Assembly: GCA_018830485.1 (NCBI GenBank)
Contig: JAHJRQ010000025.1
Location: 1 to 64,000 of the forward strand
From: Pseudomonadota bacterium
GTDB lineage: Bacteria > Desulfobacterota > Desulfobulbia > Desulfobulbales > Desulfurivibrionaceae
Direction: 5' to 3'
DNA length: 64,000 nucleotides
In this document: piece by piece, positions 1 through 64,000 of the stretch
Layout: each line of letters starts with the position of its first letter
How positions within the stretch are numbered: position 1 is the stretch's first letter
Notes under the pieces: model-generated
Databases searched by the model: none
The model's input: only the letters and a program-made list of their open reading frames with translations
What the model was told of the DNA's origin: nothing
Translations under genes and position numbers: made by a program

Positions 1-138
1 AAATCAACTTCCTGTTGATTTTTCAAGCCGCAAAACCAAAACAAGTTTTGCCTTTGCTCACATTTTCAGCAACGTAAGTGGCTGAAAATGACGGGGCGTC
101 CTTGCCCCGCACAGGAGCCTTGAATTTTTCAAGGCTCC
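1..138. repeat. Run of consecutive perfect hairpins; the last (114-138) is a likely terminator for the convergent thioesterase gene
   Basis: AAATCAAC/GTTGATTT (1-21), CAAAAC/GTTTTG (37-50), CATTTTCAGC/GCTGAAAATG (61-90), CGGGGC/GCCCCG (92-109), GGAGCCTTGAA/TTCAAGGCTCC (114-138). Confidence 0.7.
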
Positions 139-140
139 CT

Positions 141-533
141 TTATTTCTTCACCGGAATCGGACGCATGGCATCGTCCACCGCGACAAAGGTGAAAAGTCC
201 CTCGATGGCCTTTACCCTGGATTCGTCGTACATTTGTTCAAGATACACGGTTACCCGGATCTGGATGCTGGTGTTGCCGACCTTGACCACCTGGCCGACC
301 AGTTCGACAAAGGTTCCGGCCGGGATCGGGGTCGTGAAATCGATGCGGTCCGAGCAGACCGTGACGATTTTTTGCCGGGAAAAGCGGGTGGCGGTGATAA
401 AGGCTGCTTCGTCCATCCACTGCAGGGCGGTGCCGCCGAACAGGGTGGCGTAGTGGTTGGTAGTGTTTGGGAAAACCGCTTTGGTGATGCGGGTTTCAGC
501 GGCTTTCATTTTCTGGGTGATGTCCATGTCCAT
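141..533 (-). CDS. acyl-CoA thioesterase, hotdog fold (YciA-like)
   Basis: NHYATLFGGTALQWMDEAAFITATRFSRQKIVTV is typical of hotdog acyl-CoA hydrolases. Confidence 0.88.
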   Translation of the reverse strand: MDMDITQKMKAAETRITKAVFPNTTNHYATLFGGTALQWMDEAAFITATRFSRQKIVTVCSDRIDFTTPIPAGTFVELVGQVVKVGNTSIQIRVTVYLEQMYDESRVKAIEGLFTFVAVDDAMRPIPVKK

Positions 534-1050
534 CTCCTGCGGTTTTGCTGCGCAACGTTTCGCCTTCCTCCCTAACCCATTCCTCGACCTCGGCCGGGAA
601 CGGCATCCGCCCCGCGCATTTCACCGCGCCGTTGATAATCAGGGCCGGAGTTTTTGTTACCCCGAACCGCCAGATCTCGTCGAGGTCGTGCACCGATTCC
701 ATGTCCGCGGCCAGGCCGAATTTCTGCAGGGCCTCAAAGAGCATGGCGCTCAATGTGTTGCAGGTCACGCAGCCGGAGCCCAGCACCCGGATGGTGAGGA
801 TTTCCGGGGCGGCGCCTTGTTTTCCTTGGCGGCGGCGGTATTCTGCGCGCAAGGCCTCACGGTAGACCGGAGTTGCCGTTGCGGGAACGTAATTTTCCCT
901 GGCAATGGCCTCAAAAAGAAAATCCACCGCCGCTTCTTCCTCCATCTCTCCGGTAAGCGCCGTGTTCAAGGCCTGGTCAAGGCCGATCAACCCGATATTG
1001 GCCGCGCCGATGCGGATGGTGCGGGGCGCTGGTCTGTCCTGATTTTCCAT
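496..1050 (-). CDS. thioredoxin-like (redox-active disulfide) protein with N-terminal extension
   Basis: ILTIRVLGSGCVTCNTL...ALIINGAVKCAGRMP: CxxC thioredoxin-like domain; overlaps the thioesterase ORF by 38 nt. Confidence 0.75.
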   Translation of the reverse strand: MENQDRPAPRTIRIGAANIGLIGLDQALNTALTGEMEEEAAVDFLFEAIARENYVPATATPVYREALRAEYRRRQGKQGAAPEILTIRVLGSGCVTCNTLSAMLFEALQKFGLAADMESVHDLDEIWRFGVTKTPALIINGAVKCAGRMPFPAEVEEWVREEGETLRSKTAGDGHGHHPENESR

Positions 1051-1089
1051 GGGGTTCCTGTATAGGATACGGCGTCAAGCCAGGTTCGT

Positions 1090-4000
1090 CTAAAAAAGTT
1101 TCATCTGCCGTTCGTTTCTTTTCCCGCCTTTGGTCACGAGCTGGTCCGTCTCCTTCAGCAGGGAGGCCGGTATTTCCCGGAGAAAGCGGGAGGGGAGGTG
1201 GGCGGCGGTCCGGTTGAATATGGTGCGGTTTGCGGCGCTGCTTACAATCAGGCGGTCCTTGGCCCGGGTCATGGCAACATAGAAAAGACGGCGTTCTTCT
1301 TCCACATCGCCGAGGCGGTTGGCAATGGTGCAGGGAAGGATCTCCTCTTCAATCCCGGCCAGAAAAACCACCGGGAACTCCAGGCCTTTGGCGCCATGCA
1401 TGGTCATGAGGGCCACGGCTTCGGCCCGTTCATCGTATGCGGTGGCCTGGGCGTTTTGCCGGAGATGTTCGCAGAACCCCTGGAGATCGTTGCCAAAGGC
1501 GTTGGCAAGTTGGAGCAATCGCTTGGCCTCCGGCTCCTGGGGATCAATGCCCAGGATGGGCATGGCCTCGGTCAGGGGGAGGGCAAGGCCATGCTCCGCG
1601 GCGCGGCGGAAATGCGCGAGGGTTTTTCCCATTTCCGCGATGCTTTTTGCCGCACCGGCCGGGAGGGGAAGGGCAAGCGCCGCGCTGTAAAAATCAGGGC
1701 AGCGCATGGGCAGCTCTTGTTCCAGGCGGGAGATGGCCGCCTCCCCGATGCCTGGAAGGCCGGCCAGCAACAGGAGATGATCGTGTAGGTTCGCGTCTGC
1801 CGCACCGGCCAGGAGAAAATGACAGGCGCCCTTCAGGGCGGGTTTCAGGTAAAAGGGGGTGGCGCCGACGAGCTGGAAGGGGATGCCCTTGCGGTGCAGG
1901 GCTTCGGCAATGGGTTCGGCCATCTGGCTGAGCCGAAAGAGGATGGCGAAATCGGCAAAGCTCCGTGGCAGGGTCTGATCGCCGCGGTTGGCGGTATGCC
2001 GGGACAGGCTGCTGATGCCGCCCAACCCCTCTTCGATGCGGCGCACGATAAACTCCGCCTCGTCCTGGGCGCTTGGCGCCTGATACCATTCGATGGGCGT
2101 CGTGCTGCTGCGTTCGGCCACGAGCTGGGTGTCGCCGCTCTGCCGGTTCCGGCGGATGAGAGCAGCCGCGCCGTCGATGATGGCAGGGGCTGAACGGTAG
2201 TTGCGGATCAAGGCCAAGGTGGCGACCCCCTCTCTGTCTCTGAATCGCTGAAACAGGGTGAGGTCGCTGCCGCGAAAGCCGTAAATGGCCTGGTTGGGGT
2301 CGCCGATGGCAAAAACCCGCGCCTGCGCGCCAAGCAACAGGACCAACTGGTACTGGGGATGGTTGAGATCCTGGAATTCGTCGACAAAAAAATGGGTCGC
2401 CCGACCGATGATGTGTTCGGCAAAGGCGGGATCGCTGCTGAGGCGCTCCACGCAGCGGGGGATGACCAGATCAAGGTCAATGGCCTTGTTGGGGGCAAGC
2501 GAGGCAAGATAGCGCGCAAGAAGTTCCGGCAGGGCCCCTCCGGCTGGCAGCGTGCCCCTGTTGAGCTGGTCAACATAGACTGCCAGTTGCTTTTTGAGGA
2601 TATGGTGTTCGGCTCGGGATATTTCCGGGAAAACCTTGCGCAGATAGAGGTCGCGCTCATCCTCGCCGATGACCAGGAGATCTGGGGTTTCCTTGCGCAA
2701 CAGGGCCAGGCAATACCCATGGAAGGTGCCCACGAAGATGGCCCGGGCTGTTTCGCCAAGCTCCCGGCTAAGGCGCTCGTGCATCTCGCGGGCTGCCCGG
2801 TTGGTGAAGGTGATGGCCACCATCTCTTCGGGACGTTCATGCTCGGCGGTCAGCAGATGTTCGATCCTGGCCACCAGGGTAAAGGTTTTGCCGGTGCCCG
2901 GCCCGGCAGCCACCAGAATATTCCTTGCCGCGCTGGTGATGGCGGCCAGTTGCTCCGGGTTGGGTTTTCTTGGGGATTTGGGCGTGTCGGCGGGAGGAGA
3001 GGGGTTTCGCTCCAGGGGCAGCGGTGAGCGGGATAGTTTTTTTGCGGGCTGGATAGTCTTTTTGCCGGCAAACAGGCTGATCTGGCCGGCCAACTCCTCC
3101 CGCTCCCCTTCAGCAAAAACCCGGATCACCCCGAATTCCCCGTCGTAGCCAGGGGTGCGGATGACCCTGCCTGTGCGGATGCGGGCCACTGCCTCGCCCA
3201 GCACCGGAGACATCCGGTTGATCTCCTCCACCGGCGTGTCGAGCAGCAGGTTGAATTCCGATCCGAAGCGGTCGATGACCTTGGCGTACAGGGCCATCAC
3301 CCCCTTGGTGGCCGGGCCGGCGCCGAGGATCTCGCCCAACACCTCGGGCAGCGGAATAAGGCTGTGCACCGCGGGCGAGCCGGGCGGGTAGTACGGCTCG
3401 GTCCGTTCGGCCAGCTCCATGACCCGGTGCAGCACCCCCACGGTCAGGGGCTTGCCGCAGACCGGGCAGATCGAGCCGATTTTCCGGGTTTCGAGGGGCT
3501 CAAGGCAAACATGGCAGTTCCGGTGGCCGTCGCAATGGTATTTCCCCTCTTCCGGGTAGAATTCGATCGTCCCGGCAAAACCGCCGGTGAGGGGATTTTT
3601 CAGGGCCTCGCGCAGATCGGCAAAGCTGAAGCCGGTGTTGAAGATGTTCGCCTCCCGGCCCAATTTCCCGGGAGAATGGCAGTCGGAGTTGGAGATCAGG
3701 GCGAAGCGGTCCAGGGGTGGGATGAGCCGGTTCATGTCCGGGTCCGAGGAGAGCCCGGTTTCGAGCGCAAAGACGTGCGGGCTGAGATCGCCGTAGCATT
3801 CCTCGATGGTGTTAAATCCGGAACGGGAGCCGAACAGGGAGAACCACGGCGTCCAGATGTGGGCCGGAACCAGAAAACCCTCCGGCGCTTTTTCCAGCAG
3901 GATTTCGAGGAGATCGCGGGAGTCGAGGCCCAGGATGGGGCGGCCGTCGGACTCGATGTTGCCGATGCCGGCCAGGACGGAGTTTATCCGTTCCGCCGAG

Positions 4001-4347
4001 GCGAAGTCGGGCACATAGAGCAGGTTGTGGACCTTGCGCACCGCGCCGTGCCGTTTGTAGATGGAGCTGATCTCGGCGGTGAGCACAAAGCGGCTGGGCA
4101 GGGCAATCGGGGTCGCCTGCGGCAAGGCCCGGGGGATCGCCTCGTCCTTGAGCTTATAAAACCCCGGTTCGGCAGGCTCAAGCTGCTCCTTGAGCTGGCT
4201 GAACCAGCCGGGATGGGTGAAATCGCCGGTGCCGAGCAGATGGATGCCCTTGACGTGAGCCCAGGCGGCAAGTCCTTGCAGATTGCCGGCCTTGCTGGTT
4301 GCCCGGGAGAAGGGGGAATGGATATGGAGATCAGCGATATAGCGCAT
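1090..4347 (-). CDS. PHP-domain / UvrD-Rep family helicase fusion protein
   Basis: N-term PHP-like MRYIADLHIHSPFSRATSK, zinc-knuckle CHVCLEPL..CPVCGK; C-term Walker A AAGPGTGKTFTL, VDEFQDLNHPQY, AMTRAKDRL. Confidence 0.92.
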   Translation of the reverse strand: MRYIADLHIHSPFSRATSKAGNLQGLAAWAHVKGIHLLGTGDFTHPGWFSQLKEQLEPAEPGFYKLKDEAIPRALPQATPIALPSRFVLTAEISSIYKRHGAVRKVHNLLYVPDFASAERINSVLAGIGNIESDGRPILGLDSRDLLEILLEKAPEGFLVPAHIWTPWFSLFGSRSGFNTIEECYGDLSPHVFALETGLSSDPDMNRLIPPLDRFALISNSDCHSPGKLGREANIFNTGFSFADLREALKNPLTGGFAGTIEFYPEEGKYHCDGHRNCHVCLEPLETRKIGSICPVCGKPLTVGVLHRVMELAERTEPYYPPGSPAVHSLIPLPEVLGEILGAGPATKGVMALYAKVIDRFGSEFNLLLDTPVEEINRMSPVLGEAVARIRTGRVIRTPGYDGEFGVIRVFAEGEREELAGQISLFAGKKTIQPAKKLSRSPLPLERNPSPPADTPKSPRKPNPEQLAAITSAARNILVAAGPGTGKTFTLVARIEHLLTAEHERPEEMVAITFTNRAAREMHERLSRELGETARAIFVGTFHGYCLALLRKETPDLLVIGEDERDLYLRKVFPEISRAEHHILKKQLAVYVDQLNRGTLPAGGALPELLARYLASLAPNKAIDLDLVIPRCVERLSSDPAFAEHIIGRATHFFVDEFQDLNHPQYQLVLLLGAQARVFAIGDPNQAIYGFRGSDLTLFQRFRDREGVATLALIRNYRSAPAIIDGAAALIRRNRQSGDTQLVAERSSTTPIEWYQAPSAQDEAEFIVRRIEEGLGGISSLSRHTANRGDQTLPRSFADFAILFRLSQMAEPIAEALHRKGIPFQLVGATPFYLKPALKGACHFLLAGAADANLHDHLLLLAGLPGIGEAAISRLEQELPMRCPDFYSAALALPLPAGAAKSIAEMGKTLAHFRRAAEHGLALPLTEAMPILGIDPQEPEAKRLLQLANAFGNDLQGFCEHLRQNAQATAYDERAEAVALMTMHGAKGLEFPVVFLAGIEEEILPCTIANRLGDVEEERRLFYVAMTRAKDRLIVSSAANRTIFNRTAAHLPSRFLREIPASLLKETDQLVTKGGKRNERQMKLF

Positions 4348-4390
4348 TTTTTTGTTGTCGTTTGAAAAGTTTCTTCCGCTAAAAAACGTC

Positions 4391-4430
4391 TAAATCCCCC
4401 CTCGCCCCCCTTTTTCAAAGGGGGGAATAA
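4391..4430 (+). repeat. palindromic repeat copy A (AAATCCCCC..CCCCCTTTTTCAAAGGGGG family)
   Basis: TAAATCCCCCCTCGCCCCCCTTTTTCAAAGGGGGGAATAA. Confidence 0.85.
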
Positions 4431-4464
4431 TATGCACTACCTGCTTTGTAAGTAATCGCTGAGC

Positions 4465-4499
4465 TCCCCCTTTGAAAAAGGGGGATTGAGGGGGATTTA
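4465..4499 (-). repeat. palindromic repeat copy B, inverted relative to copy A
   Basis: TCCCCCTTTGAAAAAGGGGGATTGAGGGGGATTTA. Confidence 0.85.
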
Positions 4500-4601
4500 T
4501 TTAGTCGATGATACAGTATTTTCCTCGGATGCAATTTCTTAACCGGACAGTGCCGGCAGAGGGTGACAAAAAAGAGGAGGTTGGCTCCGCTCGCTGCTTT
4601 T

Positions 4602-4635
4602 CCCCACTTTGAAAAAGGGGGGTCAGGGGGGATTT
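4602..4635 (-). repeat. palindromic repeat copy C at the 3' end of the DUF559 gene
   Basis: CCCCACTTTGAAAAAGGGGGGTCAGGGGGGATTT. Confidence 0.85.
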
Positions 4636-5003
4636 GAATGTGTTCTTACCCGGCCTTTTACGATTTCATCTATCACTACCAGCACTGCATCCGTCTCCAA
4701 TAAAACCTGCCTATTGTCAAAACGCAATACACGCAAGCCTAATTCGATCAATGCTGCATCGCGTTCTTGGTCTTTGGTCTGATGCTCTTCTGCAAAATGT
4801 TGGCTTCCGTCGAGTTCGATCACCAACTTCGCTACCGGGCAATAAAAATCCACAATGAATGTGGACAATGGCTTTTGCCGATAAAACTGTACACCTTGTA
4901 TCTGCTTGCGTCGAATGCGTTGCCATAGCACCTGTTCCGCATCGGTCATGTTGGTTCTGAGTGAGCGGGAATTTTCCCTGAGTTTTGGGCTGTAGCGTTC
5001 CAT
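4623..5003 (-). CDS. DUF559 (VSR/restriction-endonuclease-like fold) protein
   Basis: MERYSPKLRENSRSLRTNMTDAEQVLWQRIRRKQIQGVQFYRQKPLSTFIVDFYCPVAKLVIELDGSQH; start placed at MERY because the longer ORF reads into the repeat (PFEKGGLRGI). Confidence 0.9.
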   Translation of the reverse strand: MERYSPKLRENSRSLRTNMTDAEQVLWQRIRRKQIQGVQFYRQKPLSTFIVDFYCPVAKLVIELDGSQHFAEEHQTKDQERDAALIELGLRVLRFDNRQVLLETDAVLVVIDEIVKGRVRTHSNPP

Positions 5004-5010
5004 AAATCTC

Positions 5011-5046
5011 AAAATCCCCCTCAGTCCCCCTTTTTCAAAGGGGGAA
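5011..5046 (+). repeat. palindromic repeat copy D upstream of the DUF559 gene
   Basis: AAAATCCCCCTCAGTCCCCCTTTTTCAAAGGGGGAA. Confidence 0.85.
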
Positions 5047-5213
5047 GCCACCATTAAACGCAATTTTCTTTTAAAAAGAGGAAAACCGACATGAACCAGT
5101 GAATCTTACACAGATTCTCTATCCATGTCCACGCCGGAATTCCCTACGGAAAAGGGTGGCCTTCCCTTTGGGAAATCGTTATATAATTGAGGCTCTTGTG
5201 AAATACTGCGTGT

Positions 5214-5293
5214 GGTTCGACAGGCTCACCACGAGCGGAAGAAGATTGATGATTTTTAAGATGACTACCGTTCGCCCTGAGCGTGTCGAAGGG
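5214..5293. repeat. 80-bp imperfect inverted repeat element (TTCGACAGGCTCA...TGAGCGTGTCGAA type)
   Basis: left arm GGTTCGACAGGCTCACCACGAGCGG; right arm CCGTTCGCCCTGAGCGTGTCGAAGGG. Confidence 0.75.
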
Positions 5294-5320
5294 TGTTTTT
5301 TAAAAAAAGGGAGACCGGAA

Positions 5321-6244
5321 ATGGTTGAACAGATAAGAGATGTGGTGATTATCGGCGCTGGCCCGGCAGGGCTTCAGGCCGCCGTGCACGCAGCCCGAAA
5401 AAAGGCCTCGGTGCTTGTCCTGGGCCGGGCGGAAAACAGCAGTATTTACTCGGCCCATGTTGAAAACTATCTCTGTGTCGATGGCGTGACCGGGGGGGCG
5501 GAGTTGTTGCGGATCGGCCTGGATCAGGCTACCCGTTTCGGTGCGGAGGTGTGGGCGGAGGATGTCCTGCATCTTGGCCAGGAAGGCGAGCTGTTTACAG
5601 TCGAGGTGGAAAGCGGGCGGCAGGTTACGGCCCGGTCCCTGATCTTGGCCACCGGCACCTCGCGGAAAAAGCTGAGGGTGCCGGGCGAGAAGGAATTGCT
5701 GGGGCGCGGGGTCAGTTACTGCGTGGATTGCGACGCCAATTTCTATCGCAACGCCAAGGTGGCGGTGGTGGGCAACGAATCCGCCGCGGTGGACGGAGCC
5801 CTGACCCTTACCAAATATGCCTCCGAGGTCCATCTGGTTTGCAAGGATCTGACGGTGACGAAAGAGCTTGGCGAAAAGTTGGGAGCCAGCTCCGTGGTGG
5901 TGCATAAGGGGGCCTGGGCCAAGGAGATTGCCGGGGAGAAGGCGGTGAACGGTCTTGTGCTGGACAGCGGCGAGACCATCGCGGTGGACGGAGTTTTTGT
6001 CGAACTCGGGGCCAAGGGCGCCATGGAGCTTGCCACCAGCATCGGCGTCATGCTCGACACGGAGACCTTCTCCTACATCGAGACCAACAAGAAGCAGGCA
6101 ACCAACATTCCCGGCATCTACGCGGCGGGCGACATCGCCGGGCCTCCCTGGCAGATGGCCAAGGCCGTGGGCGAGGGGTGCGTGGCCGGCTGGGAGGCAG
6201 CCAATTATGCCAACCGGCTCAAGCGTACTTCGGAAAGCGAGTAG
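5321..6244 (+). CDS. thioredoxin reductase-like FAD/NAD(P) oxidoreductase
   Basis: VVIIGAGPAGLQAAVHAARK, CVDC redox motif, GIYAAGDIAGPPWQ; start at MVEQIRDVV. Confidence 0.88.
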   Translation: MVEQIRDVVIIGAGPAGLQAAVHAARKKASVLVLGRAENSSIYSAHVENYLCVDGVTGGAELLRIGLDQATRFGAEVWAEDVLHLGQEGELFTVEVESGRQVTARSLILATGTSRKKLRVPGEKELLGRGVSYCVDCDANFYRNAKVAVVGNESAAVDGALTLTKYASEVHLVCKDLTVTKELGEKLGASSVVVHKGAWAKEIAGEKAVNGLVLDSGETIAVDGVFVELGAKGAMELATSIGVMLDTETFSYIETNKKQATNIPGIYAAGDIAGPPWQMAKAVGEGCVAGWEAANYANRLKRTSESE

Positions 6245-6245
6245 C

Positions 6246-6734
6246 GTGGCGGATTTTTCAGCGAAGGGTTCTCCCGAACAGTACATGGCAGTCGCCCTTG
6301 CCGAGGCCCGGCTTGCCGCGGAGCGGGGCGAGGTGCCCATCGGCGCGGTGCTGGTGGATGGTGCCGGACAGATCATCGCCCAAAACGGTAACCGCACCAT
6401 CGAACTCTGCGACCCCGGAGCGCATGCAGAGATGCTGGTGCTCCGGCAGGCAGGCCGCTTGCGGGGCAATTACCGATTGCCTGACACGACCCTCTATGTT
6501 ACTCTCGAGCCCTGCGTGATGTGCGCCGGCGCCTTGGTGCACGCCAGGGTGAGCCGGTTGGTTTACGGGGCAGTCGACCCCAAGGGTGGGGGGGTTGTCT
6601 CTCTCTTTCAGGTCGGGCAGGACACGCGGCTCAATCACCTGCTGGCCGTGGAGGGCGGTCTGCTGGCAGAAGAGAGCGGGACCCTGCTCAAGGATTTTTT
6701 CCGGCAGAGGCGGCGCGGTGGAAAAGAAGGGTGA
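6246..6734 (+). CDS. tadA: tRNA(adenine34) deaminase
   Basis: GTG start; EVPIGAVLV, DPGAHAEM, TLEPCVMCAGALVHARVSRLVYGA deaminase motifs. Confidence 0.92.
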   Translation: MADFSAKGSPEQYMAVALAEARLAAERGEVPIGAVLVDGAGQIIAQNGNRTIELCDPGAHAEMLVLRQAGRLRGNYRLPDTTLYVTLEPCVMCAGALVHARVSRLVYGAVDPKGGGVVSLFQVGQDTRLNHLLAVEGGLLAEESGTLLKDFFRQRRRGGKEG

Positions 6735-6741
6735 GGAGAAA

Positions 6742-7143
6742 ATGCACAACGGCGGCATGAATCTCAACAACGTACTGCAACCCGTATTCGCGAAATATGC
6801 CGACATTCTGGCGGCGGTGTATCTGTTCGGTTCCGCAGTAACTGGAGAGGCGACCTGCCGGAGCGATCTTGATATCGCAGTGCTTTTCGCGCCGGGTGCC
6901 GGTCGTTTTCCGGCAAAACATCAATTTGCCCTGTATGCCGACCTGTCCCGAGCGTTACAGCGCAATGATATTGACCTCGTTATTCTGAATGCATCACAGA
7001 ATCTCATCCTGCAGGAAGAGATTCTGCGACGTGGCGCCTTGATTTTTGATGGTGATTCCGCAGTGCGGGCAGACTATGAACAGCGCATCCTGCATCTCGG
7101 GATCGATTTTCGTCACCAGCGGGCCATGGTCATGGGGATGTGA
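6742..7143 (+). CDS. MNT-family nucleotidyltransferase antitoxin (MntA-like)
   Basis: YLFGSAVTGEATCRSDLDIAVLF matches GSX10DXD; next gene is HEPN. Confidence 0.87.
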   Translation: MHNGGMNLNNVLQPVFAKYADILAAVYLFGSAVTGEATCRSDLDIAVLFAPGAGRFPAKHQFALYADLSRALQRNDIDLVILNASQNLILQEEILRRGALIFDGDSAVRADYEQRILHLGIDFRHQRAMVMGM

Positions 7144-7556
7144 TGGAACGGCTTACTCAGAAAATAGGGCGGATCAGAGAACATCTGCGTATTTTGTATC
7201 TGCTCCGGCCGGAATGCCATGATCGTTTTCCTGTCGATCCCATTTTTCGTGGCGCGGTTCTGCATTATCTGTATTTACTCGCCGATGGCTGCATTGTCCT
7301 GGCCGAGCTGATTATCCGCATGAGAAAACTGCGCCTGCCGCAAACCTATGCCGAGGCCTTTGATATTTTGGGAGAGGGGGCGGTCATCCCGGCGGATTTT
7401 GCCTATACTTTTGCCGCCATCGCCGGATTCAGGAATTTCCTGGCCCATGACTACGAAAAAGTGGACTCCGTAGTAATCTGTGCCGAGGTAATGAAGCGGC
7501 TGGAGGATGTCGAACAATATCTGCAACTCGTCGAGGAGGGGATCCGGAAGGGGTGA
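7140..7556 (+). CDS. HEPN (DUF86/HepT-like) ribonuclease toxin
   Basis: contains RNFLAHDY = RX4HXY motif; overlaps the MNT gene by 4 nt. Confidence 0.87.
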   Translation: MMERLTQKIGRIREHLRILYLLRPECHDRFPVDPIFRGAVLHYLYLLADGCIVLAELIIRMRKLRLPQTYAEAFDILGEGAVIPADFAYTFAAIAGFRNFLAHDYEKVDSVVICAEVMKRLEDVEQYLQLVEEGIRKG

Positions 7557-7614
7557 GTCGGCGGGAGGCAAGTGCGATCGGGGTTTCGGCTCTGAGAACG
7601 ACCTGGTTTGAAAC

Positions 7615-7706
7615 GGAGAGGTGCCAGAGTGGCCGATCGGGAGCGACTCGAAATCGCTTGACCTGGGAGACCAGGTCCGTGGGTTCGAATCCCACCCTCT
7701 CCTCCA
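7615..7706 (+). tRNA. tRNA-Ser (anticodon CGA)
   Basis: acceptor GGAGAGG/CCTCTCC, anticodon loop CTCGAAA, long variable arm, GTTCGAATC T-loop, encoded CCA. Confidence 0.93.
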
Positions 7707-7757
7707 GTCTTGGTTTGCGGGAGGCATCACTCACATGTGGACGTCCGGAGGTGGTAT

Positions 7758-7970
7758 ATGCGTAGCTTAAAGTATGTTGTCTATCGTGAGGGGAAGTATT
7801 TTGTTTCCCAATGTCTGAATGTCGATGTGTCCAGCTTTGGAAAAAGCATTGATGAAGCTGTGACAAATCTCAAAGATGCTGTAGAGCTTTATCTTAAGGA
7901 CGACTCGGTGAATCCTCTCTTTCATGATGTCGGTGATGCCTTGATTGGCGAGGCGCAGGTAAATGCCTAA
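7758..7970 (+). CDS. HicB-family antitoxin
   Basis: MRSLKYVVYREGKYFVSQCLNVDVSSFGKSIDEAVTNLKDAVELYLKD. Confidence 0.8.
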   Translation: MRSLKYVVYREGKYFVSQCLNVDVSSFGKSIDEAVTNLKDAVELYLKDDSVNPLFHDVGDALIGEAQVNA

Positions 7971-8166
7971 GCTGTTTCATCGCGACGGATTATCATGATT
8001 TTGAATCGTCACGGTTTTTTCGAAACAGACCAGACTGGCAGTCACAAGAAACTGCGGAAGAATAACCTTACTGTTATAGTTCCGGCTGCAAAAACGGGAA
8101 ATTCCGTATGGTACGTTTATGTCAATACTCCGTCAATCCGGCTTGACGAAACGGGATTTTGACTGA
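7963..8166 (+). pseudogene. degenerate HicA-like toxin gene (two apparent frameshifts)
   Basis: out-of-frame blocks: MP / AVSSRRIIMILNRHGFFETDQTGSHKKLRKNNLTVIVPAAKTG / EIPYGTFMSILRQSGLTKRDFD*. Confidence 0.8.
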
Positions 8167-8262
8167 GTGCCCGTTCCCTCTCCGCCAGTCATGCCGGAAA
8201 ATCCTTCGATTGGACGTTCTGGGTCCTGATTAATGCTAATCAGAAAGTAGAATGGTGGAAAA

Positions 8263-8649
8263 ATGACGCGATACCTCGACTGGCTCCATCAAGCGGAAAA
8301 TGACTTGCAATGGGCCAAACATTCTTTTGCCGGAGATTTTTATGCCCAGTCCTGTTTTGTCTGTCAGCAGGCCGCCAAAAAGGCGTTGAAGGCATATTGT
8401 CTGTTCAAGGAGTATGATACTATCCGCACACACTCTCTCTATCAGATCATCCGGGCGTTGCATGAAAACGGGAAGCTGGAGAAATGTGCCAAGATCCTTG
8501 ATTTGTATTACATCGCCGGGCGGTATCCGGACGCATTCCCCGGAGGAGCGCCTTACGAAATGATCACTCGCGAGCAGGCCGAGGAAGCTCTTGCCGCTGT
8601 CGAGACCATATATGCAATCATCGTCGAACGAACCTCTTTCGGGAAATAA
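8263..8649 (+). CDS. HEPN-domain protein
   Basis: WLHQAENDLQWAKHS, CFVCQQAAKKALKAYC, YYIAGRYPDAFPGGAP typical of HEPN (PF05168-like). Confidence 0.85.
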   Translation: MTRYLDWLHQAENDLQWAKHSFAGDFYAQSCFVCQQAAKKALKAYCLFKEYDTIRTHSLYQIIRALHENGKLEKCAKILDLYYIAGRYPDAFPGGAPYEMITREQAEEALAAVETIYAIIVERTSFGK

Positions 8650-8654
8650 TCTGC

Positions 8655-9011
8655 ATGGCGCGGCCGATTTTAGAGAAAAGCAGACCGGTGGTCAGTGTTC
8701 GTGATTACGACAGGGATGCGCTTGTCGAGATGTTCCGGCAACGGCTTTTACAGCATCCCAATGTTGCCGCAGCCTTTCTTTTTGGTTCGGCAGCAAGCGG
8801 CAAGGCCTCACTTTGGTCTGACTGCGATCTCGTGGTTGTAGCCCAAACGGAAGACCCGTTTATCCAAAGGCCAAGGCTTTTTGATGATCTTTTCGATCTT
8901 GGCTTCGCGCTTGATCTGCTGGTATATACTCCGGGAGAGTTTGCAGAGATGCAGTCGGACGCCTCGCCGTTCTGGAAAAGTTTCAGGGAAAGCTGTGTCA
9001 GGGTTATCTGA
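8655..9011 (+). CDS. MNT-type nucleotidyltransferase
   Basis: AFLFGSAASGKASLWSDCDLVVV nucleotidyltransferase motif; adjacent to HEPN gene. Confidence 0.85.
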   Translation: MARPILEKSRPVVSVRDYDRDALVEMFRQRLLQHPNVAAAFLFGSAASGKASLWSDCDLVVVAQTEDPFIQRPRLFDDLFDLGFALDLLVYTPGEFAEMQSDASPFWKSFRESCVRVI

Positions 9012-9045
9012 TTTTTCGTGCATGAAGATGGAATCAGGAGAAAAA

Positions 9046-9111
9046 ATGATATCCTTGCATTGCCAGACACGGGCCAGCCTTTTGACCCTGGTGTCAATCC
9101 GCAGTACATGA
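9046..9111 (+). other. possible 21-codon leader ORF upstream of the RfaH-like gene
   Basis: GGAG-AAAAA-ATG; MISLHCQTRASLLTLVSIRST*; stop overlaps the downstream ATG (ATGA). Confidence 0.35.
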
Positions 9112-9629
9112 AACAGGACATCCTCGGAGAGTGGTTCGCCATCCGCACCAAGCCCCAGCAGGAACAGGTTGCCAAGCTTCATTACCAGCGACAGGGGTAT
9201 GCGGTCTATCTGCCCATGATGCGGACCATTGTCCGGCACGCCCGTCGAACCGAGGAAAAGCTCAAGCCGTTTTTTCCGGGCTATCTCTTTCTGCATCTTG
9301 CCCCGTCCGAACGGAACTGGGTAGCGATCTCCTCCACCCGCGGCGCCCTCGGGCCGATATGCTTCGGCGACCAGTATGTGCCGGTGCCGGACTGGATCAT
9401 CTCCGACCTGCAGGCCAAGGAGGATGCAAGCGGAGCGGTGCCGTTGGCGGATCTGCAGAAAAAAAGGCTGACCCCCGGGGCAGCGGTGGCGGTGGATCTA
9501 GATGGCGATACCTCTGCCCAGGGGTTATTTTATTCGTTTTCCGGTCAGGAGAATGTGGTGGTGCTTTTGAGTTTTCTCAACCGGCAGGTGAAGGCCACGC
9601 TTTCTTTGGACAGGGTGCAGCGGCGATAA
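9108..9629 (+). CDS. NusG/RfaH-family transcription antiterminator
   Basis: EWFAIRTKPQQEQVAKLHYQRQGYAVYLP...KPFFPGYLFLHL...ISSTRGALGPICFGDQYVPVP; alternative start at 9018. Confidence 0.88.
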   Translation: MKQDILGEWFAIRTKPQQEQVAKLHYQRQGYAVYLPMMRTIVRHARRTEEKLKPFFPGYLFLHLAPSERNWVAISSTRGALGPICFGDQYVPVPDWIISDLQAKEDASGAVPLADLQKKRLTPGAAVAVDLDGDTSAQGLFYSFSGQENVVVLLSFLNRQVKATLSLDRVQRR

Positions 9630-9672
9630 GGCCACGGATTGTTCACCCTTATTGCCTAAAACATTTTTTTGT

Positions 9673-9702
9673 TTGACGCTGATTGAAAATCTCCTGTATA
9701 CC
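9673..9702 (+). promoter_or_regulatory. predicted sigma70-like promoter (TTGACG-N18-TATACC)
   Basis: TTGACG 9673-9678, TATACC 9697-9702; followed by AACAGTTG tandem repeat 9708-9723. Confidence 0.5.
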
Positions 9703-9734
9703 GGGGCAACAGTTGAACAGTTGTTCACCCGAAT

Positions 9735-9747
9735 GGCGGTAGCATGC
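9735..9747 (+). promoter_or_regulatory. ops-like (RfaH recruitment) element GGCGGTAGCATGC
   Basis: 12 of 13 identical to the E. coli ops core GGCGGTAGCGTGC; between the rfaH-like gene and the glycan operon, about 30 nt after a predicted promoter. Confidence 0.65.
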
Positions 9748-9798
9748 CATTTTTCGATCTCTGCTGGTCTTTTGATATTATTTGTCAGGGAGGAAGCG

Positions 9799-10887
9799 AT
9801 GATGGACGAGCAAAAGGAACAACCGGCTTCTCATGTGGCGTCGCAGGCGCAACAATGTGTTGCCTGTCCGGAGGAGGATGAAATCGGCTTGCTTGACTTC
9901 TGGCGGGTTCTGGTGCGGCAGAGGAAAATGATTTGTGCGATCACCGGCCTGTCGGTCCTTGGGGCTGTTGTCTATATACTTTTGGCAACCCCTGTCTATG
10001 AAGTGCAAGCGGTTGTGAAACCGCCTGAGAGCAAATATGTGGAGGCGCTGAATATTTCTGGCATCAGCCAGGCAACCAGCGCTGATATTTTTACCCTGTT
10101 TGCGGGGAATCTCAAAAGCGGTTCCCTTCGGCAGCAGTTTGTTGATGAAAATCCGCAGTTTTCTTCCTTGCGAAGCAACGAACCGAAGGTCAAGGAAGGG
10201 ACGAAAAAAGAAGCGGGTTCTGTTTTTTTGAGCCTTCAGGGCCATGAGCCCAAACTCATGGCAGATTGGGTGAACGGCTTCATCCTGTATACAGAGAGAA
10301 AAACCTTGGACGATTTTTATGATGGCATTGCAATAAAAATCACTGGTCAAAAAAATGCGATATTGGATTCGCTCCAGATAGGCCGGGATGTTGCAGGTCA
10401 ACGGCGCCTTGACAGAATTGCTTTGCTGGAAGACCAGATCGCCATTGCCCGTGCTTCAAAGATCTTCGAACGGCAACTGACCGGGTATTCGGTGGTGGAA
10501 AGTCAAAAATCAGGGATGGTGTTGGATTTTTTGCAAGGACCGATGTATATGCGGGGTGTCAAGGAGCTGACGGCAGAGAAGGAGGCGCTGGAAAGGCGTG
10601 AGGATGACGAGCCGTTTATTGTCGGGTTCCGGGATAAACAGGAGAACTTGGCGCATCTGGATGCAGGGTTGAAGCAGTTGCAAGCGACAAGAACGATTGT
10701 CCGTGCGGTTGCCGTCGATCAGCAGGCGACTGAGGCGCAACAGCCAGTGAAACCAAAGCGATCACTTGTTTTGGCCATAGGTGTTATTCTGGGTGGGGTA
10801 TTTGGCGTTATTGCTTCGTTTCTGCTTGATTTTTTTCAACAGCGCGGGAAAAAAACAGAGTTGCACGAAGAGTGTGCTTCAAAGTAG
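9799..10887 (+). CDS. Wzz/chain-length-determinant family protein
   Basis: IGLLDFWRVLVRQRKMICAITGLSVLGAVVYILLATPVYEVQAVVKPPE and C-terminal VKPKRSLVLAIGVILGGVFGVIASF. Confidence 0.85.
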   Translation: MMDEQKEQPASHVASQAQQCVACPEEDEIGLLDFWRVLVRQRKMICAITGLSVLGAVVYILLATPVYEVQAVVKPPESKYVEALNISGISQATSADIFTLFAGNLKSGSLRQQFVDENPQFSSLRSNEPKVKEGTKKEAGSVFLSLQGHEPKLMADWVNGFILYTERKTLDDFYDGIAIKITGQKNAILDSLQIGRDVAGQRRLDRIALLEDQIAIARASKIFERQLTGYSVVESQKSGMVLDFLQGPMYMRGVKELTAEKEALERREDDEPFIVGFRDKQENLAHLDAGLKQLQATRTIVRAVAVDQQATEAQQPVKPKRSLVLAIGVILGGVFGVIASFLLDFFQQRGKKTELHEECASK

Positions 10888-10932
10888 CTTTTTATCCTTA
10901 TTAAATCCCTTAATCGTTTATGCTGGCCGCGA

Positions 10933-10976
10933 ACCGACAGGGCTAACTCCCACAAAACCCTGCGGTCATTTTTTTT
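10933..10976 (+). terminator. rho-independent terminator inside the locus
   Basis: ACCG(A)CAGGG ...15-nt loop... CCCTGCGGT followed by CATTTTTTTT. Confidence 0.6.
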
Positions 10977-11153
10977 GCGCTTGAAGATATGGGTGAGAAT
11001 CAGTCTGTGAACTGACGTCCGACACCGAAAAGCGTTTACGGTGAGTGCGATGAGGCGTGTAGTGTTGCACTGGGCTTAATAACTCCTCTCTTATTCGATA
11101 GCCACCCCTTCAGCCGTTTCTTCCCGCCGAACGGAGACTCCCGGAATTTCAGT

Positions 11154-12968
11154 ATGCACCCATCTGAATCGATATCCAGCCTGACAACGCGATTGTGGCC
11201 TTACCTCACGCCGAGGCGCAGGTGGCAATTCTCCCTGTTGGGTGCGTTGATGATGATTTCCTCGTTTGCGGAGATCCTGAGCATTGGGGCTGTCTTGCCG
11301 TTTCTTGCTGCGGTTATGGATCCGACAAAATTATTCAACTATCCCGTTGCCAGGCCAGTAATTCAGTTTTTCGGCATTATTGATCCAAGTCAAATACTCC
11401 TTCCTCTGGCGGTTGTTTTTGCTTTGGCAGCCATAATGTCCGGCGCTATAAGGTTGTTGCTGCTCTGGACCAATACTCGTGTTTCCTTTGGGATAGGCGC
11501 TGATCTCAGCTACAATATTTATCAAAAAACGCTGTATCAGCCCTATTCAACGCATCTTGGCAGAAACAGCAGCGATGTCATCAATGCTGTTTCCGCCAAG
11601 GCGAGTGCCGTTACCAACGGCATTTTTATGGGCTTGAACATCATTAGTGCCATGCTTACGATTCTTGCCATCTTGGTTGCGTTGCTGTATGTCAGCCCGT
11701 CTGTAACATTGGTCACCGTGGTCGGTTTGTTCTGCATTTACGGACTCGCCATCTTGCTTGTGCGGAAGCGACTGATGGCCAATAGCCGATGTGTGGCCCG
11801 CGAATCCACAAATGTAATCAAAGTTCTCCAAGAAGGGCTAGGCGCCATTCGCGATGTTCTGATCGATGGGAATCAGCCTGCCTATTGCCGGTTGTATCGG
11901 GCGGCTGATCAAAAAATGCGCCGTGCTTCCGGGAACAGTACCTTTCTGAGTGGCTGCCCCCGCTATGTCGTTGAAGCATTGGCGATGGCCTTGATTGCGG
12001 CGGTTTCCTACGCGTTGGTGCAGCAAGGCAGTATTTCGGAAGTTCTTCCGATACTTGGGGCCATAGCGCTGGCCGCCCAACGCGCATTGCCGCTGCTTCA
12101 GCAATCGTATGCCGGATGGGCTGGCATCAAGGCGAATCAAGCCTCAATCCAAGATGCTCTCGACTTGCTAGGGCAAACATTGCCGCCGCATGCTCATGAA
12201 CCGAGGGGAAATCCGATCCCCTTCCATGACCAAATCAGTCTGCACAAGGTCTCTTTCCGTTTCAATGATCAGTGTCCCTGGATTTTTTCTGATTTAAGTT
12301 TGATAATACCCAAAGGCGGTCGCCTCGGATTTGTCGGTCCAACTGGAAGCGGAAAAAGTACCTTGCTTGATTTGATCATGGCTTTGCTGCAACCCGTGGA
12401 GGGAGTCATCAAAGTCGATGGTGAAGTTATCACGCAGCGGAATTGCCGGGGATGGCAAGCGCATATTGCCCATGTTCCCCAATCGATTTTTTTGGCAGAT
12501 GGAACCATCGAAGAGAATATTGCTTTCGGGGTGCCAAATGATCAGGTCGATCGGGAACGGGTGTGCAATGCCGCGAGACAAGCGCAGATAGCCACCGATA
12601 TAGAAAGTTGGCCCAACCAGTATCAGACATGCGTCGGTGAGCGAGGCGTCAGGCTTTCGGGCGGACAGCGACAGAGAATTGGAATTGCCCGGGCACTCTA
12701 CAAAAATGCGGATGTCTTGGTCCTTGACGAGGCCACCAGCGCTCTTGATTCAGCCACCGAGGATGCCGTAATGCGATCAATTGAGGAACTTCATCCTGAA
12801 CTAACCATTTTGATTATAGCCCACCGCATTTCGACCCTTAGGCATTGCACGCAGATTGTCAAGTTAAGCCTCGGGGGAATGATCCAGGTAGGGACCTTTC
12901 GGGAGTTTTTTCCGCAGCAAGTGAACGCAATTTCTTCACGCACAGAGCACGCTGCCGTCAGCAGCTAA
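11154..12968 (+). CDS. ABC transporter ATP-binding/permease protein (MsbA/PglK-like, putative lipid-linked glycan flippase)
   Basis: N-terminal TM region; Walker A GPTGSGKSTL, LSGGQRQRIGIARAL signature, Walker B VLVLDEATSALD. Confidence 0.88.
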   Translation: MHPSESISSLTTRLWPYLTPRRRWQFSLLGALMMISSFAEILSIGAVLPFLAAVMDPTKLFNYPVARPVIQFFGIIDPSQILLPLAVVFALAAIMSGAIRLLLLWTNTRVSFGIGADLSYNIYQKTLYQPYSTHLGRNSSDVINAVSAKASAVTNGIFMGLNIISAMLTILAILVALLYVSPSVTLVTVVGLFCIYGLAILLVRKRLMANSRCVARESTNVIKVLQEGLGAIRDVLIDGNQPAYCRLYRAADQKMRRASGNSTFLSGCPRYVVEALAMALIAAVSYALVQQGSISEVLPILGAIALAAQRALPLLQQSYAGWAGIKANQASIQDALDLLGQTLPPHAHEPRGNPIPFHDQISLHKVSFRFNDQCPWIFSDLSLIIPKGGRLGFVGPTGSGKSTLLDLIMALLQPVEGVIKVDGEVITQRNCRGWQAHIAHVPQSIFLADGTIEENIAFGVPNDQVDRERVCNAARQAQIATDIESWPNQYQTCVGERGVRLSGGQRQRIGIARALYKNADVLVLDEATSALDSATEDAVMRSIEELHPELTILIIAHRISTLRHCTQIVKLSLGGMIQVGTFREFFPQQVNAISSRTEHAAVSS

Positions 12969-12984
12969 AACGAAAAGGATTGCC

Positions 12985-14151
12985 ATGATCCCTTACGGAC
13001 GCCAGGATATCAATCAAGCCGACATTGAGGCAGTTGTCGAAGTATTGCGCTCAGACTTTCTGACTCAGGGGCCGGTAATACCTTCATTTGAAAAGGCCGT
13101 TGCCGATTATTGTGGTGCGCAGCATGCGGTTGCGGTAAACAGCGCCACGAGTGCGTTGCATATTGCCTGTCTGGCTTTGGGCGTAGGCAAAGGCGATGTG
13201 GTCTGGACGACGCCGATCACCTTCGTGGCCAGCGCCAACTGCGCACTTTATTGCGGAGCGACGGTGGATTTTGTGGATATTGATCCGCGCACCTATAATC
13301 TGAGCGTGGACCGCTTGGCGGAAAAACTGGCACAGGCAGAAAAGATCGGAAAGTTGCCTAAGGTTGTTATCCCCGTCCATCTGTGCGGCCAATCTTGTGA
13401 CATGGCTGGCATTCATGCCCTGAGCCAGCAATATAATTTTAAAATTATCGAAGATGCCTCACACGCCATCGGGGGCCGATACAACGGAGAGCCAATCGGC
13501 AACTGCCGCTATAGCGATATCACCGTGTTTAGCTTTCATCCGGTCAAGATAATCACGACGGGAGAGGGCGGCATGGCATTGGTCAACGACCCTGTGTTGG
13601 CCAATCAAATGATGCGGTTGCGCAGTCATGGCATCACCCGTGATGCTGCCGAGATGACACATGCGCCAGATGGTCTTTGGTATTACCAGCAGATAGAACT
13701 AGGCTACAACTACCGCATGACCGGCATGCAAGCCGCGTTGGGCTTAAGCCAAATGCGGAGGTTGGATGAGTTCGTTGCCAAGCGTCATGTCAGTGCGCAG
13801 CGTTATAATGAATTATTAGCAGATTTGCCTGTAGTTACTCCATGGCAACATGCAGACTGTTATTCCAGCTTTCATCTCTACGTTATTCGGCTGGATCTGA
13901 GCGCTCTTAGGCATCGCGAGGTTTTTGAGCGGTTGCGTGTGAATGGGATTGGCGTGAACCTGCATTACATCCCTATTTATCGACAGCCTTATTATGCGCG
14001 CATGGGATTCAACCTGATTGATTTTCCGGAGGCGGAGCGTTATTATACCGAAGCCATTAGCTTGCCGATTTACCCAGCTTTGACAGATGAACAGCAGCTA
14101 GAAGTGGTTCGGCGGTTGATTAACCCCATCGGGCATCAATCGATTTTTTGA
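12985..14151 (+). CDS. pseC: UDP-4-amino-4,6-dideoxy-N-acetyl-beta-L-altrosamine transaminase (PseC-like)
   Basis: MIPYGRQDINQADIEAVVEVLRSDFLTQGP...VAVNSATSALHIACLALGV, VFSFHPVKIITTGEGG PLP-Lys motif. Confidence 0.88.
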   Translation: MIPYGRQDINQADIEAVVEVLRSDFLTQGPVIPSFEKAVADYCGAQHAVAVNSATSALHIACLALGVGKGDVVWTTPITFVASANCALYCGATVDFVDIDPRTYNLSVDRLAEKLAQAEKIGKLPKVVIPVHLCGQSCDMAGIHALSQQYNFKIIEDASHAIGGRYNGEPIGNCRYSDITVFSFHPVKIITTGEGGMALVNDPVLANQMMRLRSHGITRDAAEMTHAPDGLWYYQQIELGYNYRMTGMQAALGLSQMRRLDEFVAKRHVSAQRYNELLADLPVVTPWQHADCYSSFHLYVIRLDLSALRHREVFERLRVNGIGVNLHYIPIYRQPYYARMGFNLIDFPEAERYYTEAISLPIYPALTDEQQLEVVRRLINPIGHQSIF

Positions 14152-14209
14152 GTTTTACGAACAGAAGGCTGCGCCAATGGAACAGAAAAATACAATCTGA
14201 AGGTGACGC

Positions 14210-14548
14210 GTGGTTCCACCGAAACTAACAAGGCTTTGCACGCGAAAACTTCCTGATAAAAATGCACCGTTGTTCGACAGCCAGAGCTTTGGCATGGTGA
14301 TCTTTGGTTTCTGCTTTTATCTTTGTGATCGTGAAAAGGTGTTTTGTCTTGCCAGCGAAGCAGACCGCCTGTCGAACGTGCCAGGGTGGTTGATGATTTT
14401 AGATTACTATACCTTGCTCACTTGGCATCCAGATTATGAGAGGATGACCTGTAAGATTTGGTCTTACCGTGAAGCGCCCTATACCGATGCGCAGAAAGCA
14501 TGGGTTGCTGTCTCTGTGCTGCGAAATCAGAGAGCACTTAACGCGTGA
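14210..14548 (+). CDS. hypothetical protein
   Basis: 112-aa ORF (GTG start) filling the gap between pseC and the aldo/keto reductase; stop overlaps next start; no family recognised. Confidence 0.4.
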   Translation: MVPPKLTRLCTRKLPDKNAPLFDSQSFGMVIFGFCFYLCDREKVFCLASEADRLSNVPGWLMILDYYTLLTWHPDYERMTCKIWSYREAPYTDAQKAWVAVSVLRNQRALNA

Positions 14549-15411
14549 ATCGACTCGCTCTCGGCACTGTTCAATTTGGCTTGCCCTACGGTATCGCCAA
14601 TCAGGCTGGCCAAGTCACGCGAACGGAAGCGAAGGCCATGCTGCAACTGGCAGTAAACAATGGCATTGACACGCTTGATACAGCCATTGCATATGGCGAA
14701 AGCGAAACATGCCTGGGCGAGGTGGGAACGCAAGATTTCAAGTTAGTGACTAAACTTGCGTTGCCCGATGGGTGCGCCGATGTACGCGGGTGGGTTCAGG
14801 AGCAGGTTGCCGGATCGTTGACGCGGTTGGGTGTGAGAGCCGTGTATGGTCTGTTGCTGCACCGTTCTGAGCAGTTGCTCGGTTCAAATGGGAAAGCGTT
14901 CTATCAAGCCCTGCAAGAATTAAAAGACAGTGGGCAGGTGCAAAAAGTGGGCGTTTCCATCTATTCCCCAAGCGAACTGGAAGCGATCAGCAAACTGTTT
15001 TGTCTCGATCTGGTGCAAGCCCCGTTTAACCTTGTTGATCGGCGTCTGCACACAACTGGCTGGCTGCGGCGGTTGAAGAATGACGGTGTTGAAATTCATA
15101 CCCGTTCCGTCTTCCTGCAAGGCCTGTTGTTGATGCCGCAAGCTGCCATACCGAACAAGTTCGCGCAATGGGGTGAATTGTGGAAGAGATGGCACAAATG
15201 GCTTTCAGATTACGATGTATCTGCGGTCCAGGCTTGTCTGTCCTTCCCGCTAGCCTTCTCGGAGATCGACCGGGTTGTCGTAGGGGCAGATAGCGTGAAC
15301 CAGTTGGAGCAAATTATCGCTGCCGCGATCAGTGTTTCACCAGTTGATCTGCCGGATCTGCATTGTGAAGCGGAGAGCTTGATAAACCCGGCCTGTTGGT
15401 CCCATTTATGA
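14545..15411 (+). CDS. aldo/keto reductase
   Basis: MNRLALGTVQFGLPYGIAN, NGIDTLDTAIAYGESE, YGLLLHRS. Confidence 0.85.
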   Translation: MNRLALGTVQFGLPYGIANQAGQVTRTEAKAMLQLAVNNGIDTLDTAIAYGESETCLGEVGTQDFKLVTKLALPDGCADVRGWVQEQVAGSLTRLGVRAVYGLLLHRSEQLLGSNGKAFYQALQELKDSGQVQKVGVSIYSPSELEAISKLFCLDLVQAPFNLVDRRLHTTGWLRRLKNDGVEIHTRSVFLQGLLLMPQAAIPNKFAQWGELWKRWHKWLSDYDVSAVQACLSFPLAFSEIDRVVVGADSVNQLEQIIAAAISVSPVDLPDLHCEAESLINPACWSHL

Positions 15412-17435
15412 AAGTCGTTGCGCTCGTTCAGGCCCGCATGGGCTCCACCCGCCTGCCAAACAAAGTAATGATGCCGATTGGCGGTGTCCCCATGCTTGAG
15501 TTGTTGCTTTCGCGCCTATCTCGAGCAAAAGAAGTGGCTCAAATCGTGGTTGCCACTTCGGTCGACGAGCGCAATCAACCGCTGGTTGAGCATGTTCGCA
15601 AGCTGGGTTACGCCTGCGAGCAAGGTAGCGAAAACGATGTTCTCGACCGTTTTGTGCAGGCAGCGCGGACTCACCAGGCAGATGCAGTGGTGCGCATCAC
15701 CGGCGACTGCCCGCTGGTTGATCCCGAACTGGTTGATGAATGCATTCGCCTTTTTAAGACTACAGGCGTGGATTACTTTAGCAACATCAATCCACCCACC
15801 TACCCGGACGGACTGGACATCGAAGTCTGCACCTTCAAGGCACTGGAACAAGCCAGCCAAGAAACCAGTAAACCCTTTGACCGCGAACATGTCACACCCT
15901 ACCTGCGCGAATCGGGGCGATTCAAGATTGCCTCAATGCAGCACGGCCAAGACCTCTCCGCCTTGCGTTGGACGGTGGATGAACCCGCCGACTTTGCTGT
16001 GATTGAGAAAGTTTTTCAGTACTTCCACCCGTGTACCGATTTTACCTGGGGCGATGTGCTTACCTTGCAACACCAGCAACCAGACATTTTTAGCATCAAC
16101 CAGAAGATTATCCGGAACGAAGGAGCCGAAATGGGCACCGGCCAGAAGCTCTGGAAGCGCGCAAAACAAGTTATCCCCGGCGGCAATATGCTGCTCTCCA
16201 AACGCGCCGAGATGTTCCTCCCCGACCAATGGCCGGCCTACTTCAATAGGGCTAGGGGCTGTAAAGTGTGGGATCTGGATGGCAATGAATACATCGATAT
16301 GTCCATCATGGGTATTGGCACCAATATTCTGGGCTATGGTCACCCGGAAGTGGATAATGCCGTGCGCGCTACCATCGACGCTGGCAATATGTCCACCCTT
16401 AATTGTCCGGAAGAAGTCTATCTGGCGGAGAAGCTGATTGACCTCCATCCCTGGGCGGACATGGCGCGCCTTGCCCGCACAGGCGGTGAGGCCAACGCCA
16501 TTGCGATCCGGATTGCTCGCGCCGCTTCGGGCAAGGATAAAGTGGCTATCTGTGGGTACCATGGTTGGCACGACTGGTATCTCTCCGCCAATCTGGGTGA
16601 AGAAAAAGGCCTTGATGGTCATTTGTTGCCGGGCCTGGAACCCAATGGCGTTCCCAGAAATCTGCGCGGCACGGTGTTTCCCTTCATTTACAACAACTTT
16701 GCCGAATTGGAAGCACTGGTCAACACCCACGACATTGGCGTGATCAAGATGGAAGTGGTACGTAACAAAGGCCCCGAGGACAACTTCCTGCACAAGGTCA
16801 GGAAGCTCGCGACAGACCGTAGCATCGTGTTGATCTTTGACGAATGCACCTCGGGCTTTCGCCAGACTTTTGGCGGTTTGCACAAGATGTACGGCGTGGA
16901 GCCGGACATGGCCATGTTCGGCAAGGCGCTGGGCAATGGCTACGGCATTACCGCCACCATAGGCAAGCGCGAAGTCATGGAGGCTGCGCAAACCACCTTC
17001 ATCAGCAGCACCTTCTGGACCGAGCGCATCGGCCCGACTGCTGCACTCAAAACCTTGGAGGTCATGGAGCGCGTGAAATCCTGGGACACCATCACCCGGA
17101 CCGGGCTGAGTATCCGCCAAGGTTGGCAGCAACTTGCCGACAAGCACGGTCTCACAATCGACCACTGGGGTTTGCCGGCGCTTACGGGTTTTTCTTTTCA
17201 AAGCCCCAATGCGCTGGCTTACAAAACGCTTATTACGCAAGAAATGCTGGCCAAAGGTTACTTGGCAGGGAACAGCGTGTATGTCTGCATTGAGCATACC
17301 CCGCAGATCGTGACGGGTTTCTTTGAGTCGCTTGATCCAATATTTGTGTTGATCAAAGAATGTGAAGAGGGCAGGGATGTGATGAGCCTGCTCAAAGGGC
17401 CGGTGTGTCATGGCGGGTTCAAACGGTTGAATTGA
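15408..17435 (+). CDS. fusion: SpsF-like cytidylyltransferase + class III (glutamate-1-semialdehyde aminomutase-like) aminotransferase
   Basis: N-term ALVQARMGSTRLPNKVMMPIGG, RITGDCPLVDP; C-term GTGQKLWKRAKQVIPGGNMLLSKR...LIFDECTSGFRQTFGG..FGKALGNGYGI. Confidence 0.88.
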   Translation: MKVVALVQARMGSTRLPNKVMMPIGGVPMLELLLSRLSRAKEVAQIVVATSVDERNQPLVEHVRKLGYACEQGSENDVLDRFVQAARTHQADAVVRITGDCPLVDPELVDECIRLFKTTGVDYFSNINPPTYPDGLDIEVCTFKALEQASQETSKPFDREHVTPYLRESGRFKIASMQHGQDLSALRWTVDEPADFAVIEKVFQYFHPCTDFTWGDVLTLQHQQPDIFSINQKIIRNEGAEMGTGQKLWKRAKQVIPGGNMLLSKRAEMFLPDQWPAYFNRARGCKVWDLDGNEYIDMSIMGIGTNILGYGHPEVDNAVRATIDAGNMSTLNCPEEVYLAEKLIDLHPWADMARLARTGGEANAIAIRIARAASGKDKVAICGYHGWHDWYLSANLGEEKGLDGHLLPGLEPNGVPRNLRGTVFPFIYNNFAELEALVNTHDIGVIKMEVVRNKGPEDNFLHKVRKLATDRSIVLIFDECTSGFRQTFGGLHKMYGVEPDMAMFGKALGNGYGITATIGKREVMEAAQTTFISSTFWTERIGPTAALKTLEVMERVKSWDTITRTGLSIRQGWQQLADKHGLTIDHWGLPALTGFSFQSPNALAYKTLITQEMLAKGYLAGNSVYVCIEHTPQIVTGFFESLDPIFVLIKECEEGRDVMSLLKGPVCHGGFKRLN

Positions 17436-18118
17436 TGTCTCAATCCATACTCATTCTCGCCGCCCATCCCGATGACGAAGTTCTCGGCTGTGGCGGTACC
17501 ATCGCCAAACTGGCGGATGCAGGCGCAACCATTCATGTCGCTTTTTTGGCTGACGGTGTCTTTTCGCGAGCGGGGGATCAAAACAAACAGCAGGAAGAAT
17601 TGCATATCCGTCGCACCGCTGCCCAAAAAGCCTGCGACATCCTGGGCGTCAAGTCAGTGTCTTTCGGCGACTTCCCGGACAACCGTATGGATACCATTGC
17701 GTTGCTCGACATCATCAAGGCCGTGGAAGCACTGATTACCGCGCACCAACCTGAGACGATTTTCACTCACCATGTGGGTGATGTCAACATCGATCATCGC
17801 AGAGTGCATGAAGCCGTTGTCACTGCCTGTCGTCCGCAGCACGGCCACCCGGTGAAAATGCTGTTGTGCTTCGAGGTGCCGTCCAGCACTGAATGGCAAT
17901 TGCCTGGCAGCGCACCGGCGTTTGTACCCAACTGGTTTGTGGATATTTCTGCAACGCTCGATCGCAAGCTGTCTGCACTGGAGGCCTATACCGACGAGCT
18001 GCGTGCTTGGCCGCATCCGCGCTCAAGGCAAGGGGTCGAACATCTGGCGCATTGGCGTGGGGCAACGGTCGGTGTGGATGCAGCCGAGGCATTCATGTTA
18101 GGTCGGCACTTGGCATGA
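17435..18118 (+). CDS. PIG-L family deacetylase
   Basis: ILILAAHPDDEVLGCGGTIAKL, THHVGDVNIDHRRVHEAV. Confidence 0.9.
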   Translation: MSQSILILAAHPDDEVLGCGGTIAKLADAGATIHVAFLADGVFSRAGDQNKQQEELHIRRTAAQKACDILGVKSVSFGDFPDNRMDTIALLDIIKAVEALITAHQPETIFTHHVGDVNIDHRRVHEAVVTACRPQHGHPVKMLLCFEVPSSTEWQLPGSAPAFVPNWFVDISATLDRKLSALEAYTDELRAWPHPRSRQGVEHLAHWRGATVGVDAAEAFMLGRHLA

Positions 18119-19200
18119 AGGTCATCTTCCGCGTTGATGCTTCCGTTCGCATGGGCACCGGCCACCTCCTGCGCTGCCTGACTCTGGCAGAATCGCTGCA
18201 AGAACGCGGAGTGCAGGTACGCTTTATCTGTCGTGAACATTCCGGCAACCTCATCGCCCTGCTGCGACAGAAGGCCATACCGGTAACGACACTGCCTGCG
18301 CCAGGGATGAACGACATGGTGTCCGCCGAAGACTACGCTGTCTGGTTGGGCATGACGCAGGCCGAAGATGCCGAGCAGACCATTGAGGCACTCAATGGAG
18401 AGAAACCAGAATGGTTAGTGGTGGATCATTACGGGCTTGATGCTGAATGGGAACAGCGGATGCGTCCGTATGTCAGCAAGTTGATGGTGATTGACGATTT
18501 GGCCAATCGTTTTCATGACTGCGATATATTGTTGGATCAAAACTATTCTTCAGAAGGCGAGCGCCGTTATGCAGAGTTGGTCCCTGAAACTTGTAAGCTG
18601 CTGGTTGGGCCCCTTTATGCACTGCTACGACCCGAATATGCCATGTACCGTAAAATCCTGCGTGGCCGTGATGGGCGGGTTAAAAAGGTACTAGTGTTTT
18701 TCGGTGGTTCTGATCCGCATAATATGACGGGAAAAGCGATTGATGCACTATCTCATCCCACGCTGAAACATCTGGGCGTCGATGTTGTGGTGGGTGCTAA
18801 TAACCCACATCGCAAGACCATCGAACAGCAGATATTGCACAGACCGCTCACTACTTTGTACAATACTCGTTCGCATCTGGCAGACCTAATGTCTCAGGCT
18901 GATTTTGCCATTGGTGCCGGTGGTGTGACGACTTTGGAACGAATGTGTTTGGGCCTGCCGACAGTGGTAGTGAGTATTGCCGAGAACCAAATACATTCAT
19001 GTATTGCTTTGCATAGCACCCACTATATTGATTATCTTGGTTGTCAAGATAAAGTAGACGTCTTTAGTTTAGCTAATAAAGTGTTCCATATGATCGATAA
19101 CCCCTGTCAATTGATAGAGATGTCTTTGGCAGGACAAGCTTTGGTGGATGGATATGGAGCCGATATTGTCAATGGAGTTTTAGTAGGATACAGAGAATGA
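18115..19200 (+). CDS. pseG: UDP-2,4-diacetamido-2,4,6-trideoxy-beta-L-altropyranose hydrolase (PseG-like)
   Basis: MKVIFRVDASVRMGTGHLLRCLTLAESL, VLVFFGGSDPHNMTGKAI, GAGGVTTLERMCLGLP. Confidence 0.9.
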   Translation: MKVIFRVDASVRMGTGHLLRCLTLAESLQERGVQVRFICREHSGNLIALLRQKAIPVTTLPAPGMNDMVSAEDYAVWLGMTQAEDAEQTIEALNGEKPEWLVVDHYGLDAEWEQRMRPYVSKLMVIDDLANRFHDCDILLDQNYSSEGERRYAELVPETCKLLVGPLYALLRPEYAMYRKILRGRDGRVKKVLVFFGGSDPHNMTGKAIDALSHPTLKHLGVDVVVGANNPHRKTIEQQILHRPLTTLYNTRSHLADLMSQADFAIGAGGVTTLERMCLGLPTVVVSIAENQIHSCIALHSTHYIDYLGCQDKVDVFSLANKVFHMIDNPCQLIEMSLAGQALVDGYGADIVNGVLVGYRE

Positions 19201-19985
19201 AAAAAGATAAAATACTTGAATTTTGGAATAGTAGAGCAAGCCTAAGTTCATTGGCTGGAACAAATGATATTGGATTGAAACAGCTTGAGATTAAGACGTT
19301 ATCTCACTATGTAAGCGATGGACAAAGGATCCTGGATTTGGGTTGCGGCAGTGGGACAACAGCCTTTTTTCTTGCTGAAAATAAATCTGTTGAAATCACA
19401 GGTATGGATTATTCGCCAGAAATGGTGAAAGAAGCCATACAGGAACGCGACCGAAGAGGTATTTTGCCTTCTAAACTTAACTTTGCGATTCAGGATATAC
19501 GTAATATTGATAAACTGTTATCGAAACAAACCGTCCCATTCGATATTGTAATAACTGAGCGTGTCTTAATAAATTTGGAAACATGGGAAGAGCAGAAGAA
19601 CGCAATTCGTGAAATTATTAAACTCTTGCGTCCTGGCGGCCTTTATCTCATGTGTGAGAATTTGCGTGATGGATTGGATAATTTGAACGAAATGAGAATT
19701 AGCGTTGGTTTGCAGGCAATTGCTAGCCCTTGGCATAACCGCTATTTGGAGCAGAGTGATATTCTTGAGATTGATTTTGCGGAATTGATTGAATACCGTG
19801 ATTTCACTTCTGTATACTATTTATTCAGTCGGATTATCAATGCATGGTTGGCAAAAGAACAGAATGAAGAGCCAAAGTATGATGCGCCAATTAATAGACT
19901 CGCGTTAGAGTTGAGTAAATTTCCACAATTTGAGGCATTGAATCTAGGGCAGACTAGGCTCTGGGTCTTCCGTCGTCCAGAATAA
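19197..19985 (+). CDS. class I SAM-dependent methyltransferase
   Basis: ILDLGCGSGTTAFFLAENKSVEITGMDYSPEMV. Confidence 0.85.
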   Translation: MKKDKILEFWNSRASLSSLAGTNDIGLKQLEIKTLSHYVSDGQRILDLGCGSGTTAFFLAENKSVEITGMDYSPEMVKEAIQERDRRGILPSKLNFAIQDIRNIDKLLSKQTVPFDIVITERVLINLETWEEQKNAIREIIKLLRPGGLYLMCENLRDGLDNLNEMRISVGLQAIASPWHNRYLEQSDILEIDFAELIEYRDFTSVYYLFSRIINAWLAKEQNEEPKYDAPINRLALELSKFPQFEALNLGQTRLWVFRRPE

Positions 19986-20017
19986 ATTTCGTTTGTCATT
20001 GTTCAAGCAGAAAAAGA

Positions 20018-20187
20018 GGTTCTTCGACGCTTCATGTGGATTTGAGCAAATCCTAATGGGGGTATCGATTCAGGGCCGCATCAGGTAGCGGGTGTGGATT
20101 CATTACTCTGCACACGGGAAACAGAAAAAAGGGCAGTTCAGAGTTACTGCTCAAAATAGTCATTTTCACACCAAACGTCGAGGAACC
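20018..20187. mobile_element. putative MITE / IS remnant with about 21-bp terminal inverted repeats
   Basis: GGTTCTTCGACGCTTCATGTG (20018-20038) vs reverse complement of right end GGTTCCTCGACGTTTGGTGTG: 17/21 identical; no transposase inside. Confidence 0.6.
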
Positions 20188-20191
20188 AAAA

Positions 20192-20935
20192 ATGATCACT
20201 TCGTTCGATTCATCAAAAGCTTCTCGTTCAGATGGTAATCGCAACTGTGTATTGGTCACTAGCAGGCCTTGGAACAGCAAGATGCCCGATACGCTGGGTG
20301 CCCGGACCGGATGTGATTTTGTTCTGATTTCTGAGCCAGCGGAACTAACGACTCAGAAATTGACTTCCATTAATCCCAGATTCGTATTTTTCCCACACTG
20401 GTCGCATCGCATTGACTCAAGTATTTATGAACAGTTTGAGTGTGTGATTTTTCATATGACAGATTTGCCTTTTGGCCGGGGTGGTAGCCCGCTGCAGAAT
20501 CTGATTGCCCGTGGCATCTTTGAAACAAAGATCACCGCACTTCGTTGCGTTGAGGAAATGGATGCGGGCCCAATTTATTTGAAGAAACCCTTCAGTCTGT
20601 ACGGTTCGGCAGAAGAGATTTTTATGCGAGCATCCAATGTTATTGAGGACATGATTGTAGAGATACTTGAAAAATTGCCCGAGCCGATACCTCAAGATGG
20701 AGTGCCAACAATCTTTAAGCGTCGCAAACCAGAAGAAAGTGCTCTGGTTGCTGCTCAATCACTGGAACAGGCGTTTGACCTGATTCGAATGCTGGATGCT
20801 GAGGGTTATCCCAACGCCTTTTTAAATGTAGGCCCTTTTAAGATAGAATTTACACGCGCGTCGATGAAAACTGGTCATGTGGTAGCGGATGTCCGGATCA
20901 GTCTTACCGAAAATGTTAACGAAAGAGGCAAGTAA
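20192..20935 (+). CDS. formyltransferase-like protein (PseJ / methionyl-tRNA formyltransferase fold)
   Basis: FVFFPHWSHRIDSSIYEQFECVIFHMTDLPFGRGGSPLQNLIARG..TALRCVEEMDAGPIYLK formyltransferase signature. Confidence 0.82.
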   Translation: MITSFDSSKASRSDGNRNCVLVTSRPWNSKMPDTLGARTGCDFVLISEPAELTTQKLTSINPRFVFFPHWSHRIDSSIYEQFECVIFHMTDLPFGRGGSPLQNLIARGIFETKITALRCVEEMDAGPIYLKKPFSLYGSAEEIFMRASNVIEDMIVEILEKLPEPIPQDGVPTIFKRRKPEESALVAAQSLEQAFDLIRMLDAEGYPNAFLNVGPFKIEFTRASMKTGHVVADVRISLTENVNERGK

Positions 20936-21981
20936 TGATCAAGATAGGAGAGCGAGAGATTGGGCTAAAACACGCTCCTTTCGTTATCGCTGAAATGTCC
21001 GGCAACCACAACCAATCGCTCGAACGGGCATTGGAAATTGTTGAGGCCGCAGTCAAAACAGGTGCACATGCGTTGAAAATTCAGACCTACACGCCTGATA
21101 CCATGACGCTTGATCTGGATGAGCGGGAATTTCATATCAGCGACCCTAACAGCCTGTGGGCGGGGACTTCGCTCTATAAGCTTTACGGCGAAGCCTACAC
21201 CCCATGGGAATGGCACAAGCCGATTTTTGATAGAGCACGGGAACTGGGAATAATCGTTTTTAGCACACCTTTCGATGATATGGCAGTGGACTTTCTTGAG
21301 AAATTGGATGTGCCTTGCTACAAGATAGCGTCGTTTGAAAATACAGATCTGCCGTTGATTCGTCGCGTGGCTGCAACGGGTAAACCGCTGATTATCTCCA
21401 CCGGAATGGCCACCGTGGCGGAATTGGACGAAACCGTTCGCGTTGCGCGTGCGGCGGGCTGCAAAGATTTGATTCTGCTCAAGTGCACCAGTACTTATCC
21501 TGCCACGGCAGAGAAAACCAACATTCTGACCATCCCGCATCTGCGCGAACTGTTTGGCTGCGAAATTGGCCTGTCGGATCACACCATGGGTGTGGGCGTG
21601 TCGGTGGCCAGCGTGGCCCTTGGTGCTACGGTCATCGAGAAACACTTCACTCTTAATCGCGCCGATGGAGGCGTGGACAGTGCTTTCTCCATGGAGCCTG
21701 CCGAGATGGCACAGCTAGTGATCGAGACTGAACGAGCCTGGCAGGCACTGGGGCAGGTCAGTTATGGTCCTACCGAAGCCGAGAGAAAATCCATAGTGTT
21801 TCGCCGCTCACTGTATATTGTGAAAGATTTGAAAGCCGGTGATGTACTGACGAAGGAGAGTGTTCGCGCGATCCGACCGGGCCTGGGGTTACCAACGAAA
21901 TATCTTGATGTGGTGTTGGGAAGAACTGTGAATCAGGATGTGGAAAAGGGGACCCCCATGAAATGGGAGCTTCTGGGGTGA
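20935..21981 (+). CDS. pseI: pseudaminic acid synthase
   Basis: NeuB family + SAF: APFVIAEMSGNHNQSLERALEIVEAAVKTGAHALKIQTYTPDTMTLD; IGLSDHTMGVGVSVASVALGATVIEKHFTL. Confidence 0.92.
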   Translation: MIKIGEREIGLKHAPFVIAEMSGNHNQSLERALEIVEAAVKTGAHALKIQTYTPDTMTLDLDEREFHISDPNSLWAGTSLYKLYGEAYTPWEWHKPIFDRARELGIIVFSTPFDDMAVDFLEKLDVPCYKIASFENTDLPLIRRVAATGKPLIISTGMATVAELDETVRVARAAGCKDLILLKCTSTYPATAEKTNILTIPHLRELFGCEIGLSDHTMGVGVSVASVALGATVIEKHFTLNRADGGVDSAFSMEPAEMAQLVIETERAWQALGQVSYGPTEAERKSIVFRRSLYIVKDLKAGDVLTKESVRAIRPGLGLPTKYLDVVLGRTVNQDVEKGTPMKWELLG

Positions 21982-22006
21982 AAATGAAAAAAACAGAGAT
22001 TGTGCA

Positions 22007-22741
22007 ATGAAAATATGTGCTGTCATAGAGGCACGAATGACATCTTCGCGGTTGCCTGGGAAAGTGTTGATGGAGGCACTCGGGCAACCTTTATTGCATC
22101 ATCTGGTTTCCCGATTGCGGGTTGTGCCATCCTTGGACGGGATAGTTCTGGCAACGACCGTCAATGCCACGGATGATGCCTTGGATTCTTTTGCCAAGCG
22201 GGAAAGAATAGCCTGTTTTCGTGGAAGCGAGGATGATGTCATGGCGCGGGTCATCGGTGCGGCGGAGTCTGTGCAGGCCGATGTTGTTGTGGAAATAACC
22301 GGTGACTGCCCCATCATCGACCCGCAGATTGTTGAACAGACAATTCGGATGTATCGTGCTCATGATGCGGACTATGTGGGAAATGCCCAGATACGGAGCT
22401 ATCCGGACGGCATGGACACCCAGGTGTTTAGCCTGGAGACCCTCAAGCGCTCGGCATCCATGACCAGTGCGCCGCTTGACCGCGAGCACGTTACATTGCA
22501 TATTCGTAATCATCCGGAGTTGTTCTCCCACGTGCATCTGGTGGCCCCGCCAGAGATGCATTGGCCTGAGTTGGGATTGACTCTTGATGAACCGGAGGAT
22601 TACGAACTGCTCAAACGAATCATAGAACATTTCGGCGAGGATAATTCCCTTTTTGGTTGTCTTGACGCGGTACGGTTGTTGCGCGCTAATCCGGACTGGG
22701 TCGCTATTAATAAGGCAATCCAACGCAAGGGCGACACATGA
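22007..22741 (+). CDS. SpsF-like cytidylyltransferase
   Basis: ICAVIEARMTSSRLPGKVLMEALGQPLL, EITGDCPIIDPQIVE. Confidence 0.85.
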   Translation: MKICAVIEARMTSSRLPGKVLMEALGQPLLHHLVSRLRVVPSLDGIVLATTVNATDDALDSFAKRERIACFRGSEDDVMARVIGAAESVQADVVVEITGDCPIIDPQIVEQTIRMYRAHDADYVGNAQIRSYPDGMDTQVFSLETLKRSASMTSAPLDREHVTLHIRNHPELFSHVHLVAPPEMHWPELGLTLDEPEDYELLKRIIEHFGEDNSLFGCLDAVRLLRANPDWVAINKAIQRKGDT

Positions 22742-23703
22742 GTGTTGGTGTCTTGCTTGTGGGGCTTGGGCAGATCGGTTTGGGCTACGATTTGGGTCTT
22801 GATCGCGAAGCACATGTCTACACCCATGCCAATGCTTTTAGCCAACATCCGTATTTCCATCTGATGGCTGCCGTGGATCAAGAGGAGCAACGGCGACAGA
22901 TTTTTGCGCAAACGTATCACTGTCCGGCCTATGCAGATGTAGAAAGTGCTCTCCGTCATCATCAGCCGGAACTGCTCGTGATTGCCGTTCCGACCGGACT
23001 CCATAATGAGGTCCTGCAACGAGTGTTTCGGACGCATCTCCCCAAGGCAGTCCTGTGCGAAAAGCCGCTTTCCTACGATTTAAATGAAGCCCGGGAAATG
23101 GTGCAGGCTTGCGCGGCCAAGGGCGTCGGCCTGTATGTGAACTACATGCGTCGTTCAGACCCCGGCGTCATAGAGGTCAAGCGGCGGCTCGATAAGGATA
23201 ACGCGGGGAATCCGGTTAAAGGGGTAGTGTGGTACTCTAAAGGCTTTTTGAACAACGGGTCTCACTTCTTTAATCTTCTGGAATATTGGCTCGGTCCGAT
23301 GCTCCACTCACAGGTGTTGCACTGTGATCGGCGCTTGGGCGAGAGTGATATCGAATTGGATGTGCAGGTTACTTTCGAACGTGGGAATATAGTGTTTCTT
23401 TCTGCCTGGGAGGAGGCTTTTTCCCACTATACGATTGAATTACTCTCGCCTTGCGGCCGCCTGCGTTATGACCGGGGAGGGGAATTGATCCAATGGCAGT
23501 CAACCCGACCCGACCCGCACTTCCCTGGCTATACCGTGCTTGCCGATACGCCGGAAACCATCGATTCCGGAATGGATTGTTATCAACTGCATGTGGCCGA
23601 ACAATTGGCCGCCGGTTTTCAAGGGAGAAGCTGCAGCTTGTGCCCAGGAGCTCAAGCGCTGGCTACCCTGGAGTCCATGCAAACAATTATTGGGGAACTA
23701 TGA
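22738..23703 (+). CDS. Gfo/Idh/MocA family oxidoreductase
   Basis: VGVLLVGLGQIGLGYD Rossmann start; AVLCEKPLSYDLNEAREMV. Confidence 0.85.
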   Translation: MSVGVLLVGLGQIGLGYDLGLDREAHVYTHANAFSQHPYFHLMAAVDQEEQRRQIFAQTYHCPAYADVESALRHHQPELLVIAVPTGLHNEVLQRVFRTHLPKAVLCEKPLSYDLNEAREMVQACAAKGVGLYVNYMRRSDPGVIEVKRRLDKDNAGNPVKGVVWYSKGFLNNGSHFFNLLEYWLGPMLHSQVLHCDRRLGESDIELDVQVTFERGNIVFLSAWEEAFSHYTIELLSPCGRLRYDRGGELIQWQSTRPDPHFPGYTVLADTPETIDSGMDCYQLHVAEQLAAGFQGRSCSLCPGAQALATLESMQTIIGEL

Positions 23704-24986
23704 GCGTGACAACTGAACTTTTGGCTCTCCACGGTGGGCCTAAAACAATCACCCAGCCATTGAATCGTTATAATTCCATCGGCAGAGAAGAAGTCGAAGC
23801 TGCTAAAGCAGTGGTCGAGAGCGGAATACTTTCCCAATTTCTGGGGTGTTGGGAACCTGATTTTTTTGGTGGTCCCAAGGTGCAGGAGTTTGAACGTCAA
23901 TGCGAGGCGTACTTCGGCGTCAAGCATGCGATCACTGTCAACTCGTGGACTTCCGGTCTGATTGCCGCTGTAGGTGCCATCGGCATAGAGCCGGGCGATG
24001 AGGTAATCGTCAGCCCCTGGACCATGTGTGCCAGCGCCACCGCCATCCTGCATTGGAATGCGATTCCGGTTTTTGCCGATATCGAACCGGAAACTTTTTG
24101 CCTTGACCCTGCTTCGGTGGAAGCGAATATCACTCCGTACACCAAGGCTATCATGGCTGTGGATATTTTTGGTCATTCTTCCGATGCGGAGGCGCTGATG
24201 AAGATTGCCAAATTGCATGACCTCAAGGTTATTACGGATACAGCCCAATCTCCGGGGGCCTATTATAAAGGGAAGTTTGCCGGGACGTTAGCCCATGTGG
24301 GAGGGTATAGCCTCAACTACCACAAACATATCCATACCGGCGAAGGCGGTATTCTGGTTACGGATGATGATGAAATCGCAGATCGTTTGCGTCTGATCCG
24401 CAATCATGCAGAGGCGGTGGTTGGCGACAAGGGCGTCAGTGACTTGCGGAACATGGTTGGTTATAATTTCCGGCTGGGGGAAATTGAATGCGCAATCGGC
24501 ATTGAGCAGCTAAAGAAATTAAAGGGGTGCGTTGCCAGCCGTCAGCGAGCGGGCGAACGGTTAACCCGGGGGATTCGTGATCTGCCTGGTTTGCGGACTC
24601 CGGTTATTACACATGATTGCACCCATGTGTATTATGTGTACCCGATTGTGTTGGATGTGGAAAAAATCGGGGTGTCCCGGGCTCGTATTGTGGAAGCCTT
24701 GGAGGCAGAAGGAATTGAGGGCTTGGCCGCCGGCTATGCTAATGTTCATCTTTTACCCATGTATCAACAGAAAATGGCCTATGGCTCCGGGGGGTTTCCC
24801 TGGACTTCGGATATCTGTCATCGTGATGTCAGTTACACAAAAGGCATCTGCCCCACGGCGGAAAAGTTGCATGAAACCACCTTTCTGGGTTTTGAAATGT
24901 GTCTGCATGAACTGTCGGATGAGGATGTTGATTTAATAGTGCGTGCCTTTCGGAAGGTGTGGACCCGGATGGAGAGCCTGAAATGA
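23700..24986 (+). CDS. DegT/DnrJ/EryC1/StrS family aminotransferase
   Basis: AITVNSWTSGLIAAVGAIGIEPGDEVIVSPWT; GGYSLNYHKHIHTGEGGILVT. Confidence 0.9.
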   Translation: MSVTTELLALHGGPKTITQPLNRYNSIGREEVEAAKAVVESGILSQFLGCWEPDFFGGPKVQEFERQCEAYFGVKHAITVNSWTSGLIAAVGAIGIEPGDEVIVSPWTMCASATAILHWNAIPVFADIEPETFCLDPASVEANITPYTKAIMAVDIFGHSSDAEALMKIAKLHDLKVITDTAQSPGAYYKGKFAGTLAHVGGYSLNYHKHIHTGEGGILVTDDDEIADRLRLIRNHAEAVVGDKGVSDLRNMVGYNFRLGEIECAIGIEQLKKLKGCVASRQRAGERLTRGIRDLPGLRTPVITHDCTHVYYVYPIVLDVEKIGVSRARIVEALEAEGIEGLAAGYANVHLLPMYQQKMAYGSGGFPWTSDICHRDVSYTKGICPTAEKLHETTFLGFEMCLHELSDEDVDLIVRAFRKVWTRMESLK

Positions 24987-25513
24987 TCTATCAGCTTAAC
25001 AATAATTGTTTCGTTCGTCCCCTTGCCGAAACCGATTTGGATGGCGCCTATCCTGGATGGTTTGAGGATCAAGAGGTGTGTCGATATAATTCCCATGGAA
25101 AATTTTTTAAAACGAAGGCTTTTTTTAAGGAGTATTTCGACAATCTCAATCATGAAGATCGTGTGGTTTGGGCCATTTGTCATGACACAGATGGTCATAT
25201 CGGCAATGTCAGCCTGCAAGAAATTTCTCTGATTAACCGTACGGCGGAATTCGCAATCCTTTTGGGGGACAAGCGATATTGGCGTAAAGGACTGGGGCTG
25301 CTAGCAGGAAGGAAAATTCTTGAGCACGGATTTAATAAACTGAATTTGGAGCGCATATATTGTGGAACTGCCGCAACCAATGAAGGAATGAAAAATCTTG
25401 CCATTGCCATGGGGATGATCTTGGAAGGTACGCGACGCCGGCAGCTTTTCCTCGACGGGGCCAGGGTCGATATGCTCGAATACGGAATTTTACAGTCTGA
25501 ATTTAAAGCTTAG
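24983..25513 (+). CDS. GNAT family N-acetyltransferase
   Basis: CFVRPLAETDLDGAYPGWFEDQEVCRYNSHGKF; YWRKGLGLLAGRKILEHGF. Confidence 0.82.
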   Translation: MIYQLNNNCFVRPLAETDLDGAYPGWFEDQEVCRYNSHGKFFKTKAFFKEYFDNLNHEDRVVWAICHDTDGHIGNVSLQEISLINRTAEFAILLGDKRYWRKGLGLLAGRKILEHGFNKLNLERIYCGTAATNEGMKNLAIAMGMILEGTRRRQLFLDGARVDMLEYGILQSEFKA

Positions 25514-25517
25514 TCTG

Positions 25518-26417
25518 ATGCTTGCGATTATTTCCCATGATGCCGGCGGTGCTGAGATTCTCAGCAGTTTTGTGCGGCGAAATTCGCAAGAGTGCCTGTT
25601 CGTTCTCGATGGGCCCGCCCGGAAGATTTTTGAGCGGAAATTAGGTGAAATCAGATCATCCTCCCTTGAGGATGTCGTGAGCAAGGCAACGGCCGTCTTG
25701 TGCGGGACGAGTTGGCAGTCTGATCTTGAGCTGCGGGGAATCAAGTTAGCCCGATTGCAGGAGAAGCCATCCGCGGCTTTTATTGATCATTGGGTCAATT
25801 ACCCGGAGAGATTTACCTGCTCTGGCCAACTCGTGCTACCGGATGAAATCTTGGTCGGAGATTCCTTGGCGCAGGCTTTGGCAACTGATGCTTTTCCGGG
25901 ACTGCCGATCCGTTTGGTGCCTAATCCGTATTTTAAGGATATTCAAGAGGAGCTTGCCGGCCTTCCGGTTCAACGGGTTGCCAATTCACCGACGTTGTCG
26001 GTGCTGTACGTTTGTGAGCCTGTACGAGAGCATGCGTTCAAACAATATGGAAATGAGCGGTACTGGGGCTACGTCGAAGAAGATGCGCTCCGCTATTTTT
26101 TGTCCGGCATTGAAGCGCTGGGCAAGCCGGTGGATTCCGTCGTCATCCGCCCGCATCCTTCGGAGAGCCTGGACAAGTACGAATGGGCAAAAACAGAGTA
26201 CAACGTGCCGATTCATATTGGCGGAATCAAATCCTTGCTCGAAGAAATTGCCTGTAGTGATGTGGTGGTGGGGTGCCAATCCATGGCCATGGTTATTGGG
26301 TTGTTGGCAGGAAAACGAGTTGTCAGTTCGATTCCTCCGGGCGGAACCCCATGTGTCCTGCGGCAAACAGAAATTGAAAAGTTTCAGCTCCTCATCGAAC
26401 AGCAACGGACACCATGA
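25518..26417 (+). CDS. putative GT-B-like transferase, uncharacterised
   Basis: late IRPHPSE motif and SDVVVGCQSMAMVIGLLAGKRVVS resemble surface-polysaccharide transferases. Confidence 0.5.
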   Translation: MLAIISHDAGGAEILSSFVRRNSQECLFVLDGPARKIFERKLGEIRSSSLEDVVSKATAVLCGTSWQSDLELRGIKLARLQEKPSAAFIDHWVNYPERFTCSGQLVLPDEILVGDSLAQALATDAFPGLPIRLVPNPYFKDIQEELAGLPVQRVANSPTLSVLYVCEPVREHAFKQYGNERYWGYVEEDALRYFLSGIEALGKPVDSVVIRPHPSESLDKYEWAKTEYNVPIHIGGIKSLLEEIACSDVVVGCQSMAMVIGLLAGKRVVSSIPPGGTPCVLRQTEIEKFQLLIEQQRTP

Positions 26418-26536
26418 AATACTGCAAAATCTGCCTCCAGCCTGATACAAAGCCCAACGATTATTTTTCGGCTGAAGGGGTTTTTTCGGCATGTCTATCC
26501 TTTTGTGGTGATTATATTTTTTGCGGATTACACTGA
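26414..26536 (+). pseudogene. truncated N-acetyl sugar amidotransferase (WbpG/PseA/LegX-like) N-terminus
   Basis: MKYCKICLQPDTKPNDYFSAEGVFSACLSF..*; resembles the zinc-finger start of the family; intact paralog at 59665. Confidence 0.65.
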
Positions 26537-26633
26537 CTCGAAGAAATTTATTGTCTGTGGAGTCGAACAATTCCTATAAAGAGTTTATTGTGCCGAAAAG
26601 ATCTTTGAAGGATGGGACAAGAGAAACGAATTC

Positions 26634-27911
26634 ATGACGAAGCCTGTAGTTGTGATTCATATCGATGCGTTACGACGTGAATATGTAAGCAGTTGGCTTC
26701 TGGGGCAGAAATTCGAACGAGCCGGATATCGCGTGATCATGACATCGCGAACTTCCACTTCTTACTTGTTCAGGGTATTTACGCCTGATGTTGTGATCTT
26801 GTCGCATGTATTTGTTTTGAGTTCTGCTGAGTTGACAGCCTTGATTAAACGCAATGTCAAAGTTTACATTAACGAAGTGGAAGGTGTGATCAATGATGAA
26901 GCGGGCATCGGCAGCACTTATCCAGCGGGATATATTGATTATAAATTGCTCGCAGGAATTTTTGTGTGGAGTCGATGGTCGCGTGATTGGGTGATAAAGC
27001 ACCGAAATATTGATCCACAACGTGTTCATGCCACCGGTTCGGTCAGAAATAATATCGTTACTAAGCGCAAAGACTCCCAAAATACGCCAGCGGTCGGCAT
27101 CCTTTCTCGTTTTGAACTTATTAATACCTTTGATGGCAGACATAATTTCCAGAATCTGCTGGAGATTGATCCAGAAGATGAGGCATATCGGTGGTACTAT
27201 GATCGATGTGGCATCGACTCGGAAGCATTTTCCATCGTTGCAAAAGTGATTGGTATCCTTACGACGAAGGGCATCGTTGTTTCCCTCAGACCGCATCCGA
27301 ATGAGAACGTCAGCAGCTATCAGGCTCTGAAACAAAAATTTGGCCCACTTTTTAATGTCGACGCGAGTTACGACCTCAACGAGTGGTTGAGTAAGGTGTC
27401 GGTTGTCATAGGGCCTACATCTACGGCTTATACCGAAGCGTATCTTGCTAATATTCCAATTATTTCTACCCAAGGTATTCAAAAATGTCATTACAGTGGC
27501 GCGGACTGTGTTAGGAGCATTAACATATTTTCCAAGGCTGCCTACATGCCGAAAACCATTGATGATGCTGTTGCGTTGTGTATGAATTCTTCGTTGTCGC
27601 CCGTCGATTCACCGGAGCTGAATGACTATTTCGACAGTTTTTATTCGATTAGGAAAAAAACCAATCCCATTGATGAAATTGTGGGGATTGTTCTCAGGGA
27701 TGTCGCGGCTTACCGTTTTTCAGAGCGTGCCGTTTTCCGCTGGCTGGGGCCAGTGCTCAAGTATTTTATTGATGTGGCCAGTCTGTGCCGGGTGGCTTTC
27801 ACGCGTCACCCTTTCAAGTCATTGCGCAATATACGTCAATACAATTTCAACACTGTTTTGCACCGCCCCAGTGAGTATATGAAACAGCTTAAGAACGGAA
27901 GATTAATATAA
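26634..27911 (+). CDS. surface carbohydrate biosynthesis protein (GT-B-like)
   Basis: VSLRPHPNENVSSYQ, VVIGPTSTAYTEAYLANIPIIS motif order of surface-carbohydrate transferases. Confidence 0.6.
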   Translation: MTKPVVVIHIDALRREYVSSWLLGQKFERAGYRVIMTSRTSTSYLFRVFTPDVVILSHVFVLSSAELTALIKRNVKVYINEVEGVINDEAGIGSTYPAGYIDYKLLAGIFVWSRWSRDWVIKHRNIDPQRVHATGSVRNNIVTKRKDSQNTPAVGILSRFELINTFDGRHNFQNLLEIDPEDEAYRWYYDRCGIDSEAFSIVAKVIGILTTKGIVVSLRPHPNENVSSYQALKQKFGPLFNVDASYDLNEWLSKVSVVIGPTSTAYTEAYLANIPIISTQGIQKCHYSGADCVRSINIFSKAAYMPKTIDDAVALCMNSSLSPVDSPELNDYFDSFYSIRKKTNPIDEIVGIVLRDVAAYRFSERAVFRWLGPVLKYFIDVASLCRVAFTRHPFKSLRNIRQYNFNTVLHRPSEYMKQLKNGRLI

Positions 27912-27992
27912 TCTCCCCAGTGACCCTGCGGGTAAACGATGCTTTCTCCTCTTGCTGTCCTTAACCATCACAGAGACTAGCTCCTGCCGATT

Positions 27993-28850
27993 ATGAACTG
28001 TTACCTTTGTAACCACTCGGATCATCGCACACGTAAAGGTATGGTACGCGATAATCCTTTATTGGCAATTGTCGAGTGTTCCAATTGCGGGCTCGTGGCG
28101 CTCAACTCGGTCGATCACATTCAACCCGGGCACTACGAAAAATCAGGTATGCATGGGGAAGCGCCTCTGGCTATGGCATCATGGCTCCACGAAACAGATC
28201 AGGATGACCAGCGCCGCTTTGATATGCTTAAGCCGATGCTTCCCAACAGGAAGTTGCTGGATTTCGGTTGTGGTGCGGGTGGCTTCTTGAGCAAAGCACA
28301 GCACCTCGCAGGCACTGTTGTCGGCATTGAGCTTGAGCGGCGGGTGCGCGAGTACTGGGATGGGCAAATCGCAATCCATCCCGATTTCGATTCCGCGGGA
28401 GGAGAGCACGATCTGATTACCGCCTTTCATGTCATCGAACACCTTGTTGACCCCAGGGGTATGCTTGGTCGGCTTGGCGATATGCTTGCGGCAAATGGCC
28501 GGCTGGTGGTCGAAGTCCCCAGTTCGGAAGATGCCCTGCTTACTGTCTACGAGTCTGATGCCTTTCAGCGCTTCACCTATTGGAGCCAGCATTTGTTTCT
28601 CTTTAATGTGGAGACGTTGCAGACGCTGGCCCGGCAGGCGGGGTTGAAAGTGGTTTCAATTCAGCAACACCAGCGCTATCCACTTTCAAATCACCTGTAT
28701 TGGTTGAGTCGTCAAAAGCCCGGCGGACATGAACGATGGGCTTTCCTTGATTCTCCCGCGTTGACGGAAGCGTATGCCGCTTCCCTGGCCGCCGTCGGCA
28801 AATGCGATACGCTGATTGCCTATCTTGAGAAGAATGAATCCTGTGCCTGA
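27993..28850 (+). CDS. class I SAM methyltransferase with N-terminal CxxC zinc motif
   Basis: MNCYLCNHSDH..CSNCGL; LLDFGCGAGGFLSKA; FHVIEHLVDP. Confidence 0.85.
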   Translation: MNCYLCNHSDHRTRKGMVRDNPLLAIVECSNCGLVALNSVDHIQPGHYEKSGMHGEAPLAMASWLHETDQDDQRRFDMLKPMLPNRKLLDFGCGAGGFLSKAQHLAGTVVGIELERRVREYWDGQIAIHPDFDSAGGEHDLITAFHVIEHLVDPRGMLGRLGDMLAANGRLVVEVPSSEDALLTVYESDAFQRFTYWSQHLFLFNVETLQTLARQAGLKVVSIQQHQRYPLSNHLYWLSRQKPGGHERWAFLDSPALTEAYAASLAAVGKCDTLIAYLEKNESCA

Positions 28851-29559
28851 GATGCTGATTTTAGCCGGCGGATTCGGCACGCGCCTGCGATCCGTCGTAT
28901 CCGACGTGCCCAAGCCCTTGGCGCCGGTTGCAGGCCGGCCATTTCTGTATTACCTGATCGAAAGTTGGATTCGGCAGGGTGCAACAAAACTTACCCTTCT
29001 GTTGCATCACGAAGCGCCTTTGGTTGAAAAATTTTGCTCCGCAGCACAGAGAGCGGGTCTCTGGCGTGATTGCCAGTTCCGTACTCTGGTTGAGCCAACC
29101 CCCCTTGGCACCGGCGGCGCGGTTGCGTATGCCGTTCAGCAACTCCGGCTTACAGGGTCTTTTTTGGTGGCAAATGCGGACACCTGGATCGGGAGTGGAG
29201 TGCGGGAGATTTCAGCAGCGGCACCCCCCTCAATTGCAACCATTCAGGTGCAAAACACCGAACGTTATGGCAGGATGCGAATTGATGGGCGTCGTGTAAT
29301 GGCGTTCGAGGAAAAACAGGCAAGCGAAGGCCCGGGTTGGATTAATGCCGGGCTCTATCATCTTCACGCAAACTATTTCACCGAGTGGGATGGCTGTCCA
29401 TTTTCGCTGGAGGGTGAGATTTTTCCTGCGCTGGCTTCCAATGGGGAATTGAGCGCAGTGCCTTTGAAAACCGATTTCATCGATATCGGCATTCCCGACG
29501 ATTACTTCCGTTTTTGTCGCTGGATTGAAACAGACCGTAGAGACTCCTTGTGCATCTGA
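28834..29559 (+). CDS. NDP-sugar nucleotidyltransferase (HddC-like)
   Basis: MLILAGGFGTRLRSVVSDVPKPLAPVAGRPFLYYLIESW. Confidence 0.85.
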   Translation: MNPVPEMLILAGGFGTRLRSVVSDVPKPLAPVAGRPFLYYLIESWIRQGATKLTLLLHHEAPLVEKFCSAAQRAGLWRDCQFRTLVEPTPLGTGGAVAYAVQQLRLTGSFLVANADTWIGSGVREISAAAPPSIATIQVQNTERYGRMRIDGRRVMAFEEKQASEGPGWINAGLYHLHANYFTEWDGCPFSLEGEIFPALASNGELSAVPLKTDFIDIGIPDDYFRFCRWIETDRRDSLCI

Positions 29560-30938
29560 ATCTATTTTTGATATCCGAAAACGCTTCTCTGCGGGAGGCC
29601 CTCGCGCAGATTGAAGCCAATCACCATGGAATTATTCTGACAACCGATTCGGCGGGTGGCGTGTCCGGCTTGGCCACGGATGGCGATATTCGCAGGAAGT
29701 TGCTTGATGGTGCGTCGTTGGACGACCCCATTGCCGCATGCGCCAACGCAGAGTTTGTGTGGGAGGCCCCGACCACCACGCGCGAGTTGTTGATGAAGAA
29801 ACTCGATCATCGTATTCGCGTGATTCCCTTACTTGATGCAGATTCCCGGCTTGTGGGCATTGTCAGCAGGGATCATTTGCCGATCCAGGCGGAGGAAGCG
29901 GTTTATGCCCGGGCCCGGTCGCCGGTTCGCATCAGCTTCGGCGGCGGCGGTTCGGATTTGACCCACTATTTTGCTGGGGAGGGGGGGGCGGTCATCAATA
30001 CCGCTATTTCCCTTTACAGCCATGCCACGTTGCGAATCCGAGACGATGAAAAAATAATCATCCGTTCGCTTGACCTCCGGGAGACACTCTGTGCCGATGA
30101 CCTCCCCTCTGCCTTGAACCAAGAAGGCCGCTTCGGTCTTATTCAAGCTCTGCTCAAGGCCATTCATCCGGATTTCGGATTTGAGCTGTATCTGCATTCC
30201 GACTTCCCAATGAATTCAGGCCTCGGCGGTTCCGCCGTTGTCTCGGCGGCAGTCCTTGGGTGCTTTAATCAGTTCCGGCGAGATCAGTGGAATCTGCATG
30301 AACTGGCCGAGCTCGCATTTCAGGCGGAGCGCCTGTATCTTGGGGTCGCGGGCGGTTGGCAGGATCAATACGCCACCGTATTCGGCGGGTTTAATTTTAT
30401 GGAATTTCGGATGGATCAAAATATTGTCCATCCTTTGCGCATTCATGTGGACACGCTGCTGGAACTGGAGGAAAGCCTGATTCTCTGCGATACCGGAACC
30501 ACGCACGACTCTGGGGACATCCATCAGGATCAGCGCCGCCAGATGGAGCAGCACGACGTCCGGCAGCAGGTGCAGACCAATGTCGAGCTCTCCTATCGGA
30601 TACGCAATCAATTGCTTCGCGGCAAACTGCTGCAATTTGGCCAATCGTTGCACGAGGCGTGGCAGTTCAAGCGGCAGTTCAGCAACAAGATTTCGAACGC
30701 CCGATTGGATCATATCTACGAAAACGCCCGTCGCCATGGCGCCATCGGCGGCAAGTTGCTCGGCGCAGGCGGGGGAGGGTTCTTCATCTTTTACGTCCCG
30801 CCATTCCGCAAACATGAATTGATGCTCCAGTTGGAAGAGGCAGGACTGCAGGTTCGCCCCTTCCGTTTCGAGCAGGAAGGTCTGCGGGCATGGACAGTGC
30901 GGGAGCGTAAACAGGGCATGGATTGTGAGAGAGCATGA
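29550..30938 (+). CDS. CBS-domain / GHMP kinase fusion (kinase HddA-like)
   Basis: N-term GVSGLATDGDIRRKLLDG..LVGIVSRDHLP (CBS); C-term ARSPVRISFGGGGSDLTHYF..MNSGLGGSAVVSAAVLG..KLLGAGGGGFFIF. Confidence 0.88.
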   Translation: MHLNLFLISENASLREALAQIEANHHGIILTTDSAGGVSGLATDGDIRRKLLDGASLDDPIAACANAEFVWEAPTTTRELLMKKLDHRIRVIPLLDADSRLVGIVSRDHLPIQAEEAVYARARSPVRISFGGGGSDLTHYFAGEGGAVINTAISLYSHATLRIRDDEKIIIRSLDLRETLCADDLPSALNQEGRFGLIQALLKAIHPDFGFELYLHSDFPMNSGLGGSAVVSAAVLGCFNQFRRDQWNLHELAELAFQAERLYLGVAGGWQDQYATVFGGFNFMEFRMDQNIVHPLRIHVDTLLELEESLILCDTGTTHDSGDIHQDQRRQMEQHDVRQQVQTNVELSYRIRNQLLRGKLLQFGQSLHEAWQFKRQFSNKISNARLDHIYENARRHGAIGGKLLGAGGGGFFIFYVPPFRKHELMLQLEEAGLQVRPFRFEQEGLRAWTVRERKQGMDCERA

Positions 30939-32827
30939 AAATTACAATCGGAAATTATGAAATCGGCGCTGGCCGAACCTACGTTATCGCAGAGATCGGC
31001 AATAACCATAACGGCAGCGTCCAACGGGCTCTTGAGATGATCGACCTCGCCTGCGGCATGGGGGCGGATTGTGTCAAGTTCCAGATGCGGCATCTGGACG
31101 AAGTCTATCGCCAGCGGACCTTGCGTAAGGACGGTGAAGACCTCGGGACGGAATACGTCCTCGATCTCTTAAGTCGTTTTGAGATTTCCATCGAGGAGCA
31201 CCGCAAGCTTATGGACTATTGCGGGCAAAAAGGAATCATGTACCTCTGCACCCCATGGGATGCACGCAGCGTCGACGTGCTGGAGAGCTTCGGTGTTCCT
31301 GCTTACAAGGTGGCGTCCGCCGACCTGACGAATCTTCCGCTGCTCGACAAGTTGGCCAAAACGGCAAAACCCCTGATTCTTTCTACGGGCATGAGCCATC
31401 CGGAAGAGGTGGCCGCCACCGTTTCCTTCCTGAATCAGCGGAAGGTTCAATTCGTTCTTCTGCACTGCAACAGTACGTATCCGGCGCCTCTGCACGACAT
31501 CAATCTCAAGTGGATGCACCAGTTGCGGAAGGTTCATCCACTGGTCGGATACTCCGGGCACGAACGCGGGATCAATGTTTCCCTTGCCGCGGTGGCGCTG
31601 GGTGCCTGCGTCATTGAGCGCCATTTTACGCTCGATCGGACCATGGAAGGTCCGGACCATGCAGCAAGCCTGACGCATCCCGAGTTCAAACGGTTGGTCG
31701 AGGGGATACGTGAAATTGAGGAAGCGCTGGGAGAAGGTGGGAAACGTCAGTTGTCCCAAGGCGAAATGATCAATCGCGAAAATCTCGGCAAAAGTTTGGT
31801 GGCTGCTATTCCCTTGTCCGCGGGGACCCAAATTGTCCCCGAGCACATCAAGGTCCGCAGCCCCGGACAAGGATTGTCGCCCCAGCATTACGATGCCCTG
31901 CTCGGCCGCACTCTGCAGCATGATATGGCTGAAGAGGATTTTTTTTATCCCTCCGATCTCAAGGATGAACGGTTAGAACCACGTCTATATAGTTTCTCGC
32001 GGCCTTGGGGCGTCCCGGTCCGCTATCACGATTTTAAGGAATATGCCGCTCGCATCCGGCCTGATGTTTGGGAGTTCCACCTCTCGTATTCGGACATGGA
32101 ACTTGAGCCAGGGGATTTTCTTGATGGGCCTTGCATGGCGGATTTCGTAGTGCATGCGCCGGAGTTGTTTGCCGGAAGTCGGCTGATGGATCTGGCGACT
32201 CCCGACGATGCGTCCCGGCGTGAATCACTTCTTGAGACTCAGCGGGTTATCGATATTACCCGGCGTCTGAAGCGCTTTTTTCCGAAGACCAAGAGGCCTC
32301 CCATCGTCGCCAACATCGGCGGATTCACAATGGATGAACCCCTGCCGGCATCAGCGATCCAGGGCTACTATGAACGCTTTGCGAAAAGTTTGCAAGAACT
32401 GGACATGGACGGCGTTGAACTTATCCCCCAAACCATGGCCCCTTTTCCATGGCATTTCGGCGGCCAGCGTTACCAGAATATCTTTGTCAAGATTGACGAG
32501 ATCGTCGAATGGTGCAGTAAGCTGAATCTGCGCATGTGTTTTGATGTGTCACACAGCCGATTGACCTGTAATCATATGGGTTTGGACTTTTATGATTTCA
32601 GCGCTAGAATTGCCCCATTCACCGCGCACCTTCATCTGGGAGATGCTAAAGGGCTCAACGGCGAAGGCCTCCAGGTCGGGGAAGGAGAAATCGACTTCGT
32701 ACGTCTTGGCAATATCCTGAAAAAAGGCTGCCCAGCCGCTTCATTCATCCCGGAAATCTGGCAAGGGCACAAGAATGGGGGGGAAGGGTTTTGGGTAGCA
32801 CTGGAGCGATTGGAGGGGAAGCTGTGA
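30935..32827 (+). CDS. NeuB-family synthase (with SAF) fused to xylose-isomerase-like TIM barrel
   Basis: N-term YVIAEIGNNHNGSVQRALEMIDLACGMGADCVKFQMRH; C-term LRMCFDVSHSRLTCNHMG...AHLHLGDAKGLNGEGLQVGEGEIDF. Confidence 0.88.
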   Translation: MKITIGNYEIGAGRTYVIAEIGNNHNGSVQRALEMIDLACGMGADCVKFQMRHLDEVYRQRTLRKDGEDLGTEYVLDLLSRFEISIEEHRKLMDYCGQKGIMYLCTPWDARSVDVLESFGVPAYKVASADLTNLPLLDKLAKTAKPLILSTGMSHPEEVAATVSFLNQRKVQFVLLHCNSTYPAPLHDINLKWMHQLRKVHPLVGYSGHERGINVSLAAVALGACVIERHFTLDRTMEGPDHAASLTHPEFKRLVEGIREIEEALGEGGKRQLSQGEMINRENLGKSLVAAIPLSAGTQIVPEHIKVRSPGQGLSPQHYDALLGRTLQHDMAEEDFFYPSDLKDERLEPRLYSFSRPWGVPVRYHDFKEYAARIRPDVWEFHLSYSDMELEPGDFLDGPCMADFVVHAPELFAGSRLMDLATPDDASRRESLLETQRVIDITRRLKRFFPKTKRPPIVANIGGFTMDEPLPASAIQGYYERFAKSLQELDMDGVELIPQTMAPFPWHFGGQRYQNIFVKIDEIVEWCSKLNLRMCFDVSHSRLTCNHMGLDFYDFSARIAPFTAHLHLGDAKGLNGEGLQVGEGEIDFVRLGNILKKGCPAASFIPEIWQGHKNGGEGFWVALERLEGKL

Positions 32828-33426
32828 CCAACCCGATAGCAACCGAAATATGTAATCAGATCGAAGCGTCGATTATTGCTAAACAAGCTGTTGTGCAGGA
32901 TTTGCAGATCATTGCCCAGGTCGAAGCCTTGACAAACCTGTGCCTGGCTTCTCTGCGCGGCGGCGGCAAGATCATCTTTGCCGGTAACGGCGGCAGTTTT
33001 GCCGATGCCCAGCACCTTTCCGCAGAATTTACTTCCCGTTTTCAGTTTGATCGCGCGCCATTGCCCTCCCTGGCACTGGGGACCAATAACTCCGCCATCA
33101 GTGCTATCGGCAACGACTACGGTTACGATAAGGTTTTTTCCAGGGAACTTGAGGCAATTGCCAAACCCGGCGACGTCTTTATCCCTATCACGACCAGCGG
33201 AAACAGCCCGAACATTCTGGCCGCCGTTGAAGTAGCGAATCGGCAGAATATCTCCACCGTTGCCTTGACAGGCATGAGTGGCGGGGAGCTGAAGCGCCAT
33301 TGCGAATGCATCTGCATACCATCGGCCGAAACTGCCCGTATTCAGGAGTGCCACATTATGCTGGGGCATATTCTCTGTGGCCTGGTGGAAACGGCACTAT
33401 TCCCAAGGTTAAGCAATCATGGGTAA
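32824..33426 (+). CDS. SIS-domain sedoheptulose-7-phosphate isomerase-like (GmhA family)
   Basis: GTG start overlapping upstream stop; GGGKIIFAGNGGSFADAQHLSAEFTSRF, IPITTSGNSPNIL. Confidence 0.85.
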   Translation: MTNPIATEICNQIEASIIAKQAVVQDLQIIAQVEALTNLCLASLRGGGKIIFAGNGGSFADAQHLSAEFTSRFQFDRAPLPSLALGTNNSAISAIGNDYGYDKVFSRELEAIAKPGDVFIPITTSGNSPNILAAVEVANRQNISTVALTGMSGGELKRHCECICIPSAETARIQECHIMLGHILCGLVETALFPRLSNHG

Positions 33427-34162
33427 GCGCGTTGTTCTTATCATCCAGGCTCGCATGGGCTCCAGTCGCCTGCCTGGAAAATCGATGATGGACCTGGCTG
33501 GGGCACCCTTAGTCGGCCGTATCCTTGAGCGCGTGAAGCGTTGCAGCCGTATCGACGATACGGTTTTGGCTATCCCGGATACGGAAAAGGATGCCGTGTT
33601 GAAATCGTTGGGCGATCAGTACGGGATTACAGTTTTTGCCGGTTCGGAAAATGACCTTGTTGAACGCTACTATCAGGCAGCGCTCCGGAGTAAAGCGGAC
33701 ATCGTCGGGCGCTTGCCGGCGGACAACGCTACCCCGGAGCCCTCCGAAATCGATCGCATTGTCGACCACCATCTATCGCTCGGGCGACCGGGGTTTTCGT
33801 CGAATTTGTCCGTTATTGACAATTCCGGATATCCGGACGGGATCGGCGCCGAGATGTTCGATTTTTCCTTGTTGGCAGAGGCAAGAGAGCGAAACCCCGA
33901 TTCGCGCCGGCGCGAACATGTGCACCTGAATTTCTACGACTACGGGATTGGTCAGCCGGTCGATGCCAAGTGGTGTCCCATCAGCACAGTTAAATGTCCT
34001 GCGGAATTCAGGCGTCCCGATCTTGTTCTCGATGTGAATACTCAGGCGCAATATGAGTTCATGCGGAAACTCTATGAGTATCTGTATCCGAGAAATCCGA
34101 AGTTTCACATTACAGATATTATTCGCTGGTATGACGAAGTGTATTGTCGCGCCAGCGGATGA
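33419..34162 (+). CDS. SpsF-like cytidylyltransferase
   Basis: LIIQARMGSSRLPGKSMMDLAGAPLVGRILERV; GRLPADNATPEPSEIDR. Confidence 0.85.
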   Translation: MGKRVVLIIQARMGSSRLPGKSMMDLAGAPLVGRILERVKRCSRIDDTVLAIPDTEKDAVLKSLGDQYGITVFAGSENDLVERYYQAALRSKADIVGRLPADNATPEPSEIDRIVDHHLSLGRPGFSSNLSVIDNSGYPDGIGAEMFDFSLLAEARERNPDSRRREHVHLNFYDYGIGQPVDAKWCPISTVKCPAEFRRPDLVLDVNTQAQYEFMRKLYEYLYPRNPKFHITDIIRWYDEVYCRASG

Positions 34163-34321
34163 CTGCGTGGATTTAAAATTTACTGCGTCATCCCACCCTG
34201 CGGTGTATGTATCTACTTTTAGTCATTTTTCCCGTTGTTCGACTTAGTTGGCTTACGAATACGGGGAAGGATACGAACGACAACCGGTTCATCGGAATTT
34301 TTTCTATTAAGGACATCTGAA

Positions 34322-35311
34322 ATGGCAACGCAATCCCGCTTGGTGTATTTCAACGGAAAACTCGTCCCGGAAACCGAGGCGAAGATTTCCATCTACGACT
34401 CGGCACTGATGTTTGGCGACATGGTGTTTGAGATGACCCGCTCGTTTAAAAAGAAGCAGTTTAAACTGCGGGAGCACATCGAGCGTTTGTACGCTGGACT
34501 CAAGGTACTCCGTATTCCGCTCCAGATGACCCCGGAAGAAATGGAGCGCGCGTGCTACGAGACCATTGAGGCGAACGACCATCTCTTTGGCGCAGACGAT
34601 GAACATCGTTTGATGATAGATGTTTCTCGCGGATTGCTTGGCATTTACCAGGGGATTGAAGGGTTGCACAAAGGGCCGAATGTCATCATTGCTGATTTTC
34701 CTCTGCGTTGGACGGTCGCCGGCATGGGGCAATTGTTTGAAACCGGCATCAATGCGGTTATCACTTCTCAGCGGGCGATTCCCGCAACATTGCTCGACCC
34801 CAAGATTAAGAACCGAAGTCGTATTCATTACCTGATGGCGAATATTGAAGCATCTCAGATTGATGGCGACAACAATTGGGCTCTTCTTTTGGATCCGGAT
34901 GGCTTTATTGCCGAGGGGACAGGAGATAATTTTTTCATCATCAAGAATGGTACGGTGATTACACCGGAGGGCCGAAATATCTTGCGTGGCGTATCTCGTG
35001 CATACGTGATAGAGGAACTCTGTCCACAGTTGGGCATTCCCGTTGTCGAAAAGAACATTGAAGCCTATGACGTTTACACCGCCGATGAAGCGTTCATGAC
35101 CGGGACACCGTTTTGCATGCTGCCTGTAACTTCACTCAACGGGAACCTCATCGGCACGGGAAAAGTCGGCGAAGTATTTGATAAAATTATTCGGCGGTGG
35201 GGGGATAATACCGGCGTCGATATCGTTCGCCAAATTCAAACGTGGGATGCTGAACGCGGGGCCTCTGCAACCGGAAGCGCCCCAACGCCTTACCGGTTCA
35301 AAACGAAGTGA
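34322..35311 (+). CDS. class IV aminotransferase (IlvE / D-amino-acid transaminase fold)
   Basis: LVYFNGKLVPETEAKISIYDSALMFGDMVFEMTRSF; LDPDGFIAEGTGDNFFIIKNGTVITP. Confidence 0.9.
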   Translation: MATQSRLVYFNGKLVPETEAKISIYDSALMFGDMVFEMTRSFKKKQFKLREHIERLYAGLKVLRIPLQMTPEEMERACYETIEANDHLFGADDEHRLMIDVSRGLLGIYQGIEGLHKGPNVIIADFPLRWTVAGMGQLFETGINAVITSQRAIPATLLDPKIKNRSRIHYLMANIEASQIDGDNNWALLLDPDGFIAEGTGDNFFIIKNGTVITPEGRNILRGVSRAYVIEELCPQLGIPVVEKNIEAYDVYTADEAFMTGTPFCMLPVTSLNGNLIGTGKVGEVFDKIIRRWGDNTGVDIVRQIQTWDAERGASATGSAPTPYRFKTK

Positions 35312-36159
35312 GGCAGCAAATCGGTTTCATGCAGGGCCGGCTTTCGCCTATGGTGGATGGGCGCATCCAGGCGTTTCCGTGGCAGTTTTGGCAAGACGAG
35401 TTTTCCCTTGCGGAACAACTTGGCTTTGGTGCAATGGAATGGACGCTTGATCAGGAGCGGCTTTACGAAAATCCCCTCCTGACGGCGGCCGGGCAGAGCA
35501 AGATCCAGCAGCTTTGCAAACGGCACGGGATCGATATCCCCTCCCTGACCGGGGATTGCTTTATGCAGGCGCCTTTCTGGAAGGCTCCCGCGGAGGAGCG
35601 CGCAGCCTTGGAGCGGGATTTTATTGCTGTTGCCAAAGCGTGCCGCGCTGGTGGAATTTCGCTTATCGTGGTGCCCTTGGTCGATAACGGGCGGTTGGAC
35701 AACCGGGATCAGGAAGAGCAACTCATCCGATTTCTGCAGGCGCACGCGGAATTTTTCTCGTCAAACCAATTGCAGGTGGTTTTTGAATCCGACTTCAACC
35801 CGAGAGAGCTTGCCAGATTTATCGACCGCCTCGATCCGGCCCTTTTCGGCATCAACTACGATATAGGCAATAGCGCCGCCTTGGGTTATATTCCCGCAGA
35901 AGAATTTGCGGCCTATGGCAACCGTATTCTGAATGTGCATGTGAAGGACAGGGTGCTTGGCGGCACCACCGTCCCGCTGGGAACAGGCAATGCAGATTTT
36001 GAAACCGTATTCAAGGAGTTCGGTCGAATGAATTACCAGGGAAACTTCATTCTGCAGACGGCTCGCGCCACGAACCACGATCATGGGGTGCCGCTTGCCC
36101 GATACCGTGACATGACTGCCGGTTGGATGCGGCAATTTGGTTTGCTGCCTCGTGGATGA
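35308..36159 (+). CDS. sugar phosphate isomerase/epimerase (xylose-isomerase-like TIM barrel)
   Basis: IGFMQGRLSPMVDGRIQAFPWQFWQDEFSLAEQLGFGAMEWT; FGINYDIGNSAALGY..ILNVHVKDR. Confidence 0.85.
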   Translation: MRQQIGFMQGRLSPMVDGRIQAFPWQFWQDEFSLAEQLGFGAMEWTLDQERLYENPLLTAAGQSKIQQLCKRHGIDIPSLTGDCFMQAPFWKAPAEERAALERDFIAVAKACRAGGISLIVVPLVDNGRLDNRDQEEQLIRFLQAHAEFFSSNQLQVVFESDFNPRELARFIDRLDPALFGINYDIGNSAALGYIPAEEFAAYGNRILNVHVKDRVLGGTTVPLGTGNADFETVFKEFGRMNYQGNFILQTARATNHDHGVPLARYRDMTAGWMRQFGLLPRG

Positions 36160-36208
36160 GATCACATGTTCACCTCAACGCTGTTCTTTAATCATCGGCT
36201 TTTGATCC

Positions 36209-36964
36209 ATGGAACTTGATCTTTCCGGCAAGGTTGCGCTAATCACCGGCTCTTCGCGAGGAATCGGACGAGCGATTGCCGAAGCGCTGCATGCAGAGGG
36301 GTGCAGGGTTGCCCTGAATGGGCGGAACGCGAAGGATGTGGAGATCGCCTCTGCATCGTGTTCCGGCTCGCTCGCCATCGCAGGTGATGTGACCGATCCC
36401 GATGATGCCCGGCGGGTAGTGACGGAAGTGGTTGGCAAATTCGGTGGACTGGATATTCTTGTTTGCAATGTCGGCAGCGGTCGAGCAGCCCTGCCCGGAA
36501 ATGAAACTCCGGAAGAGTGGAAGCGGGTTTTTTCCCTCAACCTGTGGAGCACAACGAATACCGTGGAAGCGGCCCGTGGGGCGCTGGAAGCAAGTAAGGG
36601 CGCAATCGTTTGTGTGTCATCCATCTGTGGGCTGGAAGTTGTTCCGGGCGCTCCGGTGGTTTATTCCGCCGCCAAGGCGGCCTTGCACGCTTATGTGAAA
36701 GGTATCGCCCGCCCGCTTGGCAAGCTCGGAGTGAGAATCAACGCAGTCGCACCGGGAAACATTCTTTTTGAGGGTTCGGTGTGGTCACGCAAGCTGGCTG
36801 AAGATGCCGACTCCGTTCATGCAATGCTCGAACGGGATGTTGCTCTTTCTCGTTTGGGAACGCCGGGTGAAATTGCGGATCTTGTAGCCTATTTGGCATC
36901 ACCCCGTGCTGGCTTCGCAACGGGATGTATCTGGACACTTGACGGCGGCCAGGTTCGGTCATAG
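36209..36964 (+). CDS. SDR family oxidoreductase
   Basis: GKVALITGSSRGIGRAIAEAL, VYSAAKAALHAYVK. Confidence 0.88.
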   Translation: MELDLSGKVALITGSSRGIGRAIAEALHAEGCRVALNGRNAKDVEIASASCSGSLAIAGDVTDPDDARRVVTEVVGKFGGLDILVCNVGSGRAALPGNETPEEWKRVFSLNLWSTTNTVEAARGALEASKGAIVCVSSICGLEVVPGAPVVYSAAKAALHAYVKGIARPLGKLGVRINAVAPGNILFEGSVWSRKLAEDADSVHAMLERDVALSRLGTPGEIADLVAYLASPRAGFATGCIWTLDGGQVRS

Positions 36965-36996
36965 GCAATACAAAAAATAAGGAAACCGCGTAGGCA

Positions 36997-37830
36997 ATGG
37001 CATCGAATAAATTTGACATGAGCGGGAAGACCGCACTTATTACTGGTGCGGCGGGATTACTGGGGGTTGAACATGCAGTCGCACTCCTGGAATGCGGTGC
37101 GGTCGTAGTTTTAACCGATGTCTCGGAAGCTGCCTTGAGCGTAGCCGGGGAAGCATTGTCGCGAGAGTATCCTGCAGAAATGATTCTCACCGAGGTGATG
37201 GATGTGTCTCGGTTCGAGGCCATAAAGGGGGTTGCCCAAACATTTGAGTCTGCTGGCCGCCGCATTGATATTCTGGTTAATAACGCAGCCATTGATCCCA
37301 AAGTCAAAGGCGATCAAGGGGTTCTTGAAACCTCGCGCCTTGAGAATTTTCCTCTGGAACAATGGGACTTGCAGCTTGCCGTCGGCCTGACCGGAGCCTT
37401 TTTGTGCAGTCAGGTGTTTGGGGCCGCCATGGCGAAGGATGGCAAGGGAGGGGTTATTCTGAACATCGCCTCCGATTTGTCGGTTTTTTCGCCGGATCAA
37501 AGGCTGTATCGTAAAGAGGGCTTGGCAGACGAAATGCAACCCGTCAAGCCGGTGACCTATTCGGTAATCAAGGCTGGCCTTGTTGGGCTGACTCGTTACC
37601 TGGCCACCTATTGGGCCGACAAGAATGTGCGGGCCAACGCGCTATCGCCGGGGGGAGTATTCAATGGGCAAGGTGCGGAATTTGTGCAGCGCCTCAGCTC
37701 ATTGATTCCGCTCGGCCGGATGGCGCAGCGAGACGAATACCGGGCGGCGGTGCAATTTCTTTGCTCCGAGGCATCGGCCTATATGAATGGGCAAAATATC
37801 GTTATGGATGGCGGGCGCTCGGTGTGGTAA
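36997..37830 (+). CDS. SDR family oxidoreductase
   Basis: GKTALITGAAGLLGVEHAVALLE, YSVIKAGLVGLTRYLATYW, NGQNIVMDGGRSVW. Confidence 0.88.
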   Translation: MASNKFDMSGKTALITGAAGLLGVEHAVALLECGAVVVLTDVSEAALSVAGEALSREYPAEMILTEVMDVSRFEAIKGVAQTFESAGRRIDILVNNAAIDPKVKGDQGVLETSRLENFPLEQWDLQLAVGLTGAFLCSQVFGAAMAKDGKGGVILNIASDLSVFSPDQRLYRKEGLADEMQPVKPVTYSVIKAGLVGLTRYLATYWADKNVRANALSPGGVFNGQGAEFVQRLSSLIPLGRMAQRDEYRAAVQFLCSEASAYMNGQNIVMDGGRSVW

Positions 37831-39629
37831 AGCGGTTTCTGGTCACCACTGCGCTGGAAGAAACCTGGCGCGACGATGTGCCGGTTCTTTTTTTGGGGGA
37901 ATGGTGCCGCCGGTATGATCGCAGAGAAAAATGGCAAAGCCTTGATGCCGAAGTGGCGCCCTATCACTGGGATGATCGGCAAAAATTCGATCAAGACTAC
38001 CGGTATCTGCAAAAACTCTATGAGGAATTGCTGGCCGAGCTCGGAGCGCAACTCAATGCGTTGCATGGCGTCGACCATTCGGTGCGTTACTGGCGAATCT
38101 TGCTCGGGCCATGGCTGGGATATTTTATCCAGATGCTGTTCGATCGTTGGGTAATGGTGCGGCAGGCTATTCGCGACTACGATATCGTCGGAGCAAGGGT
38201 CATGTCGGACAACGGGCGGCACGTTGTTCCAAATGACATGGAGAGTTTTCATTCGCTTTTTATCTCTGATGCATGGAACGAGGCCATTTGCGGGGAATTG
38301 CTGGCCTGGATGGGTGTTCCTTGCGAGTTGGCCGCCGGCGGAACAGATATACCGTTGTCGATGCCGCAAAAGAGTGGGGACGGGATTGGGTTTAAAAGGA
38401 AGTTGAAAAACACCCTGGCATGGGCGGCGGATGCCCTGTCCGGCCTGGTTTGTGCCGAGAGGGAATTTTTTTTTATTGCATCGTATCTTCCCCCCAAACA
38501 GCGGCTTTTGTTGGAATTGAAACTGGGGCAGTTGCCCAAGCGATGGCGTCTGGTCCGGGTTCCGCCATCGCTTGCGGACCATACGTTACGAGAAGAGCAG
38601 GTAATTGTCCCTGACGATGTTCACGACTTTCCGTCCGTTGCCAGGGCCATGATTCAAAGGCATATCCCGACCGCCTATCGGGAAGGATATAGAAGTCTGG
38701 TGGCGATAACGCGAAAACTGTCGTGGCCAAAGTTCCCCAAGGCCATCTTCACCAGCAACTCATATTCGGCCGATGATGTTTTCAAAGCCTGGGCGGCGGA
38801 AAAGGTGGAAACCGGGGTGCCCCTGGTGATAGGTCAGCACGGCGGCAACTTTGGTATGGCACGGTGGAACTTTGCCGAGGAACACCAGATCGCCATTGCT
38901 GACCGGTTTTTGACCTGGGGATGGCAACAGGCCGATCAGCAGAAGCTTATTCCCGTCGGTAATGTGAAGGGCTTCGGCAGCAAGGCGGCGTTTGACAAGC
39001 AAGGTATTGCCCTGCTGGTTGAGATGACCATGCCGCGAACCAGCTACCACCTGTACAGTGTGCCGGTCGCGCATCAATGGCTCGATTATTTTGAAGATCA
39101 ATGCCGGTTTGTGCAGGCGCTGCCACCGGAATTGCGTGAACAATTGCTGGTGAGGCTCTATTCGCAGGATTATGGTTGGTGCCAAAAGCAGCGGTGGCAG
39201 GCGCGGTTTCCTCTGATTCGGCTGGACGACGGCAGCCAGCCCATGACGGCCCTGCTCAACAGATCACGCCTCTATGTCAGCACCTACAACGCCACCACCT
39301 ATCTGGAGTCCTTGGCTCTCAATATCCCGACCATCATGTTCTGGAATCCGCTCCATTGGGAGCTGCGCGATTCCGCTATCCCCGCTTTGGAAAAACTGAA
39401 ATCCGTAGGGATTTTTCACGACACCCCGGAAAGTGCTGCCCGGCATATGGCCCAAATTTGGGACAACGTCGATGCGTGGTGGCAGAGCGAATCGATACAA
39501 CACGTGCGCCGGGAATTTTGCGCGTGTTACGCGCATTTTCCGGAACGACCGCTTGAGGTGATGGAAAAGATATTCCGTGAGGTTGCGGCAACAGGCGAAT
39601 CGGCACAAGCCACCCGAACTGCGGCATAA
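37824..39629 (+). CDS. LIC12162-family putative transferase
   Basis: FLVTTALEETWRDDVPVLFLGEWCRRYDRREKW matches the family N-terminus as I know it; IGQHGGNFGMARW, STYNATTYLESLALNIPTIMFWN. Confidence 0.78.
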   Translation: MVKRFLVTTALEETWRDDVPVLFLGEWCRRYDRREKWQSLDAEVAPYHWDDRQKFDQDYRYLQKLYEELLAELGAQLNALHGVDHSVRYWRILLGPWLGYFIQMLFDRWVMVRQAIRDYDIVGARVMSDNGRHVVPNDMESFHSLFISDAWNEAICGELLAWMGVPCELAAGGTDIPLSMPQKSGDGIGFKRKLKNTLAWAADALSGLVCAEREFFFIASYLPPKQRLLLELKLGQLPKRWRLVRVPPSLADHTLREEQVIVPDDVHDFPSVARAMIQRHIPTAYREGYRSLVAITRKLSWPKFPKAIFTSNSYSADDVFKAWAAEKVETGVPLVIGQHGGNFGMARWNFAEEHQIAIADRFLTWGWQQADQQKLIPVGNVKGFGSKAAFDKQGIALLVEMTMPRTSYHLYSVPVAHQWLDYFEDQCRFVQALPPELREQLLVRLYSQDYGWCQKQRWQARFPLIRLDDGSQPMTALLNRSRLYVSTYNATTYLESLALNIPTIMFWNPLHWELRDSAIPALEKLKSVGIFHDTPESAARHMAQIWDNVDAWWQSESIQHVRREFCACYAHFPERPLEVMEKIFREVAATGESAQATRTAA

Positions 39630-39694
39630 GTGAGACGATCGATTCGTATTCATTTTACCGTCATGATGATCGCTTGATTAAAGGAGCAAATTAC

Positions 39695-40465
39695 ATGAAG
39701 GCAATCGCTATTCTTCCTGCGCGAATGGGGGCATCGCGCTTTCCGGGCAAGCCGTTGCATCCGATTATGGGCATACCCATGATCGGCCACTGCTACTTCC
39801 GCACCCGGATGGTGGCCGGTCTGGCAGGGACGTACGTCGCTACATGCGATCAGCAGATCGCCGATTATGTGAGTTCGATTGGCGGCAAATCAGTGATGAC
39901 TTCATCAAGCCACAACCGGGCGACCGATCGTACGGCGGAAGCCATGGCGAAAATCGAGAGCGAAACAGGAGAACGGATGGACATAATCGTCATGGTCCAA
40001 GGCGATGAACCGCTGATCCTGCCTGAATCCATCGGCGAGACATTGCGTCATTTTAACGATCCCGGCGTTGAGATTGTTAATATTATGTCGCGATTGCGTA
40101 CCCGCGAGCAGTTTGAGGACAAGAACAACGTAAAGGTTGTGGTTAATCAGAACAAGGATGCTCTCTATTTTTCCCGCGAGCCGATCCCTTCGCCATGGAA
40201 AGGCATCGATCAATTGCCGATGTATATGCAGGTCGGGGTCATTGCTTTCCGTCGTGAAACCTTGATCCGTTTCAATAAGATGCCTGAAACAATACTGGAA
40301 AAAATCGAATCGGTGGACATGAATCGCGTACTTGAAACCGGTGGCCGTATCCGTATGGTGCTCACTGACGCCGTTACCATCGGGGTTGATACCCCGGATG
40401 AAGCGGATGAAGCCGGCCGTCTGATGCAGGGCGATCCCTTGCTTGGGGAATATCCGTGTTCATGA
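39695..40465 (+). CDS. KdsB-like CMP-ulosonate cytidylyltransferase
   Basis: AIAILPARMGASRFPGKPLHPIMGIPMIGHCYFR; VQGDEPLI; KNNVKVVVNQNKDALYFSREPIPSPW; RBS AAGGAG. Confidence 0.88.
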   Translation: MKAIAILPARMGASRFPGKPLHPIMGIPMIGHCYFRTRMVAGLAGTYVATCDQQIADYVSSIGGKSVMTSSSHNRATDRTAEAMAKIESETGERMDIIVMVQGDEPLILPESIGETLRHFNDPGVEIVNIMSRLRTREQFEDKNNVKVVVNQNKDALYFSREPIPSPWKGIDQLPMYMQVGVIAFRRETLIRFNKMPETILEKIESVDMNRVLETGGRIRMVLTDAVTIGVDTPDEADEAGRLMQGDPLLGEYPCS

Positions 40466-41469
40466 AAGAAAGCGATATCCGGCCGGAGGCATTGTTCAAT
40501 CGGTATCTGGAGTTGAGCGCGAACGATGCCGAACGGTGTTTTTCCGGGATTTCTCGTCATTCTATCCCATGTGTCGGTTGCGGTGGAAACCAGCTCAAGC
40601 CAGAGTTTGAAAAAAACGGTTTCGGGTATGCGTCATGCTCTGATTGCGGCAGTCTGTTTCAGGCGCCCAGGCCACCCATCGAGTCTTTTGAGGCGTTTTA
40701 TCGCGATTCCGTTTCAGGCCGTTACTGGGCCGAAGTTTTTTTCCCGGCGGTTGCAGAAGCCCGGCGGGAGCGGATCTTTAAGCCGCGGGCCGAACGATTG
40801 TCCAATCTGTGCGCTCAGAAAGGGTTAGTGGTTGAGAGGATCATTGATGTCGGTGCCGGCTATGGCATTTTACTCGACGAATGGCGCCGGTTGCATCCTC
40901 AGGCTCACCTCCTGGCCATTGAACCTTCGGCAATGCTTGCGCGTGCCTGTCGCGCCAAGGGGTTGGAGGTTGTTGAAAATATAGCGGAAAACATTACCGG
41001 CTATCAGGGTGTTGCCGATTTCGTCGTTTGCTTTGAAGTGCTCGAGCATGTCTACGACCCGCTGGCTTTTGTGCGGACTTTGTCCAGTTTGGCCCGTCCA
41101 GGTGGATACGTCTTTGTGAGCACTCTCGGTGTCGATGGTTTCGACATCCAGTGCCTCTGGGAAAAATCGAACAGCATTTTTCCGCCGCATCATATTAATT
41201 TTCTGTCCGTGGCAGGCTTTCAACGTCTATTCGAGAGGGCGGGATTGGAGAATATTGATATAACGACTCCTGGCGTACTTGATGTGGACATCGTGCGCAA
41301 TGCCGTCAAGAAAAACCCTGAACTTTTTAGCAACCAGCGTTATTTGGCGAAGATTCTCGCAGATGATGCTCTCGCGACCGCGTTCCAGATATTTCTCGCC
41401 GAAAACCGCTTAAGTTCCCATATGTGGGTTTTGGGTAAAAAACCCAGACAAGAGGTTGTGCATGACTAA
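40462..41469 (+). CDS. class I SAM methyltransferase with N-terminal zinc-binding motif
   Basis: CVGCGGNQ..CSDCGSLFQAPRP; IIDVGAGYGILLDEW; CFEVLEHVYDP. Confidence 0.85.
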   Translation: MKESDIRPEALFNRYLELSANDAERCFSGISRHSIPCVGCGGNQLKPEFEKNGFGYASCSDCGSLFQAPRPPIESFEAFYRDSVSGRYWAEVFFPAVAEARRERIFKPRAERLSNLCAQKGLVVERIIDVGAGYGILLDEWRRLHPQAHLLAIEPSAMLARACRAKGLEVVENIAENITGYQGVADFVVCFEVLEHVYDPLAFVRTLSSLARPGGYVFVSTLGVDGFDIQCLWEKSNSIFPPHHINFLSVAGFQRLFERAGLENIDITTPGVLDVDIVRNAVKKNPELFSNQRYLAKILADDALATAFQIFLAENRLSSHMWVLGKKPRQEVVHD

Positions 41470-42511
41470 ATTACGAGTAGGAATTGCCGGGTATGGTGTC
41501 GTTGGGAAACGCCGCAGGGCATGTGTCGACCGTATTCCGCAGTTGGAGATGGTGGCTGTGTGTGACCGCATGTTCGACAGTCCGGGGAGGTTTCCCGACG
41601 GAGTCCGTTATTATTCGGACTACAAAAGTTTGTTGAATGAAAAACTCGACATTCTGATTGTCTGCCTCACCAATGAAATCGCCCCGGAAGTCACTATAGC
41701 TGGCCTTGACCATGGCTTGCATGTTTTTTGCGAAAAGCCGCCGGGCAGGAATGTGGAAGACATTGCCCTGGTTATCCGCACCGAGGCGCAGCATCCGTCG
41801 CTGAAGTTGATGTACGGCTTCAATCATCGCTATCATGAGTCTGTTCAGGATGCACTCGGCTTGATCCGGTCGGACAAGATGGGGCGCATCATCAATATGC
41901 GAGGGGTTTACGGAAAATCCAAACTGGTGACCTTTAATCAGCCTGATTGGCGAACAAAACGGGAAATCGCAGGAGGGGGGGTGCTGCTTGATCAGGGCAT
42001 ACACATGGTTGACCTGATGCGCTTGTTTGCCGGGGAATTCACCGAAGTGCACAGTTTTGTCTCAAATAACCACTGGGGCTATGACGTTGAAGACAATGCC
42101 TATGCGCTGATGCGAACCGCAGAAGGGGTTGTGGGCATGTTGAATTCTTCGGCAACGCAGTGGCGGCATCGTTTCCACCTCGACATCAATCTTGAAAAGG
42201 GGAGTATCATCCTCGGCGGCATTCTTTCGGGTTCGAAAAGTTATGGGGCCGAAACGCTCGCCGTTGTAACGGCTGACCCTGATACTGACAACGGGGATCC
42301 CAAGGAGCAGATCACCCGCTATAATCGAGACCCTTCCTGGGACGAAGAAATTGCCTCGTTCGTGGATTCGATTGTCGGCGATAAGCCGATCATGAGCGGC
42401 TCGTCGCATGATGCCCTGCAAACCATGAAACTTGTGTATAAAATCTACCACGCCGATCCGGCGTGGCGCGCAGCCTATCAAATCCCAAACCCAGAGGAAT
42501 GCAACGCATGA
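41462..42511 (+). CDS. Gfo/Idh/MocA family oxidoreductase
   Basis: LRVGIAGYGVVGKRRR; GLHVFCEKPPGRNVEDIA; GGGVLLDQGIHMVDLMRLFAGEF. Confidence 0.88.
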   Translation: MTKLRVGIAGYGVVGKRRRACVDRIPQLEMVAVCDRMFDSPGRFPDGVRYYSDYKSLLNEKLDILIVCLTNEIAPEVTIAGLDHGLHVFCEKPPGRNVEDIALVIRTEAQHPSLKLMYGFNHRYHESVQDALGLIRSDKMGRIINMRGVYGKSKLVTFNQPDWRTKREIAGGGVLLDQGIHMVDLMRLFAGEFTEVHSFVSNNHWGYDVEDNAYALMRTAEGVVGMLNSSATQWRHRFHLDINLEKGSIILGGILSGSKSYGAETLAVVTADPDTDNGDPKEQITRYNRDPSWDEEIASFVDSIVGDKPIMSGSSHDALQTMKLVYKIYHADPAWRAAYQIPNPEECNA

Positions 42512-43107
42512 ATAATATTGATCGATTTTTTTCCCAGGATCCGGCTACGTTCGCGAAGTCCTATTTCAATTATTTGGCTGAGGTTCTGAAGGGGATTGAT
42601 GTTCAGGAAATTGGGCGTTTTGTCGCTACACTGCTGGACGCTCGAGAGCGGGGAGCTACGGTGTTTTTCGTTGGAAACGGCGGGAGCGCTGCCACGGCCA
42701 GTCACTTCGCCAACGATTTGGCCATCGGGACCAATTCCTACGAGAAACCCTTTCGCGTGCTCAGTCTGACCGACAACCAGGCGATCATCACGGCGATTGG
42801 AAATGATTTCGGCTATCATGATATTTTTGTGCGGCAACTGCGTATTCTGGGCAAGGCAGGTGATGTCGTCGTCGCTATTTCTGCCTCGGGGAATTCGCCT
42901 AATCTCGTCAGTGCCTTTGAGTATGCCCAAAGTGCTGGAATCAAAACGGTGGCCATCACGGCTTTCGATGGCGGGAAAATGAAAACGATGGCGGATGAGG
43001 GAATTCATGTCCCGACCGGGCCCAAGGAATACGGGCCGGCTGAGGATGCGCATATGGTGCTGGATCATTTGGTTGGAGCGTACTTGATGCGTTTGGTTAA
43101 CAATTAA
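42508..43107 (+). CDS. SIS-domain phosphosugar isomerase (GmhA-like)
   Basis: TVFFVGNGGSAATASHFANDL; VVVAISASGNSPNLVSAFEYA. Confidence 0.85.
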   Translation: MNNIDRFFSQDPATFAKSYFNYLAEVLKGIDVQEIGRFVATLLDARERGATVFFVGNGGSAATASHFANDLAIGTNSYEKPFRVLSLTDNQAIITAIGNDFGYHDIFVRQLRILGKAGDVVVAISASGNSPNLVSAFEYAQSAGIKTVAITAFDGGKMKTMADEGIHVPTGPKEYGPAEDAHMVLDHLVGAYLMRLVNN

Positions 43108-43874
43108 TGGTGCGTCAATCTGTAGACCTTCTTGAGCTGGCAAAAAGTACCGCCCTTGACGCCGCCCGGATTGTATCGTCAACGAAAAATGAAGTGATTG
43201 GTGCGGTTGAATCCGTGATTTTGTCGGGTCGAGAAACCAAGATCGCCGGGGATCGGATTGTGGAGGCAGAAATACTTAAAAAACTCACCTCCACCGGGAT
43301 CTCAATATTAACGGAGGAATCGGGGTATATTGACCAGAAAAACAAAGATGGGCTGCTATGGATCGTGGATCCACTTGATGGAAGTGTAAATTTCAGTCGA
43401 GGGACCGGACCTTGTGCCGTATCGATAGCTCTTTGGAAAGATATGGCCCCCTATTTCGGAGTTATCTATTCTTTGCACGATAAATGCTTGGCTTGGGGGG
43501 GCGCAGAGTTCGGCGCCTGGCAAGATTCGGATCCGATCAGCGTTAACAATAAGACACGGAAAGGTGAGGCGATATTGTGCACAGGTGTTCCGGCGCGTTT
43601 TGATTTGACAAATGGAGCAATGGTTAAGAAGTTTACTGAAACTATTTTCTCATTTGCCAAGGTGCGAATGATCGGTTCTGCTGCCGCTTCCTTGCTTCTC
43701 GTTGCAAAAGGAGCGGCAGATGCGTATTGTGAGGAAGACATTATGCTTTGGGATGTCGCTGCCGGATTGGCCCTTGTGGAGGGGGCCGGCGGTAAGACGT
43801 ATTGTGATGTCAGAGAAGGAACGTACCAATATTCGATAAAGGCCGCAAATCGTATCTTGATTGATCAGTTTTGA
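43107..43874 (+). CDS. inositol monophosphatase family protein
   Basis: ILTEESGYIDQ..GLLWIVDPLDGSVNFSRG; DIMLWDVAAGLALVEGAGG. Confidence 0.85.
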   Translation: MVRQSVDLLELAKSTALDAARIVSSTKNEVIGAVESVILSGRETKIAGDRIVEAEILKKLTSTGISILTEESGYIDQKNKDGLLWIVDPLDGSVNFSRGTGPCAVSIALWKDMAPYFGVIYSLHDKCLAWGGAEFGAWQDSDPISVNNKTRKGEAILCTGVPARFDLTNGAMVKKFTETIFSFAKVRMIGSAAASLLLVAKGAADAYCEEDIMLWDVAAGLALVEGAGGKTYCDVREGTYQYSIKAANRILIDQF

Positions 43875-43931
43875 AGCATGGTGCCGATGCCGCTTGCAAT
43901 GCAAGCAATAATTTTTCGATGAGATAAACTA

Positions 43932-44864
43932 ATGAACACAACCAGCAAGGTAGCCGTTTGTTCCCGCTCTTTTTCGCAGAATTCCACCCTGCGTGCCGAG
44001 CTGTTGACGCGTTATCAGCATGTCACATTCAATGATGCCGGCCGCCAGTTAACAGGCGAGGATCTTGTCGAGTTTTTGCGGGGACACGACAAGGCGATTG
44101 TGGCCCTTGAGACCATTGATGCCTCTCTTCTCTCGCGATTGCCTGAACTGAAGGTTGTCAGCAAGTTCGGAGTGGGGCTGGATATGCTCGACCTTGGGGC
44201 AATGAAAAAAAACGGGGTCAGGCTGGGATGGACAGCAGGGGTCAATAAAAGAGCTGTTTCAGAACTTGTTGTGGCTTTCTCCATTCTCATGCTCCGTAAG
44301 GTTCCAGCGGCAAACCTGGAGGTTCGGGAAGGAGTGTGGCGTCAGCACAAGGGGAGCCTGTTGTCCGGAAAGACTGTGGGGATAATTGGTTGCGGCCCTG
44401 TCGGCAGAGATGTCGCCCTCCTTATGCAGGCATTCGGCTGTGAAGTCTTGGTGAACGATGTTGCTGATACTTCCGAATTTTGCCTGCAACACCAAGCCGT
44501 TGGCGTGAGTCTGGCCGAACTTCTGGGAAGAGCCGACGTTGTAACGATTCATACGCCACTGAATAATTCGACCAGAAATTTGTTACACGCTGAAAATCTT
44601 GCTTTGATGAAACCCGGGGCTATCCTTGTCAACCTTGCCCGGGGTGGCCTGGTAGACGAGCAGGCCTTGAAAAGCATGCTCAAGGAGGGGAGGCTTGCTG
44701 CCGCAGCGTTTGATGTGTTTGCCCAGGAGCCTCCCACGGACCAGGAATTGATCAGACTGCCAAATTTTTTGGCTACTCCCCATATAGGCGGCAGTGCGCA
44801 CGAGGCTATTTTGGCCATGGGGCGTGCAGCGATAGAGGGATTGGACCGACATAGTGCTCCCTGA
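43932..44864 (+). CDS. D-isomer-specific 2-hydroxyacid dehydrogenase
   Basis: GKTVGIIGCGPVGRDVALLMQAFG; LMKPGAILVNLARGGLVDEQAL. Confidence 0.88.
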   Translation: MNTTSKVAVCSRSFSQNSTLRAELLTRYQHVTFNDAGRQLTGEDLVEFLRGHDKAIVALETIDASLLSRLPELKVVSKFGVGLDMLDLGAMKKNGVRLGWTAGVNKRAVSELVVAFSILMLRKVPAANLEVREGVWRQHKGSLLSGKTVGIIGCGPVGRDVALLMQAFGCEVLVNDVADTSEFCLQHQAVGVSLAELLGRADVVTIHTPLNNSTRNLLHAENLALMKPGAILVNLARGGLVDEQALKSMLKEGRLAAAAFDVFAQEPPTDQELIRLPNFLATPHIGGSAHEAILAMGRAAIEGLDRHSAP

Positions 44865-44908
44865 TTTCCCTCACTTTTTTTGCATTATCAAATGTAGGCT
44901 TGCCGACC

Positions 44909-45670
44909 ATGAATAGAATCGATGCCATCCGACAAATTCGGGAACGTTTGTGCGCAGGCGGTCATTCCATCGGGAGCTGGATGCAGATTCCGCATGCTTC
45001 GGTGGCCGAGATCATGGGGCAGGCCGGTTACGATTGGGTTGCCGTCGATCTTGAACACGGCGCCATTGCGGCGCATCAACTCCCGGACCTGTTTCGTGCT
45101 TTGGAGCTTGGCGGAACTTTACCGCTTGCGAGGCTGGCCCAAGGGCATTCCAAGGATTGCAAACAGGCCTTGGATGCCGGCGCCGGCGGGGTGATCGTGC
45201 CGATGATCGAAAGTGCCGAGCAATTGATAGCGGTGCGGGATTCTTGCCGCTGGCCGCCCGCGGGGATTCGCGGGGTGGGGTTTTCACGCGCCAACCTGTT
45301 CGGGAAGCACTTCGATGTCTACCGTGAGGAAGCTCAAGCCCCGCTGCTGGTTGCGATGATCGAAAATTTTCGTGCGGTGGAAGACCTGGAGCACATACTT
45401 GAAGTTGATGGGCTGGACGCACTATTGATCGGCCCGTACGACCTTTCCGCCTCGATGGGGCTGACGGCAAGGTTCGATCATCCGGATTTCAAGGCGATGA
45501 TGAATCGTATCCGCGAGCTGGCCGCCCAAAAGAACATTGCCTCAGGGGTGCATGTGGTCCAGCCGGCACGTGAGGAGCTGAAACAGCGGCTGGATGAAGG
45601 CTATCGCTTCCTGGCCTATTCGGTAGACGCGGTCATGCTGCGGAGCGTAGCCGAGGGTTGCTTGACTTGA
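44909..45670 (+). CDS. HpcH/HpaI family pyruvate-dependent class II aldolase
   Basis: SIGSWMQIPHASVAEIMGQAGYDWVAVDLEHG; GGVIVPMIESAEQL; VAMIENFRAVEDLEHIL. Confidence 0.9.
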   Translation: MNRIDAIRQIRERLCAGGHSIGSWMQIPHASVAEIMGQAGYDWVAVDLEHGAIAAHQLPDLFRALELGGTLPLARLAQGHSKDCKQALDAGAGGVIVPMIESAEQLIAVRDSCRWPPAGIRGVGFSRANLFGKHFDVYREEAQAPLLVAMIENFRAVEDLEHILEVDGLDALLIGPYDLSASMGLTARFDHPDFKAMMNRIRELAAQKNIASGVHVVQPAREELKQRLDEGYRFLAYSVDAVMLRSVAEGCLT

Positions 45671-45732
45671 ATTGAGTGAACAACTTTCTGATTTTGTTAG
45701 AAAATGGAATGGGAAATTGAAAAGGAAAAAGT

Positions 45733-46488
45733 ATGTTTTCATTTATTAAGAGGGCGATCAGGCCTTATGTCCCGCAAAGTATTTTGGACGCCTTGGCGCG
45801 TTACCGCAGGGAGAAGGATATACGGGCTCATGATGCCATTTTTCAAGGAAAAGACCGAAAATATATATTTTCTGAGATATATGCCAAATTTTGGTGGGGG
45901 CATCCCCTGAACTCCGAGCAGTTTAATTCCGGGCATGGTTCTCATTTTGCTGTCCACGTTGATCCCTATGTCGATGCAGTTTCAGCGTTTCTGCAAACAT
46001 TTGCGTGTCCACAGAATGTCGTTGATTTGGGCTGCGGTGACTTCAATGTGGGGAGTCGGTTGCGGCGGCATTGTGCAACGTATGTGGCTTGCGATATTGC
46101 GCCTGATTTGCTTGAGCGCAATAAGAAAAAGTTCCATGATCTCAATGTGGATTTTCGCTGCCTTGACATTGTTGCAGATCCACTGCCCCATGGCGATGTG
46201 GTCATTGTCAGGCAGGTTCTGCAGCACCTGAGCAATGAAGATATCAAGTCGGTTGCAACTAAATTGCGCGGGTACAAATTTCTTGTGCTCACGGAATTTG
46301 TTCCGGATAGCGAGTTTACTCCAAATATTGATCAACCAACAGGGGCTTTCTCTCGTCTTGCCCGTGGCATTAAAAGTGGAGTTGTTTTAACCGAAGAACC
46401 CTTTTCTTTGAAAGCCAAAAGTGAGCGGGTCATTTGCACAAGTCAGGAGTCTGGAGCTTTAGTAACAACGATTGTTTATGAGCTATAG
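45733..46488 (+). CDS. class I SAM methyltransferase
   Basis: NVVDLGCGDFNVGSRLRRHCATYVACDIAPDL. Confidence 0.8.
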   Translation: MFSFIKRAIRPYVPQSILDALARYRREKDIRAHDAIFQGKDRKYIFSEIYAKFWWGHPLNSEQFNSGHGSHFAVHVDPYVDAVSAFLQTFACPQNVVDLGCGDFNVGSRLRRHCATYVACDIAPDLLERNKKKFHDLNVDFRCLDIVADPLPHGDVVIVRQVLQHLSNEDIKSVATKLRGYKFLVLTEFVPDSEFTPNIDQPTGAFSRLARGIKSGVVLTEEPFSLKAKSERVICTSQESGALVTTIVYEL

Positions 46489-46695
46489 ACGATGGTCTTC
46501 CCGCAATGGAGTGATTTCGGATGTGGGGTTGACTGTAACACGCACAACACCCAGTCTGTGTATCGCCATATGAAGGGGCTTCGGGAAACCGCCCGCTTTG
46601 CGGGAGAAATCTCACTGCACCGTGGAGTCATTCGTTGAAACATTGCTTTGAGAGTGACATGTTGTTGCCTGTTGTCTGCATTACGCTTTTAGGGT

Positions 46696-47340
46696 ATGCA
46701 GATGTTTAATTTTTTCAAGAAAATTCGAAGGATGATCGCAGATGGCGATATCCGGTACGCCATTTACGAAAAATATTCGTTTTTAATCGGAATAGTATCA
46801 ATATCGCTCAGCAGGCTCTTGTATGGTGGCCGCCTGGTTATTGCCCCGCCATATAGAGTTTGGGGCAGTATCCGGTTTTTAATCCTTGGTACGGGATCAA
46901 TTACAATAGGAAAGGATTTCCATGCCGTATCAGCGAGGCGAAGGTCGTTCCATACGCTTTTTTCTCCTTGTCATTTAACTGTCATTGGCGATGGCTGCAT
47001 TGTTATCGGTGAACACGTTGGTCTGAATGGGGCAACCATTGCCGCAAGAAAAAAAGTGGCGATTGGCGATAATACTATGATTGCGGCCAATACTTTTATC
47101 CTGGATCATGATGGACATGCCTTATGGCCTCCAAGCGAGCGATGGAGCAACCCAGGGGCGGCTGCCGAGGTAATTATCGAAAGGGATGTCTGGATTGGAA
47201 TGAACTGCATTATCCTGAAAGGTGTCCGGATCGGAAGTGGTGCGGTCATTGCAGCCGGGAGTGTCGTGGTTTCCGATGTTGATTCGGCTTCTCTGTATGC
47301 AGGCAACCCTGCGAAAAAGATAAAATCACTGAACGGATAG
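46696..47340 (+). CDS. left-handed beta-helix acyltransferase
   Basis: hexapeptide repeats ITIGKDFHAVS..CIVIGEHVGLNGATIAARKKVAIGDNTMIAANTFILDHDGH; VIAAGSVVVSDV. Confidence 0.85.
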   Translation: MQMFNFFKKIRRMIADGDIRYAIYEKYSFLIGIVSISLSRLLYGGRLVIAPPYRVWGSIRFLILGTGSITIGKDFHAVSARRRSFHTLFSPCHLTVIGDGCIVIGEHVGLNGATIAARKKVAIGDNTMIAANTFILDHDGHALWPPSERWSNPGAAAEVIIERDVWIGMNCIILKGVRIGSGAVIAAGSVVVSDVDSASLYAGNPAKKIKSLNG

Positions 47341-47372
47341 GGTGGCTGTGTTTTTATTTCCGTACGATTCGC

Positions 47373-49328
47373 ATGACGTCGACCCAGGTTGAACGCAATT
47401 CTCGGAAGAGTGCCGACGCCATAGTTCCGTTGCTTGTTTGGGATACGGAAGGGGCGCCTCCAACTACTGGCTATAAAACGGTATGTTGGCAAAGCGTTGG
47501 CTCTGGTGCGCCTGACGTCGTATCAATACCAAAGCTGGTGGAGACGAATGCGGACGCGCTTAAAAAACGCTATCTGGCGTGGGTTTACGATCTGGGTGAG
47601 GCGCGTATCCGGGGGCACCGGCTGATCGACCATCTGGAATTGCGGCCCGGGTTCAGCTATTGGTGGATGACGTTGTTTGCGGAGAAATGCAATTATGTGA
47701 AATCTCCGCACATTGACCACGCCATTCGCCTGATGGCCTTTGAGGACTGGATACAGGGCAAAGTTTTCGGCCATATGGTTGTAGTCAGCTCCAATGGGCA
47801 TCTTGCCGAGTGTCTCCGGTCTTGGTGCGTTGCTACGGGAGTTTCGTTTGAATGGCAACCCCTGCCGGCAACGGCGGAGCAACAATCTTGGCTGAAAAAG
47901 TTTCATCAAGCCCTGCCGTATTCGTTGCAGGCCATTACATGGTTGGTCCTCTATTTGGTTCGCCGTTGGCCGCTCAAGGGCGCAGGTCTTTCCGGATGGC
48001 GCCAATCAAGAGGGCGGACGACCTTTGTTTCCTATCTGTTTAACCTGGTTCCCTCTGCTGCAAGCGAGGGCCGGTTTGCAAGCTATTATTGGGCGCATCT
48101 GCCCGAAAATCTCCAGCGTGATGGTTGTAAAACCAATTGGCTTCATTTATATGTCGAGCATGCGCTGCTTCCTAATGCCAGAAAAGCGGCTAAGGCCATC
48201 TGCCAATTCAACAACACAGCTCAAGATGGCCAAAAGCACGTTGTCTTGGATACGTTTCTGAGTTGGGCGGTTGTTTTTAAGACGTTGCGCGATTGGTTCC
48301 GTCTCCGGCGGCGAGCAAGGGGGCTTCAGGAAGTGCTTTGTTTGCCACATGGTGTTAAGATTCCCCTCTGGCCCTTGTTTCGGGAAGACTGGCGTCGTTC
48401 TCTGGCCGGGAAGGACGCCTTGAGTAACCTGCTGCATTGTAACTTGTTTGAGTCGGCGTTCAAGTCCCTGGCTCTCCAACGAGTCGGTGTCTATCTGCAA
48501 GAGAATCAAGGGTGGGAATTTGCATGCATTCATGCATGGAAGGCAGCGGGGCATGGCCGATTAATCGGCACACCGCATTCGACTGTGCGTTACTGGGATT
48601 TGCGCTATTTTTTCGATCCACGGAGCTACACGCGCTCGGGCCTTAATAATCTGCCTTTGCCGGATCAGGTGGCGCTCAATGGGGCGGCGGCTTTCGATGC
48701 CTACCGTGCGGGCGACTATCCGTTAGAGGATGTGGCCGAAGTTGAAGCCTTGCGCTATCTCCATCTTTTTGAAGCAAAAAAGGGGGGGGAGTCGGTTTTG
48801 CCGGAATCTAATGGTCATTTGCGGGTTTTGGTTCTGGGGGATTACGATTCAAGCTATACAAAAAAACAACTGCATCTGTTTGAAAAATCAGCGCAGTTTC
48901 TGCCTTCGGGTGCCATTATTATTCTCAAGCCCCATCCGGCTTGTCCGGTACAACTTTCTGATTTTCCTGGTCTGAAGATGCAAATGACCGCAAATCCCGT
49001 ACCGGAACTGCTGGATGATTGCGATGTTGTCTACACAAGCAGTAACACTGCAGCGGCGGTCGATGCCTATTGTGCTGGTGTTCCGGTTGTGTCGCTGCTT
49101 GATCCGAGTCGTCTCAACCTGAGTCCCTTGCGGGGCAGGGAAGGGGTATTTTTTGTCAGCACCCCGGAAGAGCTGACAAGGGCACTGATTTCCGCTGCTG
49201 CCGGTCCTCGGGGCATATTCTCTGCGGACGATTTTTTTCGGCTTGATTCGACAATGCCGCGATGGAAAAATTTGATAGGGGTGGGCGCTGTCGATTTAAA
49301 ACAAGGGACCGGCCTTTCACCGGCGTAA
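47373..49328 (+). CDS. surface carbohydrate biosynthesis protein (LIC13510/TIGR04326-like)
   Basis: TPHSTVRYWDLRYFFDPRSY; ILKPHPACPV; VVYTSSNTAAAVDAYCAGVPVV. Confidence 0.65.
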   Translation: MTSTQVERNSRKSADAIVPLLVWDTEGAPPTTGYKTVCWQSVGSGAPDVVSIPKLVETNADALKKRYLAWVYDLGEARIRGHRLIDHLELRPGFSYWWMTLFAEKCNYVKSPHIDHAIRLMAFEDWIQGKVFGHMVVVSSNGHLAECLRSWCVATGVSFEWQPLPATAEQQSWLKKFHQALPYSLQAITWLVLYLVRRWPLKGAGLSGWRQSRGRTTFVSYLFNLVPSAASEGRFASYYWAHLPENLQRDGCKTNWLHLYVEHALLPNARKAAKAICQFNNTAQDGQKHVVLDTFLSWAVVFKTLRDWFRLRRRARGLQEVLCLPHGVKIPLWPLFREDWRRSLAGKDALSNLLHCNLFESAFKSLALQRVGVYLQENQGWEFACIHAWKAAGHGRLIGTPHSTVRYWDLRYFFDPRSYTRSGLNNLPLPDQVALNGAAAFDAYRAGDYPLEDVAEVEALRYLHLFEAKKGGESVLPESNGHLRVLVLGDYDSSYTKKQLHLFEKSAQFLPSGAIIILKPHPACPVQLSDFPGLKMQMTANPVPELLDDCDVVYTSSNTAAAVDAYCAGVPVVSLLDPSRLNLSPLRGREGVFFVSTPEELTRALISAAAGPRGIFSADDFFRLDSTMPRWKNLIGVGAVDLKQGTGLSPA

Positions 49329-49354
49329 AAAGACAATCTGTCAGTAAGGAAATC

Positions 49355-50440
49355 ATGAGCGGATACGAAGTTTTTCAGGGCAAGACTGTTTTGGTCACAG
49401 GTCACACAGGATTTAAAGGGAGCTGGCTTTCCGCCTGGTTGCATCTGCTGGGCGCCAAGGTTATTGGGGTGGCGCTGGACCCGCCAACTATTCCCTCGCA
49501 TTTCGCTGCTGTTGAACTGGGAGAAATGATCCAGGATTATCGTTTGGATATCCGCGATGCCATGGCGCTCAAGGCTATGGTGCAGGATATACAGCCTGAT
49601 TTTGTTTTCCATTTGGCGGCCCAGGCTCTTGTGCGACAGTCATATGCAGATCCTGTGGAAACGTATCAGATAAATGTGCTGGGCACATTGCACATTCTCG
49701 AAGCCTTGCGTACGCTGGGAAAACCATGCGTGGCCACCATGATCACGAGCGATAAGTGCTATGACAATGTCGAATGGGTGTGGGGCTACCGCGAAACTGA
49801 CGCGCTGGGTGGACCAGACCCCTACAGCGCCTCCAAAGGCGCTGCTGAGTTGGTTATTCGCTCCCATGTGAAATCATTTTTTCCTAAAGGCGGAAATTTG
49901 CGTGTCGCAGTGGCTCGTGCCGGCAATGTCATTGGCGGAGGCGATTGGGCAGCAAACAGGATCGTGCCGGATTGCGTTCGGGCCTGGGGGGCCGGGGAGA
50001 CAGTGGCGCTTCGAAATCCACATTCAACAAGGCCTTGGCAACATGTGCTGGAACCCTTAAGCGGTTATCTCACGCTTGCGGCGGAACTGCATCAGCGGGC
50101 AGAGCTCCATGGCGAGCCATTCAACTTTGGCCCGGCCGCCCAACAGAGCCACACGGTCCTTGACCTGGTGCGGGCGATGTCTCGTTATTGGGCAGACGTC
50201 CGGTGGACGGACATCTCCGATGCGGCCTTGGGGCCTTATGAGTCGGGGCTGTTGAAGCTCAACTGCGACAAAGCGTTACATGTGTTGCGCTGGCACGCCT
50301 CCATGTCATTTGACGAAACCATTCGAATGACTGCCGAGTGGTACCGAGCCTACTATGAGGCGCCTGGTTCCATCGGGGATGTGACCTGTGCCCAGATTCG
50401 GGAATATGAGTCTATCGCGCAGGGTCGTGGTGGGGCATGA
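49355..50440 (+). CDS. rfbG: CDP-glucose 4,6-dehydratase
   Basis: GKTVLVTGHTGFKGSWLSAWLHLLGAKVIGVALDPPT; TSDKCYDNVEWVWGYRETDALGGPDPYSASKGAAEL. Confidence 0.92.
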   Translation: MSGYEVFQGKTVLVTGHTGFKGSWLSAWLHLLGAKVIGVALDPPTIPSHFAAVELGEMIQDYRLDIRDAMALKAMVQDIQPDFVFHLAAQALVRQSYADPVETYQINVLGTLHILEALRTLGKPCVATMITSDKCYDNVEWVWGYRETDALGGPDPYSASKGAAELVIRSHVKSFFPKGGNLRVAVARAGNVIGGGDWAANRIVPDCVRAWGAGETVALRNPHSTRPWQHVLEPLSGYLTLAAELHQRAELHGEPFNFGPAAQQSHTVLDLVRAMSRYWADVRWTDISDAALGPYESGLLKLNCDKALHVLRWHASMSFDETIRMTAEWYRAYYEAPGSIGDVTCAQIREYESIAQGRGGA

Positions 50441-50874
50441 CTGCCGTGAGTCTTGATGATATTAGGGTGACTCCGTTAAAGCGAATTCTGACCCCCGGTG
50501 GAGATGTTCTTCATGCGTTGAAGGAGTCTGAGCCGGACTTCGTGGGGTTTGGCGAGGCTTATTTTTCTTGGGTTGAACCCGGGGCAATCAAGGCCTGGAA
50601 ATGTCACCAGCGCATGACCCTCAATCTGGTTGTTCCTTTGGGGGACGTCCGGTTCGTCTTTCATCTGCCAAATCAAGGCGCAGAGTTCCGGTGTGAGGAA
50701 ATTGGCGAATCCCGCTATGCTCGTCTGACCGTGCCGCCCGGTATTTGGTTCGGATTTCAGTGTCGCGGGGGCCAAAAGAGTCTCCTGATGAATCTTGCGG
50801 ACATCGCCCATGACCCAGGCGAAGTATTGCGCAAGCCCGTTTCAGAAATTAAATACAATTGGAACGCGTTATGA
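50437..50874 (+). CDS. RmlC-like dTDP/CDP-sugar 3,5-epimerase family cupin
   Basis: GEAYFSWVEPGAIKAWKCHQRMTLNLVVPLGDVRFVFH. Confidence 0.8.
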   Translation: MTAVSLDDIRVTPLKRILTPGGDVLHALKESEPDFVGFGEAYFSWVEPGAIKAWKCHQRMTLNLVVPLGDVRFVFHLPNQGAEFRCEEIGESRYARLTVPPGIWFGFQCRGGQKSLLMNLADIAHDPGEVLRKPVSEIKYNWNAL

Positions 50875-51632
50875 AAGTTATCCTGCTTGCTGGTGGTTTT
50901 GGTACTCGTTTGGCTGAATATACCAGCCTGATTCCCAAGCCGATGGTGCCGGTCGGCGGCAAGCCGATTCTTTGGCATATCATGCAGACCTACGCGCGAT
51001 TTGGCCATAAGGATTTTTATGTTGCCTTAGGTTACAAAGCTGAGATTATCAAGGAGTATTTTCTGCATTATCGTTCCTTGAACGCCGATTTTTCGGTGGA
51101 TTTAGGGACCGGCGTTATATCGCCGCATCAACTGGATGAAGTTGACTGGCGGGTGACCTTGGTCAATACCGGGGATGCGTCCATGACTGGTGGCCGTGTC
51201 AAACGAATGCAATCATACATAGGCAACGAGACCTGCATGTTAACCTACGGAGACGGATTGGCGGATATTGATCTGGATGCACTGCTTTCTTTTCACCGCA
51301 GTCATGGCAAACTGGTCACCGTATCCGCTGTCCGCCCGGTTGCGCGATTCGGCGAACTTGAAATGGATGGCAGTCGCGTCACGAGCTTCAAGGAAAAGCC
51401 CCAATTGCATGAAGGTTGGATTAATGGCGGGTACTTTGTAATTGAACCCCGTTTTTTCGAGTTTATTGCCGGCGACGGCACGATGCTGGAACGGGAACCT
51501 CTCGAACGCGCGGCCATGGAAGGTGAATTGATGGCGTATCATCACGAGGGCTTTTGGCATTGCATGGATACCAAACGAGATCACGAGCTGCTGGAGTCGA
51601 TGTGGGCAAAAGGCGCACCGTGGTCGCGGTAG
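50871..51632 (+). CDS. rfbF: glucose-1-phosphate cytidylyltransferase
   Basis: MKVILLAGGFGTRLAEYTSLIPKPMVPVGGKPILWHIM; NGGYFVIEPRFFEFI; WHCMDTKRD. Confidence 0.93.
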   Translation: MKVILLAGGFGTRLAEYTSLIPKPMVPVGGKPILWHIMQTYARFGHKDFYVALGYKAEIIKEYFLHYRSLNADFSVDLGTGVISPHQLDEVDWRVTLVNTGDASMTGGRVKRMQSYIGNETCMLTYGDGLADIDLDALLSFHRSHGKLVTVSAVRPVARFGELEMDGSRVTSFKEKPQLHEGWINGGYFVIEPRFFEFIAGDGTMLEREPLERAAMEGELMAYHHEGFWHCMDTKRDHELLESMWAKGAPWSR

Positions 51633-51641
51633 TCTGAATAC

Positions 51642-52598
51642 ATGCGAATTCTAATCACAGGGGGCTTTGGTTTTGTTGGCGGAAGGCTTGCGCAGTATCT
51701 CCAGCATGCCGGGCATCAGGTCGTTTTGGGAACACGGAGTGTCCGTGCTTTCCCCGAGTGGTTAGCCGCCGGTGAAGTGGTCGAGACCGATTGGGCAAAT
51801 AGTTGTGCTCTGGAAACAATCTGCACTGGGATCGATGTGGTCATTCATGCCGCCGGCATGAACGCGCAAGATTGCGCGGCTGATCCGGAACTGGCCATGG
51901 AATTTAATGGGGCAGCGACGGCCTGTTTGGTTGACGCTGCCTGCCGTGCAGGCGTGCGGCGTTTCATCTATCTCTCCACGGCCCATGTGTACGCCAGTCC
52001 GCTTGAGGGCAGCATTACCGAGGAGATGTACCCGACGAACTCCCATCCCTATGCCGCCAGCCATCTTGCCGGTGAAAATGCAGTATTGTCTGCCCGTCGC
52101 CGAGGGGAAATTGAAGGTATGGCGCTACGCCTTTCGAACGCATTTGGTGCGCCGACGCATAAAGAGGTCAACTGTTGGACGCTCCTGGTCAATGACTTGT
52201 GCAGGCAAGCGGTGCAGCGCGGAGAGTTGATACTACGGTCCAGCGGCTTGCAGAAAAGGGATTTTGTTCCTCTGGCAGAGGTTTGCAGGGTAATTGCCCA
52301 CCTTGCTTCTTGTGATTTAGGCTCTTATGCTCCCAGTGTAATCAATATTGGAACTGGAGTTTCAAGATCTTTGCGGGAGATGGCGCTTTTGGTCCGGCAA
52401 CGTTGTAAGCTTGTTTTGGATGTTACTCCTGAAATGAAATGCCTTGAGCCAGGGGTCGATGAAAAATATCCGGAATTGGAGTATCGTTCGAACGAATTGG
52501 CGAGGCTGGGTTTAACTGTGATTCCTGATAACGATGCTGAAATTGACAGATTATTGTCGTTTTGCGCTTCGTCGTTTGGTAGCAACTTTAAAAAATAG
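51642..52598 (+). CDS. NAD-dependent epimerase/dehydratase (SDR)
   Basis: MRILITGGFGFVGGRLAQYLQHAGHQVVLGTR; FIYLSTAHVYASP. Confidence 0.88.
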   Translation: MRILITGGFGFVGGRLAQYLQHAGHQVVLGTRSVRAFPEWLAAGEVVETDWANSCALETICTGIDVVIHAAGMNAQDCAADPELAMEFNGAATACLVDAACRAGVRRFIYLSTAHVYASPLEGSITEEMYPTNSHPYAASHLAGENAVLSARRRGEIEGMALRLSNAFGAPTHKEVNCWTLLVNDLCRQAVQRGELILRSSGLQKRDFVPLAEVCRVIAHLASCDLGSYAPSVINIGTGVSRSLREMALLVRQRCKLVLDVTPEMKCLEPGVDEKYPELEYRSNELARLGLTVIPDNDAEIDRLLSFCASSFGSNFKK

Positions 52599-52689
52599 CG
52601 ATACATTTTACCATGATCCCGCACGGCTCCATGGGCGTCTTTAACCATGCTTGTTTTTTGAGTTGTGCTCAAGAGAGTATTGAGGCTTT

Positions 52690-54267
52690 ATGACGAATTC
52701 CGGCGTTGCATCGCGAATTGAATCAAAGGCCCGGTTTTGTGGCGAGTTTGCTATGTCATCGCCGGCAAGCCACGGCCCTCTTGAACGGCTTTTTGTATTA
52801 TTGAGTGCAACGATTTTGGTTTCCATCGGTATTTGTCTCTTGTTTGAGTTGTTTGCAAGTGAGGTTCACTCTATATTTTCAATATTGTCGCTCTTGATGT
52901 TTTTTGTCGCCTCCGCGATAATAACCTTGTTGTCATTTTTTAGGAGTATTTCCGGACAGTTGTTTGCGGTGAGCACAAATATTTATTTTTTATCTAGAGT
53001 CCCAATCCTCTACCTGTTTCCTGATCACCTTGATTATCAGGGGGTGTTGCTTTCTCAGTATGCAAATTTCGAAAAAGGGGGCTTGTTTGTTGTTCTGGCG
53101 AGTCTTTTTTTTCTTGTAGGCCAAATTTTTCCCTACACGTCACAACGGACCAAGAAGCGCCGTCTTGCAGGTGAAATCTCTCAAACCGAAGCCGTGGCAA
53201 CGTTTCGTGTTTTCGGGTTAAAGATTGCTCTGGAAACGGTGGTTAAGTCACTTTTTCCCATACTCTGCATTCTTCTTGTGTTTCAGATTTACTCAATATT
53301 CGTGTTGAATCTTGGGCTGACCGGGGGGGAATATGCCCGGGAGTCCGCGGCAATCGTTCGTGTCTCACAGTTGCTGCCACTTTTTTTGCCTTTTGTTGTC
53401 TATTCTAGCCTGGCGATGTCAACTGTCGGCAGCGAGACAGGATTCAGGATAGCCATTGCTTCAATAATCGTTGTTGGCGCTTCTTTTGTCCTGTTGGCCT
53501 CACGCGCTTCGGTGATTTCATTTCTTTTTGCTCTGTATTGTGCCGCGCGATTCATGGGGACTCGGGCAACGTATCGCCAGATCGTAATTGGGCTGATGCT
53601 GTTGGGATTGGCTGTTCTGGTTTACCCGCTGATTTCAACCTCGCGCTTGATTTTGATCGGCGTTTCCGTGAACCCTTTTCAGGGGTATGAATTTCCGCTT
53701 GATCAACTGGCTGCCATTTCGAACCGCGTGGGGACTAGTTTCGAATCGTTTTTTCTCTGGTTCAAGCTGATAAGCGAAGAGACGGTCAGGCCGGACTACT
53801 CTGTTTTCGTCAGGATTGCGGAGCTAATCAACAGCCTGGTTCCCGGCGATCTCATTGAAGTCTCACCATATATCTCTGTTGCCAAGCTTCAAACCATGTA
53901 CGGACGCTTTGAAGTTGATTTTTTTTCGTCGGCTGCTTACTTGGAAGGGTTAGGGGGCCATGGGGAGAATCCCGGGCAACTGGGCATGGCATATATATTG
54001 TTTGGAATGTTTATGCCCGGTAGTTTTTTTGTGATTGGCGCACTGTCTAGGATGATTGAGCTGTCAAGTTTTTCACCTTTTTGGAAGTTTATATTGATAC
54101 CATCGATAATTGCAGGCAGCGATCCTTTGCCATCTGTTGCTTTGTTTACTTTGGTATTGCTTTTATATATGTCAGTTTTAGGGCTTACAACTGTTCGTTC
54201 CATAAGCAAATTATTTCGTCCGATTAAGTGGAAAGGGCAGCGTAAGTTTGCAAATGAGTTATTGTAG
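52690..54267 (+). CDS. multi-pass membrane protein, putative O-antigen polymerase (Wzy-like)
   Basis: many hydrophobic segments, low GC, next to glycosyltransferases. Confidence 0.6.
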   Translation: MTNSGVASRIESKARFCGEFAMSSPASHGPLERLFVLLSATILVSIGICLLFELFASEVHSIFSILSLLMFFVASAIITLLSFFRSISGQLFAVSTNIYFLSRVPILYLFPDHLDYQGVLLSQYANFEKGGLFVVLASLFFLVGQIFPYTSQRTKKRRLAGEISQTEAVATFRVFGLKIALETVVKSLFPILCILLVFQIYSIFVLNLGLTGGEYARESAAIVRVSQLLPLFLPFVVYSSLAMSTVGSETGFRIAIASIIVVGASFVLLASRASVISFLFALYCAARFMGTRATYRQIVIGLMLLGLAVLVYPLISTSRLILIGVSVNPFQGYEFPLDQLAAISNRVGTSFESFFLWFKLISEETVRPDYSVFVRIAELINSLVPGDLIEVSPYISVAKLQTMYGRFEVDFFSSAAYLEGLGGHGENPGQLGMAYILFGMFMPGSFFVIGALSRMIELSSFSPFWKFILIPSIIAGSDPLPSVALFTLVLLLYMSVLGLTTVRSISKLFRPIKWKGQRKFANELL

Positions 54268-54375
54268 AATGTCAACAGACTATAAAGATATCTTTCGGTT
54301 GCAATGTAATACATCGAGTGTGTTTGCGTTGTTACCAGACAGTAATTGCCGTGACGTACCCTTGGGTTCAAATGA

Positions 54376-55293
54376 ATGAATGCCGCATCTCTACCATTGG
54401 TTTCAGTTGTAATTCCGACTTACAACCACGCAGAATTTTTGCGTGAAGCATTGGAGTCCCTTGTTGCCCAAACATTTTCGGATTGGGAAGCCTTGGTGGT
54501 TAACAACTATTCCGAGGATAACACCCTTGATGTCGTTGGGGCATTTAATGACCCGCGTATTAGAGTGGAGAATTTCCGTAATAATGGAGTAATCGGCGCG
54601 TCCAGAAATCGAGGCATTCGTCTTTCAAGAGGGAAGTATATCGCCTTCCTCGATTCCGATGATAAATGGTATCCGGAAAAATTGTCCCATTGCGTTTGCT
54701 GTTTAGATCAAGGCGCAGATTTGGTATGCCACGATTTGCGCAACATAGGGACCCGCGAAGGGATTGTCCATTGTGGTCCTAAGCAACGGTCAACCTTTGA
54801 TGCGCTACTTGAGCATGGCTCTTGCATTATCCCTTCAGCCACCCTGGTGAGGAAAAGCATTTTGGATTCAGTGGGAGGCTTCTCTGAAAATCCGGCATTT
54901 ATTACCTCAGAGGATTATCATCTATGGCTTAAACTGGCTCGGGCCCAAGCCGTCATGGTTTTTTTAGAGGAAATTCTGGGAGAATATCGAGTTCATGCCG
55001 GCAATCTTAGTGGGTCTATTCTGTCTCATCTGAAGTCTGCGTTAAGTGTAACAGGAGATTTTTTGCAAACAGATTCATCAAGCAGTCTGAAATCACGACT
55101 GTGCGCCAGACGATGCAAGTCCCGGATATATTATGGAGCAGGGAGGTCTTTGCAGGCAAGTGGACAGTATGCCGAGGCTTGGCAGTTGTTTTTTACTTCT
55201 CTTGAGCTGTGGCCCTTCAATGCAAGAATTTATGCAGCCATGGGTTTAAACTGCATTGCCTGGATGCGGAGCCAATGTAGATCGCTGGCGTGA
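54376..55293 (+). CDS. family 2 glycosyltransferase
   Basis: PLVSVVIPTYNHAEFLREALESLVAQTFSDWEALVVNN; YIAFLDSDDKWYPEKL. Confidence 0.92.
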   Translation: MNAASLPLVSVVIPTYNHAEFLREALESLVAQTFSDWEALVVNNYSEDNTLDVVGAFNDPRIRVENFRNNGVIGASRNRGIRLSRGKYIAFLDSDDKWYPEKLSHCVCCLDQGADLVCHDLRNIGTREGIVHCGPKQRSTFDALLEHGSCIIPSATLVRKSILDSVGGFSENPAFITSEDYHLWLKLARAQAVMVFLEEILGEYRVHAGNLSGSILSHLKSALSVTGDFLQTDSSSSLKSRLCARRCKSRIYYGAGRSLQASGQYAEAWQLFFTSLELWPFNARIYAAMGLNCIAWMRSQCRSLA

Positions 55294-55508
55294 GGAGTGT
55301 ATCGAAGTTGGTTTTGATACATTATCAGTTCATAATTTAAAATTTGCCTTGTTGGCATTCAGAATGGTGCGCGACGTGTTCGGCAAAAAAAGCCTGCGGT
55401 TATCAGGCAGCGACACGCGATATCCGAAATTTGTATCATTGCATGCCTGATGGTCTGCCATTGCCGAAAAATATGCATCACACCTTTGCGTAACGAGCCA
55501 CACAATCC

Positions 55509-56654
55509 ATGAAAGTCCTTTTTGTCAATATGATGCTTGAGCCAGTTAACGGCGGCGGAACCGTCGAGCGAACACTTCAATTGGCAAGGCACATGCGTAA
55601 AGCCGGTATAGATTGCGCCATACTGACCACTGATGTCGGCATGACATTTCAGGCCTTGGAAGTTTTGAGGGGAGAGGGGTTGCGAATCACAGCGCTACGG
55701 TGTCTGTGCGATAGGTTTTACTTCCCCGTTCTGTCAATAGGCATTATGATTAAGCTTGTTTCTGAGGCCGATGTTGTCCATTTAATGGGGCATTGGACTG
55801 TTATTAATGTTTTGTCATATGCCGTTGCAAGGTTGTTGGGGAAGCGATACGTCGTATGTCCGGCAGGCGCTTTATCGATTTATGGACGCTCAAGGGTGCT
55901 TAAAACATTATTTAATTTTCTTATCGGCAAAAGGATTATAGCTAATGCCAATGGGCATATAGCAATCGGAGAGAATGAGATAGGGCAATTTAAAGCCTAT
56001 GGCGTTGCTGCGGATACAATTGTAAGTATACCAAATGGTATAAATCCTGATGATTTCATGGCTGAAGATGTTGAAGGATTTCGAAGAAGGTATGGACTAA
56101 AAAACTTTCCTTTTATTCTTTTTTTAGGGCGTTTACACCCGGAGAAAGGCCCGGATATTCTCTTAACAGCATTTTCTCTGCTTGACGGGAGGTTTTCTAA
56201 TATACATCTGGTTTTTGTGGGTCCGGATAATGGAATGCTGGAAGAACTCAGGAGAAATGTAATTGGATATGGTGTTTCTGACCGGGTGCATTTTATCGGG
56301 TATTTGTCCGGGACTGATAAATCTGCCGCGTATCATGCCGCAACGCTTGTAGTTATTCCTTCCCGCTTCGAAGCGATGTCAATCGTAGTTCTTGAAGCAG
56401 GAGTATGTGGCCTGCCTGTCTTGCTAACGGATCAATGTGGATTTTCTGAGATAGAAAGACAGAATGGTGGGGCGGTTGTTCCTGCATCTGTAGAAGGGAT
56501 CAAGCTAGGTCTGGAAAAATTGCTATGCGATCCTGGTCGATTGCGGGAAATGGGGAATATAAATAAGAATTATATTCAAGAAAATTATACCTGGGATTGT
56601 GCTGTGCAGAAGTACCTGGATCTTTTTAGGAAAATACATGCTTTCAACCATTAA
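55509..56654 (+). CDS. family 4 glycosyltransferase
   Basis: FILFLGRLHPEKGPDILLTAFSLL; VIPSRFEAMSIVVLEAGVCGLPVL. Confidence 0.92.
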   Translation: MKVLFVNMMLEPVNGGGTVERTLQLARHMRKAGIDCAILTTDVGMTFQALEVLRGEGLRITALRCLCDRFYFPVLSIGIMIKLVSEADVVHLMGHWTVINVLSYAVARLLGKRYVVCPAGALSIYGRSRVLKTLFNFLIGKRIIANANGHIAIGENEIGQFKAYGVAADTIVSIPNGINPDDFMAEDVEGFRRRYGLKNFPFILFLGRLHPEKGPDILLTAFSLLDGRFSNIHLVFVGPDNGMLEELRRNVIGYGVSDRVHFIGYLSGTDKSAAYHAATLVVIPSRFEAMSIVVLEAGVCGLPVLLTDQCGFSEIERQNGGAVVPASVEGIKLGLEKLLCDPGRLREMGNINKNYIQENYTWDCAVQKYLDLFRKIHAFNH

Positions 56655-56820
56655 AGGCGTGGAGCACGCCCGCACTGTCGACAATGTTTCTTGATAGCAC
56701 CCCCTTGCATGTAACTGAAACCGTTCGTGGGAGGGCCAAAACACCAGCGCTGAAAAGGGAGCCTTGCAGAATTCGTCACACCGGGAGGGTGAAAAGCGGT
56801 GTCCGGTTTTTTTAGACCCT

Positions 56821-56872
56821 CTCGAAATTACTGGATACCGGCTTTCGCCGGCATGGCGGAAAACATTTCGAG
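56821..56872. repeat. nested inverted repeat around the GGATACCGGCTTTCGCCGGCATG type palindrome
   Basis: CTCGAAAT...GCCGGCTTTCGCCGGC...ATTTCGAG. Confidence 0.65.
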
Positions 56873-57079
56873 ACGGTTTTTTCAAGGCGCCCTAAAGTGA
56901 TTGAGCCCTGTTTTTCTGCCATGCGCGAATAATCACTGCTGGGAGTTGGTCTTCTATTCTTCCATGGCAGGGGAAAACGAACATCCCGTACATGCGTGAA
57001 GGGTATCCGTTCCTGAAACATTCCCTGCAAAAGTTATTGTGGCACGATCGATTTAAATAAGAAAAAAGGAACTGTTAGT

Positions 57080-58468
57080 ATGAAAGTTTTATTTATCAGT
57101 CATCCGAATAAATATGAAGAAAAACCGGATTTTCCTCCTATCGGGTTAGCGTATATTGGGGCAATAGCCAAGAGAGACGGTCACGAAGTTCTCCTTATCG
57201 ATGGCGGTCTTTTGAATATTGAGAAAATATTGCGGCAAGCAAAGGAGTTTTCGCCGGAATTTATCGGAGTAACATGTTGGACAATAAATAGGGCAATTGT
57301 TTGGCGACTGATTAACCTTTTATCTGAATCGATGCCGGAGGCATTTCTCTGTGTCGGAGGACAGCACCCAACCTATTATCCTGAACATATCTTTTTAAAA
57401 ACAAATACTCATGCGGTGGTGACTGGTGAGGGTGAAGACACCATAAGCGAACTTTTGCAAGCTCTTGAAAACAGAAGCGATCTATCGGAAGTTAGAGGGA
57501 TTATATTTAAAAAAAACGATGGCGTTCTTGTGCGGACTGCCCCAAGACCTCCAGTGGAGCAGCTTGATTCAATACCCTTTCCCTACTATGAGGGATTCCA
57601 AAACTTTACCTTCGATAATTATACCGGGATTGGTGGCGCCGACCTTCCAGGCCCGACTGCGGCGGTGATTACCTCAAGGGGATGTGTTTTTGATTGTACT
57701 TATTGCAGTTCGGTTAATTTCTGGAGCAAAAGATGGCGTTCCCGTTCAGCAGAAAACGTACTTGATGAAATGGAGTTGCTGGTAAAAAAGTGGGGGGTTC
57801 GTTCTGTTTATATATTTGACGACAACTTCCCCGTTAACAAAAAGAGAGCTGTTGATATATGCCAAGGTATAATCGATAGAAAGTTAAATATCAGTTGGGC
57901 GTGCTGTGGTCATGTTAAGACTATTGACGCCAATTTGTTGAGAGTTATGAAACAAAGTGGCTGTGTGAGCATCGATTTCGGCGTAGAAAGCGGAAGCGAC
58001 ATTATTTTGAAAAATATAAATAAGGGTCAGAGCCGTATTGATATAGAGCGGACCTTTGCGCTGGTGCATCAGGCTGGCATAAAACCCATTGCTTACCTTA
58101 TGGTTGGGAATAAAGGTGAGAGTGTAGATACGATAAACTCAACTGTTGAGATGTTGGGCGTTGTAAAACCTCATTTGTCAACAGGGGCATCTTTGCTGTG
58201 GTTGTTGCCGGGGACTCAAGTATTTAAAGAGGCGCGCGCAAACAATTTTATCAGTGATGATTATTGGATTAAGTTTGATGATGTACCGTACAATCTGCAA
58301 GAGCATTCGTATCAGGAGCTTTTCAAACTTCGTCAGTTATTGATGTGGGGGATTGCTAAAAATAAAGGTGGAATCACACCAGTTATCAGCTATTATCTTA
58401 AATCTGTATATTATCGATTTCCCAAATTGTCTATTTTTAGAGCACTTATACCCAATTGGTTGAGGTGA
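57080..58468 (+). CDS. B12-binding-domain radical SAM protein
   Basis: PPIGLAYIGAIAKRDGHEVLLIDGG; SRGCVFDCTYCSSVNFW (CxxxCxxC). Confidence 0.88.
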   Translation: MKVLFISHPNKYEEKPDFPPIGLAYIGAIAKRDGHEVLLIDGGLLNIEKILRQAKEFSPEFIGVTCWTINRAIVWRLINLLSESMPEAFLCVGGQHPTYYPEHIFLKTNTHAVVTGEGEDTISELLQALENRSDLSEVRGIIFKKNDGVLVRTAPRPPVEQLDSIPFPYYEGFQNFTFDNYTGIGGADLPGPTAAVITSRGCVFDCTYCSSVNFWSKRWRSRSAENVLDEMELLVKKWGVRSVYIFDDNFPVNKKRAVDICQGIIDRKLNISWACCGHVKTIDANLLRVMKQSGCVSIDFGVESGSDIILKNINKGQSRIDIERTFALVHQAGIKPIAYLMVGNKGESVDTINSTVEMLGVVKPHLSTGASLLWLLPGTQVFKEARANNFISDDYWIKFDDVPYNLQEHSYQELFKLRQLLMWGIAKNKGGITPVISYYLKSVYYRFPKLSIFRALIPNWLR

Positions 58469-58591
58469 TTTTGTTATGTATTTTTCTGTGATTATTGTGA
58501 AATGATCCACGATCGGTTGTTTGTCGTCGGTGTGCGGGGGACGGGTCCTTGTCTTTTTTCTTGATACCCATTTCAACGGGAAGGGATTGCA

Positions 58592-59560
58592 ATGGTCGGC
58601 GCTGGCGTTGAATCGACCACTAAGTCGCAGATCGCCTGCGTGACTGGAGCAACAGGCATGATCGGGCGGCGAATAGTGGAAAAGCTGCTTGCGCGCGGGT
58701 ATCAAGTCAGGGTGTTAACTCGCCGCCATTATGTGAATCAACGGGTCCGCGTCTTCAATGCATGCTTTGCCGATGAGGCGACACTGAATGAATTCATTTG
58801 CGGAGCAGATTTCGTATTTAACTGCGCGGCTGAGCTGCGTGACGAATCGAAAATGTGGGCAGCAAATGTCTTGGGCGCGGAAAAAATCACAGAGATGGTC
58901 GAGAGGTATCATATTAAATATTATTGCCACTTGAGCAGTGCTGGGGTTGTTGGGCGCACTTCACAGGAGGTTGTGGATGAAGACACGTCATGTCAGCCCC
59001 AGAACCACTATGAAGTAACAAAATTCGAAGCTGAGAAATTCGTTGGCCGCAGAATCGACGGGTGTAACACCATCATTCTGCGACCGACAAATGTTGTAGA
59101 TTGGGAACATCTGGGTGAGCTGAGCCTTTTTGTTGACGGGTCGATCAAGAGCCTGCTGAAAGCGTTTGTCAAAGGAGGGGAGTGCGCTCATATAGTGCAT
59201 GCCGAGGATGTGGCCAATGCTGCGGTGTTCTTTCTCGATCGACCGTCTTCTCTGACGCCCCGTATATTTTTTGTGTCTCTTGATGATGACCCGTTAAACA
59301 CGTTTTCGGATTTATGGTCGATATTTAGGGAGATGGAGTCCCCAGGGAAACAAAATGCCATCACCCGAAATCTACATCTTCCAGTGATTGTTCCGTATGT
59401 GTTACGGTTGTTGGTGGGGCGGACTGGGAATTCTGGAAAGGTAAAGTATTCGTCCAATCGATTAGTTTCCGCAGGATTTAGCTATTCGCTTGGAGTGCGG
59501 AAAACGATCGAGAGAATTTCTCTGGAACGTGCTTTTGGCAGCGATAGCGACCGATGTTGA
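58592..59560 (+). CDS. NAD-dependent epimerase/dehydratase (SDR)
   Basis: ACVTGATGMIGRRIVEKLLARGYQVRVLTRR; YEVTKFEAEKF. Confidence 0.85.
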   Translation: MVGAGVESTTKSQIACVTGATGMIGRRIVEKLLARGYQVRVLTRRHYVNQRVRVFNACFADEATLNEFICGADFVFNCAAELRDESKMWAANVLGAEKITEMVERYHIKYYCHLSSAGVVGRTSQEVVDEDTSCQPQNHYEVTKFEAEKFVGRRIDGCNTIILRPTNVVDWEHLGELSLFVDGSIKSLLKAFVKGGECAHIVHAEDVANAAVFFLDRPSSLTPRIFFVSLDDDPLNTFSDLWSIFREMESPGKQNAITRNLHLPVIVPYVLRLLVGRTGNSGKVKYSSNRLVSAGFSYSLGVRKTIERISLERAFGSDSDRC

Positions 59561-59664
59561 TGTGGTTGCTTGCCATTTGTGTTAACCATGCGCCGCGCAC
59601 ATACAAGATGGCATAACAGAGGCGGGGTGCCTTGGTGCGAGTATTTGGAGTCTAAAGCAAATCT

Positions 59665-60819
59665 ATGACCGAGAAAATGAATAACCGGGCCTACCAAATC
59701 TGCCTTCACTGTATTATGGACACGTCCGACCCAAACATCGTTTTTGATGAGCGTGGATGGTGTGACTACTGCAATAACTTTGAGTCAACGATACAGCCCA
59801 ATTGGCATACCGATCGAACAGGTGAAAATGCTCTTGAGTTGCTTGCTTGCAAAATTCGGCAAGAAGGCCAGGGGAAAGACTTTGACTGCATTATTGGGCT
59901 TAGCGGCGGATTGGATAGTTCTTATGCGGCGTATGTTGTCAAGGAGAAGATGGGCTTGCGGCCACTGTTGTTTCACGTCGATGCCGGCTGGAATACTGAT
60001 CAAGCGGTCGGGAATATTGAAAAGCTGGTGGATGGGCTGGGGCTTGATCTTTACACAGAGGTCATTAACTGGGAGGAAATGAAGGATCTTCAGGTTGCAT
60101 TCCTGCGTTCTCAAATTCCGGACCAGGACCTGCCTCAAGATGCTGCCTTCTTCTCCGCTCTTTACAGGTTTGCCCATAAATACAAAATTAAATATGTGAT
60201 TACCGGCTCTAATTATTCGACGGAGTGCTGTCGTGAGCCTGAAGAATGGGGGGGGTATCTCGGGATTGACACGCTGCTTTTCAAAGACATCCATTCTCGT
60301 TTTGGAAAACGACCACTTGGATCCTTTCCTTTGGTTGATATTATAGTTTCCAAGGGATTTTACCAGAAGATACTGGGGATGAAGATCGCCAAGCCATTGA
60401 ATATGGTTCCTTTTATCAAGAAGAATGCGGAAGAAGAACTTGCGAGTCGGTTTGGCTGGCAGCGGTTCCAGCACAAGCACCACGAATCGCGTTTCACCCG
60501 ATTTTACGAAGATTACTGGTTGCCGCGCAAATTTGGCTTTCAGAAACGGCGAGCTCATTTTTCAAGTCTGATCATGACTGGGCAGATGAAGCGTGATCAG
60601 GCCTTAGAGCGAATTTCTCGCCCGGAGATGGACGAACATTTCTTGCGACAAGAATTCGAGTATGTGGCTAGCAAACTGGACCTGAGCGTGGCTGAGTTAC
60701 AAGAAATTTTTGATGGTAAAAATAAAACATACCGGGATTATCGCAATAAACGTTGGCTGATTGGTCTCGGTACCGGCGTCTTGCGCTGTCTTGGTATGGA
60801 GAAAAGGTTTTTTCGATGA
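59665..60819 (+). CDS. N-acetyl sugar amidotransferase (WbpG/LfnA/WbuX family)
   Basis: CLHCIMDTSDPNIVFDERGWCDYCNNFE; CIIGLSGGLDSSYAAY PP-loop. Confidence 0.9.
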   Translation: MTEKMNNRAYQICLHCIMDTSDPNIVFDERGWCDYCNNFESTIQPNWHTDRTGENALELLACKIRQEGQGKDFDCIIGLSGGLDSSYAAYVVKEKMGLRPLLFHVDAGWNTDQAVGNIEKLVDGLGLDLYTEVINWEEMKDLQVAFLRSQIPDQDLPQDAAFFSALYRFAHKYKIKYVITGSNYSTECCREPEEWGGYLGIDTLLFKDIHSRFGKRPLGSFPLVDIIVSKGFYQKILGMKIAKPLNMVPFIKKNAEEELASRFGWQRFQHKHHESRFTRFYEDYWLPRKFGFQKRRAHFSSLIMTGQMKRDQALERISRPEMDEHFLRQEFEYVASKLDLSVAELQEIFDGKNKTYRDYRNKRWLIGLGTGVLRCLGMEKRFFR

Positions 60820-61430
60820 TTCATGTGGTTGATTACGGCCTCGGCAACGTGCAAGCCTTTTTGACGATGTTCAAACGGCTTGGGTTTGAGGCTACCCGTG
60901 CCCAAACCGCTTCGGATCTAATTGGAGCAAGCAAGATCATTCTTCCCGGCGTTGGCGCATTCGACCATGCTATTGAGTTGCTGGATCAATCGGGTATGCG
61001 GGCTGCTTTGGAAGCTTTGGTTTTGCGGGACAAGGTGCCTGTGCTGGGGATTTGCGTGGGGATGCAGATATTGGCTTCGGCTAGCGATGAAGGTCGGCTG
61101 TCGGGCTTGGGCTGGGTGCCGGGGAAGGTGCGTTCATTTCGTGTCCACGAACAATCAGCAAGTCTGCCTTTGCCGCACATGGGCTGGAACGATGTGCAAC
61201 CCAAGCCCGGGGCGCTCTTTTTTGCACATCTTGAATCCGACGCAAGATTTTATTTTCTCCACTCCTATTTTTTTGAATGCGACGAACCGTCACATGTCGC
61301 TGCTGTTGCATCCTACGGCTTTGATTTTTGCTGTGCCGTCTCTGCCGACAATGTCCATGGCGTGCAGTTCCACCCCGAAAAAAGTCATCACTTTGGCGCA
61401 CAATTGCTGAAAAATTTTGCGGAGCTGTGA
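60816..61430 (+). CDS. HisH-type glutamine amidotransferase (WbuY-like paralog)
   Basis: IHVVDYGLGNVQAF; VLGICVGMQILASAS; VQFHPEKSH. Confidence 0.9.
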   Translation: MIHVVDYGLGNVQAFLTMFKRLGFEATRAQTASDLIGASKIILPGVGAFDHAIELLDQSGMRAALEALVLRDKVPVLGICVGMQILASASDEGRLSGLGWVPGKVRSFRVHEQSASLPLPHMGWNDVQPKPGALFFAHLESDARFYFLHSYFFECDEPSHVAAVASYGFDFCCAVSADNVHGVQFHPEKSHHFGAQLLKNFAEL

Positions 61431-61431
61431 G

Positions 61432-62229
61432 ATGTTGCGCCCAAGAATTACCCCCTGTCTTCTGGTTCACAAGGGTGGCCTTGTCAAAACGGTAGGCTTC
61501 AAAACGCCAAAATACGTGGGCGACCCAATCAACGCGGTCAAAATTTTTAACGAGAAGGAAGCGGATGAACTCATTGTTCTGGATATCGATGCAGCAGTAA
61601 ACAATGCCGAGCCCGACTACAGGATGATCGCCAATCTGGCTGCTGAGTGCAGGATGCCGCTTTGTTATGGGGGCGGCATCAAAACCCCGGAGCAGGCAAA
61701 GCGGATTATCGGCTTAGGGGTAGAAAAGGTTGCCATCAGTTCCGCGGTTATTGAGAACCCTGAATTGATTACGCGAATTGCGGACGATATCGGGCGTCAA
61801 AGCGTGGTTGTGGTTTTGGATGTCAAAAAACGCATGTTCAGCAAAGACTACGATGTTTTTACCAAAAACGCCCTTAACAACACCAAACGAAGCGTTTTTG
61901 ATCTGGCGGCTGAGATTGAAAAATTAGGTGCTGGTGAATTGGTCGTCAATTCGATAGACCGAGATGGTGCGATGACGGGGTACGACTTGGCTTTGGCGGA
62001 GAGAATCAGGCAAACAGTGAAGATCCCCATTACCATTCTTGGCGGGGCAGGGACATTGAGCGATATTGAAGCTCTCATTCGATCATGTGGTGTTATCGGT
62101 GCCGCAGCCGGAAGCTTGTTCGTGTTCAAAGGGGTGTACAAGGCAGTCTTGATCAACTACCCAACCTTGGTGCAACGCGATGAATTGATCAGAAAGGCCT
62201 TGGGAATGGCGGACGTGGAATTGAAGTAA
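61432..62229 (+). CDS. HisF-type cyclase subunit (WbuZ-like paralog)
   Basis: RPRITPCLLVHKGGLVKTVGFK; NSIDRDGAMTGYDLALAERI. Confidence 0.9.
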   Translation: MLRPRITPCLLVHKGGLVKTVGFKTPKYVGDPINAVKIFNEKEADELIVLDIDAAVNNAEPDYRMIANLAAECRMPLCYGGGIKTPEQAKRIIGLGVEKVAISSAVIENPELITRIADDIGRQSVVVVLDVKKRMFSKDYDVFTKNALNNTKRSVFDLAAEIEKLGAGELVVNSIDRDGAMTGYDLALAERIRQTVKIPITILGGAGTLSDIEALIRSCGVIGAAAGSLFVFKGVYKAVLINYPTLVQRDELIRKALGMADVELK

Positions 62230-62249
62230 TTACAAATAAGAGGATTTTC

Positions 62250-63278
62250 ATGTTTTCGAGTAAAACGCTATTAATCACTGGCGGTACGGGTTCTTTTGGT
62301 AATGCCATATTGCGTCGTTTTTTGGACTCTGATCTGCGCGAAATCCGCATTCTCAGCCGCGATGAGAAAAAGCAGGATGATATGCGCAAGCGCTACAACA
62401 ACCCAAAACTCAAGTTTTATATTGGGGATGTTCGAGATTACCAGTCCGTGTTGAATGCCGTTCGCGGAGTTGATTACATTTATCATGCGGCGGCATTGAA
62501 ACAAGTTCCTTCATGCGAATTTCATCCACTTGAGGCGGTTAAGACTAATATACTAGGTACAGAGACCGTCCTTGAGGCTGCAATTTGTAGCGGCGTAAAG
62601 CGAGTAGTGTGCCTAAGCACGGATAAAGCGGTTTATCCGATCAATGCGATGGGAATTTCCAAGGCGATGATGGAAAAGGTCATTGTCGCCAAGTCCCGGG
62701 GGTGTCAGTCAACCATTATTTGTGCGACGCGCTACGGTAACGTGATGGCCTCGCGCGGTTCGGTAATTCCACTGTTTGTGGAACAAATCCGGGGAGGCAA
62801 TCCCATTACGATTACCGACCCCAATATGACTCGTTTTATGATGACTCTGGATGATGCCGTCGATTTGGTGTTGTATGCCTTTGAGAACGCCAAGGCTGGC
62901 GACATTTTTGTGCAGAAGGCTCCCGCTGCGACCATAGAAACCTTGGCTAAAGCGCTGACAGAGCTGATGGGGGTTCCCAACCATGAAATCCGAATTATAG
63001 GAACGCGCCATGGCGAAAAGTTGTATGAAGCCTTGCTCAGCCGGGAAGAAATGGTTGCCGCTCAAGACTTGGGGGGGTATTACCGTGTTCCGCCTGACCT
63101 GCGCGATTTGAATTATGGGAAATTCGTTGAGCAGGGTGAAATCAGGATTTCCGAGGCAGTAGATTACAATTCACACAACACGACCCGTTTGGATGTCGAG
63201 GCGATGATGGCATTGTTGATGAAACTTTCTTTCATGCAGGCCATAGCGCGTGGTGAGTATGCCCCGCCGGAGGAGTGA
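62250..63278 (+). CDS. fnlA: UDP-GlcNAc 4,6-dehydratase/5-epimerase (FnlA/CapE/WbjB)
   Basis: KTLLITGGTGSFGNAILRRFL; YHAAALKQVPSCEFHPLEAVKTNILGTE; NAMGISKAMMEKV. Confidence 0.9.
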   Translation: MFSSKTLLITGGTGSFGNAILRRFLDSDLREIRILSRDEKKQDDMRKRYNNPKLKFYIGDVRDYQSVLNAVRGVDYIYHAAALKQVPSCEFHPLEAVKTNILGTETVLEAAICSGVKRVVCLSTDKAVYPINAMGISKAMMEKVIVAKSRGCQSTIICATRYGNVMASRGSVIPLFVEQIRGGNPITITDPNMTRFMMTLDDAVDLVLYAFENAKAGDIFVQKAPAATIETLAKALTELMGVPNHEIRIIGTRHGEKLYEALLSREEMVAAQDLGGYYRVPPDLRDLNYGKFVEQGEIRISEAVDYNSHNTTRLDVEAMMALLMKLSFMQAIARGEYAPPEE

Positions 63279-63279
63279 G

Positions 63280-64000
63280 ATGCGCGTATTGGTGACAGGG
63301 TCGAGAGGGTTCATCGGCAAGAACCTGGTTGTGCGACTGGGCGAAACCACAGGTTGTGAGGTGTTACGTTTTGATCGTGACGATGCGTTGCCTTCGCTTG
63401 TTGACAAGGTTTGCCAGGCCGATGCAGTGGTGCATCTGGCGGGCGAAAATCGTCCCAAAAATGTGGCTGATTTTGTTCTGGGTAATGAGGAGTTGACAAA
63501 GGCCCTTTGTGCGGCGGTACAGGCATCCGGACGCAAGATTCCTCTTGTCCTGGCTTCGTCCATGCAGGCGGATCTTTCTAATCCATACGGGAAGAGTAAA
63601 CATGCGGCTGAACAGGCTGTGGAGCTACTTGCTTCAGAGACCGGCAACCCTGTAGTGATCTATCGCTTGCCCAATGTATTCGGCAAATGGTGTAAGCCCA
63701 ACTACAACTCAGTGGTGGCGACATTTTGTCATAACATCGTGCATGATCTGCCGATACAGATACATGAACCTTCGACAGTGTTGCGTCTGGTGTATATCGA
63801 TGATGTGGTCTCCGAGTTTTTGTGCGCGCTCGGCTTGATGACCGATGGTGTCCGCAGGGGGGAAGTGGCCCCTGAATATACCATCACACTGGGGGAGTTA
63901 GCCGCGCAGATTGAGGCCTTTCGCAATTGTCGCAGCACCTTGGTTTCCGAGCGTGTTGGGACAGGCTTGGCGCGGGCACTCTATTCGACTTATGTCAGTT
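63280..64000 (+). CDS. fnlB: FnlB/CapF/WbjC-like reductase (truncated by window end)
   Basis: MRVLVTGSRGFIGKNLVVRL; AVVHLAGENRPKNVADFVLGN; no stop before 64000, so absent from the ORF track. Confidence 0.85.
   Translation, partial: MRVLVTGSRGFIGKNLVVRLGETTGCEVLRFDRDDALPSLVDKVCQADAVVHLAGENRPKNVADFVLGNEELTKALCAAVQASGRKIPLVLASSMQADLSNPYGKSKHAAEQAVELLASETGNPVVIYRLPNVFGKWCKPNYNSVVATFCHNIVHDLPIQIHEPSTVLRLVYIDDVVSEFLCALGLMTDGVRRGEVAPEYTITLGELAAQIEAFRNCRSTLVSERVGTGLARALYSTYVS

Follow-up and report, generated by a model that had tools for sequence, protein, structure and literature searches.

A KdsB-like CMP-transferase and an HpaI-family aldolase in a recurrent gene cassette: a candidate route to a CMP-activated ulosonic acid

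Gene Content of the Cassette

The cassette lies at positions 39695–45670 of a 64,000 nt window (the whole stretch of DNA that was analysed), with all of its genes on one strand as intact ORFs. The six families that an earlier note had placed here (KdsB, Gfo/Idh, SIS, inositol monophosphatase (IMPase), 2-hydroxyacid dehydrogenase (2HADH) and HpaI) were all confirmed, the catalytic residues of KdsB, IMPase, 2HADH and HpaI being kept, and a methyltransferase that it had overlooked lies between the KdsB and Gfo/Idh genes. The cassette genes, two flanking transferase-like genes and two synthase genes further upstream are:

39695..40465, + strand: KdsB-like CMP-transferase, cassette subfamily (PF02348, 153 bits)
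40459..41469 (start at 40456 or 40459), + strand: Zn-ribbon SAM methyltransferase (MT1), accessory (PF13489, 87 bits)
41462..42511, + strand: Gfo/Idh/MocA oxidoreductase, in the oxidoreductase slot of type II (PF22725/PF01408)
42508..43107, + strand: SIS-domain sugar-phosphate isomerase, GmhA-like, distinct subfamily (PF13580)
43107..43874, + strand: inositol-monophosphatase-family phosphatase, in the phosphate-removal slot of type II (PF00459, 130 bits)
43932..44864, + strand: D-2-hydroxyacid dehydrogenase (2HADH), phosphoglycerate-dehydrogenase-like (PF02826, 186 bits)
44909..45670, + strand: HpaI/HpcH-family class II aldolase, cassette subfamily (PF03328, 112 bits)
37827..39629, + strand: LIC12162-family transferase, GT-B-like glycosyltransferase (TIGR04331, 526 bits, cut-off 225)
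47373..49328, + strand: LIC13510-family surface carbohydrate protein, GT-B-like, recurrent neighbour (TIGR04326, 526 bits, cut-off 250)
30935–32827: NeuB fusion, upstream of the cassette in the same polysaccharide cluster
20935–21981: PseI, upstream of the cassette in the same polysaccharide cluster

Overlaps of 1–10 bases run from KdsB through the methyltransferase, Gfo/Idh and SIS genes to IMPase; gaps of about 57 bases (IMPase to 2HADH) and about 44 bases (2HADH to HpaI) follow. Promoter and terminator patterns across the operon were no commoner than in shuffles. The cassette itself encodes no PEP-dependent synthase, as had been claimed, but two are encoded upstream in the larger polysaccharide cluster (the NeuB fusion at about 7–9 kb and PseI at about 18 kb), and the KdsA gene of the genome is on another contig. 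A canonical KdsB is also encoded elsewhere in the same genome, apart from the cassette.

The LIC12162-family transferase recurs near cassettes and is a candidate user of the activated sugar; its AF2 model (pLDDT 78) has GT-B-type PDB matches with low TM-score. The LIC13510-family model (pLDDT 84) matches GT-B and UDP-GlcNAc 2-epimerase-type structures. Neither model shows any particular likeness to Kdo transferases, the matches being generic GT-B.

The KdsB-like CMP-transferase

The cassette KdsB scores 141.5 bits against the kdsB equivalog model TIGR00466, below its cut-off of 155.2; with 285 bits it lies above the cut-off of 255 set for NF009905, a broad subfamily model. In the tree, cassette KdsBs form a separate branch (support 99/96), and the window enzyme falls on the cassette side. 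The CTP/Mg residues of KdsB have been named (PMC3149649), and those of the window enzyme are intact: R10, R15, K19, QGDEP and VDT, invariant in A4, with the two Asp of the set kept in 58 of 58 cassette KdsB rows.

The sugar side is different. At R75, A76, Q179, I183, D208 and M209 of the window enzyme, the canonical equivalents are S/T, G, H, Y, E and Q, and the last four of these positions separate the two kinds of KdsB almost completely. Among cassette rows, Q and I are found in 57/58, D in 57/58 and M in 54/58, whereas the canonical KdsBs (n = 31) carry H in 28 and Y, E and Q in all 31. From canonical to cassette KdsB the switch is thus H to Q, Y to I, E to D and Q to M, while the CTP/Mg residues are unchanged. 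The switched residues are assigned to the sugar side from their conservation and from the domains described in PMC3149649. Judged by its sequence, the cassette KdsB lacks the residues conserved on the sugar side of Kdo-activating enzymes, and the product that it activates is probably not Kdo.

The HpaI Aldolase and the Other Cassette Enzymes

Aldolases of the HpaI type can work in both directions, and many of the relatives serve catabolism. The catalytic residues His50, Arg75, Glu152 and Asp178 are invariant in the cassette subfamily, and the window HpaI misses the cut-offs of the equivalogs for catabolic HpaI, GarL and RhmA, namely TIGR02311 (143 bits against 369), TIGR03239 (133 against 407) and NF007521 (125 against 441). 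In a set of 394 genomes from the phylum, 28 HpaI homologues score highly, and 27 of them have a cytidylyltransferase gene (PF02348) nearby. This comparative evidence supports assigning the window HpaI to a subfamily tied to CMP-transferases and not to the catabolic enzymes. In the trees, the window HpaI belongs to the group from cassettes with an SDR, and the window KdsB to the group from those with Gfo/Idh, so the aldolase seems exchangeable between the two types; in the HpaI tree long branches meet, and the L002 row (branch length 10) is unreliable.

The 2HADH has Arg237, Glu266 and His284 in the window, each unchanged in 93% or more of the 64 copies compared, and is found at 46 of 56 well-flanked loci. 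The IMPase motifs EE...DPLDG...WD are intact in the window and kept in 10 cassette copies. The SIS protein does not reach the gmhA equivalog (116 bits, cut-off 209); its catalytic Glu is replaced by Asp, its catalytic His is retained, and an EYGP insertion is present in all cassette copies. Relatives of the Gfo/Idh protein with 50–80% identity adjoin KdsB in L048, L054, L055, L064, L070, L071, L078, L085 and L094. MT1 is near many cassettes of both types.

Distribution of the Cassette

Among the 394 genomes of the phylum, 23 of the 24 with a cassette-type KdsB carry this HpaI, compared with 5 of the remaining 370 (Fisher p about 2e-31). A cytidylyltransferase together with a 2HADH or the cassette oxidoreductase is present in 61 of 80 HpaI neighbourhoods, and these 61 represent at least 14 phyla. 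Co-occurrence elsewhere had been proposed as a test of the cassette, and the genes do recur together across phyla. Since the same families occur together in dozens of unrelated genomes, their grouping is far beyond chance. KdsA is absent from all 80 neighbourhoods, and no NeuB or PseI was found within 9.5 kb at 37 of 43 full cassettes, which partly supports the earlier suggestion of a route unlike that of KdsA and NeuB.

Two architectures are seen, one with an SDR and a HAD phosphatase, to which a lactonase-like gene is often added, the other with Gfo/Idh, SIS and IMPase (or an AroB-related phospholyase). The set first described, with Gfo/Idh, SIS and IMPase, is therefore real but only one of two interchangeable solutions, many relatives having the SDR and HAD. 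Some cassettes carry a NeuA/PseF-like transferase in the place of KdsB. A minimal five-gene form (aldolase, cytidylyltransferase, 2HADH, HAD and SDR) is on an Acuticoccus plasmid; the other plasmid matches were mostly catabolic HpaI proteins of about 35% identity, and the phage search gave no match. Polaribacter glomeratus and Nitrosomonas aestuarii are among the cultured carriers of the cassette. Cassette KdsB genes with no adjoining HpaI occur in L162 and in L163, the HpaI of the latter being on another contig. A CMP-transferase is absent nearby at 11 of the 80 HpaI loci, several of them on short contigs. A full-text literature search found no description of the gene set.

Proposed Pathway and Alternatives

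We consider it fairly probable that the operon produces a CMP-activated ulosonic acid other than Kdo for a surface polysaccharide, with the HpaI-type metal-dependent aldolase replacing a PEP-dependent synthase. The computed basis is the gene content, the intact catalytic residues, the recurrent co-occurrence, the distinct KdsB subfamily and its altered sugar-side residues, and the absence of KdsA; the order of steps, the donor, the acceptor, the product and the action of KdsB on the HpaI product are what we infer. An aldehyde sugar or sugar phosphate would be prepared by SIS and Gfo/Idh (in other genomes by the SDR, with the lactonase-like gene), and HpaI would add to it the enolate of a 2-keto acid, most likely that of pyruvate, to form a 2-keto-3-deoxy acid. 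IMPase (elsewhere HAD) would take off the phosphate, either ahead of the aldol step or following it; activation of the acid with CTP would fall to the modified KdsB, and the methyltransferase and neighbouring GT-B enzyme may use or decorate the activated sugar.

The 2HADH may provide the keto acid that serves as donor, or fix a stereocentre; a simple aldol route offers it no convincing step, which counts against the scheme, as do the many catabolic relatives of HpaI, the cassette KdsBs with no HpaI beside them and the HpaI loci with no CMP-transferase nearby. Dha, a 3-deoxy-pentulosonate, a 3-deoxy-heptulosonate and Ko were considered as products, and none was adopted, as the data select none of them.

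Both the 2HADH and the phosphatase would gain a use, in either architecture, if they turned 3-phosphoglycerate into hydroxypyruvate, which HpaI would add to give a 3-hydroxy ulosonic acid (Ko-like) for activation by KdsB. The nearest family of the 2HADH is the phosphoglycerate dehydrogenases, and one of the HpaI-family relatives with a solved structure bears the name hydroxyketoacid aldolase; nevertheless, this variant leaves the SIS, Gfo/SDR and lactonase-like genes unexplained, and it appears unlikely.

The KdsB-like enzyme could instead be a CMP-Kdo synthetase of the capsule type, additional to the canonical one as KpsU is to KdsB in E. coli, the other genes making a different sugar of the same polymer. 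A second KdsB that serves capsules has precedent (PMC3149649), and the NF009905 model is passed, but KpsU keeps all of the canonical sugar-side residues that are replaced in cassette KdsBs. KdsB and HpaI also travel jointly across phyla, and NeuA-type transferases take the place of KdsB in some cassettes, all of which leaves this explanation with little probability.

Similarly improbable is a division of labour in which HpaI and 2HADH belong to a pathway branch of their own, leading for instance to an acidic non-sugar glycan substituent, and KdsB activates an acid from an upstream NeuB-type synthase. The NeuB fusion and PseI are available in the same cluster, and 2HADH enzymes do make or reduce 2-hydroxy acids, but the scarcity of NeuB/PseI near full cassettes and the absence of KdsA argue against it, as do minimal sets consisting of CMP-transferase, HpaI, 2HADH, oxidoreductase and phosphatase alone. 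Finally, cleavage by the aldolase to salvage a sugar acid, with a purely regulatory grouping of the genes, would fit the catabolic roles of the characterised GarL, RhmA and HpaI, but is very improbable given a subfamily apart from the catabolic models and set in polysaccharide clusters beside CMP-transferases, and no uptake or kinase genes were noticed in the cassettes.

Relation to Known Systems and Significance

In the textbook view, CMP-activated ulosonic acids come from PEP-dependent synthases. The cassette parallels the Kdo pathway (KdsD-KdsA-KdsC-KdsB) in its layout of SIS-type isomerase, C–C bond step, phosphatase and KdsB-family CMP-transferase, but has HpaI for the PEP-dependent KdsA, IMPase or HAD for KdsC, and a GmhA-like SIS for KdsD; its KdsB has replaced sugar-side residues, and the 2HADH and Gfo/Idh or SDR are extra. 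With the nonulosonic acid pathways (NeuB/NeuA, PseI/PseF, Leg) it shares a CMP-activated ulosonic acid, surface glycans and, in some cassettes, a NeuA/PseF-like transferase, but the core has neither a PEP-dependent NeuB-type synthase nor the aminotransferase/acetyltransferase set. Fold family and catalytic residues are those of the HpaI/GarL/RhmA class II pyruvate aldolases, from which the cassette HpaI differs as a distinct, lower-scoring subfamily tied to CMP-transferases and not to sugar-acid catabolism. The AroB-related putative sugar phosphate phospholyase TIGR04425, its own function only predicted, lies inside several Gfo-type cassettes, where it alternates with IMPase, and is absent from the window cassette; this alternation suggests chemistry beyond the scheme given above.

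Taken across genomes, we put at about even the chance that the cassettes represent a widespread and undescribed third logic, in which an HpaI-family ketoacid aldolase replaces the PEP-dependent synthases and feeds a subfamily of KdsB (or NeuA) whose sugar pocket differs. Such a logic would span at least 14 phyla in its two interchangeable architectures, and its surface sugar acid would be new as a CMP-sugar. The cassette offers a defined, reconstitutable set of five to seven enzymes for finding such a sugar, and Q/I/D/M versus H/Y/E/Q provides a simple residue signature for separating the two kinds of KdsB in annotation. If the proposal is true, CMP-Kdo is mis-predicted wherever cassette-type KdsBs are annotated, and an aldolase logic spread across many phyla would explain many enzymes of surface-glycan clusters that currently bear the names KdsB, NeuA or phosphoglycerate dehydrogenase.

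Gene order and cluster setting

The window is part of contig C12, in a 2.89 Mb genome of 26 contigs. Gene order, derived from an ORF listing and family scans, shows the cassette embedded in a large surface-polysaccharide cluster:

37827-39629, +, LIC12162-family transferase
39695-40465, +, KdsB-like
40459-41469, +, Zn-ribbon methyltransferase
41462-42511, +, Gfo/Idh
42508-43107, +, SIS
43107-43874, +, IMPase
43932-44864, +, 2-hydroxyacid dehydrogenase (2HADH)
44909-45670, +, HpaI
after HpaI, in order, +, methyltransferase, acyltransferase, LIC13510-family protein

All genes named in the earlier note are present, but it overlooked the Zn-ribbon methyltransferase. Its statement that a PEP-using synthase is lacking holds for the cassette but not for the cluster, where a NeuB fusion (30935) and PseI (20935), with their own SpsF/Pse genes, lie upstream. 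The cassette is not the lipid A Kdo pathway, because the same genome encodes KdsA (392 bits, contig C20) as well as a second KdsB, located on contig C2, that is 40% identical to the cassette copy and carries the canonical motifs.

The upstream block at 28816-37830 (SpsF-like CMP-transferase, class IV aminotransferase, TIM-barrel protein, two SDRs and LIC12162 transferase) adjoins Hdd/GmhA-like heptose genes and a NeuB fusion, and may be a second CMP-sugar cassette. It recurs at a locus in another genome, L078 (SpsF 82%, aminotransferase 85% identical), and portions occur at L020 and L056. LIC12162 and LIC13510 proteins are repeated neighbours of cassettes and are probably glycosyltransferases, since their AF2 models (pLDDT 78 and 84, respectively) match GT-B enzymes generally, with low TM-scores; these structure matches gave no link to Kdo transferases.

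Co-occurrence of HpaI and CMP-transferases

An alignment of five HpaI relatives was scanned against one genome per species, and the best 80 loci were annotated by best BLAST match to the window genes and their relatives, with thresholds chosen for this analysis. A CMP-transferase together with 2HADH or the cassette oxidoreductase was found in 61 of the 80, a sample biased by selection for similarity to the window HpaI. These span at least 14 phyla, including Pseudomonadota, Bacteroidota, Bdellovibrionota, Cyanobacteriota, Nitrospirota, Chlorobiota, Acidobacteriota and Chloroflexota. KdsA was found in none of the 80 loci, and NeuB/PseI lay within 9.5 kb of only six of 43 full cassettes.

Selection bias was lower in a test on 394 genomes from the window's phylum, where HpaI matches split into two score groups. 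Among those of at least 270 bits, 27 of 28 had a PF02348 gene (the family of the KdsB-like gene) within about 6 kb on the same contig, and the exception sits on an 8.4-kb contig. At least six of about 66 weaker matches in the genomes searched were near such a gene, all six in a single family, f65. Of the 394 genomes, 24 had a cassette-type KdsB, scoring about 295 bits or above; 23 of these carried a high-scoring HpaI, versus 5 of the 370 others (Fisher p ~2e-31, a value that ignores kinship and so overstates the independence of cases).

Two cassette architectures

Among 56 well-flanked loci, 50 carry a CMP-transferase (KdsB-type, NeuA-type or both), 46 carry 2HADH, and 46 carry one of two oxidoreductases, never both together. 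Type I has an extended SDR and a HAD phosphatase, often with a 6-phosphogluconolactonase-family or PF04199 cyclase-family protein. Type II, that of the window, has Gfo/Idh, often SIS, plus IMPase or a TIGR04425 AroB-related phospholyase, the latter mostly accompanied by an SDR. Phosphatases pair as HAD with SDR and IMPase with Gfo/Idh. An Acuticoccus plasmid carries a minimal type I set of five genes, annotated as aldolase, acylneuraminate cytidylyltransferase, phosphoglycerate dehydrogenase, HAD hydrolase and NAD(P)-dependent oxidoreductase.

The phospholyase, usually with an SDR, takes the place of IMPase in the Gfo-type cassettes of L054, L055, L091, L094 and L163 (identified by family scan in L055, L091 and L094). 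A third arrangement, in f65 (L160 6065-12657; L161 6591-12014), has a KdsB-like gene with a further motif set (HRSGSDR, KMCFIVPFR, E-NEYLR) beside a weaker HpaI, HAD, an LdpA-like protein and a 4-hydroxy-2-oxovalerate-aldolase-like protein. Upstream of HpaI, two genomes from a single genus encode a thiamine-diphosphate enzyme accompanied by 2HADH, NeuB- and NeuC-like genes (L010 3395-4945; L166 4404-5954), and L078 encodes a 942-aa FAD/Fe-S protein (6472-9300) resembling the D-2-hydroxyglutarate dehydrogenase YdiJ, two genes upstream of HpaI.

Conserved and switched residues

In a tree of 87 sequences, one branch (support 99/96) separates 57 cassette from 30 canonical KdsB rows. QGDEP and VDT are present in both, and the window protein also retains P8, R10, R15 and K19, which are CTP or catalytic residues of KdsB (PMC3149649). 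At the putative sugar-side positions, H (28/31), Y (31/31) and E (31/31) of the canonical enzymes are replaced by Q, I and D, each in 57 of 58 cassette copies, and Q (31/31) by M in 54 of 58; canonical S/T-G is mostly R-A or R-C. Four of the six switched positions lie in the C-terminal domain, to which Kdo binding has been assigned (PMC3149649), and their conservation and domain position suggest that the switched residues contact the sugar.

HpaI, 2HADH and IMPase conserve their catalytic residues. SIS is GmhA-like, scoring below the GmhA cut-off, with its catalytic base changed from Glu to Asp and a two-residue insertion common to cassette copies.

Proposed route

Gene content, intact residues, co-occurrence and the distinct KdsB are direct observations. 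We consider it fairly probable that an aldolase builds the cassette product, an ulosonic acid, and that the modified KdsB activates it. HpaI would perform the aldol step, most likely with pyruvate as donor, hydroxypyruvate being the rival candidate, and KdsB would use its product; the acceptor, the point of phosphate removal and the product itself are likewise conjectural parts of the scheme. Against this route, 11 of the 80 HpaI loci have no nearby CMP-transferase (some of these loci are on short contigs), and cassette-type KdsB occurs without adjoining HpaI at L162, accompanied only by 2HADH and a cyclase-family protein, and at L163-L164 (genome G233), where the Gfo-type cassette and HpaI are on different contigs (C11 and C14, respectively).

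In a quick tree with weak deep support, the window HpaI clusters with type I aldolases, whereas its KdsB clusters with type II copies. The aldolase therefore appears, from these groupings, to be exchangeable between cassette types, a hint that both may form the same or a similar bond.
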